This document shows, in pieces, positions 1 to 45,382 of a stretch of 45,382 nt of DNA. A model generated the notes under the pieces. The model ran no database searches. It was given only the letters and a program-made list of their open reading frames with translations, and was not told the DNA's origin. The translations under genes were made by a program, and so were the position numbers. This DNA comes from a virus. The stretch lies in IMG/VR virus record IMGVR_UViG_3300021963_008114, positions 1-45,382 of that record; one strand, written 5' to 3'. Positions within the stretch are counted from its first letter, which is position 1, and every line of letters starts with the position of its first letter.

Positions 1-1
1 T

Positions 2-844
2 CGCACACTAGAAGATGCTACAGTTATCTATCGTATCTCGCGTGCACCAGAGCGTCGTATTTTTTATATCGATGTCGGTAACTTACCTAAAGCAAAAGCA
101 GAACAATATCTACGTGATATGATGGTTCGCCATAAAAATAGAGTAGTGTATGACGCTACTACAGGTGAAGTTAGAGATGATCGCAAGTATATGACTATGC
201 TTGAAGATTACTGGTTACCTCGTCGTGAAGGTGGTAGAGGCACAGAAATTACAACACTACCAGCTGGCCAAAACCTAGGTGAAATGGCTGACGTTGAATA
301 TTTCCAGAAAAAACTATTTCAATCATTAAGTGTTCCTTTCTCAAGATTACAGCAACAACAGGGATTTAGTCTTGGAAGATCTGCTGAAATTTCCAGAGAT
401 GAAGTAAAGTTTAGCAAGTTTGTTACTAGACTTCGTAGAAGATTTAGTTATCTTTTCTATAAAGTATTAGAAAAACAATTAGTTCTTAAAGGAATCGTAG
501 CTGAAAATGACTGGAAAGAACTACAAGGTCAGATTACTTTTGACTTTGTAGCTGATAGCCATTTTACAGAATTTAGAGATACTGAAGTTCTTGCTAATAG
601 AGTCCAAGTAGCTACCAGTCTTCAACCATATGTTGGTAAATACTATTCTGATAACTGGATTAGAAAGAATATTCTTAAACAGACAGATGAAGATATTCAA
701 GAGATTGCAGTAGAAATGCAACAAGAAAATGTTGTAGCACTGCAAATTCAAACTGCCGCACAACAATTAGCACAACAAATGTTTAATCAGCAAATGCAGC
801 AAATGCAGATGCAACAGCAGCCTCAGGCTAATAATACGCAATAA
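2..844 (+). CDS. gp20: Portal vertex protein gp20 (C-terminal part, 5' end missing)
   Basis: The frame is open from base 2, so the gene begins outside the window. The visible 280 residues match the C-terminal half of T4 gp20, the dodecameric portal through which DNA is packaged and to which the neck binds. Recognisable blocks include VIYRISRAPERR near the left edge, KNRVVYDATTGE, the EDYWLPRREGG segment and ITTLPAGQNLGEM, all with close T4 counterparts from memory. The C-terminus is a glutamine-rich tail (QQMFNQQMQQMQMQQQ), low in complexity and less conserved. It opens the capsid block in the standard T4 order 20-67-21-22-23. Confidence 0.96.
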   Translation, partial: RTLEDATVIYRISRAPERRIFYIDVGNLPKAKAEQYLRDMMVRHKNRVVYDATTGEVRDDRKYMTMLEDYWLPRREGGRGTEITTLPAGQNLGEMADVEYFQKKLFQSLSVPFSRLQQQQGFSLGRSAEISRDEVKFSKFVTRLRRRFSYLFYKVLEKQLVLKGIVAENDWKELQGQITFDFVADSHFTEFRDTEVLANRVQVATSLQPYVGKYYSDNWIRKNILKQTDEDIQEIAVEMQQENVVALQIQTAAQQLAQQMFNQQMQQMQMQQQPQANNTQ

Positions 845-856
845 AAAGGTATCGTT

Positions 857-1129
857 ATGGAAAAATTAGGTGATTATGAAAATGCTTATATTGAAAGATT
901 ATTTTTTGAACATCAAGAACTTTTTAAACAAAAAATTGATTTAGTATCACGACTAGTCGTAAATCAAAAACATATTGAAATATTAAATAGAGATATTAAT
1001 GACGTTGCTACAAGGTTTCATCAATTAAAAAATATGTATGATAGTTTATTAATAGAACATGAGAATTTAAAAAATTCTATTAATTTACAAGCTGAAGAAA
1101 CAGTAAAAGCTAAAAAAGGTGCTAAGTAA
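857..1129 (+). CDS. Hypothetical coiled-coil protein in capsid block
   Basis: A 90-residue, charged, probably all-helical protein lies 12 bases after the portal gene. Heptad-like spacing of leucine, isoleucine and phenylalanine from about residue 10 to 80 suggests a coiled coil. There is no signal peptide or membrane segment. Upstream AAAAAGG gives a modest ribosome binding site. I do not recognise the family. Its place between gp20 and the gp67-like gene suggests a head assembly or prohead-core role, but that is inference from position only. Confidence 0.75.
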   Translation: MEKLGDYENAYIERLFFEHQELFKQKIDLVSRLVVNQKHIEILNRDINDVATRFHQLKNMYDSLLIEHENLKNSINLQAEETVKAKKGAK

Positions 1130-1137
1130 TTATTTTT

Positions 1138-1145
1138 GATAAATA
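1138..1145 (+). promoter_or_regulatory. Possible late promoter box, one base off consensus
   Basis: GATAAATA lies 24 bases upstream of the gp67-like start codon, one base from the T4 late -10 box TATAAATA. Its position in the 40-base gap before a head gene fits, but such AT-rich octamers occur by chance in this genome. Confidence 0.3.
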
Positions 1146-1169
1146 ATATATCAAGATTAGGAGATTAAT

Positions 1170-1370
1170 ATGGAAACTGTAGTAGATATTGTTAACGCAG
1201 CTATAAACAAAGATTCTATTGGATTAAAGCATTCATTAGAACTTGATCTTTCATCCCGCATTTCTGACACTTTAGAAGGTATGAGACAAGATGTAGCTAG
1301 CAGTCTTTTCGGTAGTGCTGTTGAAGCTGAAAGTGCTCCAGCACCAGAAACACAAGAAGGATCTGAGTAA
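1170..1370 (+). CDS. gp67: Prohead core protein, gp67-like
   Basis: A 66-residue acidic protein follows a strong AGGAG ribosome binding site. Small acidic proteins at this place, just after the portal gene, are gp67 of T4-like phages, a prohead core component that is later cut by gp21. The sequence has the usual pattern of a helical N-terminal half (IVNAAINKDSIGLKHSLE), a middle with RISDTLEGMRQDVASSLFG, which resembles the conserved part of cyanophage homologues, and an acidic alanine-rich tail. The stop overlaps the next start (TAATG). The call depends on position as much as on sequence. Confidence 0.7.
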   Translation: METVVDIVNAAINKDSIGLKHSLELDLSSRISDTLEGMRQDVASSLFGSAVEAESAPAPETQEGSE

Positions 1371-1774
1371 TGCTTACATTTAGTAGATTTGTCAATGAGG
1401 TTGCAGAACCTTTAGCTGGTGATGAAAAGAAATTTAAGGCTAAGCATGTATTTGTAAAGCACAAAGAGCTAGCAGGCGAGCCTACAAAAGATGATAAAGT
1501 CTTTAATGCAACTAATGTAAAAAAGACTAAGCGTATTGCAGATCAAGAAACTAATGAATCTGTAAAAGAGAATACTGAGCAGGTAGTAGAAGATAATGAA
1601 GTAGTAGATCCAAATCCTATGGCTACAGATGCCACAGAGTTTAGCGATCCTAAGCCTGAAATAGCAGTAGCAGCTGCTAAAATGCCTGAAGAGGAACTTA
1701 AAAAAGTTCTTAATGTAGAAGAAACAAAACATACAAGCATGTCTTCATCAATCAGAAAAATTTTAGGAAAATAA
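1370..1774 (+). CDS. Hypothetical capsid-block protein (gp68 position)
   Basis: A 134-residue, very charged protein begins in the TAATG overlap with the gp67-like gene. The N-terminal MLTFSRFVNEV opening is typical of small structural proteins in T4-like marine phages. The rest is rich in lysine, glutamate and valine, is probably disordered, and has no recognisable domain. It holds the position of T4 gp68, another prohead core protein of similar length (141 residues), but I see no convincing similarity. A core or scaffold role that ends in proteolysis by gp21 is a reasonable guess. Confidence 0.7.
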   Translation: MLTFSRFVNEVAEPLAGDEKKFKAKHVFVKHKELAGEPTKDDKVFNATNVKKTKRIADQETNESVKENTEQVVEDNEVVDPNPMATDATEFSDPKPEIAVAAAKMPEEELKKVLNVEETKHTSMSSSIRKILGK

Positions 1775-1778
1775 AAAA

Positions 1779-3038
1779 ATGAAAAATTTTCAAGATATAA
1801 AGAGACAGCTTCAGGAGAAACATCTTACTGCTGCTGAAAAGAAAAAAAGAGAAGAGATTGCCCAGGCAATCGAAAAAAAGAATCCAGATATGCCAATGGA
1901 AAAGAAAATGGCTATCGCTACCGCTCAAGCTAAAAAAGTGGCTGAAGATTATGAAAAATTTATGTCTGAAATTAACAAGCTTGGCATTACAGAAGAAATG
2001 ATTATCGAAAAAGGTTTACTAGATAATATTCTAGGTTTCGGTTGGAAGTACGGTAGCAAGCTTTTTGGTAAAGGTAAAGCAGCAGAGACTGGTGCTAAGT
2101 CAGCAGAGGATATTATAAAAGGTACTCCAACACCTACTACTCCTAGACCGCCAGCAGCAGATGACCCTATGGGTGTTCTTGGGCCTAAAGTTACTCAGCC
2201 GTTTAAAGATACAGAAGGCGCTAAAGAATTTACAGCTAGAGAGTTAGAGAGAATTCAAAAGGCTGTTGGTTCTAGTAAATCCGTTGATGATTTTAGGGCT
2301 CCATCAACAGCACCTAAAGCTGTTGATGATATTCCAGGTCCTCCGCCTGCAGCTCCTAAAAAGCCTACTCAGCCAAGAGACACTAGTGGTAGATTTGTAG
2401 CAAAGCAAGCTGATGATATGAAACCACCTCCAGGTGCAGGTAGAGCAGCAGTGACTACAGGTGCTAAGGCAGCTGATGATATTAAACCACCTCCAGGTGC
2501 AAGTCGCGGTTTTAGTACAACAGATAAAGTAATTGGTGGCGCATTAGCTGCTGGTGCTTTAGGGTTAGCTGCTGATAGTATGTTAAGCGGTGATAAATCA
2601 TCTGCAGAAACTCCAAAGCCTGAATTTAAGCCAGTGCCAATGCCTGAACCTAATTTTCCAAAGTCTGAATTTAAGCCAGTGCCAATGCCTGAACCTAATT
2701 TTCCAAAGTCTGAATTTAAGCCAGTGCCAATGCCTGACCCATCTAAGGCAGCTGAACCACCTAAGGCAGCAGAGCCTCCAAAAGAAGACAAGCCTAATTA
2801 TGATAATATGACATTTGGTCAAGCTTTTGCAGCAGCAAGAAAAGCTGCTGCAGAAAAAGGCGCCCAGTCAACTGGCAGATTTAATTATAAAGGTAAAGAA
2901 TACCAGACCAACGTAAAGGGCGAGAAGTATGTTTCACGCGCTAAACAAACTGCAGTTGGTGAATCTTTTGATAAGTTGCCTGCAGGATCAATTGATGAAG
3001 CAATTTTAATGTCTCTAACTAAGATTGAGAACAAGTAA
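1779..3038 (+). CDS. Large low-complexity virion-type protein with Pro-rich repeats
   Basis: This 419-residue protein is unrecognised. Residues 1-60 form a charged helix with EKKNPDMPMEKKMAIATAQAKK. Residues 100-270 are rich in proline, alanine and lysine, with two copies of a DDxKPPPGA motif. Residues 282-320 hold 2.6 copies of a 15-residue repeat (FKPVPMPEPNFPKSE). The C-terminus (SIDEAILMSLTKIE) is helical. A short Gly/Ala-rich hydrophobic stretch lies at about 250-268. Nothing comparable lies between gp67 and gp21 in T4. Its position suggests a prohead core or internal head protein, perhaps cut by gp21 and ejected with the DNA; this is inference. Confidence 0.75.
   Translation: MKNFQDIKRQLQEKHLTAAEKKKREEIAQAIEKKNPDMPMEKKMAIATAQAKKVAEDYEKFMSEINKLGITEEMIIEKGLLDNILGFGWKYGSKLFGKGKAAETGAKSAEDIIKGTPTPTTPRPPAADDPMGVLGPKVTQPFKDTEGAKEFTARELERIQKAVGSSKSVDDFRAPSTAPKAVDDIPGPPPAAPKKPTQPRDTSGRFVAKQADDMKPPPGAGRAAVTTGAKAADDIKPPPGASRGFSTTDKVIGGALAAGALGLAADSMLSGDKSSAETPKPEFKPVPMPEPNFPKSEFKPVPMPEPNFPKSEFKPVPMPDPSKAAEPPKAAEPPKEDKPNYDNMTFGQAFAAARKAAAEKGAQSTGRFNYKGKEYQTNVKGEKYVSRAKQTAVGESFDKLPAGSIDEAILMSLTKIENK
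2622..2738 (+). repeat. 45-bp in-frame tandem repeat, about 2.6 copies
   Basis: Copies begin at 2622, 2667 and 2712, exactly 45 bases apart and nearly identical. They encode a 15-residue proline-rich unit. The near identity at DNA level suggests recent slippage or duplication within the host gene at 1779-3038. Confidence 0.9.
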
Positions 3039-3039
3039 T

Positions 3040-5100
3040 ATGTCAAAAGCTTTTCTAGATAGTTTACAAGAAGTACTTAAAGGCAATCAACATAAGATTG
3101 ATGCTAATAAGAATGGTAAAATTGATTCACATGATTTTAAATTATTAAGATCAAAAAAGCCAGTGTCAGAAGATCTAGATGAGCCTGACTACGAAGGTCA
3201 AATGGCAAAGACAGAACTTAAGGCTATTTGCGATAAAGCAAATAAATTAGAAACTATGTTAAGAGATGAAGATCAACTTGAGGCATGGGTACAATCTAAA
3301 ATTTCAAATGCTAAAATGCATATAGATGCTATTCATGATTATATGGTTTATAGAGATAAGCCAAATATGGAAGCTAAAGTTCCTAATATTGCTGCTGGTC
3401 CTGGATCACTTACTGTATTGGGAAGTAAGAGTGCTTTTGAAGAAGTAGATTTCTTTGCAGAAGCTAAACGTGGTCGTCCTCGTAAAGATGGCGCAAAGTT
3501 TGCTAGTGAAGATGATACTCAAGAAGCTGATAAGAATATTATGAATCAGCTAAGAAAGAAGCCAGAAGGCGAACATCAGAACCTTACATTTAATAATGGT
3601 GAGAAAAAGAAAGTGCATGTTATACATGCTACTAGAGCTCTTTCTATGCTACAAAATTCTAAGCCTTCTGAGAGATTAGATCTTCAAAACAGTCTTGCTC
3701 ATTCTCATAGCAGATTTATGGATACAGTTCGTACTGGTAAGGCTGTTAAAGAAGAACCTCGAGCTAGAGTTTCATTAGCTAAAAGAGTAGCTGAAGAAGC
3801 AGAATTAATTGATGAAGGTATAACTAAATTATCTAACGCTCGTCTTAAGTTTCATGCTACTAAAAACGTACCTCATGGATCCTATACTCGTCAAGAAATT
3901 AAAGACGAACATAAGCGTCGTATGAAAGTTGATCCTGAATATCATACTGCTAAACCTTCACTTAATGAAGAAGAAGTTAAACAGATTGATGAAAAGGTAA
4001 GTGTAAGTAAGAAAGAATACTCATGGGGTAAAATGATAACTGTAAATCATGGTGCATCTCATACATTCCCGCTTCACCCAGAACATCAAGAAAAGATTGC
4101 TAAGCTTAAAGATGGTGAATCAGTATCTTTTACTGATGAAACTAAATCAAAAGTAAAAGCACATAGAGAAGGTGATACTATACATCTTTCTCATGAAGGT
4201 TCTAGTTCTAAAACACCAGTAGCTTATTCTCATTTTTCTGAAGAATATGTTGAAGAAGATGTAGCAGGCAGTTTACATGCAGGTGCTAGAGGCGCTTGGG
4301 ACTCTTTAACTTTAGGTGGCGGTAAATATCTCAGAGGTACTGCAGATTATCTTGCTAAAAAAGTTATGGGTAAACCTACTGACTGGAATAAAGAAGTTGA
4401 GCAAGAAAGAGAAAAAGATACTAAAGCACAAACTGAGCATCCAACAGCTTATGCTGTAGGCGAACACGGTGCTACAATAGCTACATCATTAACTGGTGCA
4501 GGATTAGCAGGCAGACTCGCAGCAAAAGCGGGAATTAAAGCAGGTGCTGCCTTAGCAAGAGGTATTGACTCTAGTAAGGTTGTTAGTGCGCTTGATAGGG
4601 TTGGAACGCGCGGGCTAGTTGCTGGTGCTGCGGGTTATGGTGCCGGTGTTTATAAAAATCGTGCAGCAGTAGCTCAAGATTTAGATAAAAGATATGGTGT
4701 TAGCGAATCTATAGATGAAGATGTAGAAACAAAAGCGTCTGATAGACGTGCTAAGAAAGCTATTACTTACAGAGATCCTAAAACAGGTAAAATGAAAGTA
4801 AAGCTACAATCAAGCCCTAAGAGAGAAATACATATAGAATCTGTAGTTGATGAAGGTAAGATTATTCCTAAGCCAAAATTTAAAACTGGTGAGATTGGTT
4901 TTATGAAAGGTGGTGGTCCTGAGCAACATGCAGCTATTGCAGAGTCATTTCTTATTGAACTTAGCAACGAACAAATTGAAAAGATTAGTTTAGTGTTTGA
5001 AAAACTAAATGAAAAGAATCAAGAAGCATTTATTAACAATGCATCTAGTTCAGTTGAAGGTTCAAAAGCTATGCTAGATTTTGCCATAAATATTGAGTAA
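3040..5100 (+). CDS. Large virion-type protein with EF-hand-like loop
   Basis: The start is set at ATG 3040 directly after the preceding stop (TAATATG), giving 686 residues. Near the N-terminus DANKNGKIDSHD has the spacing of an EF-hand or dockerin calcium loop (D1, N3, N5, D9, D12). The middle is charged and repetitive in style, with RGRPRKDG resembling an AT-hook-like basic patch. Around residues 410-560 there are glycine/alanine-rich, partly hydrophobic segments (SLTGAGLAGRLAAKAG). The C-terminus is helical. I do not recognise the family. Together with the gene before it, it adds over 1,100 residues to the head block. Confidence 0.75.
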   Translation: MSKAFLDSLQEVLKGNQHKIDANKNGKIDSHDFKLLRSKKPVSEDLDEPDYEGQMAKTELKAICDKANKLETMLRDEDQLEAWVQSKISNAKMHIDAIHDYMVYRDKPNMEAKVPNIAAGPGSLTVLGSKSAFEEVDFFAEAKRGRPRKDGAKFASEDDTQEADKNIMNQLRKKPEGEHQNLTFNNGEKKKVHVIHATRALSMLQNSKPSERLDLQNSLAHSHSRFMDTVRTGKAVKEEPRARVSLAKRVAEEAELIDEGITKLSNARLKFHATKNVPHGSYTRQEIKDEHKRRMKVDPEYHTAKPSLNEEEVKQIDEKVSVSKKEYSWGKMITVNHGASHTFPLHPEHQEKIAKLKDGESVSFTDETKSKVKAHREGDTIHLSHEGSSSKTPVAYSHFSEEYVEEDVAGSLHAGARGAWDSLTLGGGKYLRGTADYLAKKVMGKPTDWNKEVEQEREKDTKAQTEHPTAYAVGEHGATIATSLTGAGLAGRLAAKAGIKAGAALARGIDSSKVVSALDRVGTRGLVAGAAGYGAGVYKNRAAVAQDLDKRYGVSESIDEDVETKASDRRAKKAITYRDPKTGKMKVKLQSSPKREIHIESVVDEGKIIPKPKFKTGEIGFMKGGGPEQHAAIAESFLIELSNEQIEKISLVFEKLNEKNQEAFINNASSSVEGSKAMLDFAINIE

Positions 5101-5111
5101 TGGAGAATAGT

Positions 5112-5384
5112 ATGGCAAATGTATTAAAAGTTTTAGGTACTGAAAGAGCTTGCAACACAACAGCTAACACTTATGGTAATAATGTGTTGGTAAGATTAAC
5201 TTACCCAGCTGCAACTACAGCAAGCTTTCTAGTAACTTGTAAATATGCTAACGGCACTGTTAAGTATACAGCTACAATAGGTGGCGGGCAAGAGATGCTT
5301 TTAGTAAAAGACTATTCAGACACTTTAGAATCAGCTGATACTGGTACTGCGGTTAAAGCTGTTCAAGTAGCATACGGAAACTAA
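5112..5384 (+). CDS. Small beta-rich structural protein, hypothetical
   Basis: ATG 5112 (MANVLKVLG) is preferred over ATG 5100 because GGAG stands at the right distance before it, giving 90 residues. The product is rich in threonine, valine and alanine, with alternating hydrophobic strands such as NVLVRLTYP, SFLVTCKYA and TVKYTATIG, which suggests a small beta-sandwich. Proteins of this style are found next to gp21 in marine T4-like phages and may decorate or join virion parts. No specific function can be assigned. Confidence 0.75.
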   Translation: MANVLKVLGTERACNTTANTYGNNVLVRLTYPAATTASFLVTCKYANGTVKYTATIGGGQEMLLVKDYSDTLESADTGTAVKAVQVAYGN

Positions 5385-5385
5385 A

Positions 5386-6030
5386 ATGAAACTTATTACT
5401 GAACTCGTAGAAGACGTTAGAGTTATCCAGGAAGAAAAAGAAGGTAAAAAGAACCTTTACATCGAGGGTATCTTTTTACAAGGTGATATTAAAAACCGTA
5501 ACGGTAGAATGTACAGAATGCCTGTACTTGAAAAAGAAGTAAACAGATATGTTAAAGAATTTGTTGAAAAAAGCCGTGCTTATGGTGAATTAGGTCATCC
5601 TAGTGGTCCAGGTATTAACCTAGATAGAGTATCTCATATTATTACAGAACTTAAAAGAGACGGTTCTAATGTTATGGGTAGAGCTCGCATTACAGAAACA
5701 CCAATGGGTAAGATTGTAGAGGGTATTCTAAACTCAGGTGGTCAGCTAGGCGTATCTTCTAGAGGTATGGGTACATTAAAAGAAGTAAACGGTGTAAACG
5801 AAGTACAAGATGACTTCTATCTTGCTACTGCAGCTGATATTGTAGCAGATCCATCAGCTCCAGATGCTTATGTAAATGGCATAATGGAGGGAAAAGAGTG
5901 GGTTTGGGATAACGGATTAATTAAAGAAAAAGTGATTGAAGCTCATAAGCAAGAAATCAAGAAAGCTTCTCGCAAGCAGCTAGAAGAAGCAAAGCTTAAA
6001 GTTTTCAAAAATTTTCTTTCAAATCTTTAA
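5386..6030 (+). CDS. gp21: Prohead core protease gp21
   Basis: This 214-residue protein matches T4 gp21, the serine protease that degrades the prohead core and trims capsid proteins during maturation. The catalytic regions are visible: GELGHPSGP near residue 68 holds the histidine, and GVSSRGMG near residue 125 holds the serine. The C-terminal lysine/glutamate-rich helix is probably self-cleaved. The gene starts two bases after the previous stop and is followed by the gp22 late promoter. Length agrees with the family (T4: 212). Confidence 0.95.
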   Translation: MKLITELVEDVRVIQEEKEGKKNLYIEGIFLQGDIKNRNGRMYRMPVLEKEVNRYVKEFVEKSRAYGELGHPSGPGINLDRVSHIITELKRDGSNVMGRARITETPMGKIVEGILNSGGQLGVSSRGMGTLKEVNGVNEVQDDFYLATAADIVADPSAPDAYVNGIMEGKEWVWDNGLIKEKVIEAHKQEIKKASRKQLEEAKLKVFKNFLSNL

Positions 6031-6033
6031 AAT

Positions 6034-6041
6034 TATAAATA
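6034..6041 (+). promoter_or_regulatory. T4-type late promoter box for gp22
   Basis: A perfect TATAAATA octamer lies in the gap between gp21 and gp22, 42 bases before the gp22 ATG. This is the -10-like sequence read by gp55-type late sigma factors in T4, and gp55 is encoded at 18925. Confidence 0.8.
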
Positions 6042-6082
6042 TTACGATTAATTTTACTTAACTAAATATGGAAGGTTGTAAA

Positions 6083-7162
6083 ATGGCAGACAGAGAGAAT
6101 AATAACATTACAGAAGCTGATGACGGTCTTACTCGCGAGCAGAATCCAATGCCAGCGGAAGAGGGTCTTCATGCTAATGAAGTAGTATCTAAGTCTGATC
6201 TCCTTGCCAAGATGGTTGGTTATGCTTCTAGAATGGATAAAGTTACACTTGCTCAGGCAGTTGAACTAATGTCAAAAACTCCAGATGAAGTGTATGACGG
6301 CAACAAAGCATCTACTCAGGGCGCGGAATCAGAAATGCAAAATAAGGCAAGTATCAACTCTTCAGGTGCGCCTAAGGAAATGATGCATGTAGTCGGCGAA
6401 GATCTTAACGAACTTATTAGTAGCGGTAGCGATCTTTCAGAAGAATTCAAAGATAAAGCAAAAGTTATCTTTGAAGCTGCAGTCAACTCAAGAATTAATT
6501 TAGAAGTTGCTAAGCTCGATGAGCAATATGCAACTATGCTTCAGGAAGCTAATGAAGTATTTAATCAGAAGCTAGAAGAAGCAGTAGAAGAAATTCACAG
6601 TGAGCTTGTAGAGCAAGTTGACCAATATCTCAACTATGTTGTTGCAGAATGGGTAACTGATAACAAGCTTGCAATTGAAACTGGTTTAAGAGCTGATGTA
6701 ACTGAATCATTCTTAACAGGACTCAAGTCTCTATTTGAAGAGCACTATGTAGATATTCCTGCAGAAAAGACTGATGTGGTTGAGTCATTAGCGCTTAGAG
6801 TAGAAGAGCTTGAAGCAAAACTTAACGAAGCTACTGACAAGAACATTACTCTTTCAAAGTCACTTGATGAAGTAAATATTAAGGTAGTATCAGAAGAGCT
6901 TTCAATTGGTCTTACAGAAACTCAGAAAGATAAGTTTAAGAATCTTCTAGAAGCTATCGATTTCACCAATGCTGATGAGTATAAGAGAAAAGCTTCTATT
7001 CTCAAGGAGACTTATTTCTCTGCTAAGTCAGAAGCTAAGGTGGAAACCGATCAACTCTTAACTGAAGAAGTAGAAGAAGCAACACCTGCTAAGAAGTCTA
7101 TTTCATCAGATCCACAAGTAAGCGCTTATGCAGCTGCTCTATCAAAGTTTCAAAGAAAGTAA
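6083..7162 (+). CDS. gp22: Prohead core scaffolding protein gp22
   Basis: ATG 6083 (MADREN) is chosen because GGAAGG precedes it; an earlier ATG at 6068 has no ribosome site. The 359-residue, strongly acidic, helical protein lies between gp21 and gp23 as in all T4-like phages. It forms the scaffold around which gp23 assembles and is later degraded by gp21. A long coiled-coil section lies at about 110-260, and the C-terminal DPQVSAYAAALSKFQR matches the tail of T4-type scaffolds that contact the capsid shell. Confidence 0.92.
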   Translation: MADRENNNITEADDGLTREQNPMPAEEGLHANEVVSKSDLLAKMVGYASRMDKVTLAQAVELMSKTPDEVYDGNKASTQGAESEMQNKASINSSGAPKEMMHVVGEDLNELISSGSDLSEEFKDKAKVIFEAAVNSRINLEVAKLDEQYATMLQEANEVFNQKLEEAVEEIHSELVEQVDQYLNYVVAEWVTDNKLAIETGLRADVTESFLTGLKSLFEEHYVDIPAEKTDVVESLALRVEELEAKLNEATDKNITLSKSLDEVNIKVVSEELSIGLTETQKDKFKNLLEAIDFTNADEYKRKASILKETYFSAKSEAKVETDQLLTEEVEEATPAKKSISSDPQVSAYAAALSKFQRK

Positions 7163-7165
7163 TTT

Positions 7166-7173
7166 TATAAATA
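7166..7173 (+). promoter_or_regulatory. T4-type late promoter box for gp23
   Basis: A perfect TATAAATA lies 35 bases upstream of the gp23 ATG, in the only gap between gp22 and gp23. An AAAGGAG ribosome site follows. Placement matches the strong late promoter of T4 gene 23. Confidence 0.85.
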
Positions 7174-7207
7174 CAATAGATATAAAATATCTACAAAGGA
7201 GAAAAAG

Positions 7208-8527
7208 ATGTTAATTAACGAAGATCTTATTAATAAGTGGAAAGAAGTGCTCGATCATGCAGAAATGCCTAAGATCGGTGACGCACATCGCCGCAATACA
7301 ACAGCTGTTCTCCTAGAGAACACTGCTAGATTCCTTGACGAGCAGCGTGGTGGCCGTCCAGTTCAATTGAACGAAGATGCACCAACTAACGCTACTGGTT
7401 CAAATATCGACACATACGATCCAATTCTTATTTCACTCGTTCGTCGTTCAATGCCTAACCTTATTGCTTATGATATCTGCGGCGTACAGCCAATGACTGG
7501 TCCAACAGGACTTATCTTCGCAATGCGTTCACATTATGCTAACCAGGCAGGTACAGAAGCTTTCTATTCAGAAGCTAATACTGCTCATTCAGCTCTTGAT
7601 GCAACTCCAGGTGCTGGCGACAATACTATTTTTGGTGGTGCTAACCTTAACGTTGGTACAGTTCCAACTGGTAACTCAGAAACTTACAACTTCGCAGCTG
7701 CAATGAATACTGCTACTGCAGAAGCTCTTGGTAGCAACTCAACTACTCAGTTTAACGAAATGGCCTTCTCAATTGATAAGGTTTCCGTTACTGCTAAGTC
7801 ACGTGCTCTCAAGGCTGAATACACAATGGAACTTGCACAGGACCTCAAGGCTATTCATGGTCTTGATGCTGAGACTGAGCTTGCTAACATTCTTCAGTCA
7901 GAAATTCTCGCTGAAATCAACCGTGAAATCGTACGTACTGTTTATCTCTCAGCTAAGGCTGGTGCTAACTCAGGTACTACTACTGCAGGTACTTTCGACC
8001 TTGATACTGACTCAAACGGTCGTTGGTCAGTTGAAAAGTTCAAGGGTCTTATGTTCCAGGTAGAGCGTGAAGCTAACCAAATTGCTAAGGACACAAGACG
8101 TGGTAAGGGTAATTTAGTTATCTGTTCTTCTGACGTTGCTTCAGCACTTCAGATGGCAGGTGTACTTGATTACGCTCCAGCTCTTAACTCAAATAACCTT
8201 CAGGTAGACGATACTGGTAACACTTTCGCTGGTGTTCTCAATGGTCGTTACCGCGTATATGTTGACCCATATGCAACTTCAAACTATATGGTTGTAGGCT
8301 ATAGAGGCGCTAACGCATTCGACGCTGGTCTCTTCTACTGCCCATACATTCCTCTCCAAATGGTTCGTGCCGTTGGTCAGGATTCGTTCCAGCCAAAGAT
8401 TGGATTCAAGACACGTTATGGCGTTGTTGCAAATCCATTCTCACGTGGTGCTACTGCTTCTGACGGTACACTCGTACAGAACGTTAACGTATACTATCGT
8501 AGAGTTACAATCAGTAACCTTATGTAA
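7208..8527 (+). CDS. gp23: Major capsid protein gp23
   Basis: This 439-residue protein is the T4-type major capsid protein. Diagnostic blocks include IDTYDPILISLVRRSMPNL, ICGVQPMTGPTGLIFAMRS, a central VSVTAKSRALKAEYTMELAQDLKAIHG and the end FSRGATASDGTLVQNVNVYYRRV. The N-terminal 50-60 residues should be removed by gp21. Codon use is the most C/G-ending of the window, as expected for the highest-expressed gene. It has its own late promoter and ends in a strong terminator. It is shorter than T4 gp23 (521), as in marine relatives. Confidence 0.98.
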   Translation: MLINEDLINKWKEVLDHAEMPKIGDAHRRNTTAVLLENTARFLDEQRGGRPVQLNEDAPTNATGSNIDTYDPILISLVRRSMPNLIAYDICGVQPMTGPTGLIFAMRSHYANQAGTEAFYSEANTAHSALDATPGAGDNTIFGGANLNVGTVPTGNSETYNFAAAMNTATAEALGSNSTTQFNEMAFSIDKVSVTAKSRALKAEYTMELAQDLKAIHGLDAETELANILQSEILAEINREIVRTVYLSAKAGANSGTTTAGTFDLDTDSNGRWSVEKFKGLMFQVEREANQIAKDTRRGKGNLVICSSDVASALQMAGVLDYAPALNSNNLQVDDTGNTFAGVLNGRYRVYVDPYATSNYMVVGYRGANAFDAGLFYCPYIPLQMVRAVGQDSFQPKIGFKTRYGVVANPFSRGATASDGTLVQNVNVYYRRVTISNLM

Positions 8528-8558
8528 GAATAAGAACCAGACAACTGGTCAAACTATT

Positions 8559-8587
8559 AGAGGGGCAGCAATGCCCCTCTTTTTTTA
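8559..8587 (+). terminator. Rho-independent terminator after gp23
   Basis: AGAGGGGC (8559-8566) and GCCCCTCT (8573-8580) form an 8-bp stem with a 6-base loop, followed by a run of T. It ends gp23 transcription and separates it from the convergent minus-strand genes. Confidence 0.93.
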
Positions 8588-8815
8588 TCCCCAATCTTTA
8601 AAACTGCCAGCTGCTTCATTATCTTCCCAGCCAGCTCGATATGCTTCTATTTCTTCTTCAGTCATATCTTCATAATCTACACGCTCACTAGAATAAGTTC
8701 CATCCTTATAATAGTGAGGATTAAAAGTACGACCATAGTATGAATCAGCGCTGCCCCTATCAAAAGGGCCACCATGCCTAGTATCATACTTTTTCTTATT
8801 AAGCGTATCGGACAT
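8585..8815 (-). CDS. Small conserved phage protein with GPFDRGSADSYYGR motif
   Basis: The 76-residue product has the order GPFDRGSADSYYGR, PHYY, then an acidic EEEIEAYRAGW ending. From memory, small proteins with GPFDRGSADSYY followed by PHY are common in phages of aquatic and enteric bacteria, but no function is known. The C-terminal AGW segment resembles small helical proteins in other phages. It overlaps the end of the gene at 8799-8963 and ends at the gp23 terminator. Confidence 0.8.
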   Translation of the reverse strand: MSDTLNKKKYDTRHGGPFDRGSADSYYGRTFNPHYYKDGTYSSERVDYEDMTEEEIEAYRAGWEDNEAAGSFKDWG

Positions 8816-8963
8816 AGTTTTTCTTTCCTACATATTCCATTACGAAAGTTGAAGAGCCATCAGGCCACTTTCTTTCTTTAACAATTACCCAGCCGCGACG
8901 TTGAAGGTCGCGAAGCTTACGATTTGCATAAGCAGGTTGTCCAGAAAAAACCATATTATTCAT
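8799..8963 (-). CDS. Small winged-helix-like protein, hypothetical
   Basis: I start at the ATG at 8963, one base after the stop of the upstream gene, giving 54 residues; a longer reading to 9029 is less likely because it would run back into that gene. The sequence ANRKLRDLQRRGWVIVKERKWPDGSSTFVMEYVG looks like the recognition helix and wing of a small winged-helix protein. That would suggest DNA binding, but the fragment is too short to be sure. It overlaps the downstream minus-strand gene by 17 bases. Confidence 0.65.
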   Translation of the reverse strand: MNNMVFSGQPAYANRKLRDLQRRGWVIVKERKWPDGSSTFVMEYVGKKNYVRYA

Positions 8964-8964
8964 A

Positions 8965-9234
8965 TTACATGCTCCAGTAGGTTTCAGAAGAAGGGTCACA
9001 GCAGAGAGGAGTATTAGCAAGAATCTCAATATCTTTACCAGACATAAGATTCTTGACTACTTTTGTACGAGTCTCTTCTTTATGCTGAGCTTTAGCTTTC
9101 TTAAGATGCAGCTTAGCATTAGAAAGCTTAAGACCTTTAACGTGGCAGAGCTCTGAGAGAATCATCTCATCAGCTTCTCCATTACGCAGCATATTCATTA
9201 CAAAAGCGCGAACTGTACCCTTAGCGTTCTTCAT
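8965..9234 (-). CDS. Small helical basic protein, hypothetical
   Basis: This is the first gene of the minus-strand trio. In-frame ATGs lie at 9246, 9240 and 9234; the last has GGAG about six bases upstream, so I favour it (89 residues). The protein is basic and helical: NMLRNGEADEMILSELCHV followed by a lysine-rich segment KLHLKKAKAQHK. The first part resembles a helix-turn-helix-like unit found in small phage proteins that respond to a substrate, but I cannot assign a family. It is divergent from the accessory operon at 9448. Confidence 0.65.
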   Translation of the reverse strand: MKNAKGTVRAFVMNMLRNGEADEMILSELCHVKGLKLSNAKLHLKKAKAQHKEETRTKVVKNLMSGKDIEILANTPLCCDPSSETYWSM

Positions 9235-9324
9235 TTCCATCTCCATTTCTTATATTATTAATATCGTATATCTCGTAATTAATTGCAACTGTTTTTTTCC
9301 TAAAAACGCATTTTTTTTAACCTA

Positions 9325-9387
9325 TTGAAATCATTGAGTTTTTAACTCGTTGATATCATTGAACAAATTAACCTATTGAAATCATTG
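9325..9387 (+). repeat. 25-bp direct repeat array upstream of accessory operon
   Basis: TTGAAATCATTGA at 9325, TTGATATCATTGA at 9350 and TTGAAATCATTGA at 9375 start exactly 25 bases apart; a degenerate fourth (TTGATTTTATTA) at 9401 is the -35 region of the promoter. The middle copy contains the perfect palindrome TGATATCA. The phasing of about 2.4 helical turns suggests protein binding, possibly activation or repression of the accessory operon. Confidence 0.75.
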
Positions 9388-9400
9388 AATTTTTTATCCG

Positions 9401-9429
9401 TTGATTTTATTAAAAAACGAGCATATTAT
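9401..9429 (+). promoter_or_regulatory. Sigma-70-like promoter for accessory operon
   Basis: TTGATT (9401-9406), a 17-base spacer, and TATTAT (9424-9429) lie 18 bases before the first ATG of the operon. The same pair with the same spacing recurs at 27147-27175. Confidence 0.7.
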
Positions 9430-9447
9430 ATAAAAAATGAGGAAAAT

Positions 9448-9804
9448 ATGCGAGTTAAAGTAAAGAATCCTTTCTATGGCCCTATATGGCCTTTTCAACC
9501 CGAATTCTATTATCATGAAGGTGAAGTGGTTGCTACTCCTAAATGGATAGACTATCCTGCAATATCTCTTACGACAGGCCAAAAGCAGTTTCCTGTACGT
9601 ATAGTACCTAAAGCATGGATTGTTGAGATAGATGGTGAAGAGAATATACATGTAGAAAAAAATCCTGTAGAACGCACTTTTACAGTTGCCGGCTCTAAAG
9701 GAAATAGCTATACTGTCACTGTGGGCCCGAAAGTTAAGACTTGTACTTGTCAAGGGTTTCAATTCCGTCATACATGTAAACATATAGCACAGATTGCTGC
9801 ATGA
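9448..9804 (+). CDS. SWIM-type zinc finger protein
   Basis: ATG 9448 follows a GAGGAA ribosome site, giving 118 residues; an upstream in-frame codon at 9376 would lie within the promoter. The C-terminus has CTCQGFQFRHTCKH, the CxCx(n)CxH pattern of a SWIM zinc finger, which binds DNA or proteins. Before it lies a small beta-rich domain (FTVAGSKGNSYTVTV) that commonly precedes SWIM fingers in phage and bacterial proteins. It heads the accessory operon. Partner and role are unknown. Confidence 0.85.
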   Translation: MRVKVKNPFYGPIWPFQPEFYYHEGEVVATPKWIDYPAISLTTGQKQFPVRIVPKAWIVEIDGEENIHVEKNPVERTFTVAGSKGNSYTVTVGPKVKTCTCQGFQFRHTCKHIAQIAA

Positions 9805-10157
9805 GTATAGATTCTTTTATGGAATCAACAACTACTGAGACTCTAGAGTCTTGGGGTAATGTTTTTGAACAGGAAAGACGTAATAGAATACGTCTCTCTA
9901 TAGCTGCATATGCGTATGAGTTCTGCAATGAATCTATTATGAGTGATAGCGATTATGATTTACTTAGCTTGAAAATTAATCCTAGTAGGCCTACTGTTGA
10001 CCCCTCTATATGGTGTCAAGAGCAAATTAGTAGGTATAAGAAGCTTGATGAGTTCTTTAGTAAACAATTCTCACCAGACACAGGTCAATGGATTCATAAA
10101 CATCCAGAATTGGATATTGTAGCCTGGTGTTATAACAAATATTATAAAAAGAGGTAA
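9801..10157 (+). CDS. Hypothetical protein resembling NAD-ligase domain Ia
   Basis: The 118-residue product overlaps the SWIM gene by four bases (ATGA). The stretch RLSIAAYAYEFCNESIMSDSDYDLL resembles domain Ia of NAD-dependent DNA ligase, where a helix pair ends in a 'sDaeYDrL' motif used for NMN binding. No adenylation domain follows, so it is not a ligase. Stand-alone versions of this segment are common in phages and have no proven role. The link is by remembered motif only. Confidence 0.7.
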   Translation: MSIDSFMESTTTETLESWGNVFEQERRNRIRLSIAAYAYEFCNESIMSDSDYDLLSLKINPSRPTVDPSIWCQEQISRYKKLDEFFSKQFSPDTGQWIHKHPELDIVAWCYNKYYKKR

Positions 10158-10161
10158 TGAG

Positions 10162-10845
10162 ATGGCTCTTACGAGACTCGTAGGTGATATTCATGGAAAT
10201 TTTAATGAATACAAATATTATGAACTAGGTGTAGGACGTCCTCGTCATGTAATTGATGAAGCACCCCCAAGTCGTTCAATTCAAATAGGTGACTTTGGTA
10301 TTGGTTTTGGTCAAAGTGATTATTGGGTTGAACAAGTAAACGAGTTGCATAGCACAGGCGAGCATCGTTTCATTCGTGGTAATCATGATAACCCTTCTAT
10401 GTGTAAGAAGGATATGACCGGCTACATTAAAGACGGCACAGTAGAAAAAGATGTTATGTTTATCGGTGGTGCATGGTCAATTGATAACCCTAATGCTCCT
10501 CCTGGTTGGTATAGACGTACAGTAGGAGTTGATTGGTGGGAGGATGAACAGTGTTCTCTTGAAGAGTTTGAAAGGTTCATTGATATCTATTCTACGATTA
10601 AACCTCGTGTTATGATTACACATGATTGTCCTCATAATATTGCAGGTGAGATGTTCTGGAATAGTGGCTTTATTAAAGGTCAGCGCTATAATAGTATTAC
10701 AGCTGATGCGTTTCAGACCATGTTTGAAATTCATCAACCTGATGAATGGTACTTTGGACATTGGCACAAAACAATGTCTTACAAGTCTGGACGTACTATG
10801 TTCCAGTGTATTGGTGAACTTGAACACATCGACGTAGAACTTTAA
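10162..10845 (+). CDS. Metallophosphoesterase (calcineurin-like)
   Basis: The 227-residue protein has the full calcineurin-like metal-binding set: VGDIHGN (residues 7-13), IGDFGIGF, RGNHDNP, a mid-protein ITHDCPHN, and FGHWHKT near the C-terminus. Such enzymes hydrolyse phosphomono- or diesters with two metal ions; the substrate could be a nucleotide, a protein phosphate or RNA. It is separated from the SPFH gene by 12 bases and is not close in sequence to the second phosphoesterase at 11765. Confidence 0.9.
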   Translation: MALTRLVGDIHGNFNEYKYYELGVGRPRHVIDEAPPSRSIQIGDFGIGFGQSDYWVEQVNELHSTGEHRFIRGNHDNPSMCKKDMTGYIKDGTVEKDVMFIGGAWSIDNPNAPPGWYRRTVGVDWWEDEQCSLEEFERFIDIYSTIKPRVMITHDCPHNIAGEMFWNSGFIKGQRYNSITADAFQTMFEIHQPDEWYFGHWHKTMSYKSGRTMFQCIGELEHIDVEL

Positions 10846-10857
10846 TTGGAGAAATAA

Positions 10858-11763
10858 ATGTCGTATTCTGAATATGAGAAGCGTGAAGCAGCCGCTATGG
10901 CTGCTAAGGTAAAGACAGTTAAGCGCGCAGTCATGGGTGGTGTAGCAGGGCTTTTCGGTCTTGGCATTCTCCTTGGATCATGGTATACAGTAGATCAAGG
11001 TGAGCGAGGAGTTATCCTACGTAACGGTGCTGTAGTAGGTACTGCGGAACCCGGTCTTGGGTTTAAAGTACCTTTTATTGACCGTGTCGTCGATATTAAC
11101 GTGCAAACTCAAGCTCAGTTGTATGAGAATATTTTAGCGTATTCTCGAGATCAACAAACTGCTGGTCTTAATATTTCTGTCAACTACCGTCTTCCTGCTG
11201 ATAAAGTAGAGGATATCTATTCTAACTTTGGAGGACAGGCTGGGCTAGTTACTCGTTTGCTTGATCGACAGGTACTAGAAGAAGTAAAGAATGTCTTCGG
11301 TCAATTTAATGCAGTTACTTCCATTCAAGAACGCTCTCGCTTGACAGCAGAAGTTCAAATGGCAGTACAAAAGGCAGTTATCGGACCTGTTGTTATTGAG
11401 TCAGTTCAAATTGAAAATATTGACTTCTCTGATACTTATGAGAATTCAATTGAACAGCGAATGGTTGCAGAAGTAGAAGTGCAGAAAGTCCGTCAAAATG
11501 CTGAACGTGAAAAAGTTCAAGCAGAAATTAAGGTAATTCAAGCACAAGCAGCTGCTGATTCTCAGATTGCAGCAGCTAAGGCAGAAGCAGAGGCTATTAG
11601 TCTTCGCGGCAATGCTGAAGCAGAGGCAATTCGAGTAAAGGGTGCTGCTCTTCGTGATAACCCTTCATTGATTGGGCTTGTACAGGCTGAGCGTTGGAAT
11701 GGTGCTCTTCCTACTACTATGCTTCCTAACTCAACTGTACCTTTTATGGAAATGAAAAAGTAA
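10858..11763 (+). CDS. SPFH/prohibitin-family membrane protein
   Basis: The 301-residue protein has one N-terminal membrane segment (about residues 24-43, GVAGLFGLGILLGSWYTV), then the SPFH domain beginning VDQGERGVILRNGAVVG and GLGFKVPFIDRV. A long coiled coil rich in alanine, glutamate and lysine follows (about 190-265), as in prohibitins and HflK/HflC. Such proteins form ring or cage assemblies in the inner membrane and modulate FtsH. In a phage it may limit superinfection or host proteolysis of phage proteins; that is inference. It lies between two phosphoesterase genes. Confidence 0.9.
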   Translation: MSYSEYEKREAAAMAAKVKTVKRAVMGGVAGLFGLGILLGSWYTVDQGERGVILRNGAVVGTAEPGLGFKVPFIDRVVDINVQTQAQLYENILAYSRDQQTAGLNISVNYRLPADKVEDIYSNFGGQAGLVTRLLDRQVLEEVKNVFGQFNAVTSIQERSRLTAEVQMAVQKAVIGPVVIESVQIENIDFSDTYENSIEQRMVAEVEVQKVRQNAEREKVQAEIKVIQAQAAADSQIAAAKAEAEAISLRGNAEAEAIRVKGAALRDNPSLIGLVQAERWNGALPTTMLPNSTVPFMEMKK

Positions 11764-11764
11764 A

Positions 11765-12310
11765 ATGGCAAGAAATATCTGGGTCATCTCAGATACTCAT
11801 TTTAATCACACTAATATCTTAAACTTTAAATTAGATGATGGTGTGACACCGGTTCGTCCAGGCTTTAATAGCCTGGACGAAATGAATGAGCATATGATAG
11901 AAAAATGGAACGAGCTAGTAAAACCTGGTGATATTGTTTATCATTTAGGTGATGTTGTGTTCGGTCTTAATAAAGAGGCATGGCTCGATAAGCATATGAA
12001 AAGGCTTATGGGTAAAAAACGTCTTATTTTTGGTAACCATGATGATCCTAAAAATTTCGTAGATAAAGGACATTTTGGTAAGACTATGTTGTGGAGAATG
12101 TTTCCAGAATTTAATATACTTCTTACACATGTACCAGTACATCCTAGTACGCTAGGTGAACACAGGTTTGATGGTAAACGTATGTTGAATGTTCACGGTC
12201 ATATTCATCATAACAAATCACCTGAAGGTCCTTATAAATGTGTATGTGTTGAACATACTAACTATATGCCAGTTAATATAGAAGATCTTGCTAAAATAGC
12301 TAGAGGCTAA
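11765..12310 (+). CDS. Metallophosphoesterase, small calcineurin-like type
   Basis: This 181-residue enzyme carries ISDTHFNHTN (8-17), HLGDVVFG, FGNHDDP, LLTHVPVHP and NVHGHIHHN, all five metal-binding blocks. The short size and ISDTHFxHxN start match the phage and bacterial 'phosphoesterase or phosphohydrolase' group, often found beside nucleotide-metabolism genes. It starts one base after the SPFH stop codon, so the two are translationally tied. Substrate unknown. Confidence 0.9.
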   Translation: MARNIWVISDTHFNHTNILNFKLDDGVTPVRPGFNSLDEMNEHMIEKWNELVKPGDIVYHLGDVVFGLNKEAWLDKHMKRLMGKKRLIFGNHDDPKNFVDKGHFGKTMLWRMFPEFNILLTHVPVHPSTLGEHRFDGKRMLNVHGHIHHNKSPEGPYKCVCVEHTNYMPVNIEDLAKIARG

Positions 12311-12314
12311 TAAA

Positions 12315-12473
12315 ATGGTTAAGAATATTCGCGACTATCTGTTGTGTCTTATATTAGGTGCAATTCTTAGTTTAGGTGTATTTTATGCATTTGTACCAGA
12401 AGCACTTGGTAAGTGGCTTCAGAGGGTAGATAATGCTAGATTTTATAATCAAACATCTCTGGAGTTAGAATGA
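12315..12473 (+). CDS. Small single-pass membrane protein
   Basis: A 52-residue ORF, too short for usual cut-offs, fills the gap between the phosphoesterase and the lipoprotein and overlaps the latter by four bases (ATGA). It has a basic start (MVKNIRDY) followed by a hydrophobic segment LLCLILGAILSLGVFYAFV at about residues 9-27, then a polar tail. This predicts a type II or N-in membrane topology. With the SPFH protein and the lipoprotein, three neighbouring genes encode envelope proteins. Confidence 0.7.
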   Translation: MVKNIRDYLLCLILGAILSLGVFYAFVPEALGKWLQRVDNARFYNQTSLELE

Positions 12474-12859
12474 GAGTATTAGTATTAACATTATGTATTA
12501 TGTTGGCAGGATGCGCATCTACAAAGTATAATCAAGTAGATGTACATCCTGATCCAGCACTTATAGAAATTTACAATCATGCACAAAATGAGTCAATGTG
12601 CAATGATGTAAAAGTGATTGTTGATAGTTCAGTTATTATGTTAGATAATGCTGCGTTTATTGCATCTAATGATGAATATAGTCAGCTTAAAGATGAAACT
12701 CATAATCTAGGTAATACTATTAGTAATCTTCTTTATGATGCAAGATATGGTAGAATTAATGAAAAGATTTGCAAAGGTTATCTTGATTTAATTTCTAATA
12801 TAATCGAAGATCTTATTATAAAGAGAGAGTTAGTATTCGATGAACATCTTTTATCTTGA
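12470..12859 (+). CDS. Predicted lipoprotein
   Basis: The 129-residue product has a type II signal peptide: MRVLVLTLCIMLAGC, with the lipobox LAGC and the lipidated cysteine at residue 15, followed by ASTKYNQ. The mature part is helical and acidic, with no known domain. Phage lipoproteins can block superinfection at the outer membrane or join a spanin; this one is longer than a typical spanin subunit and no spanin partner is evident. It sits in an envelope-protein run with the SPFH protein. Confidence 0.85.
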   Translation: MRVLVLTLCIMLAGCASTKYNQVDVHPDPALIEIYNHAQNESMCNDVKVIVDSSVIMLDNAAFIASNDEYSQLKDETHNLGNTISNLLYDARYGRINEKICKGYLDLISNIIEDLIIKRELVFDEHLLS

Positions 12860-13406
12860 TAAAGATCCAGTAACTGCAGCTCAAATGCAGTGCGATAAGC
12901 ATGTTGTAAAAATGGTAGTAGAGTCAGCTCAAATGCTCTCTACTACTCATCGCATGATTGATGGTGTACAAGAACGCCGCAAATCTATTTCAGGTAAGAC
13001 TATGTCAAAGTATTTTATGCTTCCTGATGAACGAGAAAATGTATTGTATAGAGCAGTACATATGAAGCATCCTTGTACTATATGGACCGGGCAGTCTAAT
13101 AATAATTATAATTGGCATTATGTGCATTGGAAAGCTCTATGCAGCGAGTATTCATACCGCTATGGTAAAAAACATAACTCGGAAGAACTGCTAGATAAAT
13201 ATCTATATAACCCTCCTAAAAATATTGAGGTTGGTTATAAAACTTCTCTTCCACTCGCGATGGGTAATTCACCTGAGTGTATTGATTATAATGACCCGAT
13301 TGGTTCTTATAGAAAGTTTTATATGAAGAAGCAGAATAATTTTAACATGGTATGGACAAAACGTGAAATGCCTTCATGGTTTGTAAAGGTAAATAATGCA
13401 AATTGA
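12840..13406 (+). CDS. Conserved phage protein with [11 protein letters not shown] motif
   Basis: This 188-residue protein begins 20 bases inside the lipoprotein gene. Its opening [35 protein letters not shown] is, from memory, a recurrent signature of uncharacterised phage proteins in T4-like and other marine phages. Other conserved-looking parts are the [18 protein letters not shown] segment and a C-terminal [12 protein letters not shown]. The Cys/His/Lys pattern could form an active site or a metal site. No function is known to me. Confidence 0.8.
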
Positions 13407-14532
13407 TAATGATGTTAAACTTGACTTTAAAGATGTTTTACTTAGGCCTAAACGATCTACACTAGGAAGTAGAAAAGAAGTAGATCTACTTCGTAAGTTT
13501 ACTTTTAAAAATTATACTCCTGATTTTCCTGACAATATAGGAGAATATCACTATCATGGCTTACCTATTATAGCAGCTAATATGGATGGTGTTGGCACTT
13601 TTACTATGGCAGAAAAATTAGCTAAGTTTGAGATGTTTACTTGCTTAGCAAAAAATTATTCACTAGAAGATCTTCAAGAGTGGATTTTTACTATTGGATA
13701 CAGTATTAATAACTACTGGGCTTATAGTATGGGTATAAGTGAATCTGATCTTGATAAATTTAATTCAGTATATAAAATAACAAGTGATCCTGACGGTCAT
13801 AATAATTCTATCAAGTATGTCTGCATTGACGTTGCTAATGGATACTCAGAACGTTTTGTTGACTTTGTAAAGAATTTTCGTATTCAATACCCACATCTTG
13901 TTATTATTGCAGGTAATGTTGTCACAAGAGAGATGACAGAGGAGCTAATTCTTAATGGTGTTGATATTGTTAAAGTTGGTATTGGTCCTGGTTCCGTCTG
14001 CACTACTAGGATTAAGACTGGGGTTGGCTATCCCCAGCTATCGGCCATTATCGAATGTGCAGATGCTGCTCATGGCCTTGGCGGCCACATTATCGCTGAC
14101 GGTGGCTGCACTTGCCCTGGCGACGTAGCTAAAGCTTTTGCTGCTGGTGCTGACTTTGTAATGCTTGGTGGTATGCTTGCCGGACATGATGAGGGCGGCG
14201 GTGAAAAACATCATATATGGAAAAAGAATGGTTATTGCACCGATGAAGGTGATGATATTTTAATTACAGAGACTGTAGTTAAATTCTACGGGATGAGCTC
14301 TAAAGCAGCTAATGATAAGCACTTTGGTGGACTTAAAGACTACAGAGCATCTGAAGGTAGAGAGGTACTGATTCCTTATAAAGGAGCAGTTAGTGATATA
14401 GTACAAGATATTTTAGGCGGTCTAAGATCTTCTTGTACGTATGTTGGAGCTTCTAAGTTGAAGTATTTAAGCAAATGTACTACATTTGTCAAAGTTAACC
14501 AACAATATAATAATATATTTGAAAGGAACTAA
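13396..14532 (+). CDS. guaC: GMP reductase
   Basis: The 378-residue protein matches E. coli GuaC (347 residues, from memory) through its length. GMP reductase converts GMP to IMP with NADPH. Visible are the start [32 protein letters not shown], the catalytic loop [11 protein letters not shown] (cysteine nucleophile), [29 protein letters not shown] and FYGMSSKAA. It has two small insertions relative to E. coli. The segment at about 13990-14180 is clearly richer in G+C than its surroundings. In the phage it could rebalance guanine nucleotides, possibly linked to 7-deazaguanine synthesis from GTP. Confidence 0.95.
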
Positions 14533-14533
14533 T

Positions 14534-15112
14534 ATGATTGATTTTAATCAGGTTGACAAGAGTCTTGCTATTAAGCTTATGCTCTTCCACGTCTTTATTA
14601 TTGGTATTTCCAATTTTCTTGTACAGTTTCCAACTACATTTTTTGGACTAACTGTTACATACGCAATGTTTACTTTCCCGTTAGTACTCATTGCTACTGA
14701 TCTTACAGTACGTTTAACTAATAAGCATAATGCAAGGTATGTTGTAGGTCTTGCATATATTCCTGCTATCGTTATTAGCGGGTTGATTGCTGACTGGCGT
14801 ATTGGTCTTGCAAGTGCTACCGCTTACCTTGTTGGACAGCTTTTTGACGTTTCAGTCTTCCAACGTATTCGAGAGAAGTTTAGCTTCTGGTGGGCAGCTC
14901 CTCTTGCAAGCTCAGTATTTGCCAACGCAGTTGATACCTATGTATTCTTTGGTACTGCTTTCTACAATTCAGTAGATCCATTTATGGCAGAAAATTGGCT
15001 TACTATTGCTAATAATGATGTTGTGTTTAAAATTCTTATCTCTACACTCATCATTCTACCTATTTACGGTACTATTCTCAACTTCTTGCTTAAGAAGTTT
15101 AAGGAAGTATAA
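14534..15112 (+). CDS. yhhQ: Queuosine precursor transporter, YhhQ/VUT family
   Basis: ATG 14534 follows AAAGGAAC and the guaC stop; the product has 192 residues with about six hydrophobic segments. It aligns by eye along its length with E. coli YhhQ, the inner-membrane importer of preQ0 and preQ1: SNFLVQFPTTFFGL, FPLVLIATDLTVRL, ATAYLVGQLFDVSVFQRIRE, WWAAPLASSVFANAVDTYVFF and the ending LISTLIILPIYGTILNFLLKK. It is far from the que genes at 24994-32157 but fits the same pathway by supplying host or environmental precursor. Confidence 0.94.
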   Translation: MIDFNQVDKSLAIKLMLFHVFIIGISNFLVQFPTTFFGLTVTYAMFTFPLVLIATDLTVRLTNKHNARYVVGLAYIPAIVISGLIADWRIGLASATAYLVGQLFDVSVFQRIREKFSFWWAAPLASSVFANAVDTYVFFGTAFYNSVDPFMAENWLTIANNDVVFKILISTLIILPIYGTILNFLLKKFKEV

Positions 15113-15130
15113 TAATATACACTATAAATT

Positions 15131-15167
15131 GGAAGAGGGGCTCACTGCCCCTCTTCCTTTGTTTTTT
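15131..15167 (+). terminator. Rho-independent terminator after yhhQ
   Basis: GGAAGAGGGGC (15131-15141) pairs with GCCCCTCTTCC (15147-15157) across a 5-base loop and is followed by a T-rich run. The 11-bp stem overlaps the stop codon of the convergent minus-strand gene. It ends the accessory operon. Confidence 0.93.
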
Positions 15168-15918
15168 GTTCTGTAAAATACGGCTCATTATCTATTAAGC
15201 CCCAATTATTATAATTTTCTCTTCCTAATAGTTGATCCAAAGTGACAGGAAGATCTTCATTATTACTTACATCTGAATAACTATATCTATCAAATAAATC
15301 ATTATTTGTTGCACCAACAGGCATTGAATTAAATGATAATATCTTTCTATAAGAATTAGTTCTGCTTAAGTTATTATGAGCTGTATGATGAGGCAGCCAT
15401 GCAGGGAATATAACTAATGTACCTTCTTCAAACGGTACTGTATACTCTATCATACTTGCATGAGGTCTTCTATCTTTTAACTTTGGTACAATAATATTGT
15501 GTTGTACGTTAGTATTAAAAAATGTAGTACCTGCGCACTGTTCATTACCATCAAAATAAAATACCCCAGCTAGAAATGAATTATAATGCGTGTGTCTATG
15601 ATGATATCCGTTATTAGGATGCACTGTGCCCCACATACCCGTTAAAGCAATATCAGGTTCAAATCCAATTGATTCCATCACTTCTTTAAGTGAATGAATA
15701 AAAAATTCTGAGTACGGTTTAAAAACCTCTTCTTTATGTAAATTTGAAGATGTAAAAAGTAAACTAGGTCTAGAAGTATATTTTCTAAAGTTTTCTTTAT
15801 CTTTTAAATACACTAATGCTTGTTCTTTAAAAGCATCATGTAGATCAAATTTTTTCCTAAAAATAGGAATACCAAAAATTTGACGCATTTGTAAAGGTTG
15901 ATTTGATGGTTCACTCAT
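15142..15918 (-). CDS. 2OG-Fe(II) oxygenase family protein
   Basis: The start is set at the minus-strand ATG at 15918 because GAGG precedes it; an ATG at 15942 lacks one. The 258-residue protein has the phage 'prolyl 4-hydroxylase-like' set: YHHRHTHYNSFLAGVFYF for the iron-binding HxH-like part, and FPAWLPHHTAHN with a later SYRKILSFN for the distal histidine and the 2-oxoglutarate arginine. Members occur widely in marine T4-like phages and may hydroxylate proteins or nucleic acids. It is the only minus-strand gene in its area. A paralogue is at 23584. Confidence 0.85.
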   Translation of the reverse strand: MSEPSNQPLQMRQIFGIPIFRKKFDLHDAFKEQALVYLKDKENFRKYTSRPSLLFTSSNLHKEEVFKPYSEFFIHSLKEVMESIGFEPDIALTGMWGTVHPNNGYHHRHTHYNSFLAGVFYFDGNEQCAGTTFFNTNVQHNIIVPKLKDRRPHASMIEYTVPFEEGTLVIFPAWLPHHTAHNNLSRTNSYRKILSFNSMPVGATNNDLFDRYSYSDVSNNEDLPVTLDQLLGRENYNNWGLIDNEPYFTEQKTKEEGQ

Positions 15919-15973
15919 TTTAACCTCATAATTAAACACCATATATGATTATTTATCTTGTATTATTAAGCAA

Positions 15974-15981
15974 TATAAATA
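15974..15981 (+). promoter_or_regulatory. T4-type late promoter box for tail-tube-like gene
   Basis: A perfect TATAAATA stands 22 bases before the ATG at 16004, with GAGGA as ribosome site. It lies in the divergent gap between the minus-strand oxygenase and the structural gene. Confidence 0.8.
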
Positions 15982-16003
15982 TAATAATATAGAGGAATAT
16001 AAA

Positions 16004-16543
16004 ATGCCAGCATTACAGAATCAATTAACAGATATAAATTTTCTTTCACCGCTAGGGTTTAAGTTTAGCCTTAAACGCTCTCCTGCGTTGAACTTCTTTG
16101 TAATTAAAGCTAGCGTTCCAAATATTTCAATAGGCACAGCAAAACTACCTACTCCGTTTAAAGGTATACCTCTTATCGGTGATAGTATCGAATATGCAGA
16201 TCTAGATATAGTATTCAAGGTAGATGAAAATTTAGAAAATTATTTAGAAATTTATAATTGGATTACTAAAATTGTACGCCCTGAAAATTTTCAAGGTTAC
16301 AAACAGTTAAGAGACGTATCAGGTGAGAACTATAAACCAAATCTAGAAGGCACAGGTTTGTATTCAGATGGTACACTTACAATACTTAACAGCTCTATGA
16401 TGGGCATAAAAAGCTTTCAATTTAGAAATATGTATCCTATAATGCTATCAGGTATGGAATTTAGTTCAGTTGACTCTGATGTTAATTACGTAAACGCTTC
16501 TGTAAAATTTAGATACCAGCAGTTTGTAGTTGTTGATCCTTAA
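16004..16543 (+). CDS. Virion protein, gp19-like tail tube family
   Basis: This 179-residue protein opens with NFLSPLGFKFSLKRSPALNFFV, a pattern seen in virion proteins of marine T4-like phages that are usually named tail tube or gp19-like. Other parts that fit are VDENLENYLEIYNWI and the beta-rich end SDVNYVNASVKFRYQQF. T4 gp19 itself is 163 residues and only loosely similar, so the exact tail role (tube or a tube-like baseplate or completion protein) is uncertain. It has its own late promoter and lies upstream of uvsY as in cyanophages. Confidence 0.75.
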   Translation: MPALQNQLTDINFLSPLGFKFSLKRSPALNFFVIKASVPNISIGTAKLPTPFKGIPLIGDSIEYADLDIVFKVDENLENYLEIYNWITKIVRPENFQGYKQLRDVSGENYKPNLEGTGLYSDGTLTILNSSMMGIKSFQFRNMYPIMLSGMEFSSVDSDVNYVNASVKFRYQQFVVVDP

Positions 16544-16559
16544 TTAAAAAGGCTTTGTT

Positions 16560-16994
16560 ATGAAACTTGATGAAATTTTAGAATGGTGGTCAGCAGATTG
16601 TAATGTTGACCGCACCGAGCTTGGTGATGAATCGTTAAAGATTCCTAAGTTGCATGCAAAATATCTAAGAGTGTTTACTGAAGAGCGTCTCCTTCTCCGT
16701 AAAATGGAAGAAGAGCGAAAAGAACTCTTTAAACTTAAGCATGATTATTATAGAGGTATTCTTCCAGAAGAAGATTTAAAAGCTAACGGATGGGATCCAT
16801 TTCGTTTATCTATTATTAAATCTGACGTTCCAATGTATTTGGAAGCAGATCAAGATGTAATTAAATTTAACCTTAGAATTGCTGTACAACAAGAGAAAGT
16901 CGATACGCTTGAGTCGATTATCAAATCGATAAGTAATAGGGGATACCTTATTAAAGCGGCGATCGATTATGAAAAGTTCAAGGTGGGTGCGTGA
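16560..16994 (+). CDS. uvsY: Recombination mediator UvsY
   Basis: The 144-residue protein matches T4 UvsY (137 residues) in size, in its helical character and in place before uvsW. UvsY loads the UvsX recombinase onto gp32-coated single strands. Recognisable are the YLEADQDVIKFNLRIA segment, comparable to T4 'LSADKDVLKVDTSL', and the end IKSISNRGYLIKAAIDYEKFKVG. It overlaps uvsW by 26 bases. Confidence 0.88.
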   Translation: MKLDEILEWWSADCNVDRTELGDESLKIPKLHAKYLRVFTEERLLLRKMEEERKELFKLKHDYYRGILPEEDLKANGWDPFRLSIIKSDVPMYLEADQDVIKFNLRIAVQQEKVDTLESIIKSISNRGYLIKAAIDYEKFKVGA

Positions 16995-18432
16995 TACAGT
17001 GTACCTGCAAAAAGTAAATGAAGTATATCTTAAAGTTGTATCTGAAGCTTCAGTAGTTCAAGAGCTTTCTGAACATTTAACCTTTACAGTACCAGGGGCT
17101 AAATTTATGCCTGCTGTACGTAATAAGTTTTGGGATGGTAAAGTAAGATTACTTAATTCTATGAATGGTTTAACTTATACAGGTTTAGTAAAAGAAATAT
17201 CTGAGTTTTGTCAATCACGAAATTATGATATTAAAATTGATGAAAATTTAATTCCTAAAAAATATCATAAAAGTGGTAATCCATATGATCTTGGAATTAA
17301 AATTAAACCAAGAGAATATCAGCATAAAGCATTTATGAGTGCTATTAATAGAGAAAGAGGTATATTTCTTTCTCCTACTGCATCTGGTAAGTCACTTATC
17401 ATATATGCACTTGCTGAGTATTATAATTGCGAGAACCATAAAGTATTAGTTATTGTTCCTACAGTATCTCTTGTTCTTCAAATGAAGAAAGATTTTGAAA
17501 GTTATACTGATAAAAAACTAGACATACATTGTATTACAGCTGGTGTAGATAAACAAACAGATAGTCCAATAGTTATTAGCACCTGGCAGTCTATCTATAA
17601 AATGCCTAAGCAATGGTTTAAGCAATTTGGTTGCGTATTAGGTGATGAAGTTCATCAGTTTAAAGCTACATCGCTTAAATCAATTATGGAAAAGCTAGAA
17701 GACTGTAGATATAGATTTGGATTTACTGGAACGCTAGATGGCTCGCAAACAAATAGAGTTACTCTTGAAGGATTATTTGGCCCAGTAAAGCAAGTAACTA
17801 CAACAACCGATCTTATGGAAGATGGTCATGTTGCTAATTTAAATATTAAAGCTCTTATACTACAATATTCAGATGATATAAAGCAACAAGCACGTAAGTA
17901 TACATATCAGGATGAAATGGATTTTATTGTACGTTATGAGAAGCGTAATAAATTTATACGTAATTTAAGTCTATCATTAAAAGGTAATACTCTTGTATTA
18001 TTTCAGTATGTAGAAAAGCATGGTAAAGTTCTACATGATATGATGATTTCAAAAGAGTCAGATCGTAAAATATTTTTTGTACATGGTGGAGTAGAGGGTG
18101 AAGACAGAGAAAGAATTAGAGGGATCGTTGAAAAAGAATCAAACGCAATCATTGTTGCCAGTTATGGTACGTTTTCAACTGGTATTAACATACGCAATCT
18201 ACATAACGTTATTCTTGCTAGTCCTTCTAAGTCTCGCGTTAGAATTCTACAATCCATTGGTCGTGGATTAAGAATAGGTGATGAAAAAGACACCATGACA
18301 CTTTATGATATTGCTGATGACCTAAGAATTAAATCTCATACCAATTTTACATTACAGCATTTTATGGAAAGAATAAATATTTACAATAGCGAAGGTTTTG
18401 AATATAAAATCTTCAATACGGAGCTTAAATGA
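16969..18432 (+). CDS. uvsW: DNA/RNA helicase UvsW
   Basis: The 487-residue superfamily 2 helicase matches T4 UvsW, which unwinds R-loops and branched DNA and shifts replication from origin- to recombination-driven. Motifs: SPTASGKSLI (Walker A, near residue 136), GDEVHQF (DExH-type, near 225), GFTGTL (motif III), and QSIGRGLRIG (motif VI, near 440). The N-terminal 90 residues form the small UvsW DNA-binding domain. Length agrees with T4 (about 500). It overlaps the next gene by four bases. Confidence 0.95.
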   Translation: MKSSRWVRDTVYLQKVNEVYLKVVSEASVVQELSEHLTFTVPGAKFMPAVRNKFWDGKVRLLNSMNGLTYTGLVKEISEFCQSRNYDIKIDENLIPKKYHKSGNPYDLGIKIKPREYQHKAFMSAINRERGIFLSPTASGKSLIIYALAEYYNCENHKVLVIVPTVSLVLQMKKDFESYTDKKLDIHCITAGVDKQTDSPIVISTWQSIYKMPKQWFKQFGCVLGDEVHQFKATSLKSIMEKLEDCRYRFGFTGTLDGSQTNRVTLEGLFGPVKQVTTTTDLMEDGHVANLNIKALILQYSDDIKQQARKYTYQDEMDFIVRYEKRNKFIRNLSLSLKGNTLVLFQYVEKHGKVLHDMMISKESDRKIFFVHGGVEGEDRERIRGIVEKESNAIIVASYGTFSTGINIRNLHNVILASPSKSRVRILQSIGRGLRIGDEKDTMTLYDIADDLRIKSHTNFTLQHFMERINIYNSEGFEYKIFNTELK

Positions 18433-18857
18433 TTAGTATATTTTCTTTACCTAACGGACAACTACTTATTGGTAATATAGTTGAACAAGATGATGTAACA
18501 ATTAAAGTTGAATATCCTCTTATAATGGTTCTATCAAACCCTATCGCACAAGCTACATCTATATACACAGCTCGATATATGCCAATGGCTTCTGAAGGGT
18601 TAGTTTCTTTTAATAAAAATAATATTGTAGGTGTTGCGTCAATTGATCCACCGTTACAATCTTATTATGATAAGATGGTTGATTTTTATAAATCAAGAAA
18701 ATCATTGTATAGAAGTGTCGATGACGCAGAACAAGCTCAGAAAGAGCTAGATGCAATTGCTCAAAATGATCAAGAAAACGAAGTACCTAATATTGATAAT
18801 GTTTCTGAAGAAGAACTAGCAGCCTACTTCGAATCAAAAGATAAAACTAAGCATTAA
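18429..18857 (+). CDS. Hypothetical protein with Sm-like N-terminal fold
   Basis: The 142-residue protein begins FSLPNGQLLIGNIVEQDDVTIKVEYPLIM, a pattern like the Sm-type beta barrel found in small phage proteins between uvsW and gp55 in cyanophages. The C-terminal half is helical and very acidic. The conserved position suggests a link to late transcription or recombination, but no function is proven to my knowledge. The start overlaps the uvsW stop codon (ATGA). Confidence 0.75.
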   Translation: MISIFSLPNGQLLIGNIVEQDDVTIKVEYPLIMVLSNPIAQATSIYTARYMPMASEGLVSFNKNNIVGVASIDPPLQSYYDKMVDFYKSRKSLYRSVDDAEQAQKELDAIAQNDQENEVPNIDNVSEEELAAYFESKDKTKH

Positions 18858-18861
18858 ATAG

Positions 18862-18889
18862 TTGATTTAATTATACAATTGCGTATAAT
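18862..18889 (+). promoter_or_regulatory. Sigma-70-like promoter for gp55
   Basis: TTGATT (18862-18867), a 16-base spacer, and TATAAT (18884-18889) lie 35 bases before the gp55 ATG. The -35 hexamer equals that of the two repeat-associated promoters, but the upstream TTGAAATCATTGA element is absent here. Confidence 0.55.
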
Positions 18890-18924
18890 AAATTTATTTA
18901 CTACGCGATCGTAGAGGAATACTT

Positions 18925-19491
18925 ATGAGTACTAAACAACAAAAACCACATTATGTAGATAATAAAAAGTTTTATACAGCATTACTACATCATAAAAAAG
19001 AAATAGAAAATGCAAAATTAAATAATAAGCCAGAACCACCTATACCAAATTATGTAGGTGAATGTTTGTATAAGATCGCTACTAGATTGTCGCTAAGACC
19101 AAACTTTATTAATTACACTTATAGAGATGAAATGATTTCTGATGGATTAGAAAATTGTATTAACTATCTATATAATTTTGACCCAGAAAAAGGCTCTAAC
19201 CCGTTTGCATATTTTACACAAATAATTCATTTTGCATTTTTAAGACGAATTGAAAAAGAAAAAAAGCATTTATATATTAAACAAAAAACATTAGAGAATT
19301 TTTATTTTGAAGGTTTATTAGCAGACCAATCGGTGGTGGATGATCAAGATAAACCAGTTAATGTTGATTTAAATAATGTCTATATGAATAACTTAGTGGA
19401 AGCTTTTGATGAAAAACAACTTAAAAAACAACAAAAAGCTAAAGCTAAAAAAGCTAATGTAGGCGTGGAGAAATTTTATGAAGACGAATAA
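18925..19491 (+). CDS. gp55: Late-transcription sigma factor gp55
   Basis: This 188-residue protein matches T4 gp55, the small sigma factor that directs host RNA polymerase to TATAAATA late promoters when the sliding clamp is loaded. Matching parts are YVDNKKFYTALLHHKKE, the region-2-like stretch YRDEMISDGLENCINYLYNFDPEKGSNPFAYFTQ and FLRRIEKEKK. The C-terminus is lysine-rich. The clamp-binding end of T4 gp55 is not obvious. Three exact late boxes in this window are its likely targets. Confidence 0.93.
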   Translation: MSTKQQKPHYVDNKKFYTALLHHKKEIENAKLNNKPEPPIPNYVGECLYKIATRLSLRPNFINYTYRDEMISDGLENCINYLYNFDPEKGSNPFAYFTQIIHFAFLRRIEKEKKHLYIKQKTLENFYFEGLLADQSVVDDQDKPVNVDLNNVYMNNLVEAFDEKQLKKQQKAKAKKANVGVEKFYEDE

Positions 19492-19684
19492 TATACATCT
19501 TGTACCTCAAGTAGTTATTGATTGTGCAGAAAATATTTTTAAAGGAAATAGAATAAACGAAATATATGCTGCACGAGTAGAAGCTATTCGCGATTTTTGT
19601 AACAGTGAATTGCAAAAGTATGAAGCTAAAAAAGTACAAGAACTTAGAAATAATACTATTTTTAATACAAAGAAGAGAAAATGA
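19478..19684 (+). CDS. Small hypothetical protein between gp55 and gp47
   Basis: The 68-residue, mostly helical, basic-tailed protein overlaps gp55 by 14 bases and gp47 by four (ATGA), which supports translation as part of this operon. The sequence VVIDCAENIFKGNRINEIYAARVEAIRDF predicts two helices. I do not recognise a family, though a short ORF at this place is usual in T4-like phages. Confidence 0.75.
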   Translation: MKTNNIHLVPQVVIDCAENIFKGNRINEIYAARVEAIRDFCNSELQKYEAKKVQELRNNTIFNTKKRK

Positions 19685-20784
19685 AGATAGCTTTGATTAC
19701 CGATACCCATTGGGGAGTTAGAAATGATTCTCCAATACAACATGATGCTATGAAAAAATTTCTTGATGAAGTATTTTTTCCTAAACTAAAAGAAGAAAAT
19801 ATTACTACAGTTATTCATGGCGGCGATCTAGTTGATCGCCGCAAGTATGTCAATTTTGTTACTGCAAAACGTTTAAGAGAAGATTTTCTAGATAAGCTAA
19901 AACAGTTAGATATTGAGCTTCATATTATTGCTGGCAACCATGATACGTTTTATAAAAATACTAATGATGTTAATGCACTAGAAGAACTAATAGGTTCTCC
20001 AAAAGCAGAATATGTAGTAGATACAAAACGTTATAATAAAGTTCATATCTATTATAAACAACCTTGCACCTTGCACTGGAATACAACTGATCCTGGTGTA
20101 TTTTTAATTCCGTGGATTACAGATAGTAACAGAGATGTTACTATGAAAATGATCAATGAAACAAAAGCACCAATTGCTATAGGCCATCTTGAGTTAAATG
20201 GCTTTGAAATGTATAAAGGGAATATTAATACGCATGGCGATGATCCTAAGCTCTTTGATAAATTTGATCTTGTACTCAGCGGTCATTATCATACTCGCTC
20301 CTCTAGTGGTAATATTCATTATCTTGGCACTCCCGTTCAATATACTTGGTCTGATTATAATGATCCTAAAGGCTTCCATATCTTGGACACAGAGACTCGT
20401 GAGTTAACATTTATAGAAAATCCAGACAATCTCTTTCATCGATTTATGTACGATGATCTTAATAAAGAGATGGATGAAGTGGTAGTTTTTGATGCAGACA
20501 AATATAAAAATTGTTATGTAAAAGTTATTATCAAAAATAAAATTAATCCATATTGGTTTGATCTAGTTATTGATAAACTTGAAAAATCAGGTGTAGTTGA
20601 TTTACAAGTAGTAGAAGATCATCACCATCTAGATCTAGAACAAGATGATGATATTATTAGTGAAGCAGAAGATACTGTAACTATTCTTAGAAAATATATT
20701 CAGGGTATGAATGTACAAACTGATAAAGTTAGAATTGAATCACTGCTACAAAACTTATATAATGAAGCTTTATCAATAGAGTGA
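19681..20784 (+). CDS. gp47: Recombination endonuclease subunit gp47 (Mre11-like)
   Basis: The 367-residue protein is the nuclease half of the gp46/gp47 complex, the phage counterpart of Rad50/Mre11, which resects DNA ends for recombination-dependent replication. Metal-binding motifs are in order: DTHWGV (7-12), GGDLVDRR (48-55), AGNHDTF, GHLELNG and SGHYHTR. T4 gp47 is 339 residues. Unlike most relatives, it is separated from gp46 by an epimerase gene. Confidence 0.95.
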   Translation: MKIALITDTHWGVRNDSPIQHDAMKKFLDEVFFPKLKEENITTVIHGGDLVDRRKYVNFVTAKRLREDFLDKLKQLDIELHIIAGNHDTFYKNTNDVNALEELIGSPKAEYVVDTKRYNKVHIYYKQPCTLHWNTTDPGVFLIPWITDSNRDVTMKMINETKAPIAIGHLELNGFEMYKGNINTHGDDPKLFDKFDLVLSGHYHTRSSSGNIHYLGTPVQYTWSDYNDPKGFHILDTETRELTFIENPDNLFHRFMYDDLNKEMDEVVVFDADKYKNCYVKVIIKNKINPYWFDLVIDKLEKSGVVDLQVVEDHHHLDLEQDDDIISEAEDTVTILRKYIQGMNVQTDKVRIESLLQNLYNEALSIE

Positions 20785-20787
20785 ACA

Positions 20788-21546
20788 ATGCAGACGATAC
20801 TTATTACTGGCCATAAAGGCTTTATTGGAAGTCATTTATTTAAATATCTTTCTGAAAACTATAATTGTATAGGTCTAGATATAAAAGATGGTCAAGATAT
20901 TAGATCATGTGATTTACCTAACTGTAATATTATTATTCACTTAGCAGGGCTAGCAGGGGTAAGACATAGTTTTAATAAACCGGATTTATATTGGGATGTA
21001 AACGTTAATGGATCAAAAAGAATATTTGAACACGCTAATAAAATAAATGCTAAAGTTTTATATGCTTCTAGCTCTACTGCTAAGAATCCAGAGACAAGTC
21101 CATATGCTCAAACTAAAAGAGCATTAGAATTAATATCTCCTAAAAATTCTATAGGTATGAGATTTCATACAGTATACGGAATTGATTCTAGACCGGATAT
21201 GATGTATAGAAAGTTACTCGAAAATACAGCAGAATATATTACAACACATACTAGAGACTTTACAAGTATAAAAGATCTAATAGTAGCAGTTGAAATTTTA
21301 TTATTAAGTGATTATACTGGTATTGTAGACATCGGTACTGGTGAGCAAGTTCAAGTATCGCAGCTTGCAGCTGCAATAGGTAGAAATTTACCATATAAAA
21401 GTGTTACAGGTGAACAGGTTTCAAGTAAAGCAGATATTAGAGTACTTAAATCTCTTGGCTGGTCACCTAAGTATGTCGTATTGGATGAAATAAAGAATGA
21501 TCTTCTTCAAAAAAATAAGATGGAAAAATCTGTTAAGTACAGGTAA
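20788..21546 (+). CDS. NAD-dependent sugar epimerase/dehydratase (extended SDR)
   Basis: The 252-residue protein has a Rossmann start TILITGHKGFIGSHLFKYL with the GxxGxxG motif, HLAGLAGVRHS as in UDP-sugar epimerases, the active site ASSSTA with SPYAQTKRALE (YxxxK) and a FHTVYGID substrate block. It should act on a nucleotide sugar such as UDP-glucose or UDP-glucuronate. It is shorter than typical (about 310), missing part of the C-terminal substrate domain. It sits between gp47 and gp46 and overlaps gp46 by 50 bases, an unusual place for a sugar gene. Confidence 0.88.
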   Translation: MQTILITGHKGFIGSHLFKYLSENYNCIGLDIKDGQDIRSCDLPNCNIIIHLAGLAGVRHSFNKPDLYWDVNVNGSKRIFEHANKINAKVLYASSSTAKNPETSPYAQTKRALELISPKNSIGMRFHTVYGIDSRPDMMYRKLLENTAEYITTHTRDFTSIKDLIVAVEILLLSDYTGIVDIGTGEQVQVSQLAAAIGRNLPYKSVTGEQVSSKADIRVLKSLGWSPKYVVLDEIKNDLLQKNKMEKSVKYR

Positions 21547-23212
21547 TTCTTTTACAGAAATTGACTTAACAAAAACTAATACTACTCTCATTGTTGGTGA
21601 AAACGGATCGGGTAAATCTACTTTACTCGATGCTGTATCTTTTGCATTATACAATAAGCCGTTTAGAAAAGTAAATAAACCTCAACTTCTTAATTCTATT
21701 AATAAAAAAGATCTTATTGTTGAGATTGAATTTAATATTGGTAAAAATATGTATAAGATCATTCGCGGTCTTAAGCCTTCTGTGTTTGAAGTATATCAGA
21801 ATGGCAACATGATTAGCCAAAATGCTGATAATAAAGACTATCAAGAAGTATTAGAGAAGCAAATTCTTAAACTTAATCATAAATCTTTTTGTCAAGTAGT
21901 AGTTTTAGGTTCTGCTTCGTTTACTCCGTTCATGCAGTTATCTGCAATGAACCGCAGAGAAGTTATTGAAGACCTTCTCGATATTCAAATTTTTTCTATT
22001 ATGAATAGTTTACTTAAAGATAAGGTTAATGTTAATTCTAATAATTTACTTGAAGTAGAATATAATTATGATCTTACTTCAGAAAAAATTAAAATGCAAC
22101 ATGAGCATGCAGTCGCTATGCAAAAAAATAGTGAAGAGCAGGTAGAAAAACTTAAGAAAGATCTTAAGCATTATACTAATCTTATTGAGGAAGATAAAAA
22201 TGATATTGAACGCATCGATGCAGAAATTTTATCGCTCAGAGATTCAATTGAAGACCAAGACCAAGTCAACAAGAAACAAAAAACACTACAAAGACTTGAA
22301 GTACAGCTGGGAGATAAAATTGCCAAACTCCAAGCTGACATCGAGTTCTTCACTTCACATGATAACTGCCCTACTTGCAAGCAGAGCATTGGAACCGAGT
22401 TTAAGTGTGAGACTCTTGATACAAAACAAATACAGATTAAAGAAACAAATGACGGGATTGAAAAACTCAGAAACGAAATTAAAACAATACAAGACCGAAT
22501 TCAATCCATTGCTGATGTTTCAAGCCAAATTTCAAGTCTAAACATTGATAAAATTACAAAAACAAACACCATTAGTGGACTATTAAGTCAGTGCAAGAAG
22601 ATTGCTAAAGATATTTCAGAGTTGCAACAAAAAGCAGATGATTATATCATTAATGATGATAAGATGAAAGATCTTGAACAATCACTTGAAACTTATGCAG
22701 GTCAAAAAAGTGAGCTGTTAAAAGATAAAGATGCATTAGCAATTGCAGGTATTATTCTTAAGGATAATGGTATTAAAGCGCGTATTATTAAACAGTATGT
22801 ACCAGTCATTAATAAATTGATTAATAAGTATCTTGCTGCAATGGACTTCTTTGTTCAATTTGAATTAGATGAGAACTTTAATGAAACAATTAAATCAAGA
22901 TTTAGAGATGAGTTTTCTTACGCGTCTTTCTCTGAAGGTGAAAAAATGCGCATCAACCTTGCTATTCTATTTACATGGCGAGCTATTGCTAAGTTACGTA
23001 ATAGCGCTAGTACTAATCTTCTCATACTTGACGAAGTACTGGATGGGTCATTAGACTCAAATGGTACAGATGAGTTCTTAAAAATTATTAACAATCTTAC
23101 TCAAGATACTAATACGTTTATTATCAGTCATAAAGTAGATCAAATGTATGATAAGTTTGCAAACGTATTGAAGTTTGAAAAGCATAAGAACTTTAGTAGA
23201 GTAGCAGCATGA
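21497..23212 (+). CDS. gp46: Recombination endonuclease subunit gp46 (Rad50-like)
   Basis: The 571-residue ATPase pairs with gp47. Walker A is GENGSGKSTLLDA (near residue 35), followed by KPFRKVNKPQLLNSINKKDL as in T4. A central coiled coil (about 190-400) has the zinc hook CPTC at its tip. The ABC signature is SEGEKMRINLA (near 480) and Walker B is LLILDEVLDGSLD. Length matches T4 gp46 (560). The start lies inside the epimerase gene, which suggests coupled translation. Confidence 0.95.
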   Translation: MIFFKKIRWKNLLSTGNSFTEIDLTKTNTTLIVGENGSGKSTLLDAVSFALYNKPFRKVNKPQLLNSINKKDLIVEIEFNIGKNMYKIIRGLKPSVFEVYQNGNMISQNADNKDYQEVLEKQILKLNHKSFCQVVVLGSASFTPFMQLSAMNRREVIEDLLDIQIFSIMNSLLKDKVNVNSNNLLEVEYNYDLTSEKIKMQHEHAVAMQKNSEEQVEKLKKDLKHYTNLIEEDKNDIERIDAEILSLRDSIEDQDQVNKKQKTLQRLEVQLGDKIAKLQADIEFFTSHDNCPTCKQSIGTEFKCETLDTKQIQIKETNDGIEKLRNEIKTIQDRIQSIADVSSQISSLNIDKITKTNTISGLLSQCKKIAKDISELQQKADDYIINDDKMKDLEQSLETYAGQKSELLKDKDALAIAGIILKDNGIKARIIKQYVPVINKLINKYLAAMDFFVQFELDENFNETIKSRFRDEFSYASFSEGEKMRINLAILFTWRAIAKLRNSASTNLLILDEVLDGSLDSNGTDEFLKIINNLTQDTNTFIISHKVDQMYDKFANVLKFEKHKNFSRVAA

Positions 23213-23421
23213 CAGAAGAAAAGTGGACTGATACTTATGATGATCTATATGAGTTTGTTCTCGAAAGAAAATTAAGAGAGCAAATTTATATTGAGGGGTT
23301 TAAAGCAGGGTGGGCTAATGCACACACTTTGTTTATGAGTCCTTGTGAAAGAGGACCTGCACCTGATAATATTCCTGACAAGGTTTTATTTGGTAAACTA
23401 AAGGATTTTAATAATGAGTGA
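23209..23421 (+). CDS. Small hypothetical protein
   Basis: A 70-residue acidic protein starts in an ATGA overlap with gp46. The segment YIEGFKAGWANAHTLFMSP is notable: FxAGW-type helices recur in small phage proteins of unknown function, including the minus-strand protein at 8585-8815. It contains one cysteine and no membrane segment. No family is recognised. Confidence 0.7.
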   Translation: MTEEKWTDTYDDLYEFVLERKLREQIYIEGFKAGWANAHTLFMSPCERGPAPDNIPDKVLFGKLKDFNNE

Positions 23422-23587
23422 TTTTGAAACTAGGTACCGTAAATGGCATACTTATATGTCATATGTTAAGAGTGGTATTCGTATTGTTGCATTTGGTGGA
23501 CTAGCATTAGGATTGATTGGAGCTGCATTTACAGCAACTCTATTACTTATTGCTGAATTAGTTGGTGTAGCAGAGGAGTGGGTATGA
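23414..23587 (+). CDS. Small membrane protein
   Basis: A 57-residue ORF fits exactly between its neighbours, with overlaps of eight and four bases. The N-terminus is charged (MSDFETRYRKWH), then one hydrophobic segment of about 25 residues (IVAFGGLALGLIGAAFTATLLLIAELV) at about residues 24-50. It predicts one membrane span. Function unknown; size would also fit a small holin-like or host-envelope protein, without further support. Confidence 0.7.
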   Translation: MSDFETRYRKWHTYMSYVKSGIRIVAFGGLALGLIGAAFTATLLLIAELVGVAEEWV

Positions 23588-24204
23588 GCGATTATTCTTA
23601 TGAAGTAGTAGGTATTTTTCCTTTACCAATTCTAGTAGCTTCTCTACCTAGAGATTTTCTTCAGCTTGAAATAGATTATTTTCAAGATCTAGAAAGCAAA
23701 ACGGTTGATAATGTAGGTAATAAAGTATCCAAAAATAAAAATGTTTTAGGTGAGCCTGTATTAGATCGTCTAAATGCAGACTGTCATAATTTACTTAAAT
23801 GTTTTGTAGATAAAATCTATAACCCGGTAGACGAGTTAGAACCATATATTACTCAATCTTGGGTTAATTACACTACTGAAGGCCAAGATCACCACAGACA
23901 TACTCATCCTAATAGTTGGTTATCAGGAGTAGTTTATATTAATGCAGATAAAGAGCATGATAAGATTTATTTTCATAATGAGCCTTATAAACTAATTAGT
24001 CCAGTTACTAAAGAACATAATCCATTTAATTGTACATCTTGGTCAATACCTGTAAAGACAGGAGATATTGTAATATTTCCGTCAGATATTTCACACAGCG
24101 TAGGAACAAAGACTGGCAATAATACTAGAGTTAGTTTAGCATTTAATAGCTTTGTAAAAGGTATTGTAGGAAGCCATGATGGCTCTACTGAATTAATTTT
24201 GTGA
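23584..24204 (+). CDS. 2OG-Fe(II) oxygenase family protein
   Basis: ATG 23584 overlaps the previous stop; the product has 206 residues. The iron site appears in DHHRHTHPNSWLSGVVYI and the distal histidine in IFPSDISHSVGTKTGNNTRVSLAFNSF, where the arginine would bind 2-oxoglutarate. It is a clear paralogue of the minus-strand oxygenase at 15142 (shared HHRHTHxNSxLxGVxY block), though shorter. The substrate is unknown; the neighbour is peptide deformylase, so a role in protein modification is possible. Confidence 0.85.
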   Translation: MSDYSYEVVGIFPLPILVASLPRDFLQLEIDYFQDLESKTVDNVGNKVSKNKNVLGEPVLDRLNADCHNLLKCFVDKIYNPVDELEPYITQSWVNYTTEGQDHHRHTHPNSWLSGVVYINADKEHDKIYFHNEPYKLISPVTKEHNPFNCTSWSIPVKTGDIVIFPSDISHSVGTKTGNNTRVSLAFNSFVKGIVGSHDGSTELIL

Positions 24205-24210
24205 GATATT

Positions 24211-24708
24211 ATGAATATAATTAAATTTCCAGATCCAGTATTAACTACTGAGACTCAATACTTTGATTTTGAAAATCCGCCTATGGATCCTAACGAACTA
24301 TCTTTAACGTTAATCCGTAAAGTGAATGAGCATAACGGGCTTGGATTATCCGCTAACCAGTTAGGTATTCCATATAAAGTTTTTGTTATTAAAGGTAACC
24401 CTAATATTGTATGTTTTAATCCTAAAATAGTATCCCATAGTGATGATGAAACTATTATGGTTGAAGGTTGCTTATCTTATCCTAATTTATTAATTAAGAT
24501 TAGACGTCCAGTAGAGATTAGAACTCGTTTTCAAGTACCGTCTGGAGTTACTACAACTAAACCATTTGTAGGTCTTACAGCAAGAGTATTTCAACACGAA
24601 CTAGATCACCTTAACGGTATAGCATTTTTTAATAGAGCTAACCTTTATCATAAAGAACAAGCATTTAGGAAACTTAAAAATGACAACAGAAGAGCAGCCC
24701 AGCGCTAA
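24211..24708 (+). CDS. def: Peptide deformylase
   Basis: The 165-residue protein carries all three deformylase motifs: GLGLSANQLG (motif 1), EGCLSYPN (motif 2, metal-binding cysteine) and QHELDHLNGI (motif 3, HExxH). It removes the formyl group from nascent peptides. Phage deformylases are frequent in marine T4-like phages and lack the C-terminal helix of bacterial enzymes, as here. In cyanophages they are thought to speed maturation of short-lived photosystem proteins; no photosynthesis genes are seen in this window. Confidence 0.94.
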   Translation: MNIIKFPDPVLTTETQYFDFENPPMDPNELSLTLIRKVNEHNGLGLSANQLGIPYKVFVIKGNPNIVCFNPKIVSHSDDETIMVEGCLSYPNLLIKIRRPVEIRTRFQVPSGVTTTKPFVGLTARVFQHELDHLNGIAFFNRANLYHKEQAFRKLKNDNRRAAQR

Positions 24709-24949
24709 CGAACCTATAGGGTTCAAAATTAATGACCAGTATTTTATTGAACTCCCTCCAGGAGATTTTGTTCATGAAACAGAAGATGGTGGGATGTGGG
24801 TTGATGTTATTGTATATGAAAATACAAAAGATGGCATTAAGAGACTTAAAGCGGAAGATTTATCCGAAGAAACTACTGTCTTGATTAATAAAGCTATCAA
24901 TAATATTTTATCTAAAGCAATCAACGAAGCGTTAAATGATGATAAATAA
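24680..24949 (+). CDS. Small acidic hypothetical protein
   Basis: An 89-residue acidic protein begins 29 bases inside the deformylase gene. The N-terminal half is beta-like (GFKINDQYFIELPPGDFV) and the C-terminal half is helical (LINKAINNILSKAINEAL). No cysteine, membrane segment or known motif is seen. It is the last gene before the structured leader of queE. Confidence 0.65.
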   Translation: MTTEEQPSANEPIGFKINDQYFIELPPGDFVHETEDGGMWVDVIVYENTKDGIKRLKAEDLSEETTVLINKAINNILSKAINEALNDDK

Positions 24950-24952
24950 TTT

Positions 24953-24988
24953 ATCAGTGCCCTTCCACTGATTAAACAAAACTAGGAG
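24953..24988 (+). promoter_or_regulatory. Hairpin plus A-rich tail before queE (riboswitch-like candidate)
   Basis: ATCAGTG (24953-24959) and CACTGAT (24966-24972) form a perfect 7-bp stem with loop CCCTTC. An A-rich linker (TAAACAAAAC) leads to AGGAG, the queE ribosome site. The loop can pair with that site (CCT with AGG, or CTTC with GGAG with one wobble), forming an H-type pseudoknot. This layout resembles class I preQ1 riboswitches, but the loop is shorter than the known consensus. No T-run follows, so it is not a plain terminator. Confidence 0.4.
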
Positions 24989-24993
24989 TAATA

Positions 24994-25830
24994 ATGTCAA
25001 AGATTAAAATAGCAGAACTGTTCTATTCACTTCAAGGTGAAGGGCAGTATCTTGGAACTCCAAGCCTCTTTCTTAGAGTGTTTGGGTGTAATTTTATGTG
25101 CCAGGGGTTCTCAATGCCTCGTGGTGAGCTCTCTGAAGAGCGTTTATCGATAGATCCAGCAAAATATGAAAAGTATGATAATTTACCTCTAGTACATACT
25201 GGATGTGATTCATACGCGTCTTGGGATGCTCGTTTTAAGCATCTATCACCAATGCTTACAGTTGAAGCTATTGTTGATAGAATGCAGCAAATACTCCCAG
25301 GCGGTAAGTTTGGACATACTCATCTTATTCTTACTGGTGGTGAGCCTTTGCTTGGATGGCAAAGATCATATCCTGCTTTGTTGCAAGAAATTATTAACCG
25401 AGACATGGATCTCGGGTACATTACTTTTGAAACTAATGGTACGCAAGAGTTAACTGATAGCTTAAGAGATGTTCTTAAACACTTTAATGTTACTTATAGT
25501 GTATCATCTAAACTACCTTCTTCTGGAGAAAAATGGGAAGAAGCAATTAAACCTGAAATTGTTAACAAATATGTTCGTAATGGTGATCTAACTTACTTTA
25601 AATGGGTTGTGTCAAACGAAGACGATTATAATGATGTCATCAAAGCTATTGATGAATATAGTAAAGTTATCGATATGACACAAGTGCCTATTTACCTTAT
25701 GCCTGCAGGCGGAACTACAAAACATTATGATAATAATGAAAAGTGGGTTGCAGATTTAGCTATGAAACATGGGTGGAGATATAGTCCACGTCTACAAGTT
25801 CAACTCTGGAAAAATGCATGGGGCACATGA
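24994..25830 (+). CDS. queE: 7-carboxy-7-deazaguanine synthase QueE
   Basis: The 278-residue radical SAM enzyme converts carboxytetrahydropterin to 7-carboxy-7-deazaguanine. The start LFYSLQGEGQYLGTPSLFLR is diagnostic of QueE and TGGEPLLGWQ is the SAM-binding GGEP. The cluster region is atypical: C32 and C36 are present (CNFMC), but the third cysteine of CX3CX2C is phenylalanine 39; a cysteine at 71 (VHTGCDSYASWD) may serve instead. QueE proteins with long loops before the third ligand are known. It is the first gene of the deazaguanine block. Confidence 0.92.
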   Translation: MSKIKIAELFYSLQGEGQYLGTPSLFLRVFGCNFMCQGFSMPRGELSEERLSIDPAKYEKYDNLPLVHTGCDSYASWDARFKHLSPMLTVEAIVDRMQQILPGGKFGHTHLILTGGEPLLGWQRSYPALLQEIINRDMDLGYITFETNGTQELTDSLRDVLKHFNVTYSVSSKLPSSGEKWEEAIKPEIVNKYVRNGDLTYFKWVVSNEDDYNDVIKAIDEYSKVIDMTQVPIYLMPAGGTTKHYDNNEKWVADLAMKHGWRYSPRLQVQLWKNAWGT

Positions 25831-26360
25831 TGAGTAATAATACAGCAGATATAGTTATGCCAAAAGGCAGATTTTACAAATATGTTAGCACTAAAGAATA
25901 TCATAACGCATTTCCATGTGCATATAGACAGTGGCGTGCAGACAGTCACTGTAATTTAATTCATGGCTATGCTTTTTCAATGAAATTTTATTTTGGAACT
26001 GATCATCTTGATGCTCGTAATTGGGTAGCTGACTATGGTGGTCTTAAAGAACTTAAGAAAGTACTCGAAGAGCAATTCGATCACACTTTACTTGTTGCGC
26101 AAGATGATCCAGAATTTGAAACATATAAATTGCTTGAAAGTAAAAATTTAGCTAAGCTTACAGTACTACCTAAGCTTGGGTGTGAAGGTTTAGCTGATAT
26201 GCTTTACAAGTATATAAACGGTGTTTATATTCCTGATATGTGGGGGCCAGGTGAAGCAGAACGTCTATGGTGTTTTAGAGTAGAAGTTCGTGAAACAGTT
26301 TCTAATATGGCCTACCGTGAAGGTCACCGTGAATGGCATGAGGATTTATTTAATGACTGA
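25830..26360 (+). CDS. queD: 6-carboxytetrahydropterin synthase QueD, variant zinc site
   Basis: I start at ATG 25830 (MSNNTAD), overlapping the queE stop; ATGs at 25818 and 25827 are possible. The 176-residue enzyme makes 6-carboxytetrahydropterin from dihydroneopterin triphosphate. The catalytic cysteine block reads DSHCNLIHGYAFSM, and the end carries RVEVRETVSNMAYR. In bacterial QueD three histidines bind zinc, including HGH; here the last is tyrosine (HGY) and the first histidine position reads CAYRQ. The variant may be a phage-type subgroup with other ligands. Order queE-queD-folE follows the pathway. Confidence 0.88.
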   Translation: MSNNTADIVMPKGRFYKYVSTKEYHNAFPCAYRQWRADSHCNLIHGYAFSMKFYFGTDHLDARNWVADYGGLKELKKVLEEQFDHTLLVAQDDPEFETYKLLESKNLAKLTVLPKLGCEGLADMLYKYINGVYIPDMWGPGEAERLWCFRVEVRETVSNMAYREGHREWHEDLFND

Positions 26361-27120
26361 TAATGATTTTGATGTGATATATGATGAGTCTGGTTTTGCA
26401 GTAGGTCAGGCAAGCAAACCAATCTCTGCATCTAATAAAATTAAGCAAAGGTTACAAAATGCCAATCATCGCTATTATGCCAATGATAACATTAGCAAAT
26501 TTTTGGACGATAATACTCGTCAGCAGCTTATTGACGAAGTAGCAACTAAATTTGATGGTGTGCTCCGTTCACTGCTAATTGACGTTGATAATGATCCAAA
26601 CTCTAAAGGTACAGCTAAGCGTCTCGCTAAGATGTATATTAATGAGATTATGAGAGGTAGATATCATGACGAACCAGACGTTACCTCATTTCCAAATGAT
26701 GGCTCTCATGGGACAGACCCTTATAAAGGTATGTTGGTTGTTAGGGCTGAACTTAAGTCTATGTGTAGTCATCACCATCAACCTGTTACTGGTACAGCAT
26801 ATATTGGTGTCATACCTAATACCCATGTTATTGGTCTCAGTAAGTACATTCGTATTGCGCAGCATTGTGCGCGACGTGGAACGTTACAGGAAGAGCTTTG
26901 CGGAGACATAGCAAAGGCAATTAGCTCAGCTACACAGTCAAAAGATGTGGGTGTATATATTGAAGCAACTCATGGGTGCTGTGAGAACAGAGGTATCAGC
27001 GCGTCTAACTCACTTACGCAAACAGCTGTGCTTATGGGCGACTTCCTTACTGATCCTTCAGTAAAGAACGAGTTCTATAGTAATATTAAGCTACAAACAA
27101 GTCGTTATTCTTGTAACTAA
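26353..27120 (+). CDS. folE: GTP cyclohydrolase I
   Basis: ATG 26353 overlaps the queD stop; the product has 255 residues. FolE opens GTP to dihydroneopterin triphosphate, the first step to both folate and 7-deazaguanine. Motifs are SMCSHHHQPVTGTAYIG (zinc cysteine and histidines), VIGLSKYIRIAQHCARRGTLQEEL, and the second zinc cysteine in EATHGCCENRGI. An N-terminal 45-residue extension precedes the catalytic domain. It ends directly before the promoter at 27121, so queE-queD-folE form one unit. Confidence 0.94.
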   Translation: MTDNDFDVIYDESGFAVGQASKPISASNKIKQRLQNANHRYYANDNISKFLDDNTRQQLIDEVATKFDGVLRSLLIDVDNDPNSKGTAKRLAKMYINEIMRGRYHDEPDVTSFPNDGSHGTDPYKGMLVVRAELKSMCSHHHQPVTGTAYIGVIPNTHVIGLSKYIRIAQHCARRGTLQEELCGDIAKAISSATQSKDVGVYIEATHGCCENRGISASNSLTQTAVLMGDFLTDPSVKNEFYSNIKLQTSRYSCN

Positions 27121-27175
27121 TTGAAATCATTGATAAAAAATAACAGTTGATTTCTTAACCTGTTGATATTATTAT
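27121..27175 (+). promoter_or_regulatory. Promoter with TTGAAATCATTGA upstream element
   Basis: TTGAAATCATTGA (27121-27133), then 13 bases, then TTGATT (27147-27152), a 17-base spacer and TATTAT (27170-27175). Element, gap, -35, spacer and -10 are the same as at 9375-9429. It would drive the dpdA/dpdN operon beginning at 27211. Confidence 0.7.
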
Positions 27176-27210
27176 AATAATTATAGGCTAATAAATGGAG
27201 ATTTACACCT

Positions 27211-27423
27211 ATGATTAATCTTGACAAATACATACAACAGGTATGGAAAGCAGAAACTACAGAAAAGAAGCGAGAAGCTTTCAAAGAGCTTCTCGCAGTT
27301 TCCCATGCTAAGACAGAAACTAAAGTAAAAGCGCTTAGAGATATTCAAACTCTTTCAGGTAAAAAACTTGACAACTTTGCTACAAATTTTGCCTTTTCTG
27401 GTTATGGACTTAAGGTAAAGTAA
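27211..27423 (+). CDS. Small hypothetical protein heading the dpdA operon
   Basis: A 70-residue basic helical protein is the first gene after the repeat-associated promoter. The segment TEKKREAFKELLAVSHAKTETKVKALRDIQTLSG predicts two helices, followed by a short hydrophobic end. No family is recognised. It is one base away from the nuclease-like gene at 27425 and should be cotranscribed with dpdA. Confidence 0.75.
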   Translation: MINLDKYIQQVWKAETTEKKREAFKELLAVSHAKTETKVKALRDIQTLSGKKLDNFATNFAFSGYGLKVK

Positions 27424-27424
27424 T

Positions 27425-27859
27425 ATGACGTGGTATAAGAATGCTGAAGGTAGACACGGTGCTGCAGGAGCTAAAGGTGATGCAGGTGAAGAACTTGTCA
27501 AACATTATCTAGAGGAAAGTAATATCAATTACGAGCATAAGACTGATATTGACAGTCAAGTTAATAAAAAGATTGACTTCATTGTAGAAGGTACTACAAT
27601 GGATGTTAAGACTAATGCATACAAAGATTTTCTTGCAGTAGAAATTGCTACATCAAAAGGAAAACCTGGGTGGCTTTATACTTCTACTGCAGAAGAGATT
27701 TACGGTGTAGATTTAGAAAAAGAAGAGATATACAGATATCTCCGTGAAGAGATGATTCAGTATGCAGCAGATAATGCGCATCGATTTAAAGTAACAAAAA
27801 ATAATTCAGTACTACTTTGGGTACATAAAGATAATAAAATGATTGAGAGATTGCAATGA
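27425..27859 (+). CDS. Predicted PD-(D/E)XK-type nuclease
   Basis: The 144-residue protein shows the core of this nuclease fold: GDAGEELVKHYLEE (helix with glutamates 22-23), then KKIDFIVEGTTMDVKTN with aspartates 51 and 59 and lysine 61, spaced as D-x(n)-DxK. Further segments (GKPGWLYTSTAEEIYGVD) complete a small alpha/beta domain. It overlaps dpdA by four bases. It might cut unmodified DNA or serve in recombination; neither is shown. The family call rests on motif spacing alone. Confidence 0.65.
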   Translation: MTWYKNAEGRHGAAGAKGDAGEELVKHYLEESNINYEHKTDIDSQVNKKIDFIVEGTTMDVKTNAYKDFLAVEIATSKGKPGWLYTSTAEEIYGVDLEKEEIYRYLREEMIQYAADNAHRFKVTKNNSVLLWVHKDNKMIERLQ

Positions 27860-28647
27860 AGATAGCACATGAAGCACCAATAAGCATTTTTCCTCAAGTA
27901 CAGCGCATGACTGATTATGATTATGCGCTTGTTCACTTATTTGAATCTAATATGTTTTACTATCGCATGTTTAAAGATGCAGTTATTAACGGACGTGAAG
28001 TTATTTTAGATAATTCTATTTTTGAATTAGGATATGCATTCGATGGTGATTCATATCATAATTGGATTTTAACTTTAACCCCTACTTGGTATATTGTGCC
28101 TGATGTATTAGAAGATACAAGTGGTACTCTTAATAGTCTTAATAAGTGGTTTTCAAAGTTTGATATTCCAAAGCCCATTAAGTCTATTGGAGCTATTCAA
28201 GGTACTACCTACGATGAAATTGTAGAGTGTTATCAGGGGGTTGAACCTTTTGTAGATAAGGTTGCTATATCATTTGATTTCTCTTATTATATTAAGTCAA
28301 CAGAATATTTAAAGCCTGATAATAAGTATTATGCTTGGATGCTTGGCCGTCAAAAGCTATTGAAAGATTTGCTTAATGATGGTATTATTAATACTAATAA
28401 ACCTCATCACCTTCTTGGATGCGCATTACCTCAAGAGTTTTTAGCTTATAAAGATTATAAGTGGATTGACTCTGTAGATACTTCCAATCCTGTAGTACAT
28501 GGATTAAATGGTGTAGCGTATAGACCTAATGGTTTAGATGAAAAGATTTCTACTAAACTTATTGATTATATGACTGAGAGTGTTACTGATACTCAACTAG
28601 AATTTATTAAAGGTAATATTGAACAGTTTAGAAAGTTTTGTAAGTGA
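27856..28647 (+). CDS. dpdA: DNA 7-deazaguanine transglycosylase, DpdA-like
   Basis: The 263-residue protein has the TIM-barrel plan of tRNA-guanine transglycosylase relatives that act on phage DNA. Visible landmarks are LDNSIFELG (aspartate 52), VPDVLED (83), GAIQG (112-116), GCALPQEF (188-195) and WIDSVDTSNPVVHG, where aspartate 205 or 208 corresponds in position to the TGT nucleophile. No zinc-binding end of tRNA TGT is seen, which fits DpdA. It would exchange guanine in DNA for a 7-deazaguanine base. The flanking que genes and dpdN-like gene support the role; the subfamily is not assigned. Confidence 0.87.
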   Translation: MKIAHEAPISIFPQVQRMTDYDYALVHLFESNMFYYRMFKDAVINGREVILDNSIFELGYAFDGDSYHNWILTLTPTWYIVPDVLEDTSGTLNSLNKWFSKFDIPKPIKSIGAIQGTTYDEIVECYQGVEPFVDKVAISFDFSYYIKSTEYLKPDNKYYAWMLGRQKLLKDLLNDGIINTNKPHHLLGCALPQEFLAYKDYKWIDSVDTSNPVVHGLNGVAYRPNGLDEKISTKLIDYMTESVTDTQLEFIKGNIEQFRKFCK

Positions 28648-29192
28648 AACCTTGGATTGCGCTCTTTAGTAATACTGGTAGCGAGCTCAAAAGGATCTGC
28701 GATCATTTTGATATATGGCCTACATCTGTAATTACTAATAACTTTAACTCGGATGATTGGCGTCATAATATTCCAGAAGATATTGTGACAATGATGTCGC
28801 CCAGCGCTATTCACGCTGGATTTAAGCATATGTATAAAAGGCAGTTTGTTACTCTACATGGGTATATGAGAATATTGCCTCCAGAAGCATGTGAAATGCA
28901 TGATGTATATAATGGGCATCCAGGCGCTATTAATCTTTATCCTGAACTTAAAGGTAAAGACCCTCAAGAGCGAGTATGGAATGATTTAGGTAAATATGAG
29001 TTTATTGGCTCAGTTGTGCATAAAGTTACTGAAGAGCTTGATGGTGGTGAAATTGTAAGTAAAGTATTTTGCGAAAACACTTGCATTTCTAAAGAAGAGC
29101 TCTATAATACAATTAGAGAAACTTCATTTAGATCATGGAAGAACTTTCTTTCAACTCATTTTGAGAGAGAGCTAGGAGTAAATAATGTCTGA
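28644..29192 (+). CDS. dpdN: Formyltransferase, probable dPreQ1 formyltransferase DpdN
   Basis: The 182-residue protein has the formyltransferase N-terminal fold: ALFSNTGSEL near the start, VTLHGYMRILPP (69-80), and the catalytic set N90 and H92 in YNGHPGAINLYP with D133 in TEELDGGEIVSK. It is shorter than PurN and lacks the tRNA-binding domain of Fmt. It overlaps dpdA by four bases and is followed by queF, so formylation of the aminomethyl group of preQ1 in DNA, as proposed for DpdN, is the best reading. A PurN-like purine role is the alternative. Confidence 0.82.
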   Translation: MKPWIALFSNTGSELKRICDHFDIWPTSVITNNFNSDDWRHNIPEDIVTMMSPSAIHAGFKHMYKRQFVTLHGYMRILPPEACEMHDVYNGHPGAINLYPELKGKDPQERVWNDLGKYEFIGSVVHKVTEELDGGEIVSKVFCENTCISKEELYNTIRETSFRSWKNFLSTHFERELGVNNV

Positions 29193-29430
29193 CGCAATTA
29201 AACCTGATCATTATAAGGCAGGTAATGCATTGTATAGCTGTATCGATGTTATTGAAGACCTTTGTAAAGGTACGAAGAACGATACGTTTACAGACTATAA
29301 TAGATTTCAAGCTTTTAAGTATATTTGGAGAGCAGGTAATAAAGATCCTGTACTTCAAGATCTTAAGAAAGCAGTTAGATTTTTAGAATTTGCTATTGCA
29401 TACGAGGAAAAGAAGAATGGTAAAAATTGA
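29185..29430 (+). CDS. DUF3310-family protein, copy 1
   Basis: The 81-residue protein has the small DUF3310 signature: KPDHYKAGNALYSCIDVIE, then FQAFKYIWRAGNKDPVLQDLKKAVRFLEFAI. DUF3310 proteins are widespread in phages, often beside nucleotide-metabolism genes, and have no firmly assigned reaction. A second copy lies 0.9 kb downstream on the other side of queF. It overlaps dpdN by eight bases. Confidence 0.85.
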   Translation: MSDAIKPDHYKAGNALYSCIDVIEDLCKGTKNDTFTDYNRFQAFKYIWRAGNKDPVLQDLKKAVRFLEFAIAYEEKKNGKN

Positions 29431-30367
29431 AGATATTGCATCAAAGCATTTAGGTAAAGCTGGTGATGGTTCAGTAGTTAAGCCTTATGTTACGCCAGAT
29501 AATATTGACCCTAGTCTTTTAGTAGGCGTTCCTCGTTATCTTAACCGCACCCAGTATGCAATTGATGAGAACATCCTTCCTTTTGAAGGTTTTGATACTT
29601 GGAATTGCTATGAGTTTTCTGCATTAACTGATAATGGGTTTCCTGTATGTGGAGTAATTCGTTGTGTATATTCTAGCAGCTCTAAGAATATTGTAGAGTC
29701 AAAGTCTCTCAAGCTTTATATGAACTCTTATAATATGGCAAGGCTTGGTAAAAGCGTTAAAGAGGTGACTGAAAACGCAGTTGCAACTATCCGTAAAGAT
29801 CTTGTAGAGGTTCTTGGATTAGCTGATGAAAATGATTTGAATGTTTCGTTTTGTGATGATCAAAGCCCTTCATATGAACCTATTAATGAGCCATATAAGT
29901 CAGCATTTGTTAAGCTTGAATATGTTAATGACATTGAAAGTATGACGTTTGATCATTATAATGAAGATCCTAAGATTCTTCAAGTTATACCAACTAATAA
30001 TTCATCGGTAGAGTTTAAATGGAAGTCATCTGTACTTCGCTCTAATTGTAGAGTAACTAATCAACCCGACTGGGGTGATGTTTTTATTTCTATTAAAGGC
30101 GATAATACAATTACTTCAGAATCTTTACTCCAATACTTAGTATCTATGCGTAAAGAAAATCACTTTCACGAAGAAATTTGTGAATGCATTTATAAGAGAT
30201 TATATGATCTACTTAATCCAGAAGAGTTGTTTGTAGCTTGTCTTTATACACGTAGAGGCGGTATAGATATTAATCCAGCTCGCGCTACTAATAAAGAGGT
30301 AGTTATGAAACATGCTTCTATGCTTTATAATTCATCAATTAATAATATTAAAACTTTGAGGCAATAA
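29417..30367 (+). CDS. queF: NADPH-dependent preQ0 reductase QueF, bimodular
   Basis: ATG 29417 follows GAGGAAAAG, giving 316 residues. QueF reduces the nitrile of preQ0 to the amine of preQ1. The bimodular type is shown by the NADPH-binding ESKSLKLYMNSYN (94-106) in the first half and by SNCRVTNQPDWG (209-220) in the second, with catalytic cysteine 211 and aspartate 218; NHFHEE (249-253) and YTRRGGIDINP follow. It is about 30 residues longer than E. coli QueF at the N-terminus. With it the phage can make preQ1, not only preQ0. Confidence 0.95.
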   Translation: MVKIEDIASKHLGKAGDGSVVKPYVTPDNIDPSLLVGVPRYLNRTQYAIDENILPFEGFDTWNCYEFSALTDNGFPVCGVIRCVYSSSSKNIVESKSLKLYMNSYNMARLGKSVKEVTENAVATIRKDLVEVLGLADENDLNVSFCDDQSPSYEPINEPYKSAFVKLEYVNDIESMTFDHYNEDPKILQVIPTNNSSVEFKWKSSVLRSNCRVTNQPDWGDVFISIKGDNTITSESLLQYLVSMRKENHFHEEICECIYKRLYDLLNPEELFVACLYTRRGGIDINPARATNKEVVMKHASMLYNSSINNIKTLRQ

Positions 30368-30780
30368 TGACAAAAGCTAGTAAGAGTAATATGTTTGAAA
30401 AGAGTGCAGCAGAAGAGCCGTTTTTAGCTACTATGGGTTCAACAGAACCGTTCGGTGCAGTAGGATCTTCTATTAGTGTAGATAACGTTAGCTTTACAAT
30501 GCAAGACCCTGCTTACATATCTACTCAGTACGATGTCAATCAAGAAACAGTAGATCATCCAGATCATTATGGTGGTGCTGATAATCCTTATGAAGCAATT
30601 AAGGTTATTCGCGCTTGGGACCTTGGATTTAGTTTAGGTAATACAGTAAAATATATTTCACGTGCAGGTAAGAAAGACCCTAATAAGCGACTTGAAGACT
30701 TGCAAAAAGCACTTTGGTATTTAGAAGAAGAGATTCAGTATGAATTTGCAAAAAGCCTTGGACCGCGTTCCGGATACTAA
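30367..30780 (+). CDS. DUF3310-family protein, copy 2
   Basis: The 137-residue protein has an N-terminal 55-residue polar extension, then the DUF3310 domain: DHPDHYGGADNPYEAIKVIRAW and NTVKYISRAGKKDPNKRLEDLQKALWYLEEEI. It is a distant paralogue of the protein at 29185. The start overlaps the queF stop (TAATG) and the end overlaps queC by 41 bases, placing it firmly in the deazaguanine operon. Confidence 0.85.
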   Translation: MTKASKSNMFEKSAAEEPFLATMGSTEPFGAVGSSISVDNVSFTMQDPAYISTQYDVNQETVDHPDHYGGADNPYEAIKVIRAWDLGFSLGNTVKYISRAGKKDPNKRLEDLQKALWYLEEEIQYEFAKSLGPRSGY

Positions 30781-31513
30781 ACATAATGTTATATCAGTTC
30801 TTTCCGGAGGACTCGACTCTACTATTATGACTTATATTCTTGTACGTAAGTATGGTGCAAATAGAGTCTTTGCACTTTCATATAACTACGGACAGAAGCA
30901 AAAAGTAGAACTTGAAATGGCAGCTAAGACATGTGAGTATCTTGGCGTAGCACATAAGGTTCTTGATCTAGGTATTCTAGGTGATATTGTTAAGAACGTC
31001 TCTGCTAACATTGGTGGCAGTGATGTTAATATGCCTACTATTAAGGATGTGCTTGGAGATCCTCAACCTAAGACATACGTACCCTTCCGTAATATGATTC
31101 TTAATTCATTAGCATTCTCATTTGCAGAAGCTAATAAAGCAAGTCATGTGTTTACCGGATTACAAGTGCATGATGAATATGGTTATTGGGATACTACTCA
31201 GAAGTTTGTAGATAGTATGAATGCAGTAGCAGATCAAAATCGTACTCATAAAGTTAAACTAGAAGCGCCTTTTAGTCTTCTTTCTAAGTATGATGAACTT
31301 ATGATAGCTAAAGAACTAGGTAATGTTCGTTTAGAATATACTCTTACCTGCTATGATCCAGATGAACAAGGTCGTTCATGCGGTATTTGCCCGTCATGCT
31401 CTGAACGTCTTCAAAATTTTATTAAAGCAAATATGAGAGACCCTATTCAATATCAACCTGGTAGATCAGTTGAATGGGATAGATTTCTTTTTAAAGGTGG
31501 ATCAGATTATTAA
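30740..31513 (+). CDS. queC: 7-cyano-7-deazaguanine synthase QueC
   Basis: The 257-residue PP-loop ATPase turns 7-carboxy-7-deazaguanine into preQ0 with ammonia. SGGLDST (22-28) is the pyrophosphate loop; ALSYNYGQKQKVELE follows; FTGLQVHDEYGYWDTTQKFVDSMN matches the QueC substrate region. Near the C-terminus CYDPDEQGRSCGICPSCSER provides the four-cysteine zinc site. It appears complete. The stop overlaps the start of a glutamine amidotransferase gene by one base. Confidence 0.95.
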   Translation: MNLQKALDRVPDTKHNVISVLSGGLDSTIMTYILVRKYGANRVFALSYNYGQKQKVELEMAAKTCEYLGVAHKVLDLGILGDIVKNVSANIGGSDVNMPTIKDVLGDPQPKTYVPFRNMILNSLAFSFAEANKASHVFTGLQVHDEYGYWDTTQKFVDSMNAVADQNRTHKVKLEAPFSLLSKYDELMIAKELGNVRLEYTLTCYDPDEQGRSCGICPSCSERLQNFIKANMRDPIQYQPGRSVEWDRFLFKGGSDY

Positions 31514-32157
31514 TGTGTAGTATTTTTGGTAGTTTTAGTACTGAAAAGTTAAAAGAGTTAGCTGAGCTTAATTTGTATAGAGGTCAGCACTCTTACTCTT
31601 TTTCATACTATGATATCCTTAAAAGACAAATCACCTTTATGCAGAAAGATTTAGGTGAATTGCCTATTAATGACATTAATATACCTGAAGGGCATTATGC
31701 AATAGCACATATGCAAGCTCCCACTACAAGTAATAAAAGAGCTAACACTATACACCCAGCTACTATAGGCGTACATAGTCTTTGGCATAATGGTATTATT
31801 AAAGATCATTGTGTAAAAAATATGTCACGTAATACTGTTTTTATTGAAAATGGTGATTTAGATTATCTTTCTTGGGATACTTATTTAATTCTCCATCAGT
31901 ATGTTTATCAAGGCAATATAAATAATATAGATGGTACATTCTCATGCGTGTACTATAGTGAGCGTGATGGATTGAGATTGTTTCGTAATGAGATATCACC
32001 GCTTTTTATTGATAAAGAGCACAGCATATCCTCAACTAAATTTAACGATTCAGAATCGCTAATGCCTAATATTATCTGGCAATTTTTGCCAGGTGAAGGT
32101 ATAATGTCAATTGATACCTTTAAAACAGTAGAAAACCCTTATTATTTTGGAATATAA
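31513..32157 (+). CDS. Class II glutamine amidotransferase domain protein
   Basis: The 214-residue protein starts MCSIFGSF, so cysteine 2 becomes the N-terminal nucleophile after methionine removal, as in GATase II enzymes. Other family marks are YRGQHSYSF, AIAHMQAPTT, SLWHNGIIKD (asparagine synthase-like 'hNG'), SWDTYLILHQY, and DGTFSCVYY. It lies one base after queC. In some archaea and phages a GAT domain joined to QueC makes amidino or amide deazaguanines; here it is a separate gene. It may supply ammonia to QueC or modify the base. Confidence 0.83.
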   Translation: MCSIFGSFSTEKLKELAELNLYRGQHSYSFSYYDILKRQITFMQKDLGELPINDINIPEGHYAIAHMQAPTTSNKRANTIHPATIGVHSLWHNGIIKDHCVKNMSRNTVFIENGDLDYLSWDTYLILHQYVYQGNINNIDGTFSCVYYSERDGLRLFRNEISPLFIDKEHSISSTKFNDSESLMPNIIWQFLPGEGIMSIDTFKTVENPYYFGI

Positions 32158-32163
32158 TTCATG

Positions 32164-32670
32164 ATGATTCATATTGCATCTAAAGAGACTGGATCTTCTC
32201 TTACTAATTTAGTTGAAGCAGATATTCAACCTAATGCTGTAGATCTTAGAGTGAGTAAAATTTTCTCTATTAATCAAAATACTTTTGTTATCGGTGAAGA
32301 TGATGATGGCAAAGAGACAAAAATTCATCGAGGTTCTACTGAAGTACATCCAGATGAGAACGGCTATTATACTCTTGACCCTGGCTCATATGAAATAATT
32401 ATGGAAAATATTATTTCTGTGGGAGCTGATGAAGCGGGGTGGGTTATTACTCGCTCTACTCTTAATCGTAATGGTGTATATATTACTAGCGGGTTATATG
32501 ATTCAGGTTATAATGGTGTCATGGCTGGCGCACTTCATGTAACTAGAGGTACTGCACTTATTAAAAAGGGTACTCGAGTAGGTCAATTCCTATTATTTAA
32601 GTCTCAATCTCTTAAGAAATATGATGGAGATTACGGTATCGGCAAGGCGCATGATCAAAAATATAATTGA
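32164..32670 (+). CDS. dUTPase / dCTP deaminase superfamily protein
   Basis: ATGs at 32161 and 32164 are adjacent; I use the second, giving 168 residues. The trimeric dUTPase fold is shown by QPNAVDLRVSKIF, the phosphate-binding ITRSTLNRNGVYI, SGLYDSGYNGVMAG and GTRVGQFLLF. The YDSGYNG block resembles the uracil-binding hairpin with catalytic aspartate of dUTPase; the glutamate of the dCTP deaminase LExxN block is not evident. So hydrolysis of dUTP is more likely than dCTP deamination, though annotation often says Dcd. Confidence 0.8.
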   Translation: MIHIASKETGSSLTNLVEADIQPNAVDLRVSKIFSINQNTFVIGEDDDGKETKIHRGSTEVHPDENGYYTLDPGSYEIIMENIISVGADEAGWVITRSTLNRNGVYITSGLYDSGYNGVMAGALHVTRGTALIKKGTRVGQFLLFKSQSLKKYDGDYGIGKAHDQKYN

Positions 32671-32839
32671 TTATCTTAAGTGGTCAAACCTGTTAATAAC
32701 ATTTACTCTAAATCCATGTAGTTGGAAAATTTACTTTAATTATTTTCCTCCTAATGATTTAGGACCAAAGATGCATCATTTAATTATTAGAATATTAATG
32801 TTAAGAATAGAACTCATCATTGATGATGGTTCGTGGTAA
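32651..32839 (+). CDS. Small conserved phage protein ending IIDDGSW
   Basis: ATG 32651 lies 20 bases inside the preceding gene; the 62-residue product begins MIKNIIDYLKWSNLLITF. It has two hydrophobic or aromatic segments with PPNDLGPKMHHLIIRILMLRIELIIDDGSW. From memory, small proteins with this style and the same DDGSW end occur in several T4-like phages, with no known function. The high content of large hydrophobic residues suggests membrane contact. Confidence 0.7.
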   Translation: MIKNIIDYLKWSNLLITFTLNPCSWKIYFNYFPPNDLGPKMHHLIIRILMLRIELIIDDGSW

Positions 32840-32877
32840 TAAGGCTACCTGTCATATACGATCTAAGGAAATAAAAA

Positions 32878-33735
32878 ATGGAAATTAAAATTGAACTTGA
32901 AGAGCTAAGAAAGAAAAAGCTCTTTATTGCTACCCCGATGTATGGTGGTGCTTGTACAGGTATGTACACTCGCTCTATGTGTGATTTGACATCGATGCTA
33001 GTAAAGTATGGTATTGAAATGCGATCATACTTCCTATTTAATGAATCACTTATTACTCGTGCACGCAACTATTGCGTGGATGAATTCTTGCGTTCTGATT
33101 TTACACATCTTATGTTTATTGACTCTGATATTGGATTTAATCCTCAAGATGTTATTGCACTTTTAGCGTTGCAAGATGATAATTCACCTTATGATGTTAT
33201 CGGTGGACCTTATCCTAAGAAGTGTATTACATGGGAAAAGGTAAAGCAAGCAGTCGATAAGGGGGTTGCTGATAAAGATCCTAACGTACTTGAAGACTTT
33301 GTAGGCGACTTTGTTTTTAATCCTGTTATCGAAAACGGCGCTAAATCTAAAGAAATTCGTCTTGATGAGCCTGCAGAGGTTCTCGAGATTGGTACTGGAT
33401 TTATGATGATTCGTAAGAAGACATTCGATCAGTATGTGGCAGCTTATCCAGAAATTATGTATAAGCCTGATCATGTTCGTACTGCTGCGTTTGATGGGTC
33501 GCGTGAGATTGGAATGTATTTCCAAGCAGAGATCGATCCTGCATCTAAGCGTTATCTATCAGAAGATTATCTCTTCTGTCAAAACGTACGTAAGATGGGC
33601 GGTAAGGTATGGATTTGTCCGTGGATGCATATGGCGCATTCAGGCTTCTATACATTCAATGGTAAGCTTCCCGCTCTTGCTTCTATTGGTGCATCAGCTA
33701 CTGCTGATCCAGCGCTATTAAAGAATAAGAAGTAA
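32878..33735 (+). CDS. Glycosyltransferase (GT-A fold)
   Basis: The 285-residue protein has GT-A landmarks: FIATPMYGGACTGMYTRSMCDL at the start, SLITRARNYCVDEFL, and the DxD-type HLMFIDSDIGFNPQD (near 78-92), then GGPYPKK and a C-terminal YLSEDYLFCQNVRKMGG with acidic residues for acceptor binding. Homologues are frequent in marine T4-like phages just upstream of the clamp gene. The target could be DNA bases, phage proteins or host surface glycans; nothing here decides. The N-terminal 15 residues are a charged extension. Confidence 0.88.
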   Translation: MEIKIELEELRKKKLFIATPMYGGACTGMYTRSMCDLTSMLVKYGIEMRSYFLFNESLITRARNYCVDEFLRSDFTHLMFIDSDIGFNPQDVIALLALQDDNSPYDVIGGPYPKKCITWEKVKQAVDKGVADKDPNVLEDFVGDFVFNPVIENGAKSKEIRLDEPAEVLEIGTGFMMIRKKTFDQYVAAYPEIMYKPDHVRTAAFDGSREIGMYFQAEIDPASKRYLSEDYLFCQNVRKMGGKVWICPWMHMAHSGFYTFNGKLPALASIGASATADPALLKNKK

Positions 33736-33751
33736 TTAAAGGATATTTGTT

Positions 33752-34429
33752 ATGAAACTTAGTGAACAGACTATTAATATTTTAAAGAACTTTTCAGTTA
33801 TTAATAATAACTTGCTTGTTAACCCAGGTAATATTCTTACTACTGTTGCTCCACAATCACGTTCTGTGTACGCTAAAGCAAACGTAGAAGAAACCTTTCC
33901 AAGGCAATTTGCTATCTATGAACTGAATAAGTTTCTTGGTGTAGTATCTCTTTTCAAAGAACCAGAGCTTGAGTTTAGCGATATGTCAGTTAAGATTGTC
34001 TCAGGCAGACAATCAGTTAGTTATACATATGCAGACCCATCTATGGTTATTGCACCAGATCCTAATAAGGATATCAATTTTCCGACAGCAGATATTGAGT
34101 TCTCCATTTCTCAAGAAGAGCTCCAGCGCGTCGTAAGGGCTGCAGGTGTTCTTCAGTTGCCGGAAATTGCAGTGACTGGTGATGGTGCGAACATTACCGT
34201 CACTGCTACTAATTCGAAGAATCCAACTACTGATGTGTTCAGTATTGAGGTAGGTGAGACTAGTCATACTTTTAATATGTTGATTAAAGCAGAAAATATT
34301 ATTAAGTTAATTTCTGCTAACTATGAAGTAAAGATTACATCGCGTGGACTAGCACAATTTAAGTCTAATAATGTAATCTATTATATTGCAACAGAAGCAA
34401 ACAGCACATTTAATAAGGATGAAAATTAA
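33752..34429 (+). CDS. gp45: Sliding clamp gp45
   Basis: The 225-residue protein matches T4 gp45 (228), the trimeric ring that tethers the polymerase and activates late promoters through gp55 and gp33. Start KLSEQTINILKNFSVINNNLLVNPGN and SVYAKANVEETFPRQFAIYELNKFLGVVSLF are characteristic, as is the end YYIATEANSTF. It follows a weak ribosome site (AAAGGATA). It lies upstream of gp44/gp62 as in T4, but with a VWA gene between. Confidence 0.95.
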   Translation: MKLSEQTINILKNFSVINNNLLVNPGNILTTVAPQSRSVYAKANVEETFPRQFAIYELNKFLGVVSLFKEPELEFSDMSVKIVSGRQSVSYTYADPSMVIAPDPNKDINFPTADIEFSISQEELQRVVRAAGVLQLPEIAVTGDGANITVTATNSKNPTTDVFSIEVGETSHTFNMLIKAENIIKLISANYEVKITSRGLAQFKSNNVIYYIATEANSTFNKDEN

Positions 34430-35022
34430 TGAACGTATATATTCTACTTGACAGATCAGGTTCTATGTCAAGTCTCTGGAATGAAGCAATTGGCGCTATC
34501 AATGCATACGTAAAAAAACTTGACAAGAAGACAAAGATCTTTTTATCAACTTTTGATAATGAAAGCTATGATGTTCTTCGTAACTCTAGTGTAAAAGAGT
34601 GGAAGGACATTAGTGAGGAGGAATCACATCCTAGAGGTATGACTCCTCTTTATGATTCTTGTGCACGCATTATGAATCGTGCAATAGAAGATAATAGTGA
34701 CAAGACTATATTGGTTGTAATGACTGATGGTTTTGAAAATTGTTCTAAAGAACATACTCGTGAACAAATTAAAGCTAAGATTAAAGACTTTGAAAAGAAG
34801 AACTGGGAAGTTGTTTTTCTCGGCGCTAACTTTGATAAGGTAGATTCAGTTGCATCTGATCTTGGTTTAGCGTATAATAAGTTCACAAATATTACTACAA
34901 ACAACCTCAGATCGTATATGACAGGTAGCCTTGCTGACGCTACTGTAGCATATACTACTACAGGTACTGCAGTAAATATTACTGACAAAGATAAGATGTC
35001 TGCTACTAAAGCATCAGTCTAA
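34429..35022 (+). CDS. Von Willebrand factor A domain protein
   Basis: The 197-residue protein begins NVYILLDRSGSMSSLW, with an intact metal-ion-dependent adhesion site DxSxS. The partner threonine lies in RGMTPLYDSC and the third metal contact in VVMTDGFENCS. A C-terminal tail of about 45 residues is rich in serine, threonine and alanine. It overlaps gp45 (TAATG). Single-domain VWA proteins in this place are seen in some phages of marine bacteria; partner and role are unknown. Confidence 0.9.
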   Translation: MNVYILLDRSGSMSSLWNEAIGAINAYVKKLDKKTKIFLSTFDNESYDVLRNSSVKEWKDISEEESHPRGMTPLYDSCARIMNRAIEDNSDKTILVVMTDGFENCSKEHTREQIKAKIKDFEKKNWEVVFLGANFDKVDSVASDLGLAYNKFTNITTNNLRSYMTGSLADATVAYTTTGTAVNITDKDKMSATKASV

Positions 35023-35055
35023 TCTTTTATTTTATATTATGAAAATGGTGAAAAA

Positions 35056-35997
35056 ATGGTACGTGATGAATTCTTGTGGGTCGAGAAGTATCGTCCCAAG
35101 ACTATAGATGATTGTGTACTACCAGACAGCTTAAAGCAAACTTTTAAGCAGTTTATTGCTGGTGGTGAAATTCCTAATCTACTTCTCACAGGCGGGCCCG
35201 GCGTTGGTAAAACGACCGTGGCTCGCGCTATGTTAGAACAGATTGGGTGTGATTATATTGTTATTAACGGGAGCATGAATGGCAACATCGACACGCTTAG
35301 AAATGAAATTCAGCAGTTCGCCTCAAGTATCTCTTTTAGTGGGGGACGAAAATACGTCATCCTTGACGAAGCAGATTACCTTAATGCAAATTCAACCCAA
35401 CCCGCACTTAGAAATTTCATGGAAGAATATTCCAAAAATTGCGGATTCATCCTTACATGCAACTTTAAAAATAGAATTATTGAACCGCTACATTCTAGGT
35501 GCTCTGTCGTAGAGTTTAAGATTGCTAAAACAGATTTACCTAAACTTGCTATGCAGTTTTTCAAGCGGGTAGTAGGTATTCTTGATAAAGAAAATATAGG
35601 CTATGATAAATCAGTAGTGGCTGAACTAATTAATAAACATGTACCTGATTGGCGTCGAGTTCTTAATGAGCTTCAACGTTATTCTGCTACAGGTAGTATT
35701 GATTCTGGTATCTTTATTAATCTTAGTGAAGAGAATTTTAAAAGTCTTATATCAATGCTTAAAGCTAAAAACTTTGCAGAGATGCGTAAATGGGTAGGTG
35801 AGAATAGTGATTCAGATTCTACATCTGTATTTCGCAAGTTTTATGATCAAGCCTATCAGTATATTAAACCTAGTTCTATTCCTGAACTAGTTGTGCTTAT
35901 TAGTAAGTATCAATATCAAGCTGCATTTGTAGCTGATCATGAAATTAACTTAACTGCATTCTTAACTGAGTGTATGATTACTGTTGAGTTTATCTAA
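35056..35997 (+). CDS. gp44: Clamp loader large subunit gp44
   Basis: The 313-residue AAA+ ATPase matches T4 gp44 (319). It opens and closes gp45 on primer junctions. Motifs: WVEKYRPKTIDDCVLP near the start, Walker A TGGPGVGKTT (near 46-55), Walker B VILDEADYL (near 99-107), sensor FILTCNFKNRI and the arginine finger in EPLHSRCSVVEF. The part at about 35190-35460 uses more G/C-ending codons than its flanks. It ends with TAATG overlapping gp62. Confidence 0.95.
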   Translation: MVRDEFLWVEKYRPKTIDDCVLPDSLKQTFKQFIAGGEIPNLLLTGGPGVGKTTVARAMLEQIGCDYIVINGSMNGNIDTLRNEIQQFASSISFSGGRKYVILDEADYLNANSTQPALRNFMEEYSKNCGFILTCNFKNRIIEPLHSRCSVVEFKIAKTDLPKLAMQFFKRVVGILDKENIGYDKSVVAELINKHVPDWRRVLNELQRYSATGSIDSGIFINLSEENFKSLISMLKAKNFAEMRKWVGENSDSDSTSVFRKFYDQAYQYIKPSSIPELVVLISKYQYQAAFVADHEINLTAFLTECMITVEFI

Positions 35998-36410
35998 TGA
36001 ATCCGTTTGATTTTGTTAACGCTATTAATGGCAAAAAGCAAGACATCATTAGAGCATCTGACAACCCTGATCTTGCTGAGAAGCAATATATACCTTTTAT
36101 TATTAATAAAGCATTCTCATATCATATCGATACAGTACTTTACTCAAATGAGATGAATAAAGCAGCTCATATTGATTCTAAACTCCAAAACGACTATTAC
36201 CTAAATAGTATACGCACTGGAAAGCGTTTCTCTAAGTGGCATAAGCGCCAGGAAAACTTAGATATAGACGTTATTCAGGAATATTTTAAAGTAAACTATT
36301 TAAGAGCTACTGAGATAGCAAAATTGCTATCAAAGGAACAGCTCGACCTTATAAGAATAAGAATAACAAAAGGTGGTAATAATGAGCTTCGATCTAAGTC
36401 AGCTAGTTGA
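35997..36410 (+). CDS. gp62: Clamp loader small subunit gp62
   Basis: The 137-residue protein lies between gp44 and regA as in T4, where gp62 is the single clamp-loader subunit that bridges the gp44 tetramer. It is shorter than T4 gp62 (187). The best match is TGKRFSKWHKR, comparable with T4 GKRYGKWAK, and an N-terminal helical region NPFDFVNAINGKKQDI. Similarity is weak otherwise, so the call rests strongly on position. Confidence 0.85.
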   Translation: MNPFDFVNAINGKKQDIIRASDNPDLAEKQYIPFIINKAFSYHIDTVLYSNEMNKAAHIDSKLQNDYYLNSIRTGKRFSKWHKRQENLDIDVIQEYFKVNYLRATEIAKLLSKEQLDLIRIRITKGGNNELRSKSAS

Positions 36411-36777
36411 AGTGAGATTAAAGAATGCTGAAGATTTTCTCAAAGTTCGCGAAACTTTATCTCGAATCGGCTTAGCGTCAAAAAAAGACAACACTCTTTA
36501 TCAGTCATGCCATATTCTACATAAACAAGGCAAATATTATATTGTGCATTTTAAAGAGTTGTTTATGCTTGACGGTAAAGAAGCAACCTTCTCAGAAGGT
36601 GATATTGCTAGACGTAACAGAATTGTTACGCTTCTAGATGAATGGGAGTTAATAGAAGTTGTTGATAACAGTAAAATATTAAATCCTATTGCACCCCTTA
36701 ATCAGATTAAAATTATTCCTTTCAAAGAAAAGAATAGCTGGAATCTCATTACTAAATACACTATAGGTGGAAGATAA
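36382..36777 (+). CDS. regA: Translational repressor RegA
   Basis: ATG 36382 follows AAGGTGG and gives 131 residues. The protein matches T4 RegA (122), which binds ribosome sites of early phage mRNAs: VRLKNAEDFLKVRETLSRIG, then YQSCHILHKQGKYYIVHFKELF and the end WNLITKYTIGG. It overlaps gp62 by 29 bases. In T4, gene 43 (polymerase) follows; here a radical SAM island does. Early mRNAs with AT-rich starts in this window are possible targets. Confidence 0.94.
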   Translation: MSFDLSQLVEVRLKNAEDFLKVRETLSRIGLASKKDNTLYQSCHILHKQGKYYIVHFKELFMLDGKEATFSEGDIARRNRIVTLLDEWELIEVVDNSKILNPIAPLNQIKIIPFKEKNSWNLITKYTIGGR

Positions 36778-36795
36778 CTATATAAAGTTTTTGTT

Positions 36796-37866
36796 ATGTA
36801 TAATTATGATGATGTTAGAGTAGTTCATTTAGAAATTACTCAAAAGTGTCAAGCTTCCTGTCCGATGTGTGACAGAAATCAAAATGGGGGCTTAATCAAC
36901 CCCCATCTTTCTTTAGCTGAACTCTCCCTAGAGAATTGTAAGCAAATATTTGAGCCTGCTTTTATTAAGCAGCTTAACTATATGTATATGTGTGGTAATT
37001 TAGGTGATCCTATTATTGCCAATGATACACTAGAAGTATTTGATTACTTTCGCACACATAACCCTAATATGAAACTAAGCATGAATACTAACGCTGGCGC
37101 AAGAAACCAGCAATGGTGGCGAGATCTTGCTAAAGTATTAGGGCCGAAAGGAATGGTAAGATTCTCTATAGATGGGTTAGAAGATACTAATCATATCTAT
37201 AGGAGAGGAGTTCAATGGGATAATGTAATGAGTTCTCTTACTAGCTTTATTGACGCTGGTGGTAATGCTATATGGGATTATTTAATATTTGATCATAATG
37301 CACATCAAGTAGAAGAAGCAAAAAAATTATCAGTTAATCTAGGTGTAAAAACTTTTGTAGAAAAGAAAACATCTAGATTCTATAGTACAGCAAAAACATC
37401 TCTTAAAGATACTCATACTGTAAAAGATCGTAAAGGTAACGACCAATATGATCTAAAACCAGTAGATACACCTCTTAATAATAAAATTAATAATACTATA
37501 GATAAGCATGGTAGCTTGTCCAACTATTATGATACAACAGAAATTGTTTGTAAAGTAAAAGAACAAAAAAGTATTTTTATTACTGCTGAAGGTCTAGCAA
37601 TGCCTTGTTGCTGGACTGCTTCCCGTATGTATAAGTGGTGGCATAAAGACCCTAAAGTAGAACAAGTGTGGCAATTTATTAAAGATACAGATAGAATAAA
37701 CGTTCTTAAGCACGGTATTAAAAATGTGCTTAATAATGGTGTATTTCAAGATATAGAAGTAAGCTGGGGGCTTCAATCAGTAGCTGAAGGTAAACTGAAA
37801 GTATGCTCTGAGAAATGTGGTAAAGAGTTTGATCCGTTTAAGGAACAATTTGTTAATGCAAAATAA
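36796..37866 (+). CDS. Radical SAM protein 1 of island, with C-terminal Cys-rich region
   Basis: The 356-residue protein begins VRVVHLEITQKCQASCPMCDRN, with the CX3CX2C iron-sulfur motif at C18, C22, C25. A SAM-binding region and FSIDGLEDTNHIYRRGVQWDNV, common to peptide- or sugar-modifying radical SAM enzymes, follow. The C-terminal part has AEGLAMPCCW and KVCSEKCGKEF, suggesting an auxiliary SPASM-like cluster. Substrate unknown. It has no clear ribosome site before ATG 36796 and starts 18 bases after regA. The style resembles enzymes acting on peptides, but that is inference. Confidence 0.85.
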   Translation: MYNYDDVRVVHLEITQKCQASCPMCDRNQNGGLINPHLSLAELSLENCKQIFEPAFIKQLNYMYMCGNLGDPIIANDTLEVFDYFRTHNPNMKLSMNTNAGARNQQWWRDLAKVLGPKGMVRFSIDGLEDTNHIYRRGVQWDNVMSSLTSFIDAGGNAIWDYLIFDHNAHQVEEAKKLSVNLGVKTFVEKKTSRFYSTAKTSLKDTHTVKDRKGNDQYDLKPVDTPLNNKINNTIDKHGSLSNYYDTTEIVCKVKEQKSIFITAEGLAMPCCWTASRMYKWWHKDPKVEQVWQFIKDTDRINVLKHGIKNVLNNGVFQDIEVSWGLQSVAEGKLKVCSEKCGKEFDPFKEQFVNAK

Positions 37867-39259
37867 AATATCATCTACATTCTGCGCTTTACCTTGGGTA
37901 CATTTAAGCACAAGACCTGACGGTTCAATGCGAGTGTGTTGCACAGCTAATGCATCAGGAGTACAAGATCCTGATAGTAGTAAGCGTGTTAATGGTGGTA
38001 ATGCAGGTATAGTTAAGAATCAAAATAATATGCCAGCTAATCTCAACCACACATCACTTAATGATGCGTGGAATAATGAATACATGTGCAACGTGCGTAA
38101 AACAATGCTTAAAGGTGAAAAGCCAACTTCTTGTCTCAAATGCTATAAAGAAGAAGAAGCAGGTGTTATCAGTAAACGTCAATGGGAAACTGATTACTGG
38201 GGTAAAATATTTGATCTTAATGAGATAGTATCGGAGACTAAAGAAGATGGTTCTATTCCAGCAAAAATTAGATATTTAGATCTTAGACTAGGTTCTAAAT
38301 GTCAGCTTGCATGTGTTATGTGTTCACCGCATGATAGTTCAGGTTGGGTAAAAGAATGGAATGAAATTTATCCTAAGATTGAAAATGAAAATTTAAAACG
38401 TAATAGTAATTGGCATATGAAGGGCCAAGTAGGTGGTGCTAGCTATAACTGGCATCTTAATAATCCTACATTCTGGGAAGAGCTTTATGAGCAGATTCCT
38501 CATATGTATCAACTATACTTTGCTGGTGGTGAAAGCACTATCATTAAAGAACATTATCTTCTTCTGGAAGAGTGTATCAAAAGAGGATATGCAAGCCAAA
38601 TTGAACTTAGATATAACTCTAACGGACTTGAATTACCTGAAAAGCTTTTCGAGCTTTGGTCGCATTTTAGGTTAGTTAAATTTCATTTTTCTATAGATGC
38701 ATTTGGCAAGCAGAACGAATATATTCGTTATCCTACTGATTGGAAGACTATAGAAAATAACTTACACATTCTTGATAATACCCCTGATAATGTAGAAGTA
38801 ACAATAGCTTGTACCTTGATGGCATTAAACATATATTATTTTCCAGATTTTATTAAATGGAAATTAACCCAAGGGTTTAAGAAAATTAATAAATATCCAT
38901 ACGGTGCTGGAACTATTAATACTCATTTTGCGTATTATCCTCCTCAGCTTAACGTCAAGGTTCTTCCTAAAGAATTCAAACAAAAAGTCGTTGACAAATA
39001 CGAAAACGATTTCTTTCCTTGGTTAGAAGAAAACTGGAAATTTGCAACAGGTATTCCAGATACAGTTAGTAAAGAAAAATGGTTTAGTGAAAATTATAGT
39101 ATTAAAAGATTTAAAAGCATTTTGAGCTTTATGAATAAAGAAGACTGGAGTCAAAGATTACCAGAGACTGCAGAATGGATTAAACGTATAGATCAAACTC
39201 GTATGTTAAATTTTTATGAACATTTTCCAGATTATGATTGGTTAAAAAAATATGAGTAA
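37856..39259 (+). CDS. Twitch-type radical SAM protein 2 of island
   Basis: ATG 37856 overlaps the previous gene by 11 bases; the product has 467 residues. The N-terminus carries FCALPWVHLSTRPDGSMRVCC (C10, C28, C29), then CLKCYKEEEAG (C93, C96), a Cys-rich 'twitch'-like cluster domain placed before the radical SAM core rather than after it. The core has SKCQLACVMC (C149, C153, C156) and YFAGGESTII. Proteins of this plan are known as N-terminal twitch radical SAM proteins, without an established reaction that I know. The genes at 39252 and 41454 share the layout. Confidence 0.87.
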   Translation: MQNKISSTFCALPWVHLSTRPDGSMRVCCTANASGVQDPDSSKRVNGGNAGIVKNQNNMPANLNHTSLNDAWNNEYMCNVRKTMLKGEKPTSCLKCYKEEEAGVISKRQWETDYWGKIFDLNEIVSETKEDGSIPAKIRYLDLRLGSKCQLACVMCSPHDSSGWVKEWNEIYPKIENENLKRNSNWHMKGQVGGASYNWHLNNPTFWEELYEQIPHMYQLYFAGGESTIIKEHYLLLEECIKRGYASQIELRYNSNGLELPEKLFELWSHFRLVKFHFSIDAFGKQNEYIRYPTDWKTIENNLHILDNTPDNVEVTIACTLMALNIYYFPDFIKWKLTQGFKKINKYPYGAGTINTHFAYYPPQLNVKVLPKEFKQKVVDKYENDFFPWLEENWKFATGIPDTVSKEKWFSENYSIKRFKSILSFMNKEDWSQRLPETAEWIKRIDQTRMLNFYEHFPDYDWLKKYE

Positions 39260-40595
39260 GACGTTTTGTCCTATGCCTTGGAACTCAGTTAATCTCCGTA
39301 ATAATGGAGATATGCGAGTATGTTGTAATGCTAACTCATATACAAAAAATAAAGGTATCCTAAGAAAAGAAGATGGTACTGCTTTTAATATTGGTAAAGA
39401 TGATATTAATGAAGCAAGAAATTCGGTTACTTTAAAAGATATTAGATCTACTATGCTTAAAGGTGAGTGGCATTCAGAATGTGAGCGCTGCCGCCAAGAA
39501 GAAACTAATGGCATTAAGAGTAGAAGAGAATATGAAAATGAACTCTGGGATAAGGTAGAAGAAAATATCAAAGACAAAACTTCTGAAGACGGTACTATTA
39601 TAGCAGAAGAAATACCTATTGACTATTTTGATATTAGATATGGCAATTTTTGTAATTTAAAATGTAGAATGTGTGCTCCTACTGAATCACATACTTGGTA
39701 TAATGATTATGTTGAGTTATACGGTATTAATAAATTTAAAGATACACATGACACTATTGTACTAGAAAAAAATAGTAAGGGTAGATGGTCAACTAATCAA
39801 TATGATTGGTTTAAGAATTCTAATCATTATTGGAATCAATTTGAAAAATATACTAAAGATGCTAAGAAACTCTATATTGTCGGCGGTGAGCCTCTTATTA
39901 TTGAAGAGCATTTAGATTCTTTAGAGAGACTAATTTTTAGCGGTAGAGCTAATGAAATATCTATTGAATACAATACTAATTTAACAAATGTACCCCAGCG
40001 CATTATTAAACTTTGGGAACATTTTAAGCAGATTAGAATTGGCGCGTCTATAGATGGATTTGGTGATGTATTTGAATATCAAAGAACACCTGCTAATTGG
40101 GAAAGCGTATATGAAAATATGCTTAAATTAGACTCTCATACTAATATTAATTTAGTAGGATGGTTTGCTTATACAGTAACACCATTTAATATTTTTCATC
40201 TTCCTGAATTTATGAAATGGAAATTATCTGATAGCAAACTTAACAGATTTAATACTACTAGAGGTGCTCGTAAAGTAATATCACATCATATGTGTCACGC
40301 ACCTAGACATTATAATGTTAAGTGTTTACCAGACGAATTAAAACAACAAATTGATAAACATTTTGATGAATATAAAGAATGGGCTAAGAGTCAACCGGAA
40401 GATGTATATAAAGATTTCTGTAAATTACTAAATGGTGTTTCTCGTTTTATGAATTCAGAGAGTTACTTTGATCCTCATTTTGCAGAATTTATTGATATTA
40501 CAGCTAAGCTTGATAAAATAAGAAATCAGGATGTGAGAAAAATTGTACCACAATTTACAAAATACTTCGATGCATATTACGAACGAGAATCTTGA
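39252..40595 (+). CDS. Twitch-type radical SAM protein 3 of island
   Basis: The 447-residue protein begins SKTFCPMPWNSVNLRNNGD with MRVCC (C6, C24, C25), then CERCRQEETNGIKSRREYE (C77, C80), then the core cluster NFCNLKCRMC (C134, C138, C141) and YIVGGEPLIIEEHL. It is a paralogue of the gene at 37856: the order of Cys blocks, GGE motif, DxFG-type SIDGFGD and the late EFMKWKL segment all correspond. It overlaps the previous gene by eight bases. Substrate unknown. Confidence 0.87.
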   Translation: MSKTFCPMPWNSVNLRNNGDMRVCCNANSYTKNKGILRKEDGTAFNIGKDDINEARNSVTLKDIRSTMLKGEWHSECERCRQEETNGIKSRREYENELWDKVEENIKDKTSEDGTIIAEEIPIDYFDIRYGNFCNLKCRMCAPTESHTWYNDYVELYGINKFKDTHDTIVLEKNSKGRWSTNQYDWFKNSNHYWNQFEKYTKDAKKLYIVGGEPLIIEEHLDSLERLIFSGRANEISIEYNTNLTNVPQRIIKLWEHFKQIRIGASIDGFGDVFEYQRTPANWESVYENMLKLDSHTNINLVGWFAYTVTPFNIFHLPEFMKWKLSDSKLNRFNTTRGARKVISHHMCHAPRHYNVKCLPDELKQQIDKHFDEYKEWAKSQPEDVYKDFCKLLNGVSRFMNSESYFDPHFAEFIDITAKLDKIRNQDVRKIVPQFTKYFDAYYERES

Positions 40596-41463
40596 TTGCT
40601 GTATAGTAACATTATTTTTACATAACGTTTGTAATTATAAATGCTCTTATTGTAACGATTATCATAGAGATGGTTCATATAGGTGGCCTGAAAAATGGGA
40701 TGCTTATATTAATTTAATCGATAAAGTAAAGCAAAATAACAAATATGTTTATGTAGAGGTATTAGGCGGTGAACCTACACTCTGGCCTAAATTTCAAGAA
40801 TTTGTAGACTACATTAGTAGTGATAATGTTTTTGTAGAATATTCTACAAATGCTTCTCGTACTTTAAATTACTGGAGCAAATTTAAAACACATAGAGCAT
40901 TTGCTTTTTTATCTTGGCATTATGAATTTGCTGATGACGATCATTTTTTTAAAGTAGCAGAAATAATGCAGCATAAAGCTTCCGTATCTATACCTCTTAT
41001 GATTATACCTGATAATTTTGAAAGAGCAAAAGTTTTATATGAGAGATTAAAGCAATTAAATGTTGAGATTACTCCTAAATTTACTCGTACATCAATAAAC
41101 GGACATTCTTATTTTAATTATACAGAAGAACAAAAAGAATGGATTACTAATAATAGTTTTAATAAAATGAAATCGTTTGGTATTGATTGGGTTATACCTC
41201 GCAATTTGCATTTTAACGGTCAACCAATAAAATTTATGAACGTATTAGATAAGCAGATGCATAAATTTAAAGGTTATACTTGTACTGCAGGTATAAAAAG
41301 ACTTATGATCGATCCTAATGGAGATATTAAACGTTGCACTAAGAGAGTAGGAGGTGTAGTAGGTAATATATTTAACGACTATACTTTACCTGATTCACCT
41401 ATTGTATGTACGTATGATGCTTGTCCATGTAAACTAGATGCTATTGTTGAAAAATGGATTTAA
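40570..41463 (+). CDS. Radical SAM/SPASM-like protein 4 of island
   Basis: I place the start at ATG 40570 within the previous gene (297 residues); a TTG at 40543 is possible. The core cluster is NVCNYKCSYCND (C21, C25, C28), followed by VLGGEPTLWPKF. The C-terminus shows YTCTAGIKRLMIDPNGDIKRCTKRVGGVVGNI and CTYDACPC, the cysteine layout of a SPASM auxiliary-cluster domain. Such enzymes often modify peptides (crosslinks, epimers) or act as maturases. The overlap of 26 bases implies tight coexpression. Confidence 0.85.
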   Translation: MHITNENLDCCIVTLFLHNVCNYKCSYCNDYHRDGSYRWPEKWDAYINLIDKVKQNNKYVYVEVLGGEPTLWPKFQEFVDYISSDNVFVEYSTNASRTLNYWSKFKTHRAFAFLSWHYEFADDDHFFKVAEIMQHKASVSIPLMIIPDNFERAKVLYERLKQLNVEITPKFTRTSINGHSYFNYTEEQKEWITNNSFNKMKSFGIDWVIPRNLHFNGQPIKFMNVLDKQMHKFKGYTCTAGIKRLMIDPNGDIKRCTKRVGGVVGNIFNDYTLPDSPIVCTYDACPCKLDAIVEKWI

Positions 41464-42824
41464 AAGATATTAAAATAACTAAATTAAAAGATAATTTTAC
41501 AGATCAATTTGGTCTTAAAGATCCTTCATGCATTAATAAATTTGCATGGAGTACAATTCATATGTCTATTGGTGAGACAATGAGTTGTCATAGAGTAGAT
41601 GGTGATAAATTATCAGCAGATAATTTTAGTAATTTTCATAACACCCCTTCTAAAATAAAAGATAGAGAAAGAATGATTAACGGTTTATGGCCAGATACAA
41701 ATGGTCCTAACCCTATTGGGCCACATAAAGGTTGTGAGGTTTGCCGAGAAGTAGAAGCTGCAGGTGGAATTAGCGATAGAATTTCTGATAATGAAGATAA
41801 ACATTTATTAAAAAAAGTTCCTAAAGAAATAAAAGCAGATAATAAGGCTACTACAGTTACTCCTACTATATTAGAGGTATTTTATAATAATCAGTGTAAT
41901 CTAGCTTGCATTTATTGTGCACCTAAATTTAGTTCATTAATTGCCGCAGAAAGTTACAGACACGGTACTAGAACAGAAGAGCTAACAAAGGTATTAGAAT
42001 TTAGAAAAGATTATAAACAACTAGTAGATGCTCATTTTGCATGGATGAAAGATAATGCAAAATTTTTATACAGGTATAATATATTAGGCGGGGAGCCTTT
42101 TTATCAGCCAGAACTAGAACAAAATATAGATTTTTTTATGGATAATAAATGCCCTAATTTAAAAATATCTATATTCTCAAATCTTAATATCGATAAAGAT
42201 AAATTTAGATCTAAATTAAATAGATTATCTTATCTAGTAAAGAACAAACATGTTAACGTTATTACATTGCATTGTAGTTTTGATTGCTGGGGGCCTCAAA
42301 TAGAATATATTAGACACGGACTTAATTTACAAAAATGGGAAGAAAACTTTTTAATTTTACTTAACGAGTTTCCTGATATAGAAGTTATCATTCATAGCAC
42401 TCTTACTGCAATTACATTTTCTACTTTTCCAGAATTAGTTGATCGTATTAAAAATTGGTCATCTATAAGGACTATAAGACATACTATTTCAACTGTTGAT
42501 TCAAGACCGTTTTTATATCCTGGTATTTTACCTGAAGAAAATTATAAAAGTCAAATACAAGAATCAATAAAAATTTATTTAGAAACTATTAATGTCATTA
42601 AAAACACTAATTACAAATATGAATATGATAATCAAGAAAAAATACATGCTATAGCACATATTCATAGAGTTATTGCGCAATTAAAAAGCTATGAAAAAAC
42701 ATTTGATAAGCACAGTAAGGATAAATTTCAAATTGGTAAGCTTATAGATTTTCTCAACATTAATGACTCTCGAAGAAACACTAATTGGAAATTATTATGG
42801 CCGTGGTTAGATATGAAGATATAA
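41454..42824 (+). CDS. Twitch-type radical SAM protein 5 of island, divergent
   Basis: The 456-residue protein has the N-terminal plan of the two twitch-type neighbours but altered: C26 in SCINKFAWSTIH, a single cysteine in ETMSCHR (C45) where the others have CC, and CEVCREVEAAGGI (C94, C97). The core cluster is NQCNLACIYC (C148, C152, C155), with NILGGEPFYQPE. The region FDCWGPQIEYIRHG corresponds to DxFG in the paralogues. The change at C45 may alter the auxiliary cluster and so the substrate. Confidence 0.85.
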   Translation: MDLKDIKITKLKDNFTDQFGLKDPSCINKFAWSTIHMSIGETMSCHRVDGDKLSADNFSNFHNTPSKIKDRERMINGLWPDTNGPNPIGPHKGCEVCREVEAAGGISDRISDNEDKHLLKKVPKEIKADNKATTVTPTILEVFYNNQCNLACIYCAPKFSSLIAAESYRHGTRTEELTKVLEFRKDYKQLVDAHFAWMKDNAKFLYRYNILGGEPFYQPELEQNIDFFMDNKCPNLKISIFSNLNIDKDKFRSKLNRLSYLVKNKHVNVITLHCSFDCWGPQIEYIRHGLNLQKWEENFLILLNEFPDIEVIIHSTLTAITFSTFPELVDRIKNWSSIRTIRHTISTVDSRPFLYPGILPEENYKSQIQESIKIYLETINVIKNTNYKYEYDNQEKIHAIAHIHRVIAQLKSYEKTFDKHSKDKFQIGKLIDFLNINDSRRNTNWKLLWPWLDMKI

Positions 42825-43714
42825 CTTTAGATATGCTTGGCACAAAACGTCAAAGGCCAATGTATCTTAGTACTTTTACTAGAAGTAGATACGATATGGA
42901 TATGAAAACATATCCAAAAGACCCTCATGAATATACAAAATATTTTTTACATTCTATAGATCAATGGATTAAAAACCACCAGTTAATAAAGTATTTAAAT
43001 TTACACACATTTAGTCGTAAAGATGCTATTTTAGGAACCACTCAACAGTTAGACGAATTACATTTACTTCATGGTAAAAAAATAGTAGTTTTTAAAGGTG
43101 AATACAAATATCATAGAAGACTTACTGATTTTAATATTAAACAGATACAATCGTATAAAGAATTACAACGAGGAGATGTTTTAATATTATCATATCCATC
43201 ATGTATAACAACAAATTATGTTAAAGATTTTCATGAACTTTTAGAATGGTGTTTTAGAGAACAAATTGAAGTTCATATAGATGGAGCATGGTTCGGGCAG
43301 TGTAAAAATTTTATATTAGATGTAGAGCATCCAGCAATACGTTCATTAAGCGTATCATTGTCTAAAGCTTTTGGAATGGGCAGTCAACGCATAGGCATTC
43401 GTTATACCAGAGAAAAAATTAACGGTCCAATTTCAATAATGAATGATTATGGTTATGTAAATGTTAGTGATATGTGGATTGGTGTACATATGATTGATAA
43501 GTACGGCACTGATTTTTGGTGGAAAAATTATAACCATTTATATTTAAAAGTATGCAACGACTTTAATTTAGAACCATCTGATAGTATTCATGTAGCATGG
43601 AAAGATAAAGCTTTATTAGGTATTAGAACTCCCCTTAGAATGTTAATTGATAATATTTTTGATGAAAGAGGAACTGATAAAGGGCTTAATGAGATTGAAA
43701 GAAACGAAAAATAA
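42797..43714 (+). CDS. PLP-dependent enzyme, aminotransferase fold type I-like
   Basis: ATG 42797 (MAVVRYE) lies inside the previous gene; the product has 305 residues. VHIDGAWFGQ gives aspartate 162 for the pyridine nitrogen and SVSLSKAFGMG gives lysine 190 for the Schiff base, spaced as in fold type I enzymes; SQRIGIRYTRE follows. At 305 residues it is shorter than usual (about 380-400), missing part of the C-terminal small domain. It may transaminate or decarboxylate an amino acid or a sugar made by the island's radical SAM enzymes. Confidence 0.75.
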   Translation: MAVVRYEDITLDMLGTKRQRPMYLSTFTRSRYDMDMKTYPKDPHEYTKYFLHSIDQWIKNHQLIKYLNLHTFSRKDAILGTTQQLDELHLLHGKKIVVFKGEYKYHRRLTDFNIKQIQSYKELQRGDVLILSYPSCITTNYVKDFHELLEWCFREQIEVHIDGAWFGQCKNFILDVEHPAIRSLSVSLSKAFGMGSQRIGIRYTREKINGPISIMNDYGYVNVSDMWIGVHMIDKYGTDFWWKNYNHLYLKVCNDFNLEPSDSIHVAWKDKALLGIRTPLRMLIDNIFDERGTDKGLNEIERNEK

Positions 43715-44397
43715 TGTATAAATTTGGCGTTTATAATTTTAATAATAATTTAGATTATCATATTCAAAAAAGTAAAAATGTTTTTGATAACAGCACAGAT
43801 GTAAAACTTACAGGAAGTAAAAATTTAAATAGTTTTTATTCTATTAATTCGATAGAAGTAAAAAAAGATCTTAATAATTATTTAAACGATACTCTTGATA
43901 CAAAATTAGATTGGAATTTTGAGTATTTTAAATCAGGAGAGCCTGCAGGGCTTCATACAGACTATGATATAACACCATGGGATAATAGGACCAGCTGTAG
44001 AATAGATGTTGGTGTTATAATTCCATTATTCTGGAATTGTAAACAGCCTTATACTTTGATGTATAATAGAATAGCAGATACTCCCAGAAAATTAATTTAT
44101 CGTAAAGGTGAAATGAGATATAAAGATACTAATGAGATTATTTCATATAGAGATAAATGGGAATTTGATAATCAAGTATTAGAATTTAATCCTAAAAATA
44201 CTCAATATTATAATGAGTATGCAGATTTAAAATTAGACAGTGTTTATGAATGGAAAATCTCTACAATGTTAGTATTTGATACTAGAAGGTGGCATTCATC
44301 TTCTTGGTTTTTATCAACTAATGAACTTCCAGAAAAAGTAAGTGAATATAAATGCTCTATTATAGGTTTTGGTTCGGTAGATGTTCCGTGCAATTAA
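43714..44397 (+). CDS. Probable 2OG-Fe(II)-type oxygenase in radical SAM island
   Basis: The 227-residue protein starts in TAATG overlap with the PLP enzyme. PAGLHTDYDI gives an HxD metal pair (H81, D83), CRIDVGVIIPLFWN resembles the strand after it, and MLVFDTRRWHSSSW gives a distal histidine (H194), all in the order of iron/2-oxoglutarate oxygenases or cupins. No clear arginine for 2-oxoglutarate can be fixed. It is not close to the two other oxygenases in the window. The combination with radical SAM and PLP enzymes suggests one biosynthetic path. Confidence 0.65.
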   Translation: MYKFGVYNFNNNLDYHIQKSKNVFDNSTDVKLTGSKNLNSFYSINSIEVKKDLNNYLNDTLDTKLDWNFEYFKSGEPAGLHTDYDITPWDNRTSCRIDVGVIIPLFWNCKQPYTLMYNRIADTPRKLIYRKGEMRYKDTNEIISYRDKWEFDNQVLEFNPKNTQYYNEYADLKLDSVYEWKISTMLVFDTRRWHSSSWFLSTNELPEKVSEYKCSIIGFGSVDVPCN

Positions 44398-45382
44398 ACA
44401 AGTAGAAGGTGGTGTTTTTAGTGTTGTATGGGATTTAGGAAGAAGATGTTCCTATTCATGCTCTTATTGTGGACCTCATCATAATAATAAATGGTCTCCT
44501 AATGCAAGTTTAGAAGATCTTAAAATAACTATGAATGGTATAGCTAGGTATACTAGCCTTCTTAATAAACATCGAAAAATACCTAAGAAAACTTCTATTA
44601 ATTTTACGGGCGGTGAACCTACTATTAACCCTCACTTTTTTGAGTTCATAGAACACATTAAAAAGAACTATCCTTCAGTAGGAATTAATTTAACTACTAA
44701 TGGTTGTTATAATGAAAAGAAATGTGATTTAATTTTAAAGTATGTTCATTGTGGCACTATAAGCTACCATGTTGAAGCATCTGATCAAGAAAAAAAATTA
44801 GTTCATGCTAATATAGAAAAAATGAAATTAAACAATTTTGATTTCAGTGTTAATCTTATGATGCATAAAGATTATTTTGATGAGTGTATAAAAGTCTCTG
44901 AATGGCTAGATTCTATTAACGTTAAGTATAAACCTAGAGTAATAGGCGATTCAAATAATTTAAAAGATATTGAAGATGGAACTGCTCACATTTATAATGA
45001 GCAGCAACTTAGTTGGTTTAAATCCTATTGGAATAAAAATAAACAAAAAGTTAATAACGATGCTAAGTCATGCGAGGTTGCTACTAAACTTGGAAGACCT
45101 TGTTGTGCGGGTAAAAAATTAGAACTTCTTATAGACGATGAATGGCAAGCAGGTACATTTGTTCCAGATACTAATTTTTATGAATGGAGTTGTATGGTTA
45201 ACTGGCATTTTCTTTTTATTAATAGTGAACTTGATGGTGTGTGGCATCATCAAACTTGCCAAGTTAATTTAGATGGACAGGTAGGCCCAATAGGTAAAGC
45301 AAGCGATTTTAATTCTATTATAGCAAACCTAGAACAAAAATTTAATCAAAATAATATTAATTTAATAAAGTGTCCAAAATCT
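44381..45382 (+). CDS. Radical SAM protein 6 of island (3' end outside window)
   Basis: The frame is open from ATG 44381, inside the previous gene, to the window edge (334 residues visible). The cluster motif is RRCSYSCSYCG (C23, C27, C30), followed by NFTGGEPTINPHF and LTTNGC. Later blocks include RPCCAGKKLELLID and HHQTCQVNLDGQVGP, which look like auxiliary cysteine-binding sites. It lacks the N-terminal twitch-like domain. The island continues to the right, so the number of genes given here is a minimum. Confidence 0.85.
   Translation, partial: MFRAIKQVEGGVFSVVWDLGRRCSYSCSYCGPHHNNKWSPNASLEDLKITMNGIARYTSLLNKHRKIPKKTSINFTGGEPTINPHFFEFIEHIKKNYPSVGINLTTNGCYNEKKCDLILKYVHCGTISYHVEASDQEKKLVHANIEKMKLNNFDFSVNLMMHKDYFDECIKVSEWLDSINVKYKPRVIGDSNNLKDIEDGTAHIYNEQQLSWFKSYWNKNKQKVNNDAKSCEVATKLGRPCCAGKKLELLIDDEWQAGTFVPDTNFYEWSCMVNWHFLFINSELDGVWHHQTCQVNLDGQVGPIGKASDFNSIIANLEQKFNQNNINLIKCPKS

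Follow-up and report, generated by a model that had tools for sequence, protein, structure and literature searches.

An island of predicted radical SAM enzymes in a T4-like phage is built from recurrent gene modules

Gene content of the island

The window, a viral DNA of 45,382 nucleotides (IMG/VR record IMGVR_UViG_3300021963_008114), ends in eight reading frames that include six radical SAM (rSAM) genes, R1 to R6, a PLP-type gene (PLP) and a 2OG-type gene (OG) (Table 1). They are best explained as an island of tailoring enzymes that was inserted between regA and gene 43 of a T4-like phage, where gene content varies. R1 begins 19 bp past regA and all junctions downstream of R1 overlap by 1 to 28 bp, which therefore leaves no space for an additional gene. 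A preliminary description of this DNA had reported six consecutive overlapping rSAM genes, the accompanying PLP-type and 2OG-type genes and regA as the left border, and had named gp62, gp44 and gp45 as well; each of these identifications held. It had also seen no precursor-peptide gene, and neither such a gene nor a repeat-coded core peptide was found among the overlapping genes of the window island, where only weak short repeats occurred. A promoter and terminator scan gave no clear excess over shuffles. The window island adjoins replication genes, not tail genes.

Table 1. Genes of the island and its left border
Feature	Coordinates	Strand	Evidence
regA (T4 translational repressor), left island border	36373..36777 (start codon approximate)	+	PF01818 147 bits on 36400-36774; phrog_242
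R1: rSAM, C-terminal Cys-rich (SPASM/twitch-like) region; module A core	36796..37866	+	PF04055 29.6 bits, SPASM 16.6 bits
R2: N-terminal-twitch rSAM; module A core	37856..39259	+	NF033640 422 bits
R3: N-terminal-twitch rSAM; module B core	39252..40595	+	NF033640 368 bits
R4: short rSAM, weakly like STM4011/PapB/viperin models; module B	40570..41463	+	PF04055 43.2 bits
R5: divergent N-terminal-twitch rSAM	41454..42824	+	NF033640 202 bits
PLP: small fold-type-I PLP-like enzyme; module B	42797..43714	+	invariant HIDxAW + SLSKA
OG: 2OG/Fe(II) oxygenase-like protein; module B	43714..44397	+	invariant H81-T-D83 + H194
R6: rSAM, weak MoaA/viperin-model similarity; open at contig end	44381..45382	+	PF04055 46.7 bits

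Family assignment of the island proteins

The CX3CX2C motif was present in all six rSAM proteins, and the Pfam radical SAM model (PF04055) matched all six with E-values from 1e-6 to 7e-14, four of them above the Pfam cut-off. The other two, R2 and R5, were slightly below it yet passed, as did R3, the curated cut-off of 170 bits of NCBIfam NF033640 (N_Twi_rSAM), a subfamily for which no function is given; R1, R4 and R6 did not pass it. The six proteins are real rSAM enzymes. In R3 the invariant cysteines were C6, C25, C77 and C80 plus C134/C138/C141; when the alignment was widened, C25 was nearly so. The structural neighbours of its AlphaFold model (pLDDT 89.5), at a TM-score of about 0.33 each, included viperin, BlsE, SkfB and anSME, and since these span sugar-nucleotide-acting (BlsE) and peptide-acting (SkfB and anSME) enzymes the rSAM substrate class cannot be deduced from sequence. 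The cysteines of the N_Twi enzymes suffice for one predicted auxiliary cluster and not two; twitch enzymes that act on small molecules typically have a single one. A weak match (E 0.004) was obtained between the four-Cys region at the N-terminus of the N_Twi profile and the C-terminal twitch of BtrN, the 2-deoxy-scyllo-inosamine dehydrogenase that oxidises a sugar alcohol, although the domain order is reversed in the N_Twi enzymes, the match is marginal and a shared substrate would be conjectural. Profile searches with R1 returned weak NifB matches only. The weak matches of the island rSAM proteins included many peptide-maturase models. Membership of the prokaryotic viperins was rejected, the island proteins scoring 15-39 bits (best 39.1, R6) against the NF038283 cut-off of 180.

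The putative identities of PLP and OG rest on invariant motifs, for PLP together with a weak tblastn match (E 6e-5) to a 'putative aminotransferase' of phage Mosig. The HIDxAW...SLSKA motif of PLP was invariant in nine relatives and the HTD...H triad of OG in seven, and Pfam and PDB sequence searches gave no family match for either protein.

The sister contig and the displaced polymerase

The contig of a close relative (G006, hereafter the sister) was used for comparison. In it the island continues to about 22.7 kb, gives 12 rSAM matches to Pfam and is followed by curli-type genes. The sister island also encodes PP-loop ATPases, a methyltransferase, an Asp/Asn-hydroxylase-like protein, a GNAT protein, a class-III aminotransferase and a SET protein. 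The PP-loop proteins have a QueC-like Cys motif and score far below the QueC equivalog cut-off; the best model match of the aminotransferase was a daptide RiPP model, likewise far below cut-off. Flanking genes were mostly 97-100% identical in protein sequence between window and sister and R5, PLP, OG and R6 48-71%, with R5 the most exchanged island gene (48%) and the sister copy of R6 (gene 17, 391 aa) at 69%, and island content differed between such near-identical phages. With six rSAM genes in the window and 12 Pfam matches in the sister, the island belongs with the multi-rSAM islands of T4-like phages of the CP220/CPt10 type, defined as at least five rSAM genes in one exchangeable cluster.

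The island genes are under purifying selection, as dN/dS between window and sister was 0.012 for R1, 0.012-0.081 across R1-R4, 0.12 for PLP and 0.15 for R6. The genes as degraded copies were rejected on these low ratios and the intact frames.

The DNA polymerase gene was said in the preliminary description to have been displaced from its place after regA by the island. It is displaced and not adjacent to regA, but replacement by the island was rejected since the polymerase lies about 37 kb downstream of regA in the sister and its displacement is common among T4-like relatives, in which the regA-gene 43 interval is variable.

Recurrent modules in viral contigs

Two conserved modules, A and B, make up the island, and each recurs in many viral contigs. 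The usual order of module A is GlyTx (a GT-A-fold glycosyltransferase), MTrep (a methyltransferase-like protein), a 75-aa protein, R1 and R2, of which the window island has only the R1-R2 pair; GlyTx, MTrep and the 75-aa ORF were not found in the known sequence of the window phage or the sister, both being fragments. Thirty-three contexts of the small ORF had the order GlyTx-MTrep-small-R1-R2-PP-loop and 24 further ones GlyTx-MTrep-small-R1-R2. In the 49 flanked loci anchored on the small ORF, R1 was present in 49, R2 and GlyTx in 48 each and MTrep in 40, these being counts of loci and not of independent lineages because some viral contigs are near-duplicates (e.g. G001, G002, G005). R2 adjoined R1 in 48/49 and 44/47 flanked viral loci. 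The 75-aa ORF lay between MTrep and R1 at a median spacing to R1 of -7 bp, was present in 43/47 R1 loci, and encoded a protein conserved over its whole length without a hypervariable core, while MTrep had variable tandem N-terminal segments. Neither GlyTx nor MTrep had a Pfam assignment above cut-off, and in PDB sequence searches the GlyTx profile had no match and the MTrep profile chance-level matches only. The top PDB matches of the GlyTx AlphaFold model were nearly all glycosyltransferases (E about 3e-5, low TM-scores).

Two kinds of neighbour recurred, which on inspection by eye looked GT8-like and tail-fibre-like, and 67/110 of the R1 loci over 12 kb carried such a virion-like protein, one family having a PHROG virion-structural match. 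Relatives also carried amidinotransferase-like, carbamoyltransferase-like, nitroreductase, SDR and sugar-nucleotide-type genes, several of them identified by eye. A Gp23-type capsid protein was encoded in 12 of 19 module A virus records tested, the other seven including the sister, a fragment without that region; searches of these records for the T4 neck protein and regA gave no matches, as did the control searches. Viral stretches with an R1 relative number at least 591, and those with the 75-aa protein at least 487, so that the chemistry would be widespread in environmental viruses.

Module B consists of R3-R4-(R5)-PLP-OG, and thirty-six PLP-anchored loci included R3 in 35, R4 in 24 and OG in 21. 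Modules A and B also occur apart from each other. The single tightly overlapping run agrees with the one operon proposed in the preliminary description, but its one pathway would be conjectural, the island consisting of two or more modules that are found separately elsewhere.

Module counterparts on Bdellovibrionota chromosomes

Fourteen of 241 sampled Bdellovibrionota genomes had R1 relatives, surrounded by R2 (10/14), R9 (10/14), MTrep (8/14), R3 (7/14) and GlyTx (6/14). Versions of module A, as well as pairs of R3 with PLP, were located on the chromosomes near glycosyltransferases with GT2-like genes alongside, a non-viral setting for the same modules; the 75-aa ORF was not found in these versions of module A. 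The MAG contigs L042, L045, L055, L057 and L062, with R2 and mostly R1, resemble binned viral contigs and were excluded from the cellular evidence. Scattering of the genes without co-occurrence was rejected by the recurrence of the modules in viruses and Bdellovibrionota.

Relation to known systems

Clusters of several rSAM genes had been considered rare in phages in the preliminary description, an estimate at odds with three precedents. The T4-related Campylobacter phages CP220/CPt10 have 11-12 rSAM genes per genome of unstated function, with a cluster of five rSAM and small tailoring genes that differs between otherwise similar phages (PMC2853527). Their clusters include a putative glycine amidinotransferase (PMC2853527), neither module A nor module B was recognised in them, and identity to the window island proteins was only about 23-26%. 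The T4-like genome TARA_ERS488813_N000010 has 12 rSAM genes, also of unstated function (PMC5332604), and in pelagimyophages a host recognition region rich in glycosyltransferases contains rSAM cassettes (PMC7029224); these phages carry curli genes, as does the sister contig. By description both resemble the island in being T4-like with up to 12 rSAM genes and variable cassettes, but they were reported as Fe-S-related auxiliary genes or host-recognition-cluster cassettes without module structure or mechanism. Pelagibacter phage Mosig EXVC030M has a biosynthetic island with annotated MoaA-like rSAM genes, a PLP aminotransferase (23.6% to the window PLP), and Asp/Arg hydroxylase-like, methyltransferase and GNAT genes near tail-fibre genes; it differs in having only three annotated rSAM-like genes and in adding a carbamoyltransferase and nitroreductases, and matches to R2 and R3 were not found in it. 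Multi-rSAM islands of T4-like phages have been noted since 2010 without explanation. Modules A and B themselves appear to be undescribed in the literature searched, and provide defined units.

Possible pathway and product

An island built from recurrent gene sets suggests a viral pathway of biosynthesis that is not yet characterised, and we tentatively favour, as its likeliest product, an unusual glycan or glycoconjugate that alters the virion or host surface. The island enzymes would act sequentially on a sugar, a nucleotide-sugar or a similar small precursor, with radical dehydrogenation, epimerisation or deoxygenation by the rSAM enzymes, and amination (PLP), hydroxylation (2OG), amidation-type ATP-dependent chemistry (PP-loop) and methyl or acyl transfer as possible further steps. 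A glycosyltransferase, found in the same operon in module A relatives and not found in the available sequence of the window phage, might then couple the product to a surface glycan or glycoprotein of the virion or the infected cell, and exchange of cassettes would alter surface chemistry in the manner of serotype loci. Consistent with a glycan are the recurrence of both modules, the GlyTx fold match, the GT8-like and tail-fibre-like neighbours, the Bdellovibrionota R1 neighbours and GT2-like genes, the weak BtrN twitch match and single auxiliary cluster, the tailoring-type genes of relatives, a chemistry common in glycan clusters, and the location of the pelagimyophage cassettes (PMC7029224). 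Against it count the GlyTx, MTrep and 75-aa ORF not found in the phage and sister fragments, the replication-gene neighbourhood, the ambiguous rSAM substrate class, GlyTx and MTrep without Pfam assignment, and modules A and B, which may serve different products. Any rSAM chemistry that proved new, whether its substrates were glycans or peptides, would also be of interest to enzymologists.

The rSAM enzymes might instead act on a ribosomal substrate, the 75-aa protein or a virion protein, and the product would then be RiPP-like or a modified structural protein. The conserved 75-aa ORF beside R1 in relatives therefore keeps a ribosomal substrate among the candidates, as would the SPASM-like C-terminus of R1, the peptide-maturase models among the weak matches, the variable MTrep segments and the daptide match of the sister aminotransferase. 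The absence of that ORF from the window island and the Bdellovibrionota versions, the conservation of its protein throughout and the cysteines for a single N_Twi auxiliary cluster argue otherwise, and we regard peptide or protein modification as rather unlikely. It is similarly doubtful that the R1-R2 operon represents a so far undescribed class of viral pathway, for a natural product or a glycoconjugate, in which the ribosomally made 75-aa protein would serve as substrate or carrier; such a class would have a Bdellovibrionota counterpart and extend over hundreds of aquatic phages, none of them both cultured and characterised.

A diffusible small molecule produced in the course of infection, for example an analogue of a nucleoside or amino acid directed at competitors, host defence or host enzymes, is a still weaker candidate. 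The diversity of tailoring enzymes recalls natural-product clusters, R4, R6 and R3 are weakly viperin/MoaA/BlsE-like, and five rSAM genes are combined with a putative amidinotransferase in the Campylobacter phages (PMC2853527), but the viperin scores are far from the cut-off, an exporter or synthetase was not recognised in the window island, and virion-like and glycosyltransferase-like genes are the recurrent neighbours.

Hypermodification of nucleotides or DNA, in which the island would derivatise a base as an extension of the 7-deazaguanine route encoded upstream, seems very unlikely. FolE, QueD, QueE, QueC and QueF are all encoded in the window, the sister PP-loop proteins share the QueC-like motif, and phage thymidine hypermodification can involve rSAM and PLP enzymes. 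However, the FolE, QueD, QueE and QueC set lies outside the island, the true QueC is located elsewhere than the low-scoring island PP-loop proteins, and the chromosomal counterparts of both modules are near glycosyltransferases; HMUDK_hel, the hmdU kinase / pyrophosphorylase domain of phage thymidine hypermodification, was without match in ten relatives, a weak negative because the control also gave no match.

That the island serves no single pathway and is a recombination hotspot gathering unrelated auxiliary genes would fit the variable regA-gene 43 interval and the differing content of near-identical phages, CP220/CPt10 included (PMC2853527), but is highly improbable, being already weakened by the co-occurrence of the genes in recurrent order across viral backbones and in bacteria, by their overlapping frames and by the purifying selection on them.

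The island and its phage

The window record (linear, viral, 45,382 bases) carries gp22 and gp23 head genes, a UvsW-type helicase, gp46, gp45, gp44, gp62 and regA, and from these recognised head, helicase and replication genes it was assigned to a T4-like phage. Its gp23 was nearest (62-72%) to those of phages such as Stenotrophomonas DLP6 and Methylophilales and Pelagibacter myophages. Eight overlapping plus-strand ORFs follow regA in the order R1, R2, R3, R4, R5, PLP (PLP-like enzyme), OG (2OG-type oxygenase-like protein) and R6, the last being cut off at the window end. ORF calls and a Pfam radical SAM model search that matched all of R1-R6 confirmed the six overlapping radical SAM (rSAM) genes of the preliminary description. 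R2, R3 and R5 were members of NF033640 (N_Twi), rSAM proteins with an N-terminal twitch.

Upstream of R1, most genes of the sister contig G006 (an IMG/VR record of 56,762 bases) were 97-100% identical to window proteins, with one small ORF at 94%. Identity falls within the island while the flank stays near-identical, indicating that island content has been exchanged. The G006 island is about 22.7 kb long and ends near 27.9 kb of the record. The island genes are intact, and dN/dS between window and sister was 0.012-0.081 for R1-R4, 0.12 for PLP, 0.15 for R6, 0.27 for OG and 0.43 for R5, values being less reliable at larger divergences.

Features of the sister contig, the window and related loci
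Record	Feature	Position	Remark
G006	R1	after regA	99% identity to window
G006	R2	after regA	98%
G006	R3	after regA	87%
G006	R4	after regA	85%
G006	R5		divergent, 43-48%
G006	PLP		71%
G006	methyltransferase	between PLP and OG	
G006	OG		66%
G006	R6		69%
G006	additional twitch rSAM	after R6	
G006	two QueC-like PP-loop proteins	after twitch rSAM	
G006	two more rSAM proteins	after QueC-like pair	
G006	possible sulfotransferase	after second rSAM pair	by eye
G006	Asp/Asn-hydroxylase-like	after possible sulfotransferase	
G006	GNAT	after hydroxylase-like gene	
G006	three B12-type rSAM proteins	after GNAT	one of three tested by model
G006	class-III aminotransferase	after B12-type rSAM genes	
G006	SET protein	after aminotransferase	
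G006	another PP-loop protein	after SET	last listed island gene
G006	R9	18647-19750	
G006	CsgG-like, repeat, FecR-like, adenylate-cyclase-like proteins	33270-38661, reverse complement	curli-type, by eye; between island and gp43
Window	7-deazaguanine set (QueE-like, QueD, FolE, QueF, QueC)	24994-31513	full set, outside island
Window	peptide deformylase	24211-24708	accompanies 7-deazaguanine set
Window	formyltransferase-like	28644-29192	accompanies 7-deazaguanine set
Window	ORF between gp45 and gp44	34429-35022	von Willebrand A-like start (LLDRSGSM)
Window	tandem repeats	2612-2737; 9313-9396	45-bp units; units of about 25 bp
L017	75-aa protein	12490-12711	beside R1; conserved, viral relatives
L001	75-aa protein	4204-4428	beside R1; conserved, viral relatives

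The regA-gp43 interval

Beyond the sister island lie curli-type genes (by eye), which recall those reported for pelagimyophages, and then the DNA polymerase gene (gp43), about 37 kb past regA. Relatives found via gp44 provided 37 informative loci: one had gp43 no more than 300 bp from regA, five had it within 2 kb and ten farther away than 2 kb, and in 21 no polymerase was seen although the sequence ran on for 2 kb or more. What separates regA from gp43 thus varies within this lineage, and the suggestion that the polymerase gene had been displaced from after regA holds. In relative G279 the gap contains two rSAM genes, one R1-like and one of the N_Twi type, and a PP-loop gene comes just past gp43.

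Recurrent modules

Several scans, each anchored on a different protein, returned the same sets, and the neighbourhood comparison proposed earlier found R1-R2 and R3-PLP co-occurring in relatives. The counts reflect association rather than unbiased frequency, since the families were built from the same phages as were counted (near-duplicate contigs included): flanked R1 loci had R2 in 44/47, a glycosyltransferase (GlyTx) in 46/47, a 75-aa ORF in 43/47 and a methyltransferase-like protein (MTrep) in 38/47, and flanked loci anchored on the 75-aa ORF had R1 in 49/49, R2 and GlyTx each in 48/49 and MTrep in 40/49. The commonest order was GlyTx-MTrep-small (75-aa)-R1-R2. Flanked loci anchored on PLP (at least 50% identity) included R3 (35/36), a PP-loop protein (33/36), R2 (27/36), R4 (24/36) and OG (21/36), four of them in the order R2-R3-R4-PLP-OG-R6, almost that of the window. 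Thirteen records first found via PLP or OG had 4-22 rSAM matches apiece. The very large virus record G010 (518,643 bases) had 22, in at least two separate clusters.

Bacterial counterparts

Assemblies of Bdellovibrionia and Bacteriovoracaceae contained the nearest cellular relatives of R3, at identities of up to 46%. R1, R2 and R9 were grouped together, some on long contigs with housekeeping-like genes. The R1 search found it in 14 of 241 genomes sampled from the phylum; within about 9 kb of R1 these 14 loci had R2 (10), R9 (10), MTrep (8), R3 (7) and GlyTx (6). R3-PLP pairs occurred in L050 and L112. Bdellovibrionota rows were separate from viral rows in the R1 and R2 trees, where window and sister fall with the viral rows but on a long branch. 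The literature searched, with partial coverage, contained no earlier description of the module structure or the Bdellovibrionota link.

Protein families and a proposed pathway

Besides the rSAM motif and GGE, the N_Twi alignments conserve four N-terminal cysteines; the N-terminal part of the profile weakly matched the BtrN twitch and its core matched viperin, SkfB and BlsE. Structural neighbours of the R3 model (pLDDT 89.5) were similar to these, with low TM. Nearly all top hits of the GlyTx model (pLDDT 83, pTM 0.63) were glycosyltransferases. By eye MTrep appears to be a Rossmann-type methyltransferase, a reading for which no database match was found. The 75-aa protein had no family match and none among phage isolates; at least 487 viral stretches encode a relative. 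Tail-fibre-like or virion-like proteins shared the stretch in 67 of the 110 R1 loci longer than 12 kb; one family of them had a virion-structural match in PHROG, and the others were recognised by eye. MTrep of G001, G003, G007, G008 and G009 has variable tandem segments with units like DLRRAVIEQNLHSIFRLV, and GlyTx of G001 has repeats of about 100 aa; such repeats may be substrate-like or structural.

The simplest account is that the island encodes a variable pathway that tailors a glycan or glycoconjugate on the surface of the virion or of the infected cell; the main weakness of this reading is that GlyTx was not seen in the known sequence of this phage. The rSAM enzymes would carry out C-H chemistry, PLP would aminate, OG would hydroxylate and PP-loop proteins would activate. 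The sequence analysis shows the genes, that they are intact, the modules and the genes that accompany them, and from these we infer the substrate class, step order and biological role. The preliminary description took clusters of four or more rSAM genes to be rare in phages; multi-rSAM islands are known, unexplained, from the T4-like CP220/CPt10 (PMC2853527), a Tara genome (PMC5332604) and pelagimyophages (PMC7029224). A related biosynthetic island adjoins tail-fibre genes in the cultured Pelagibacter phage Mosig (L034, MT647606.1 44017-74610).
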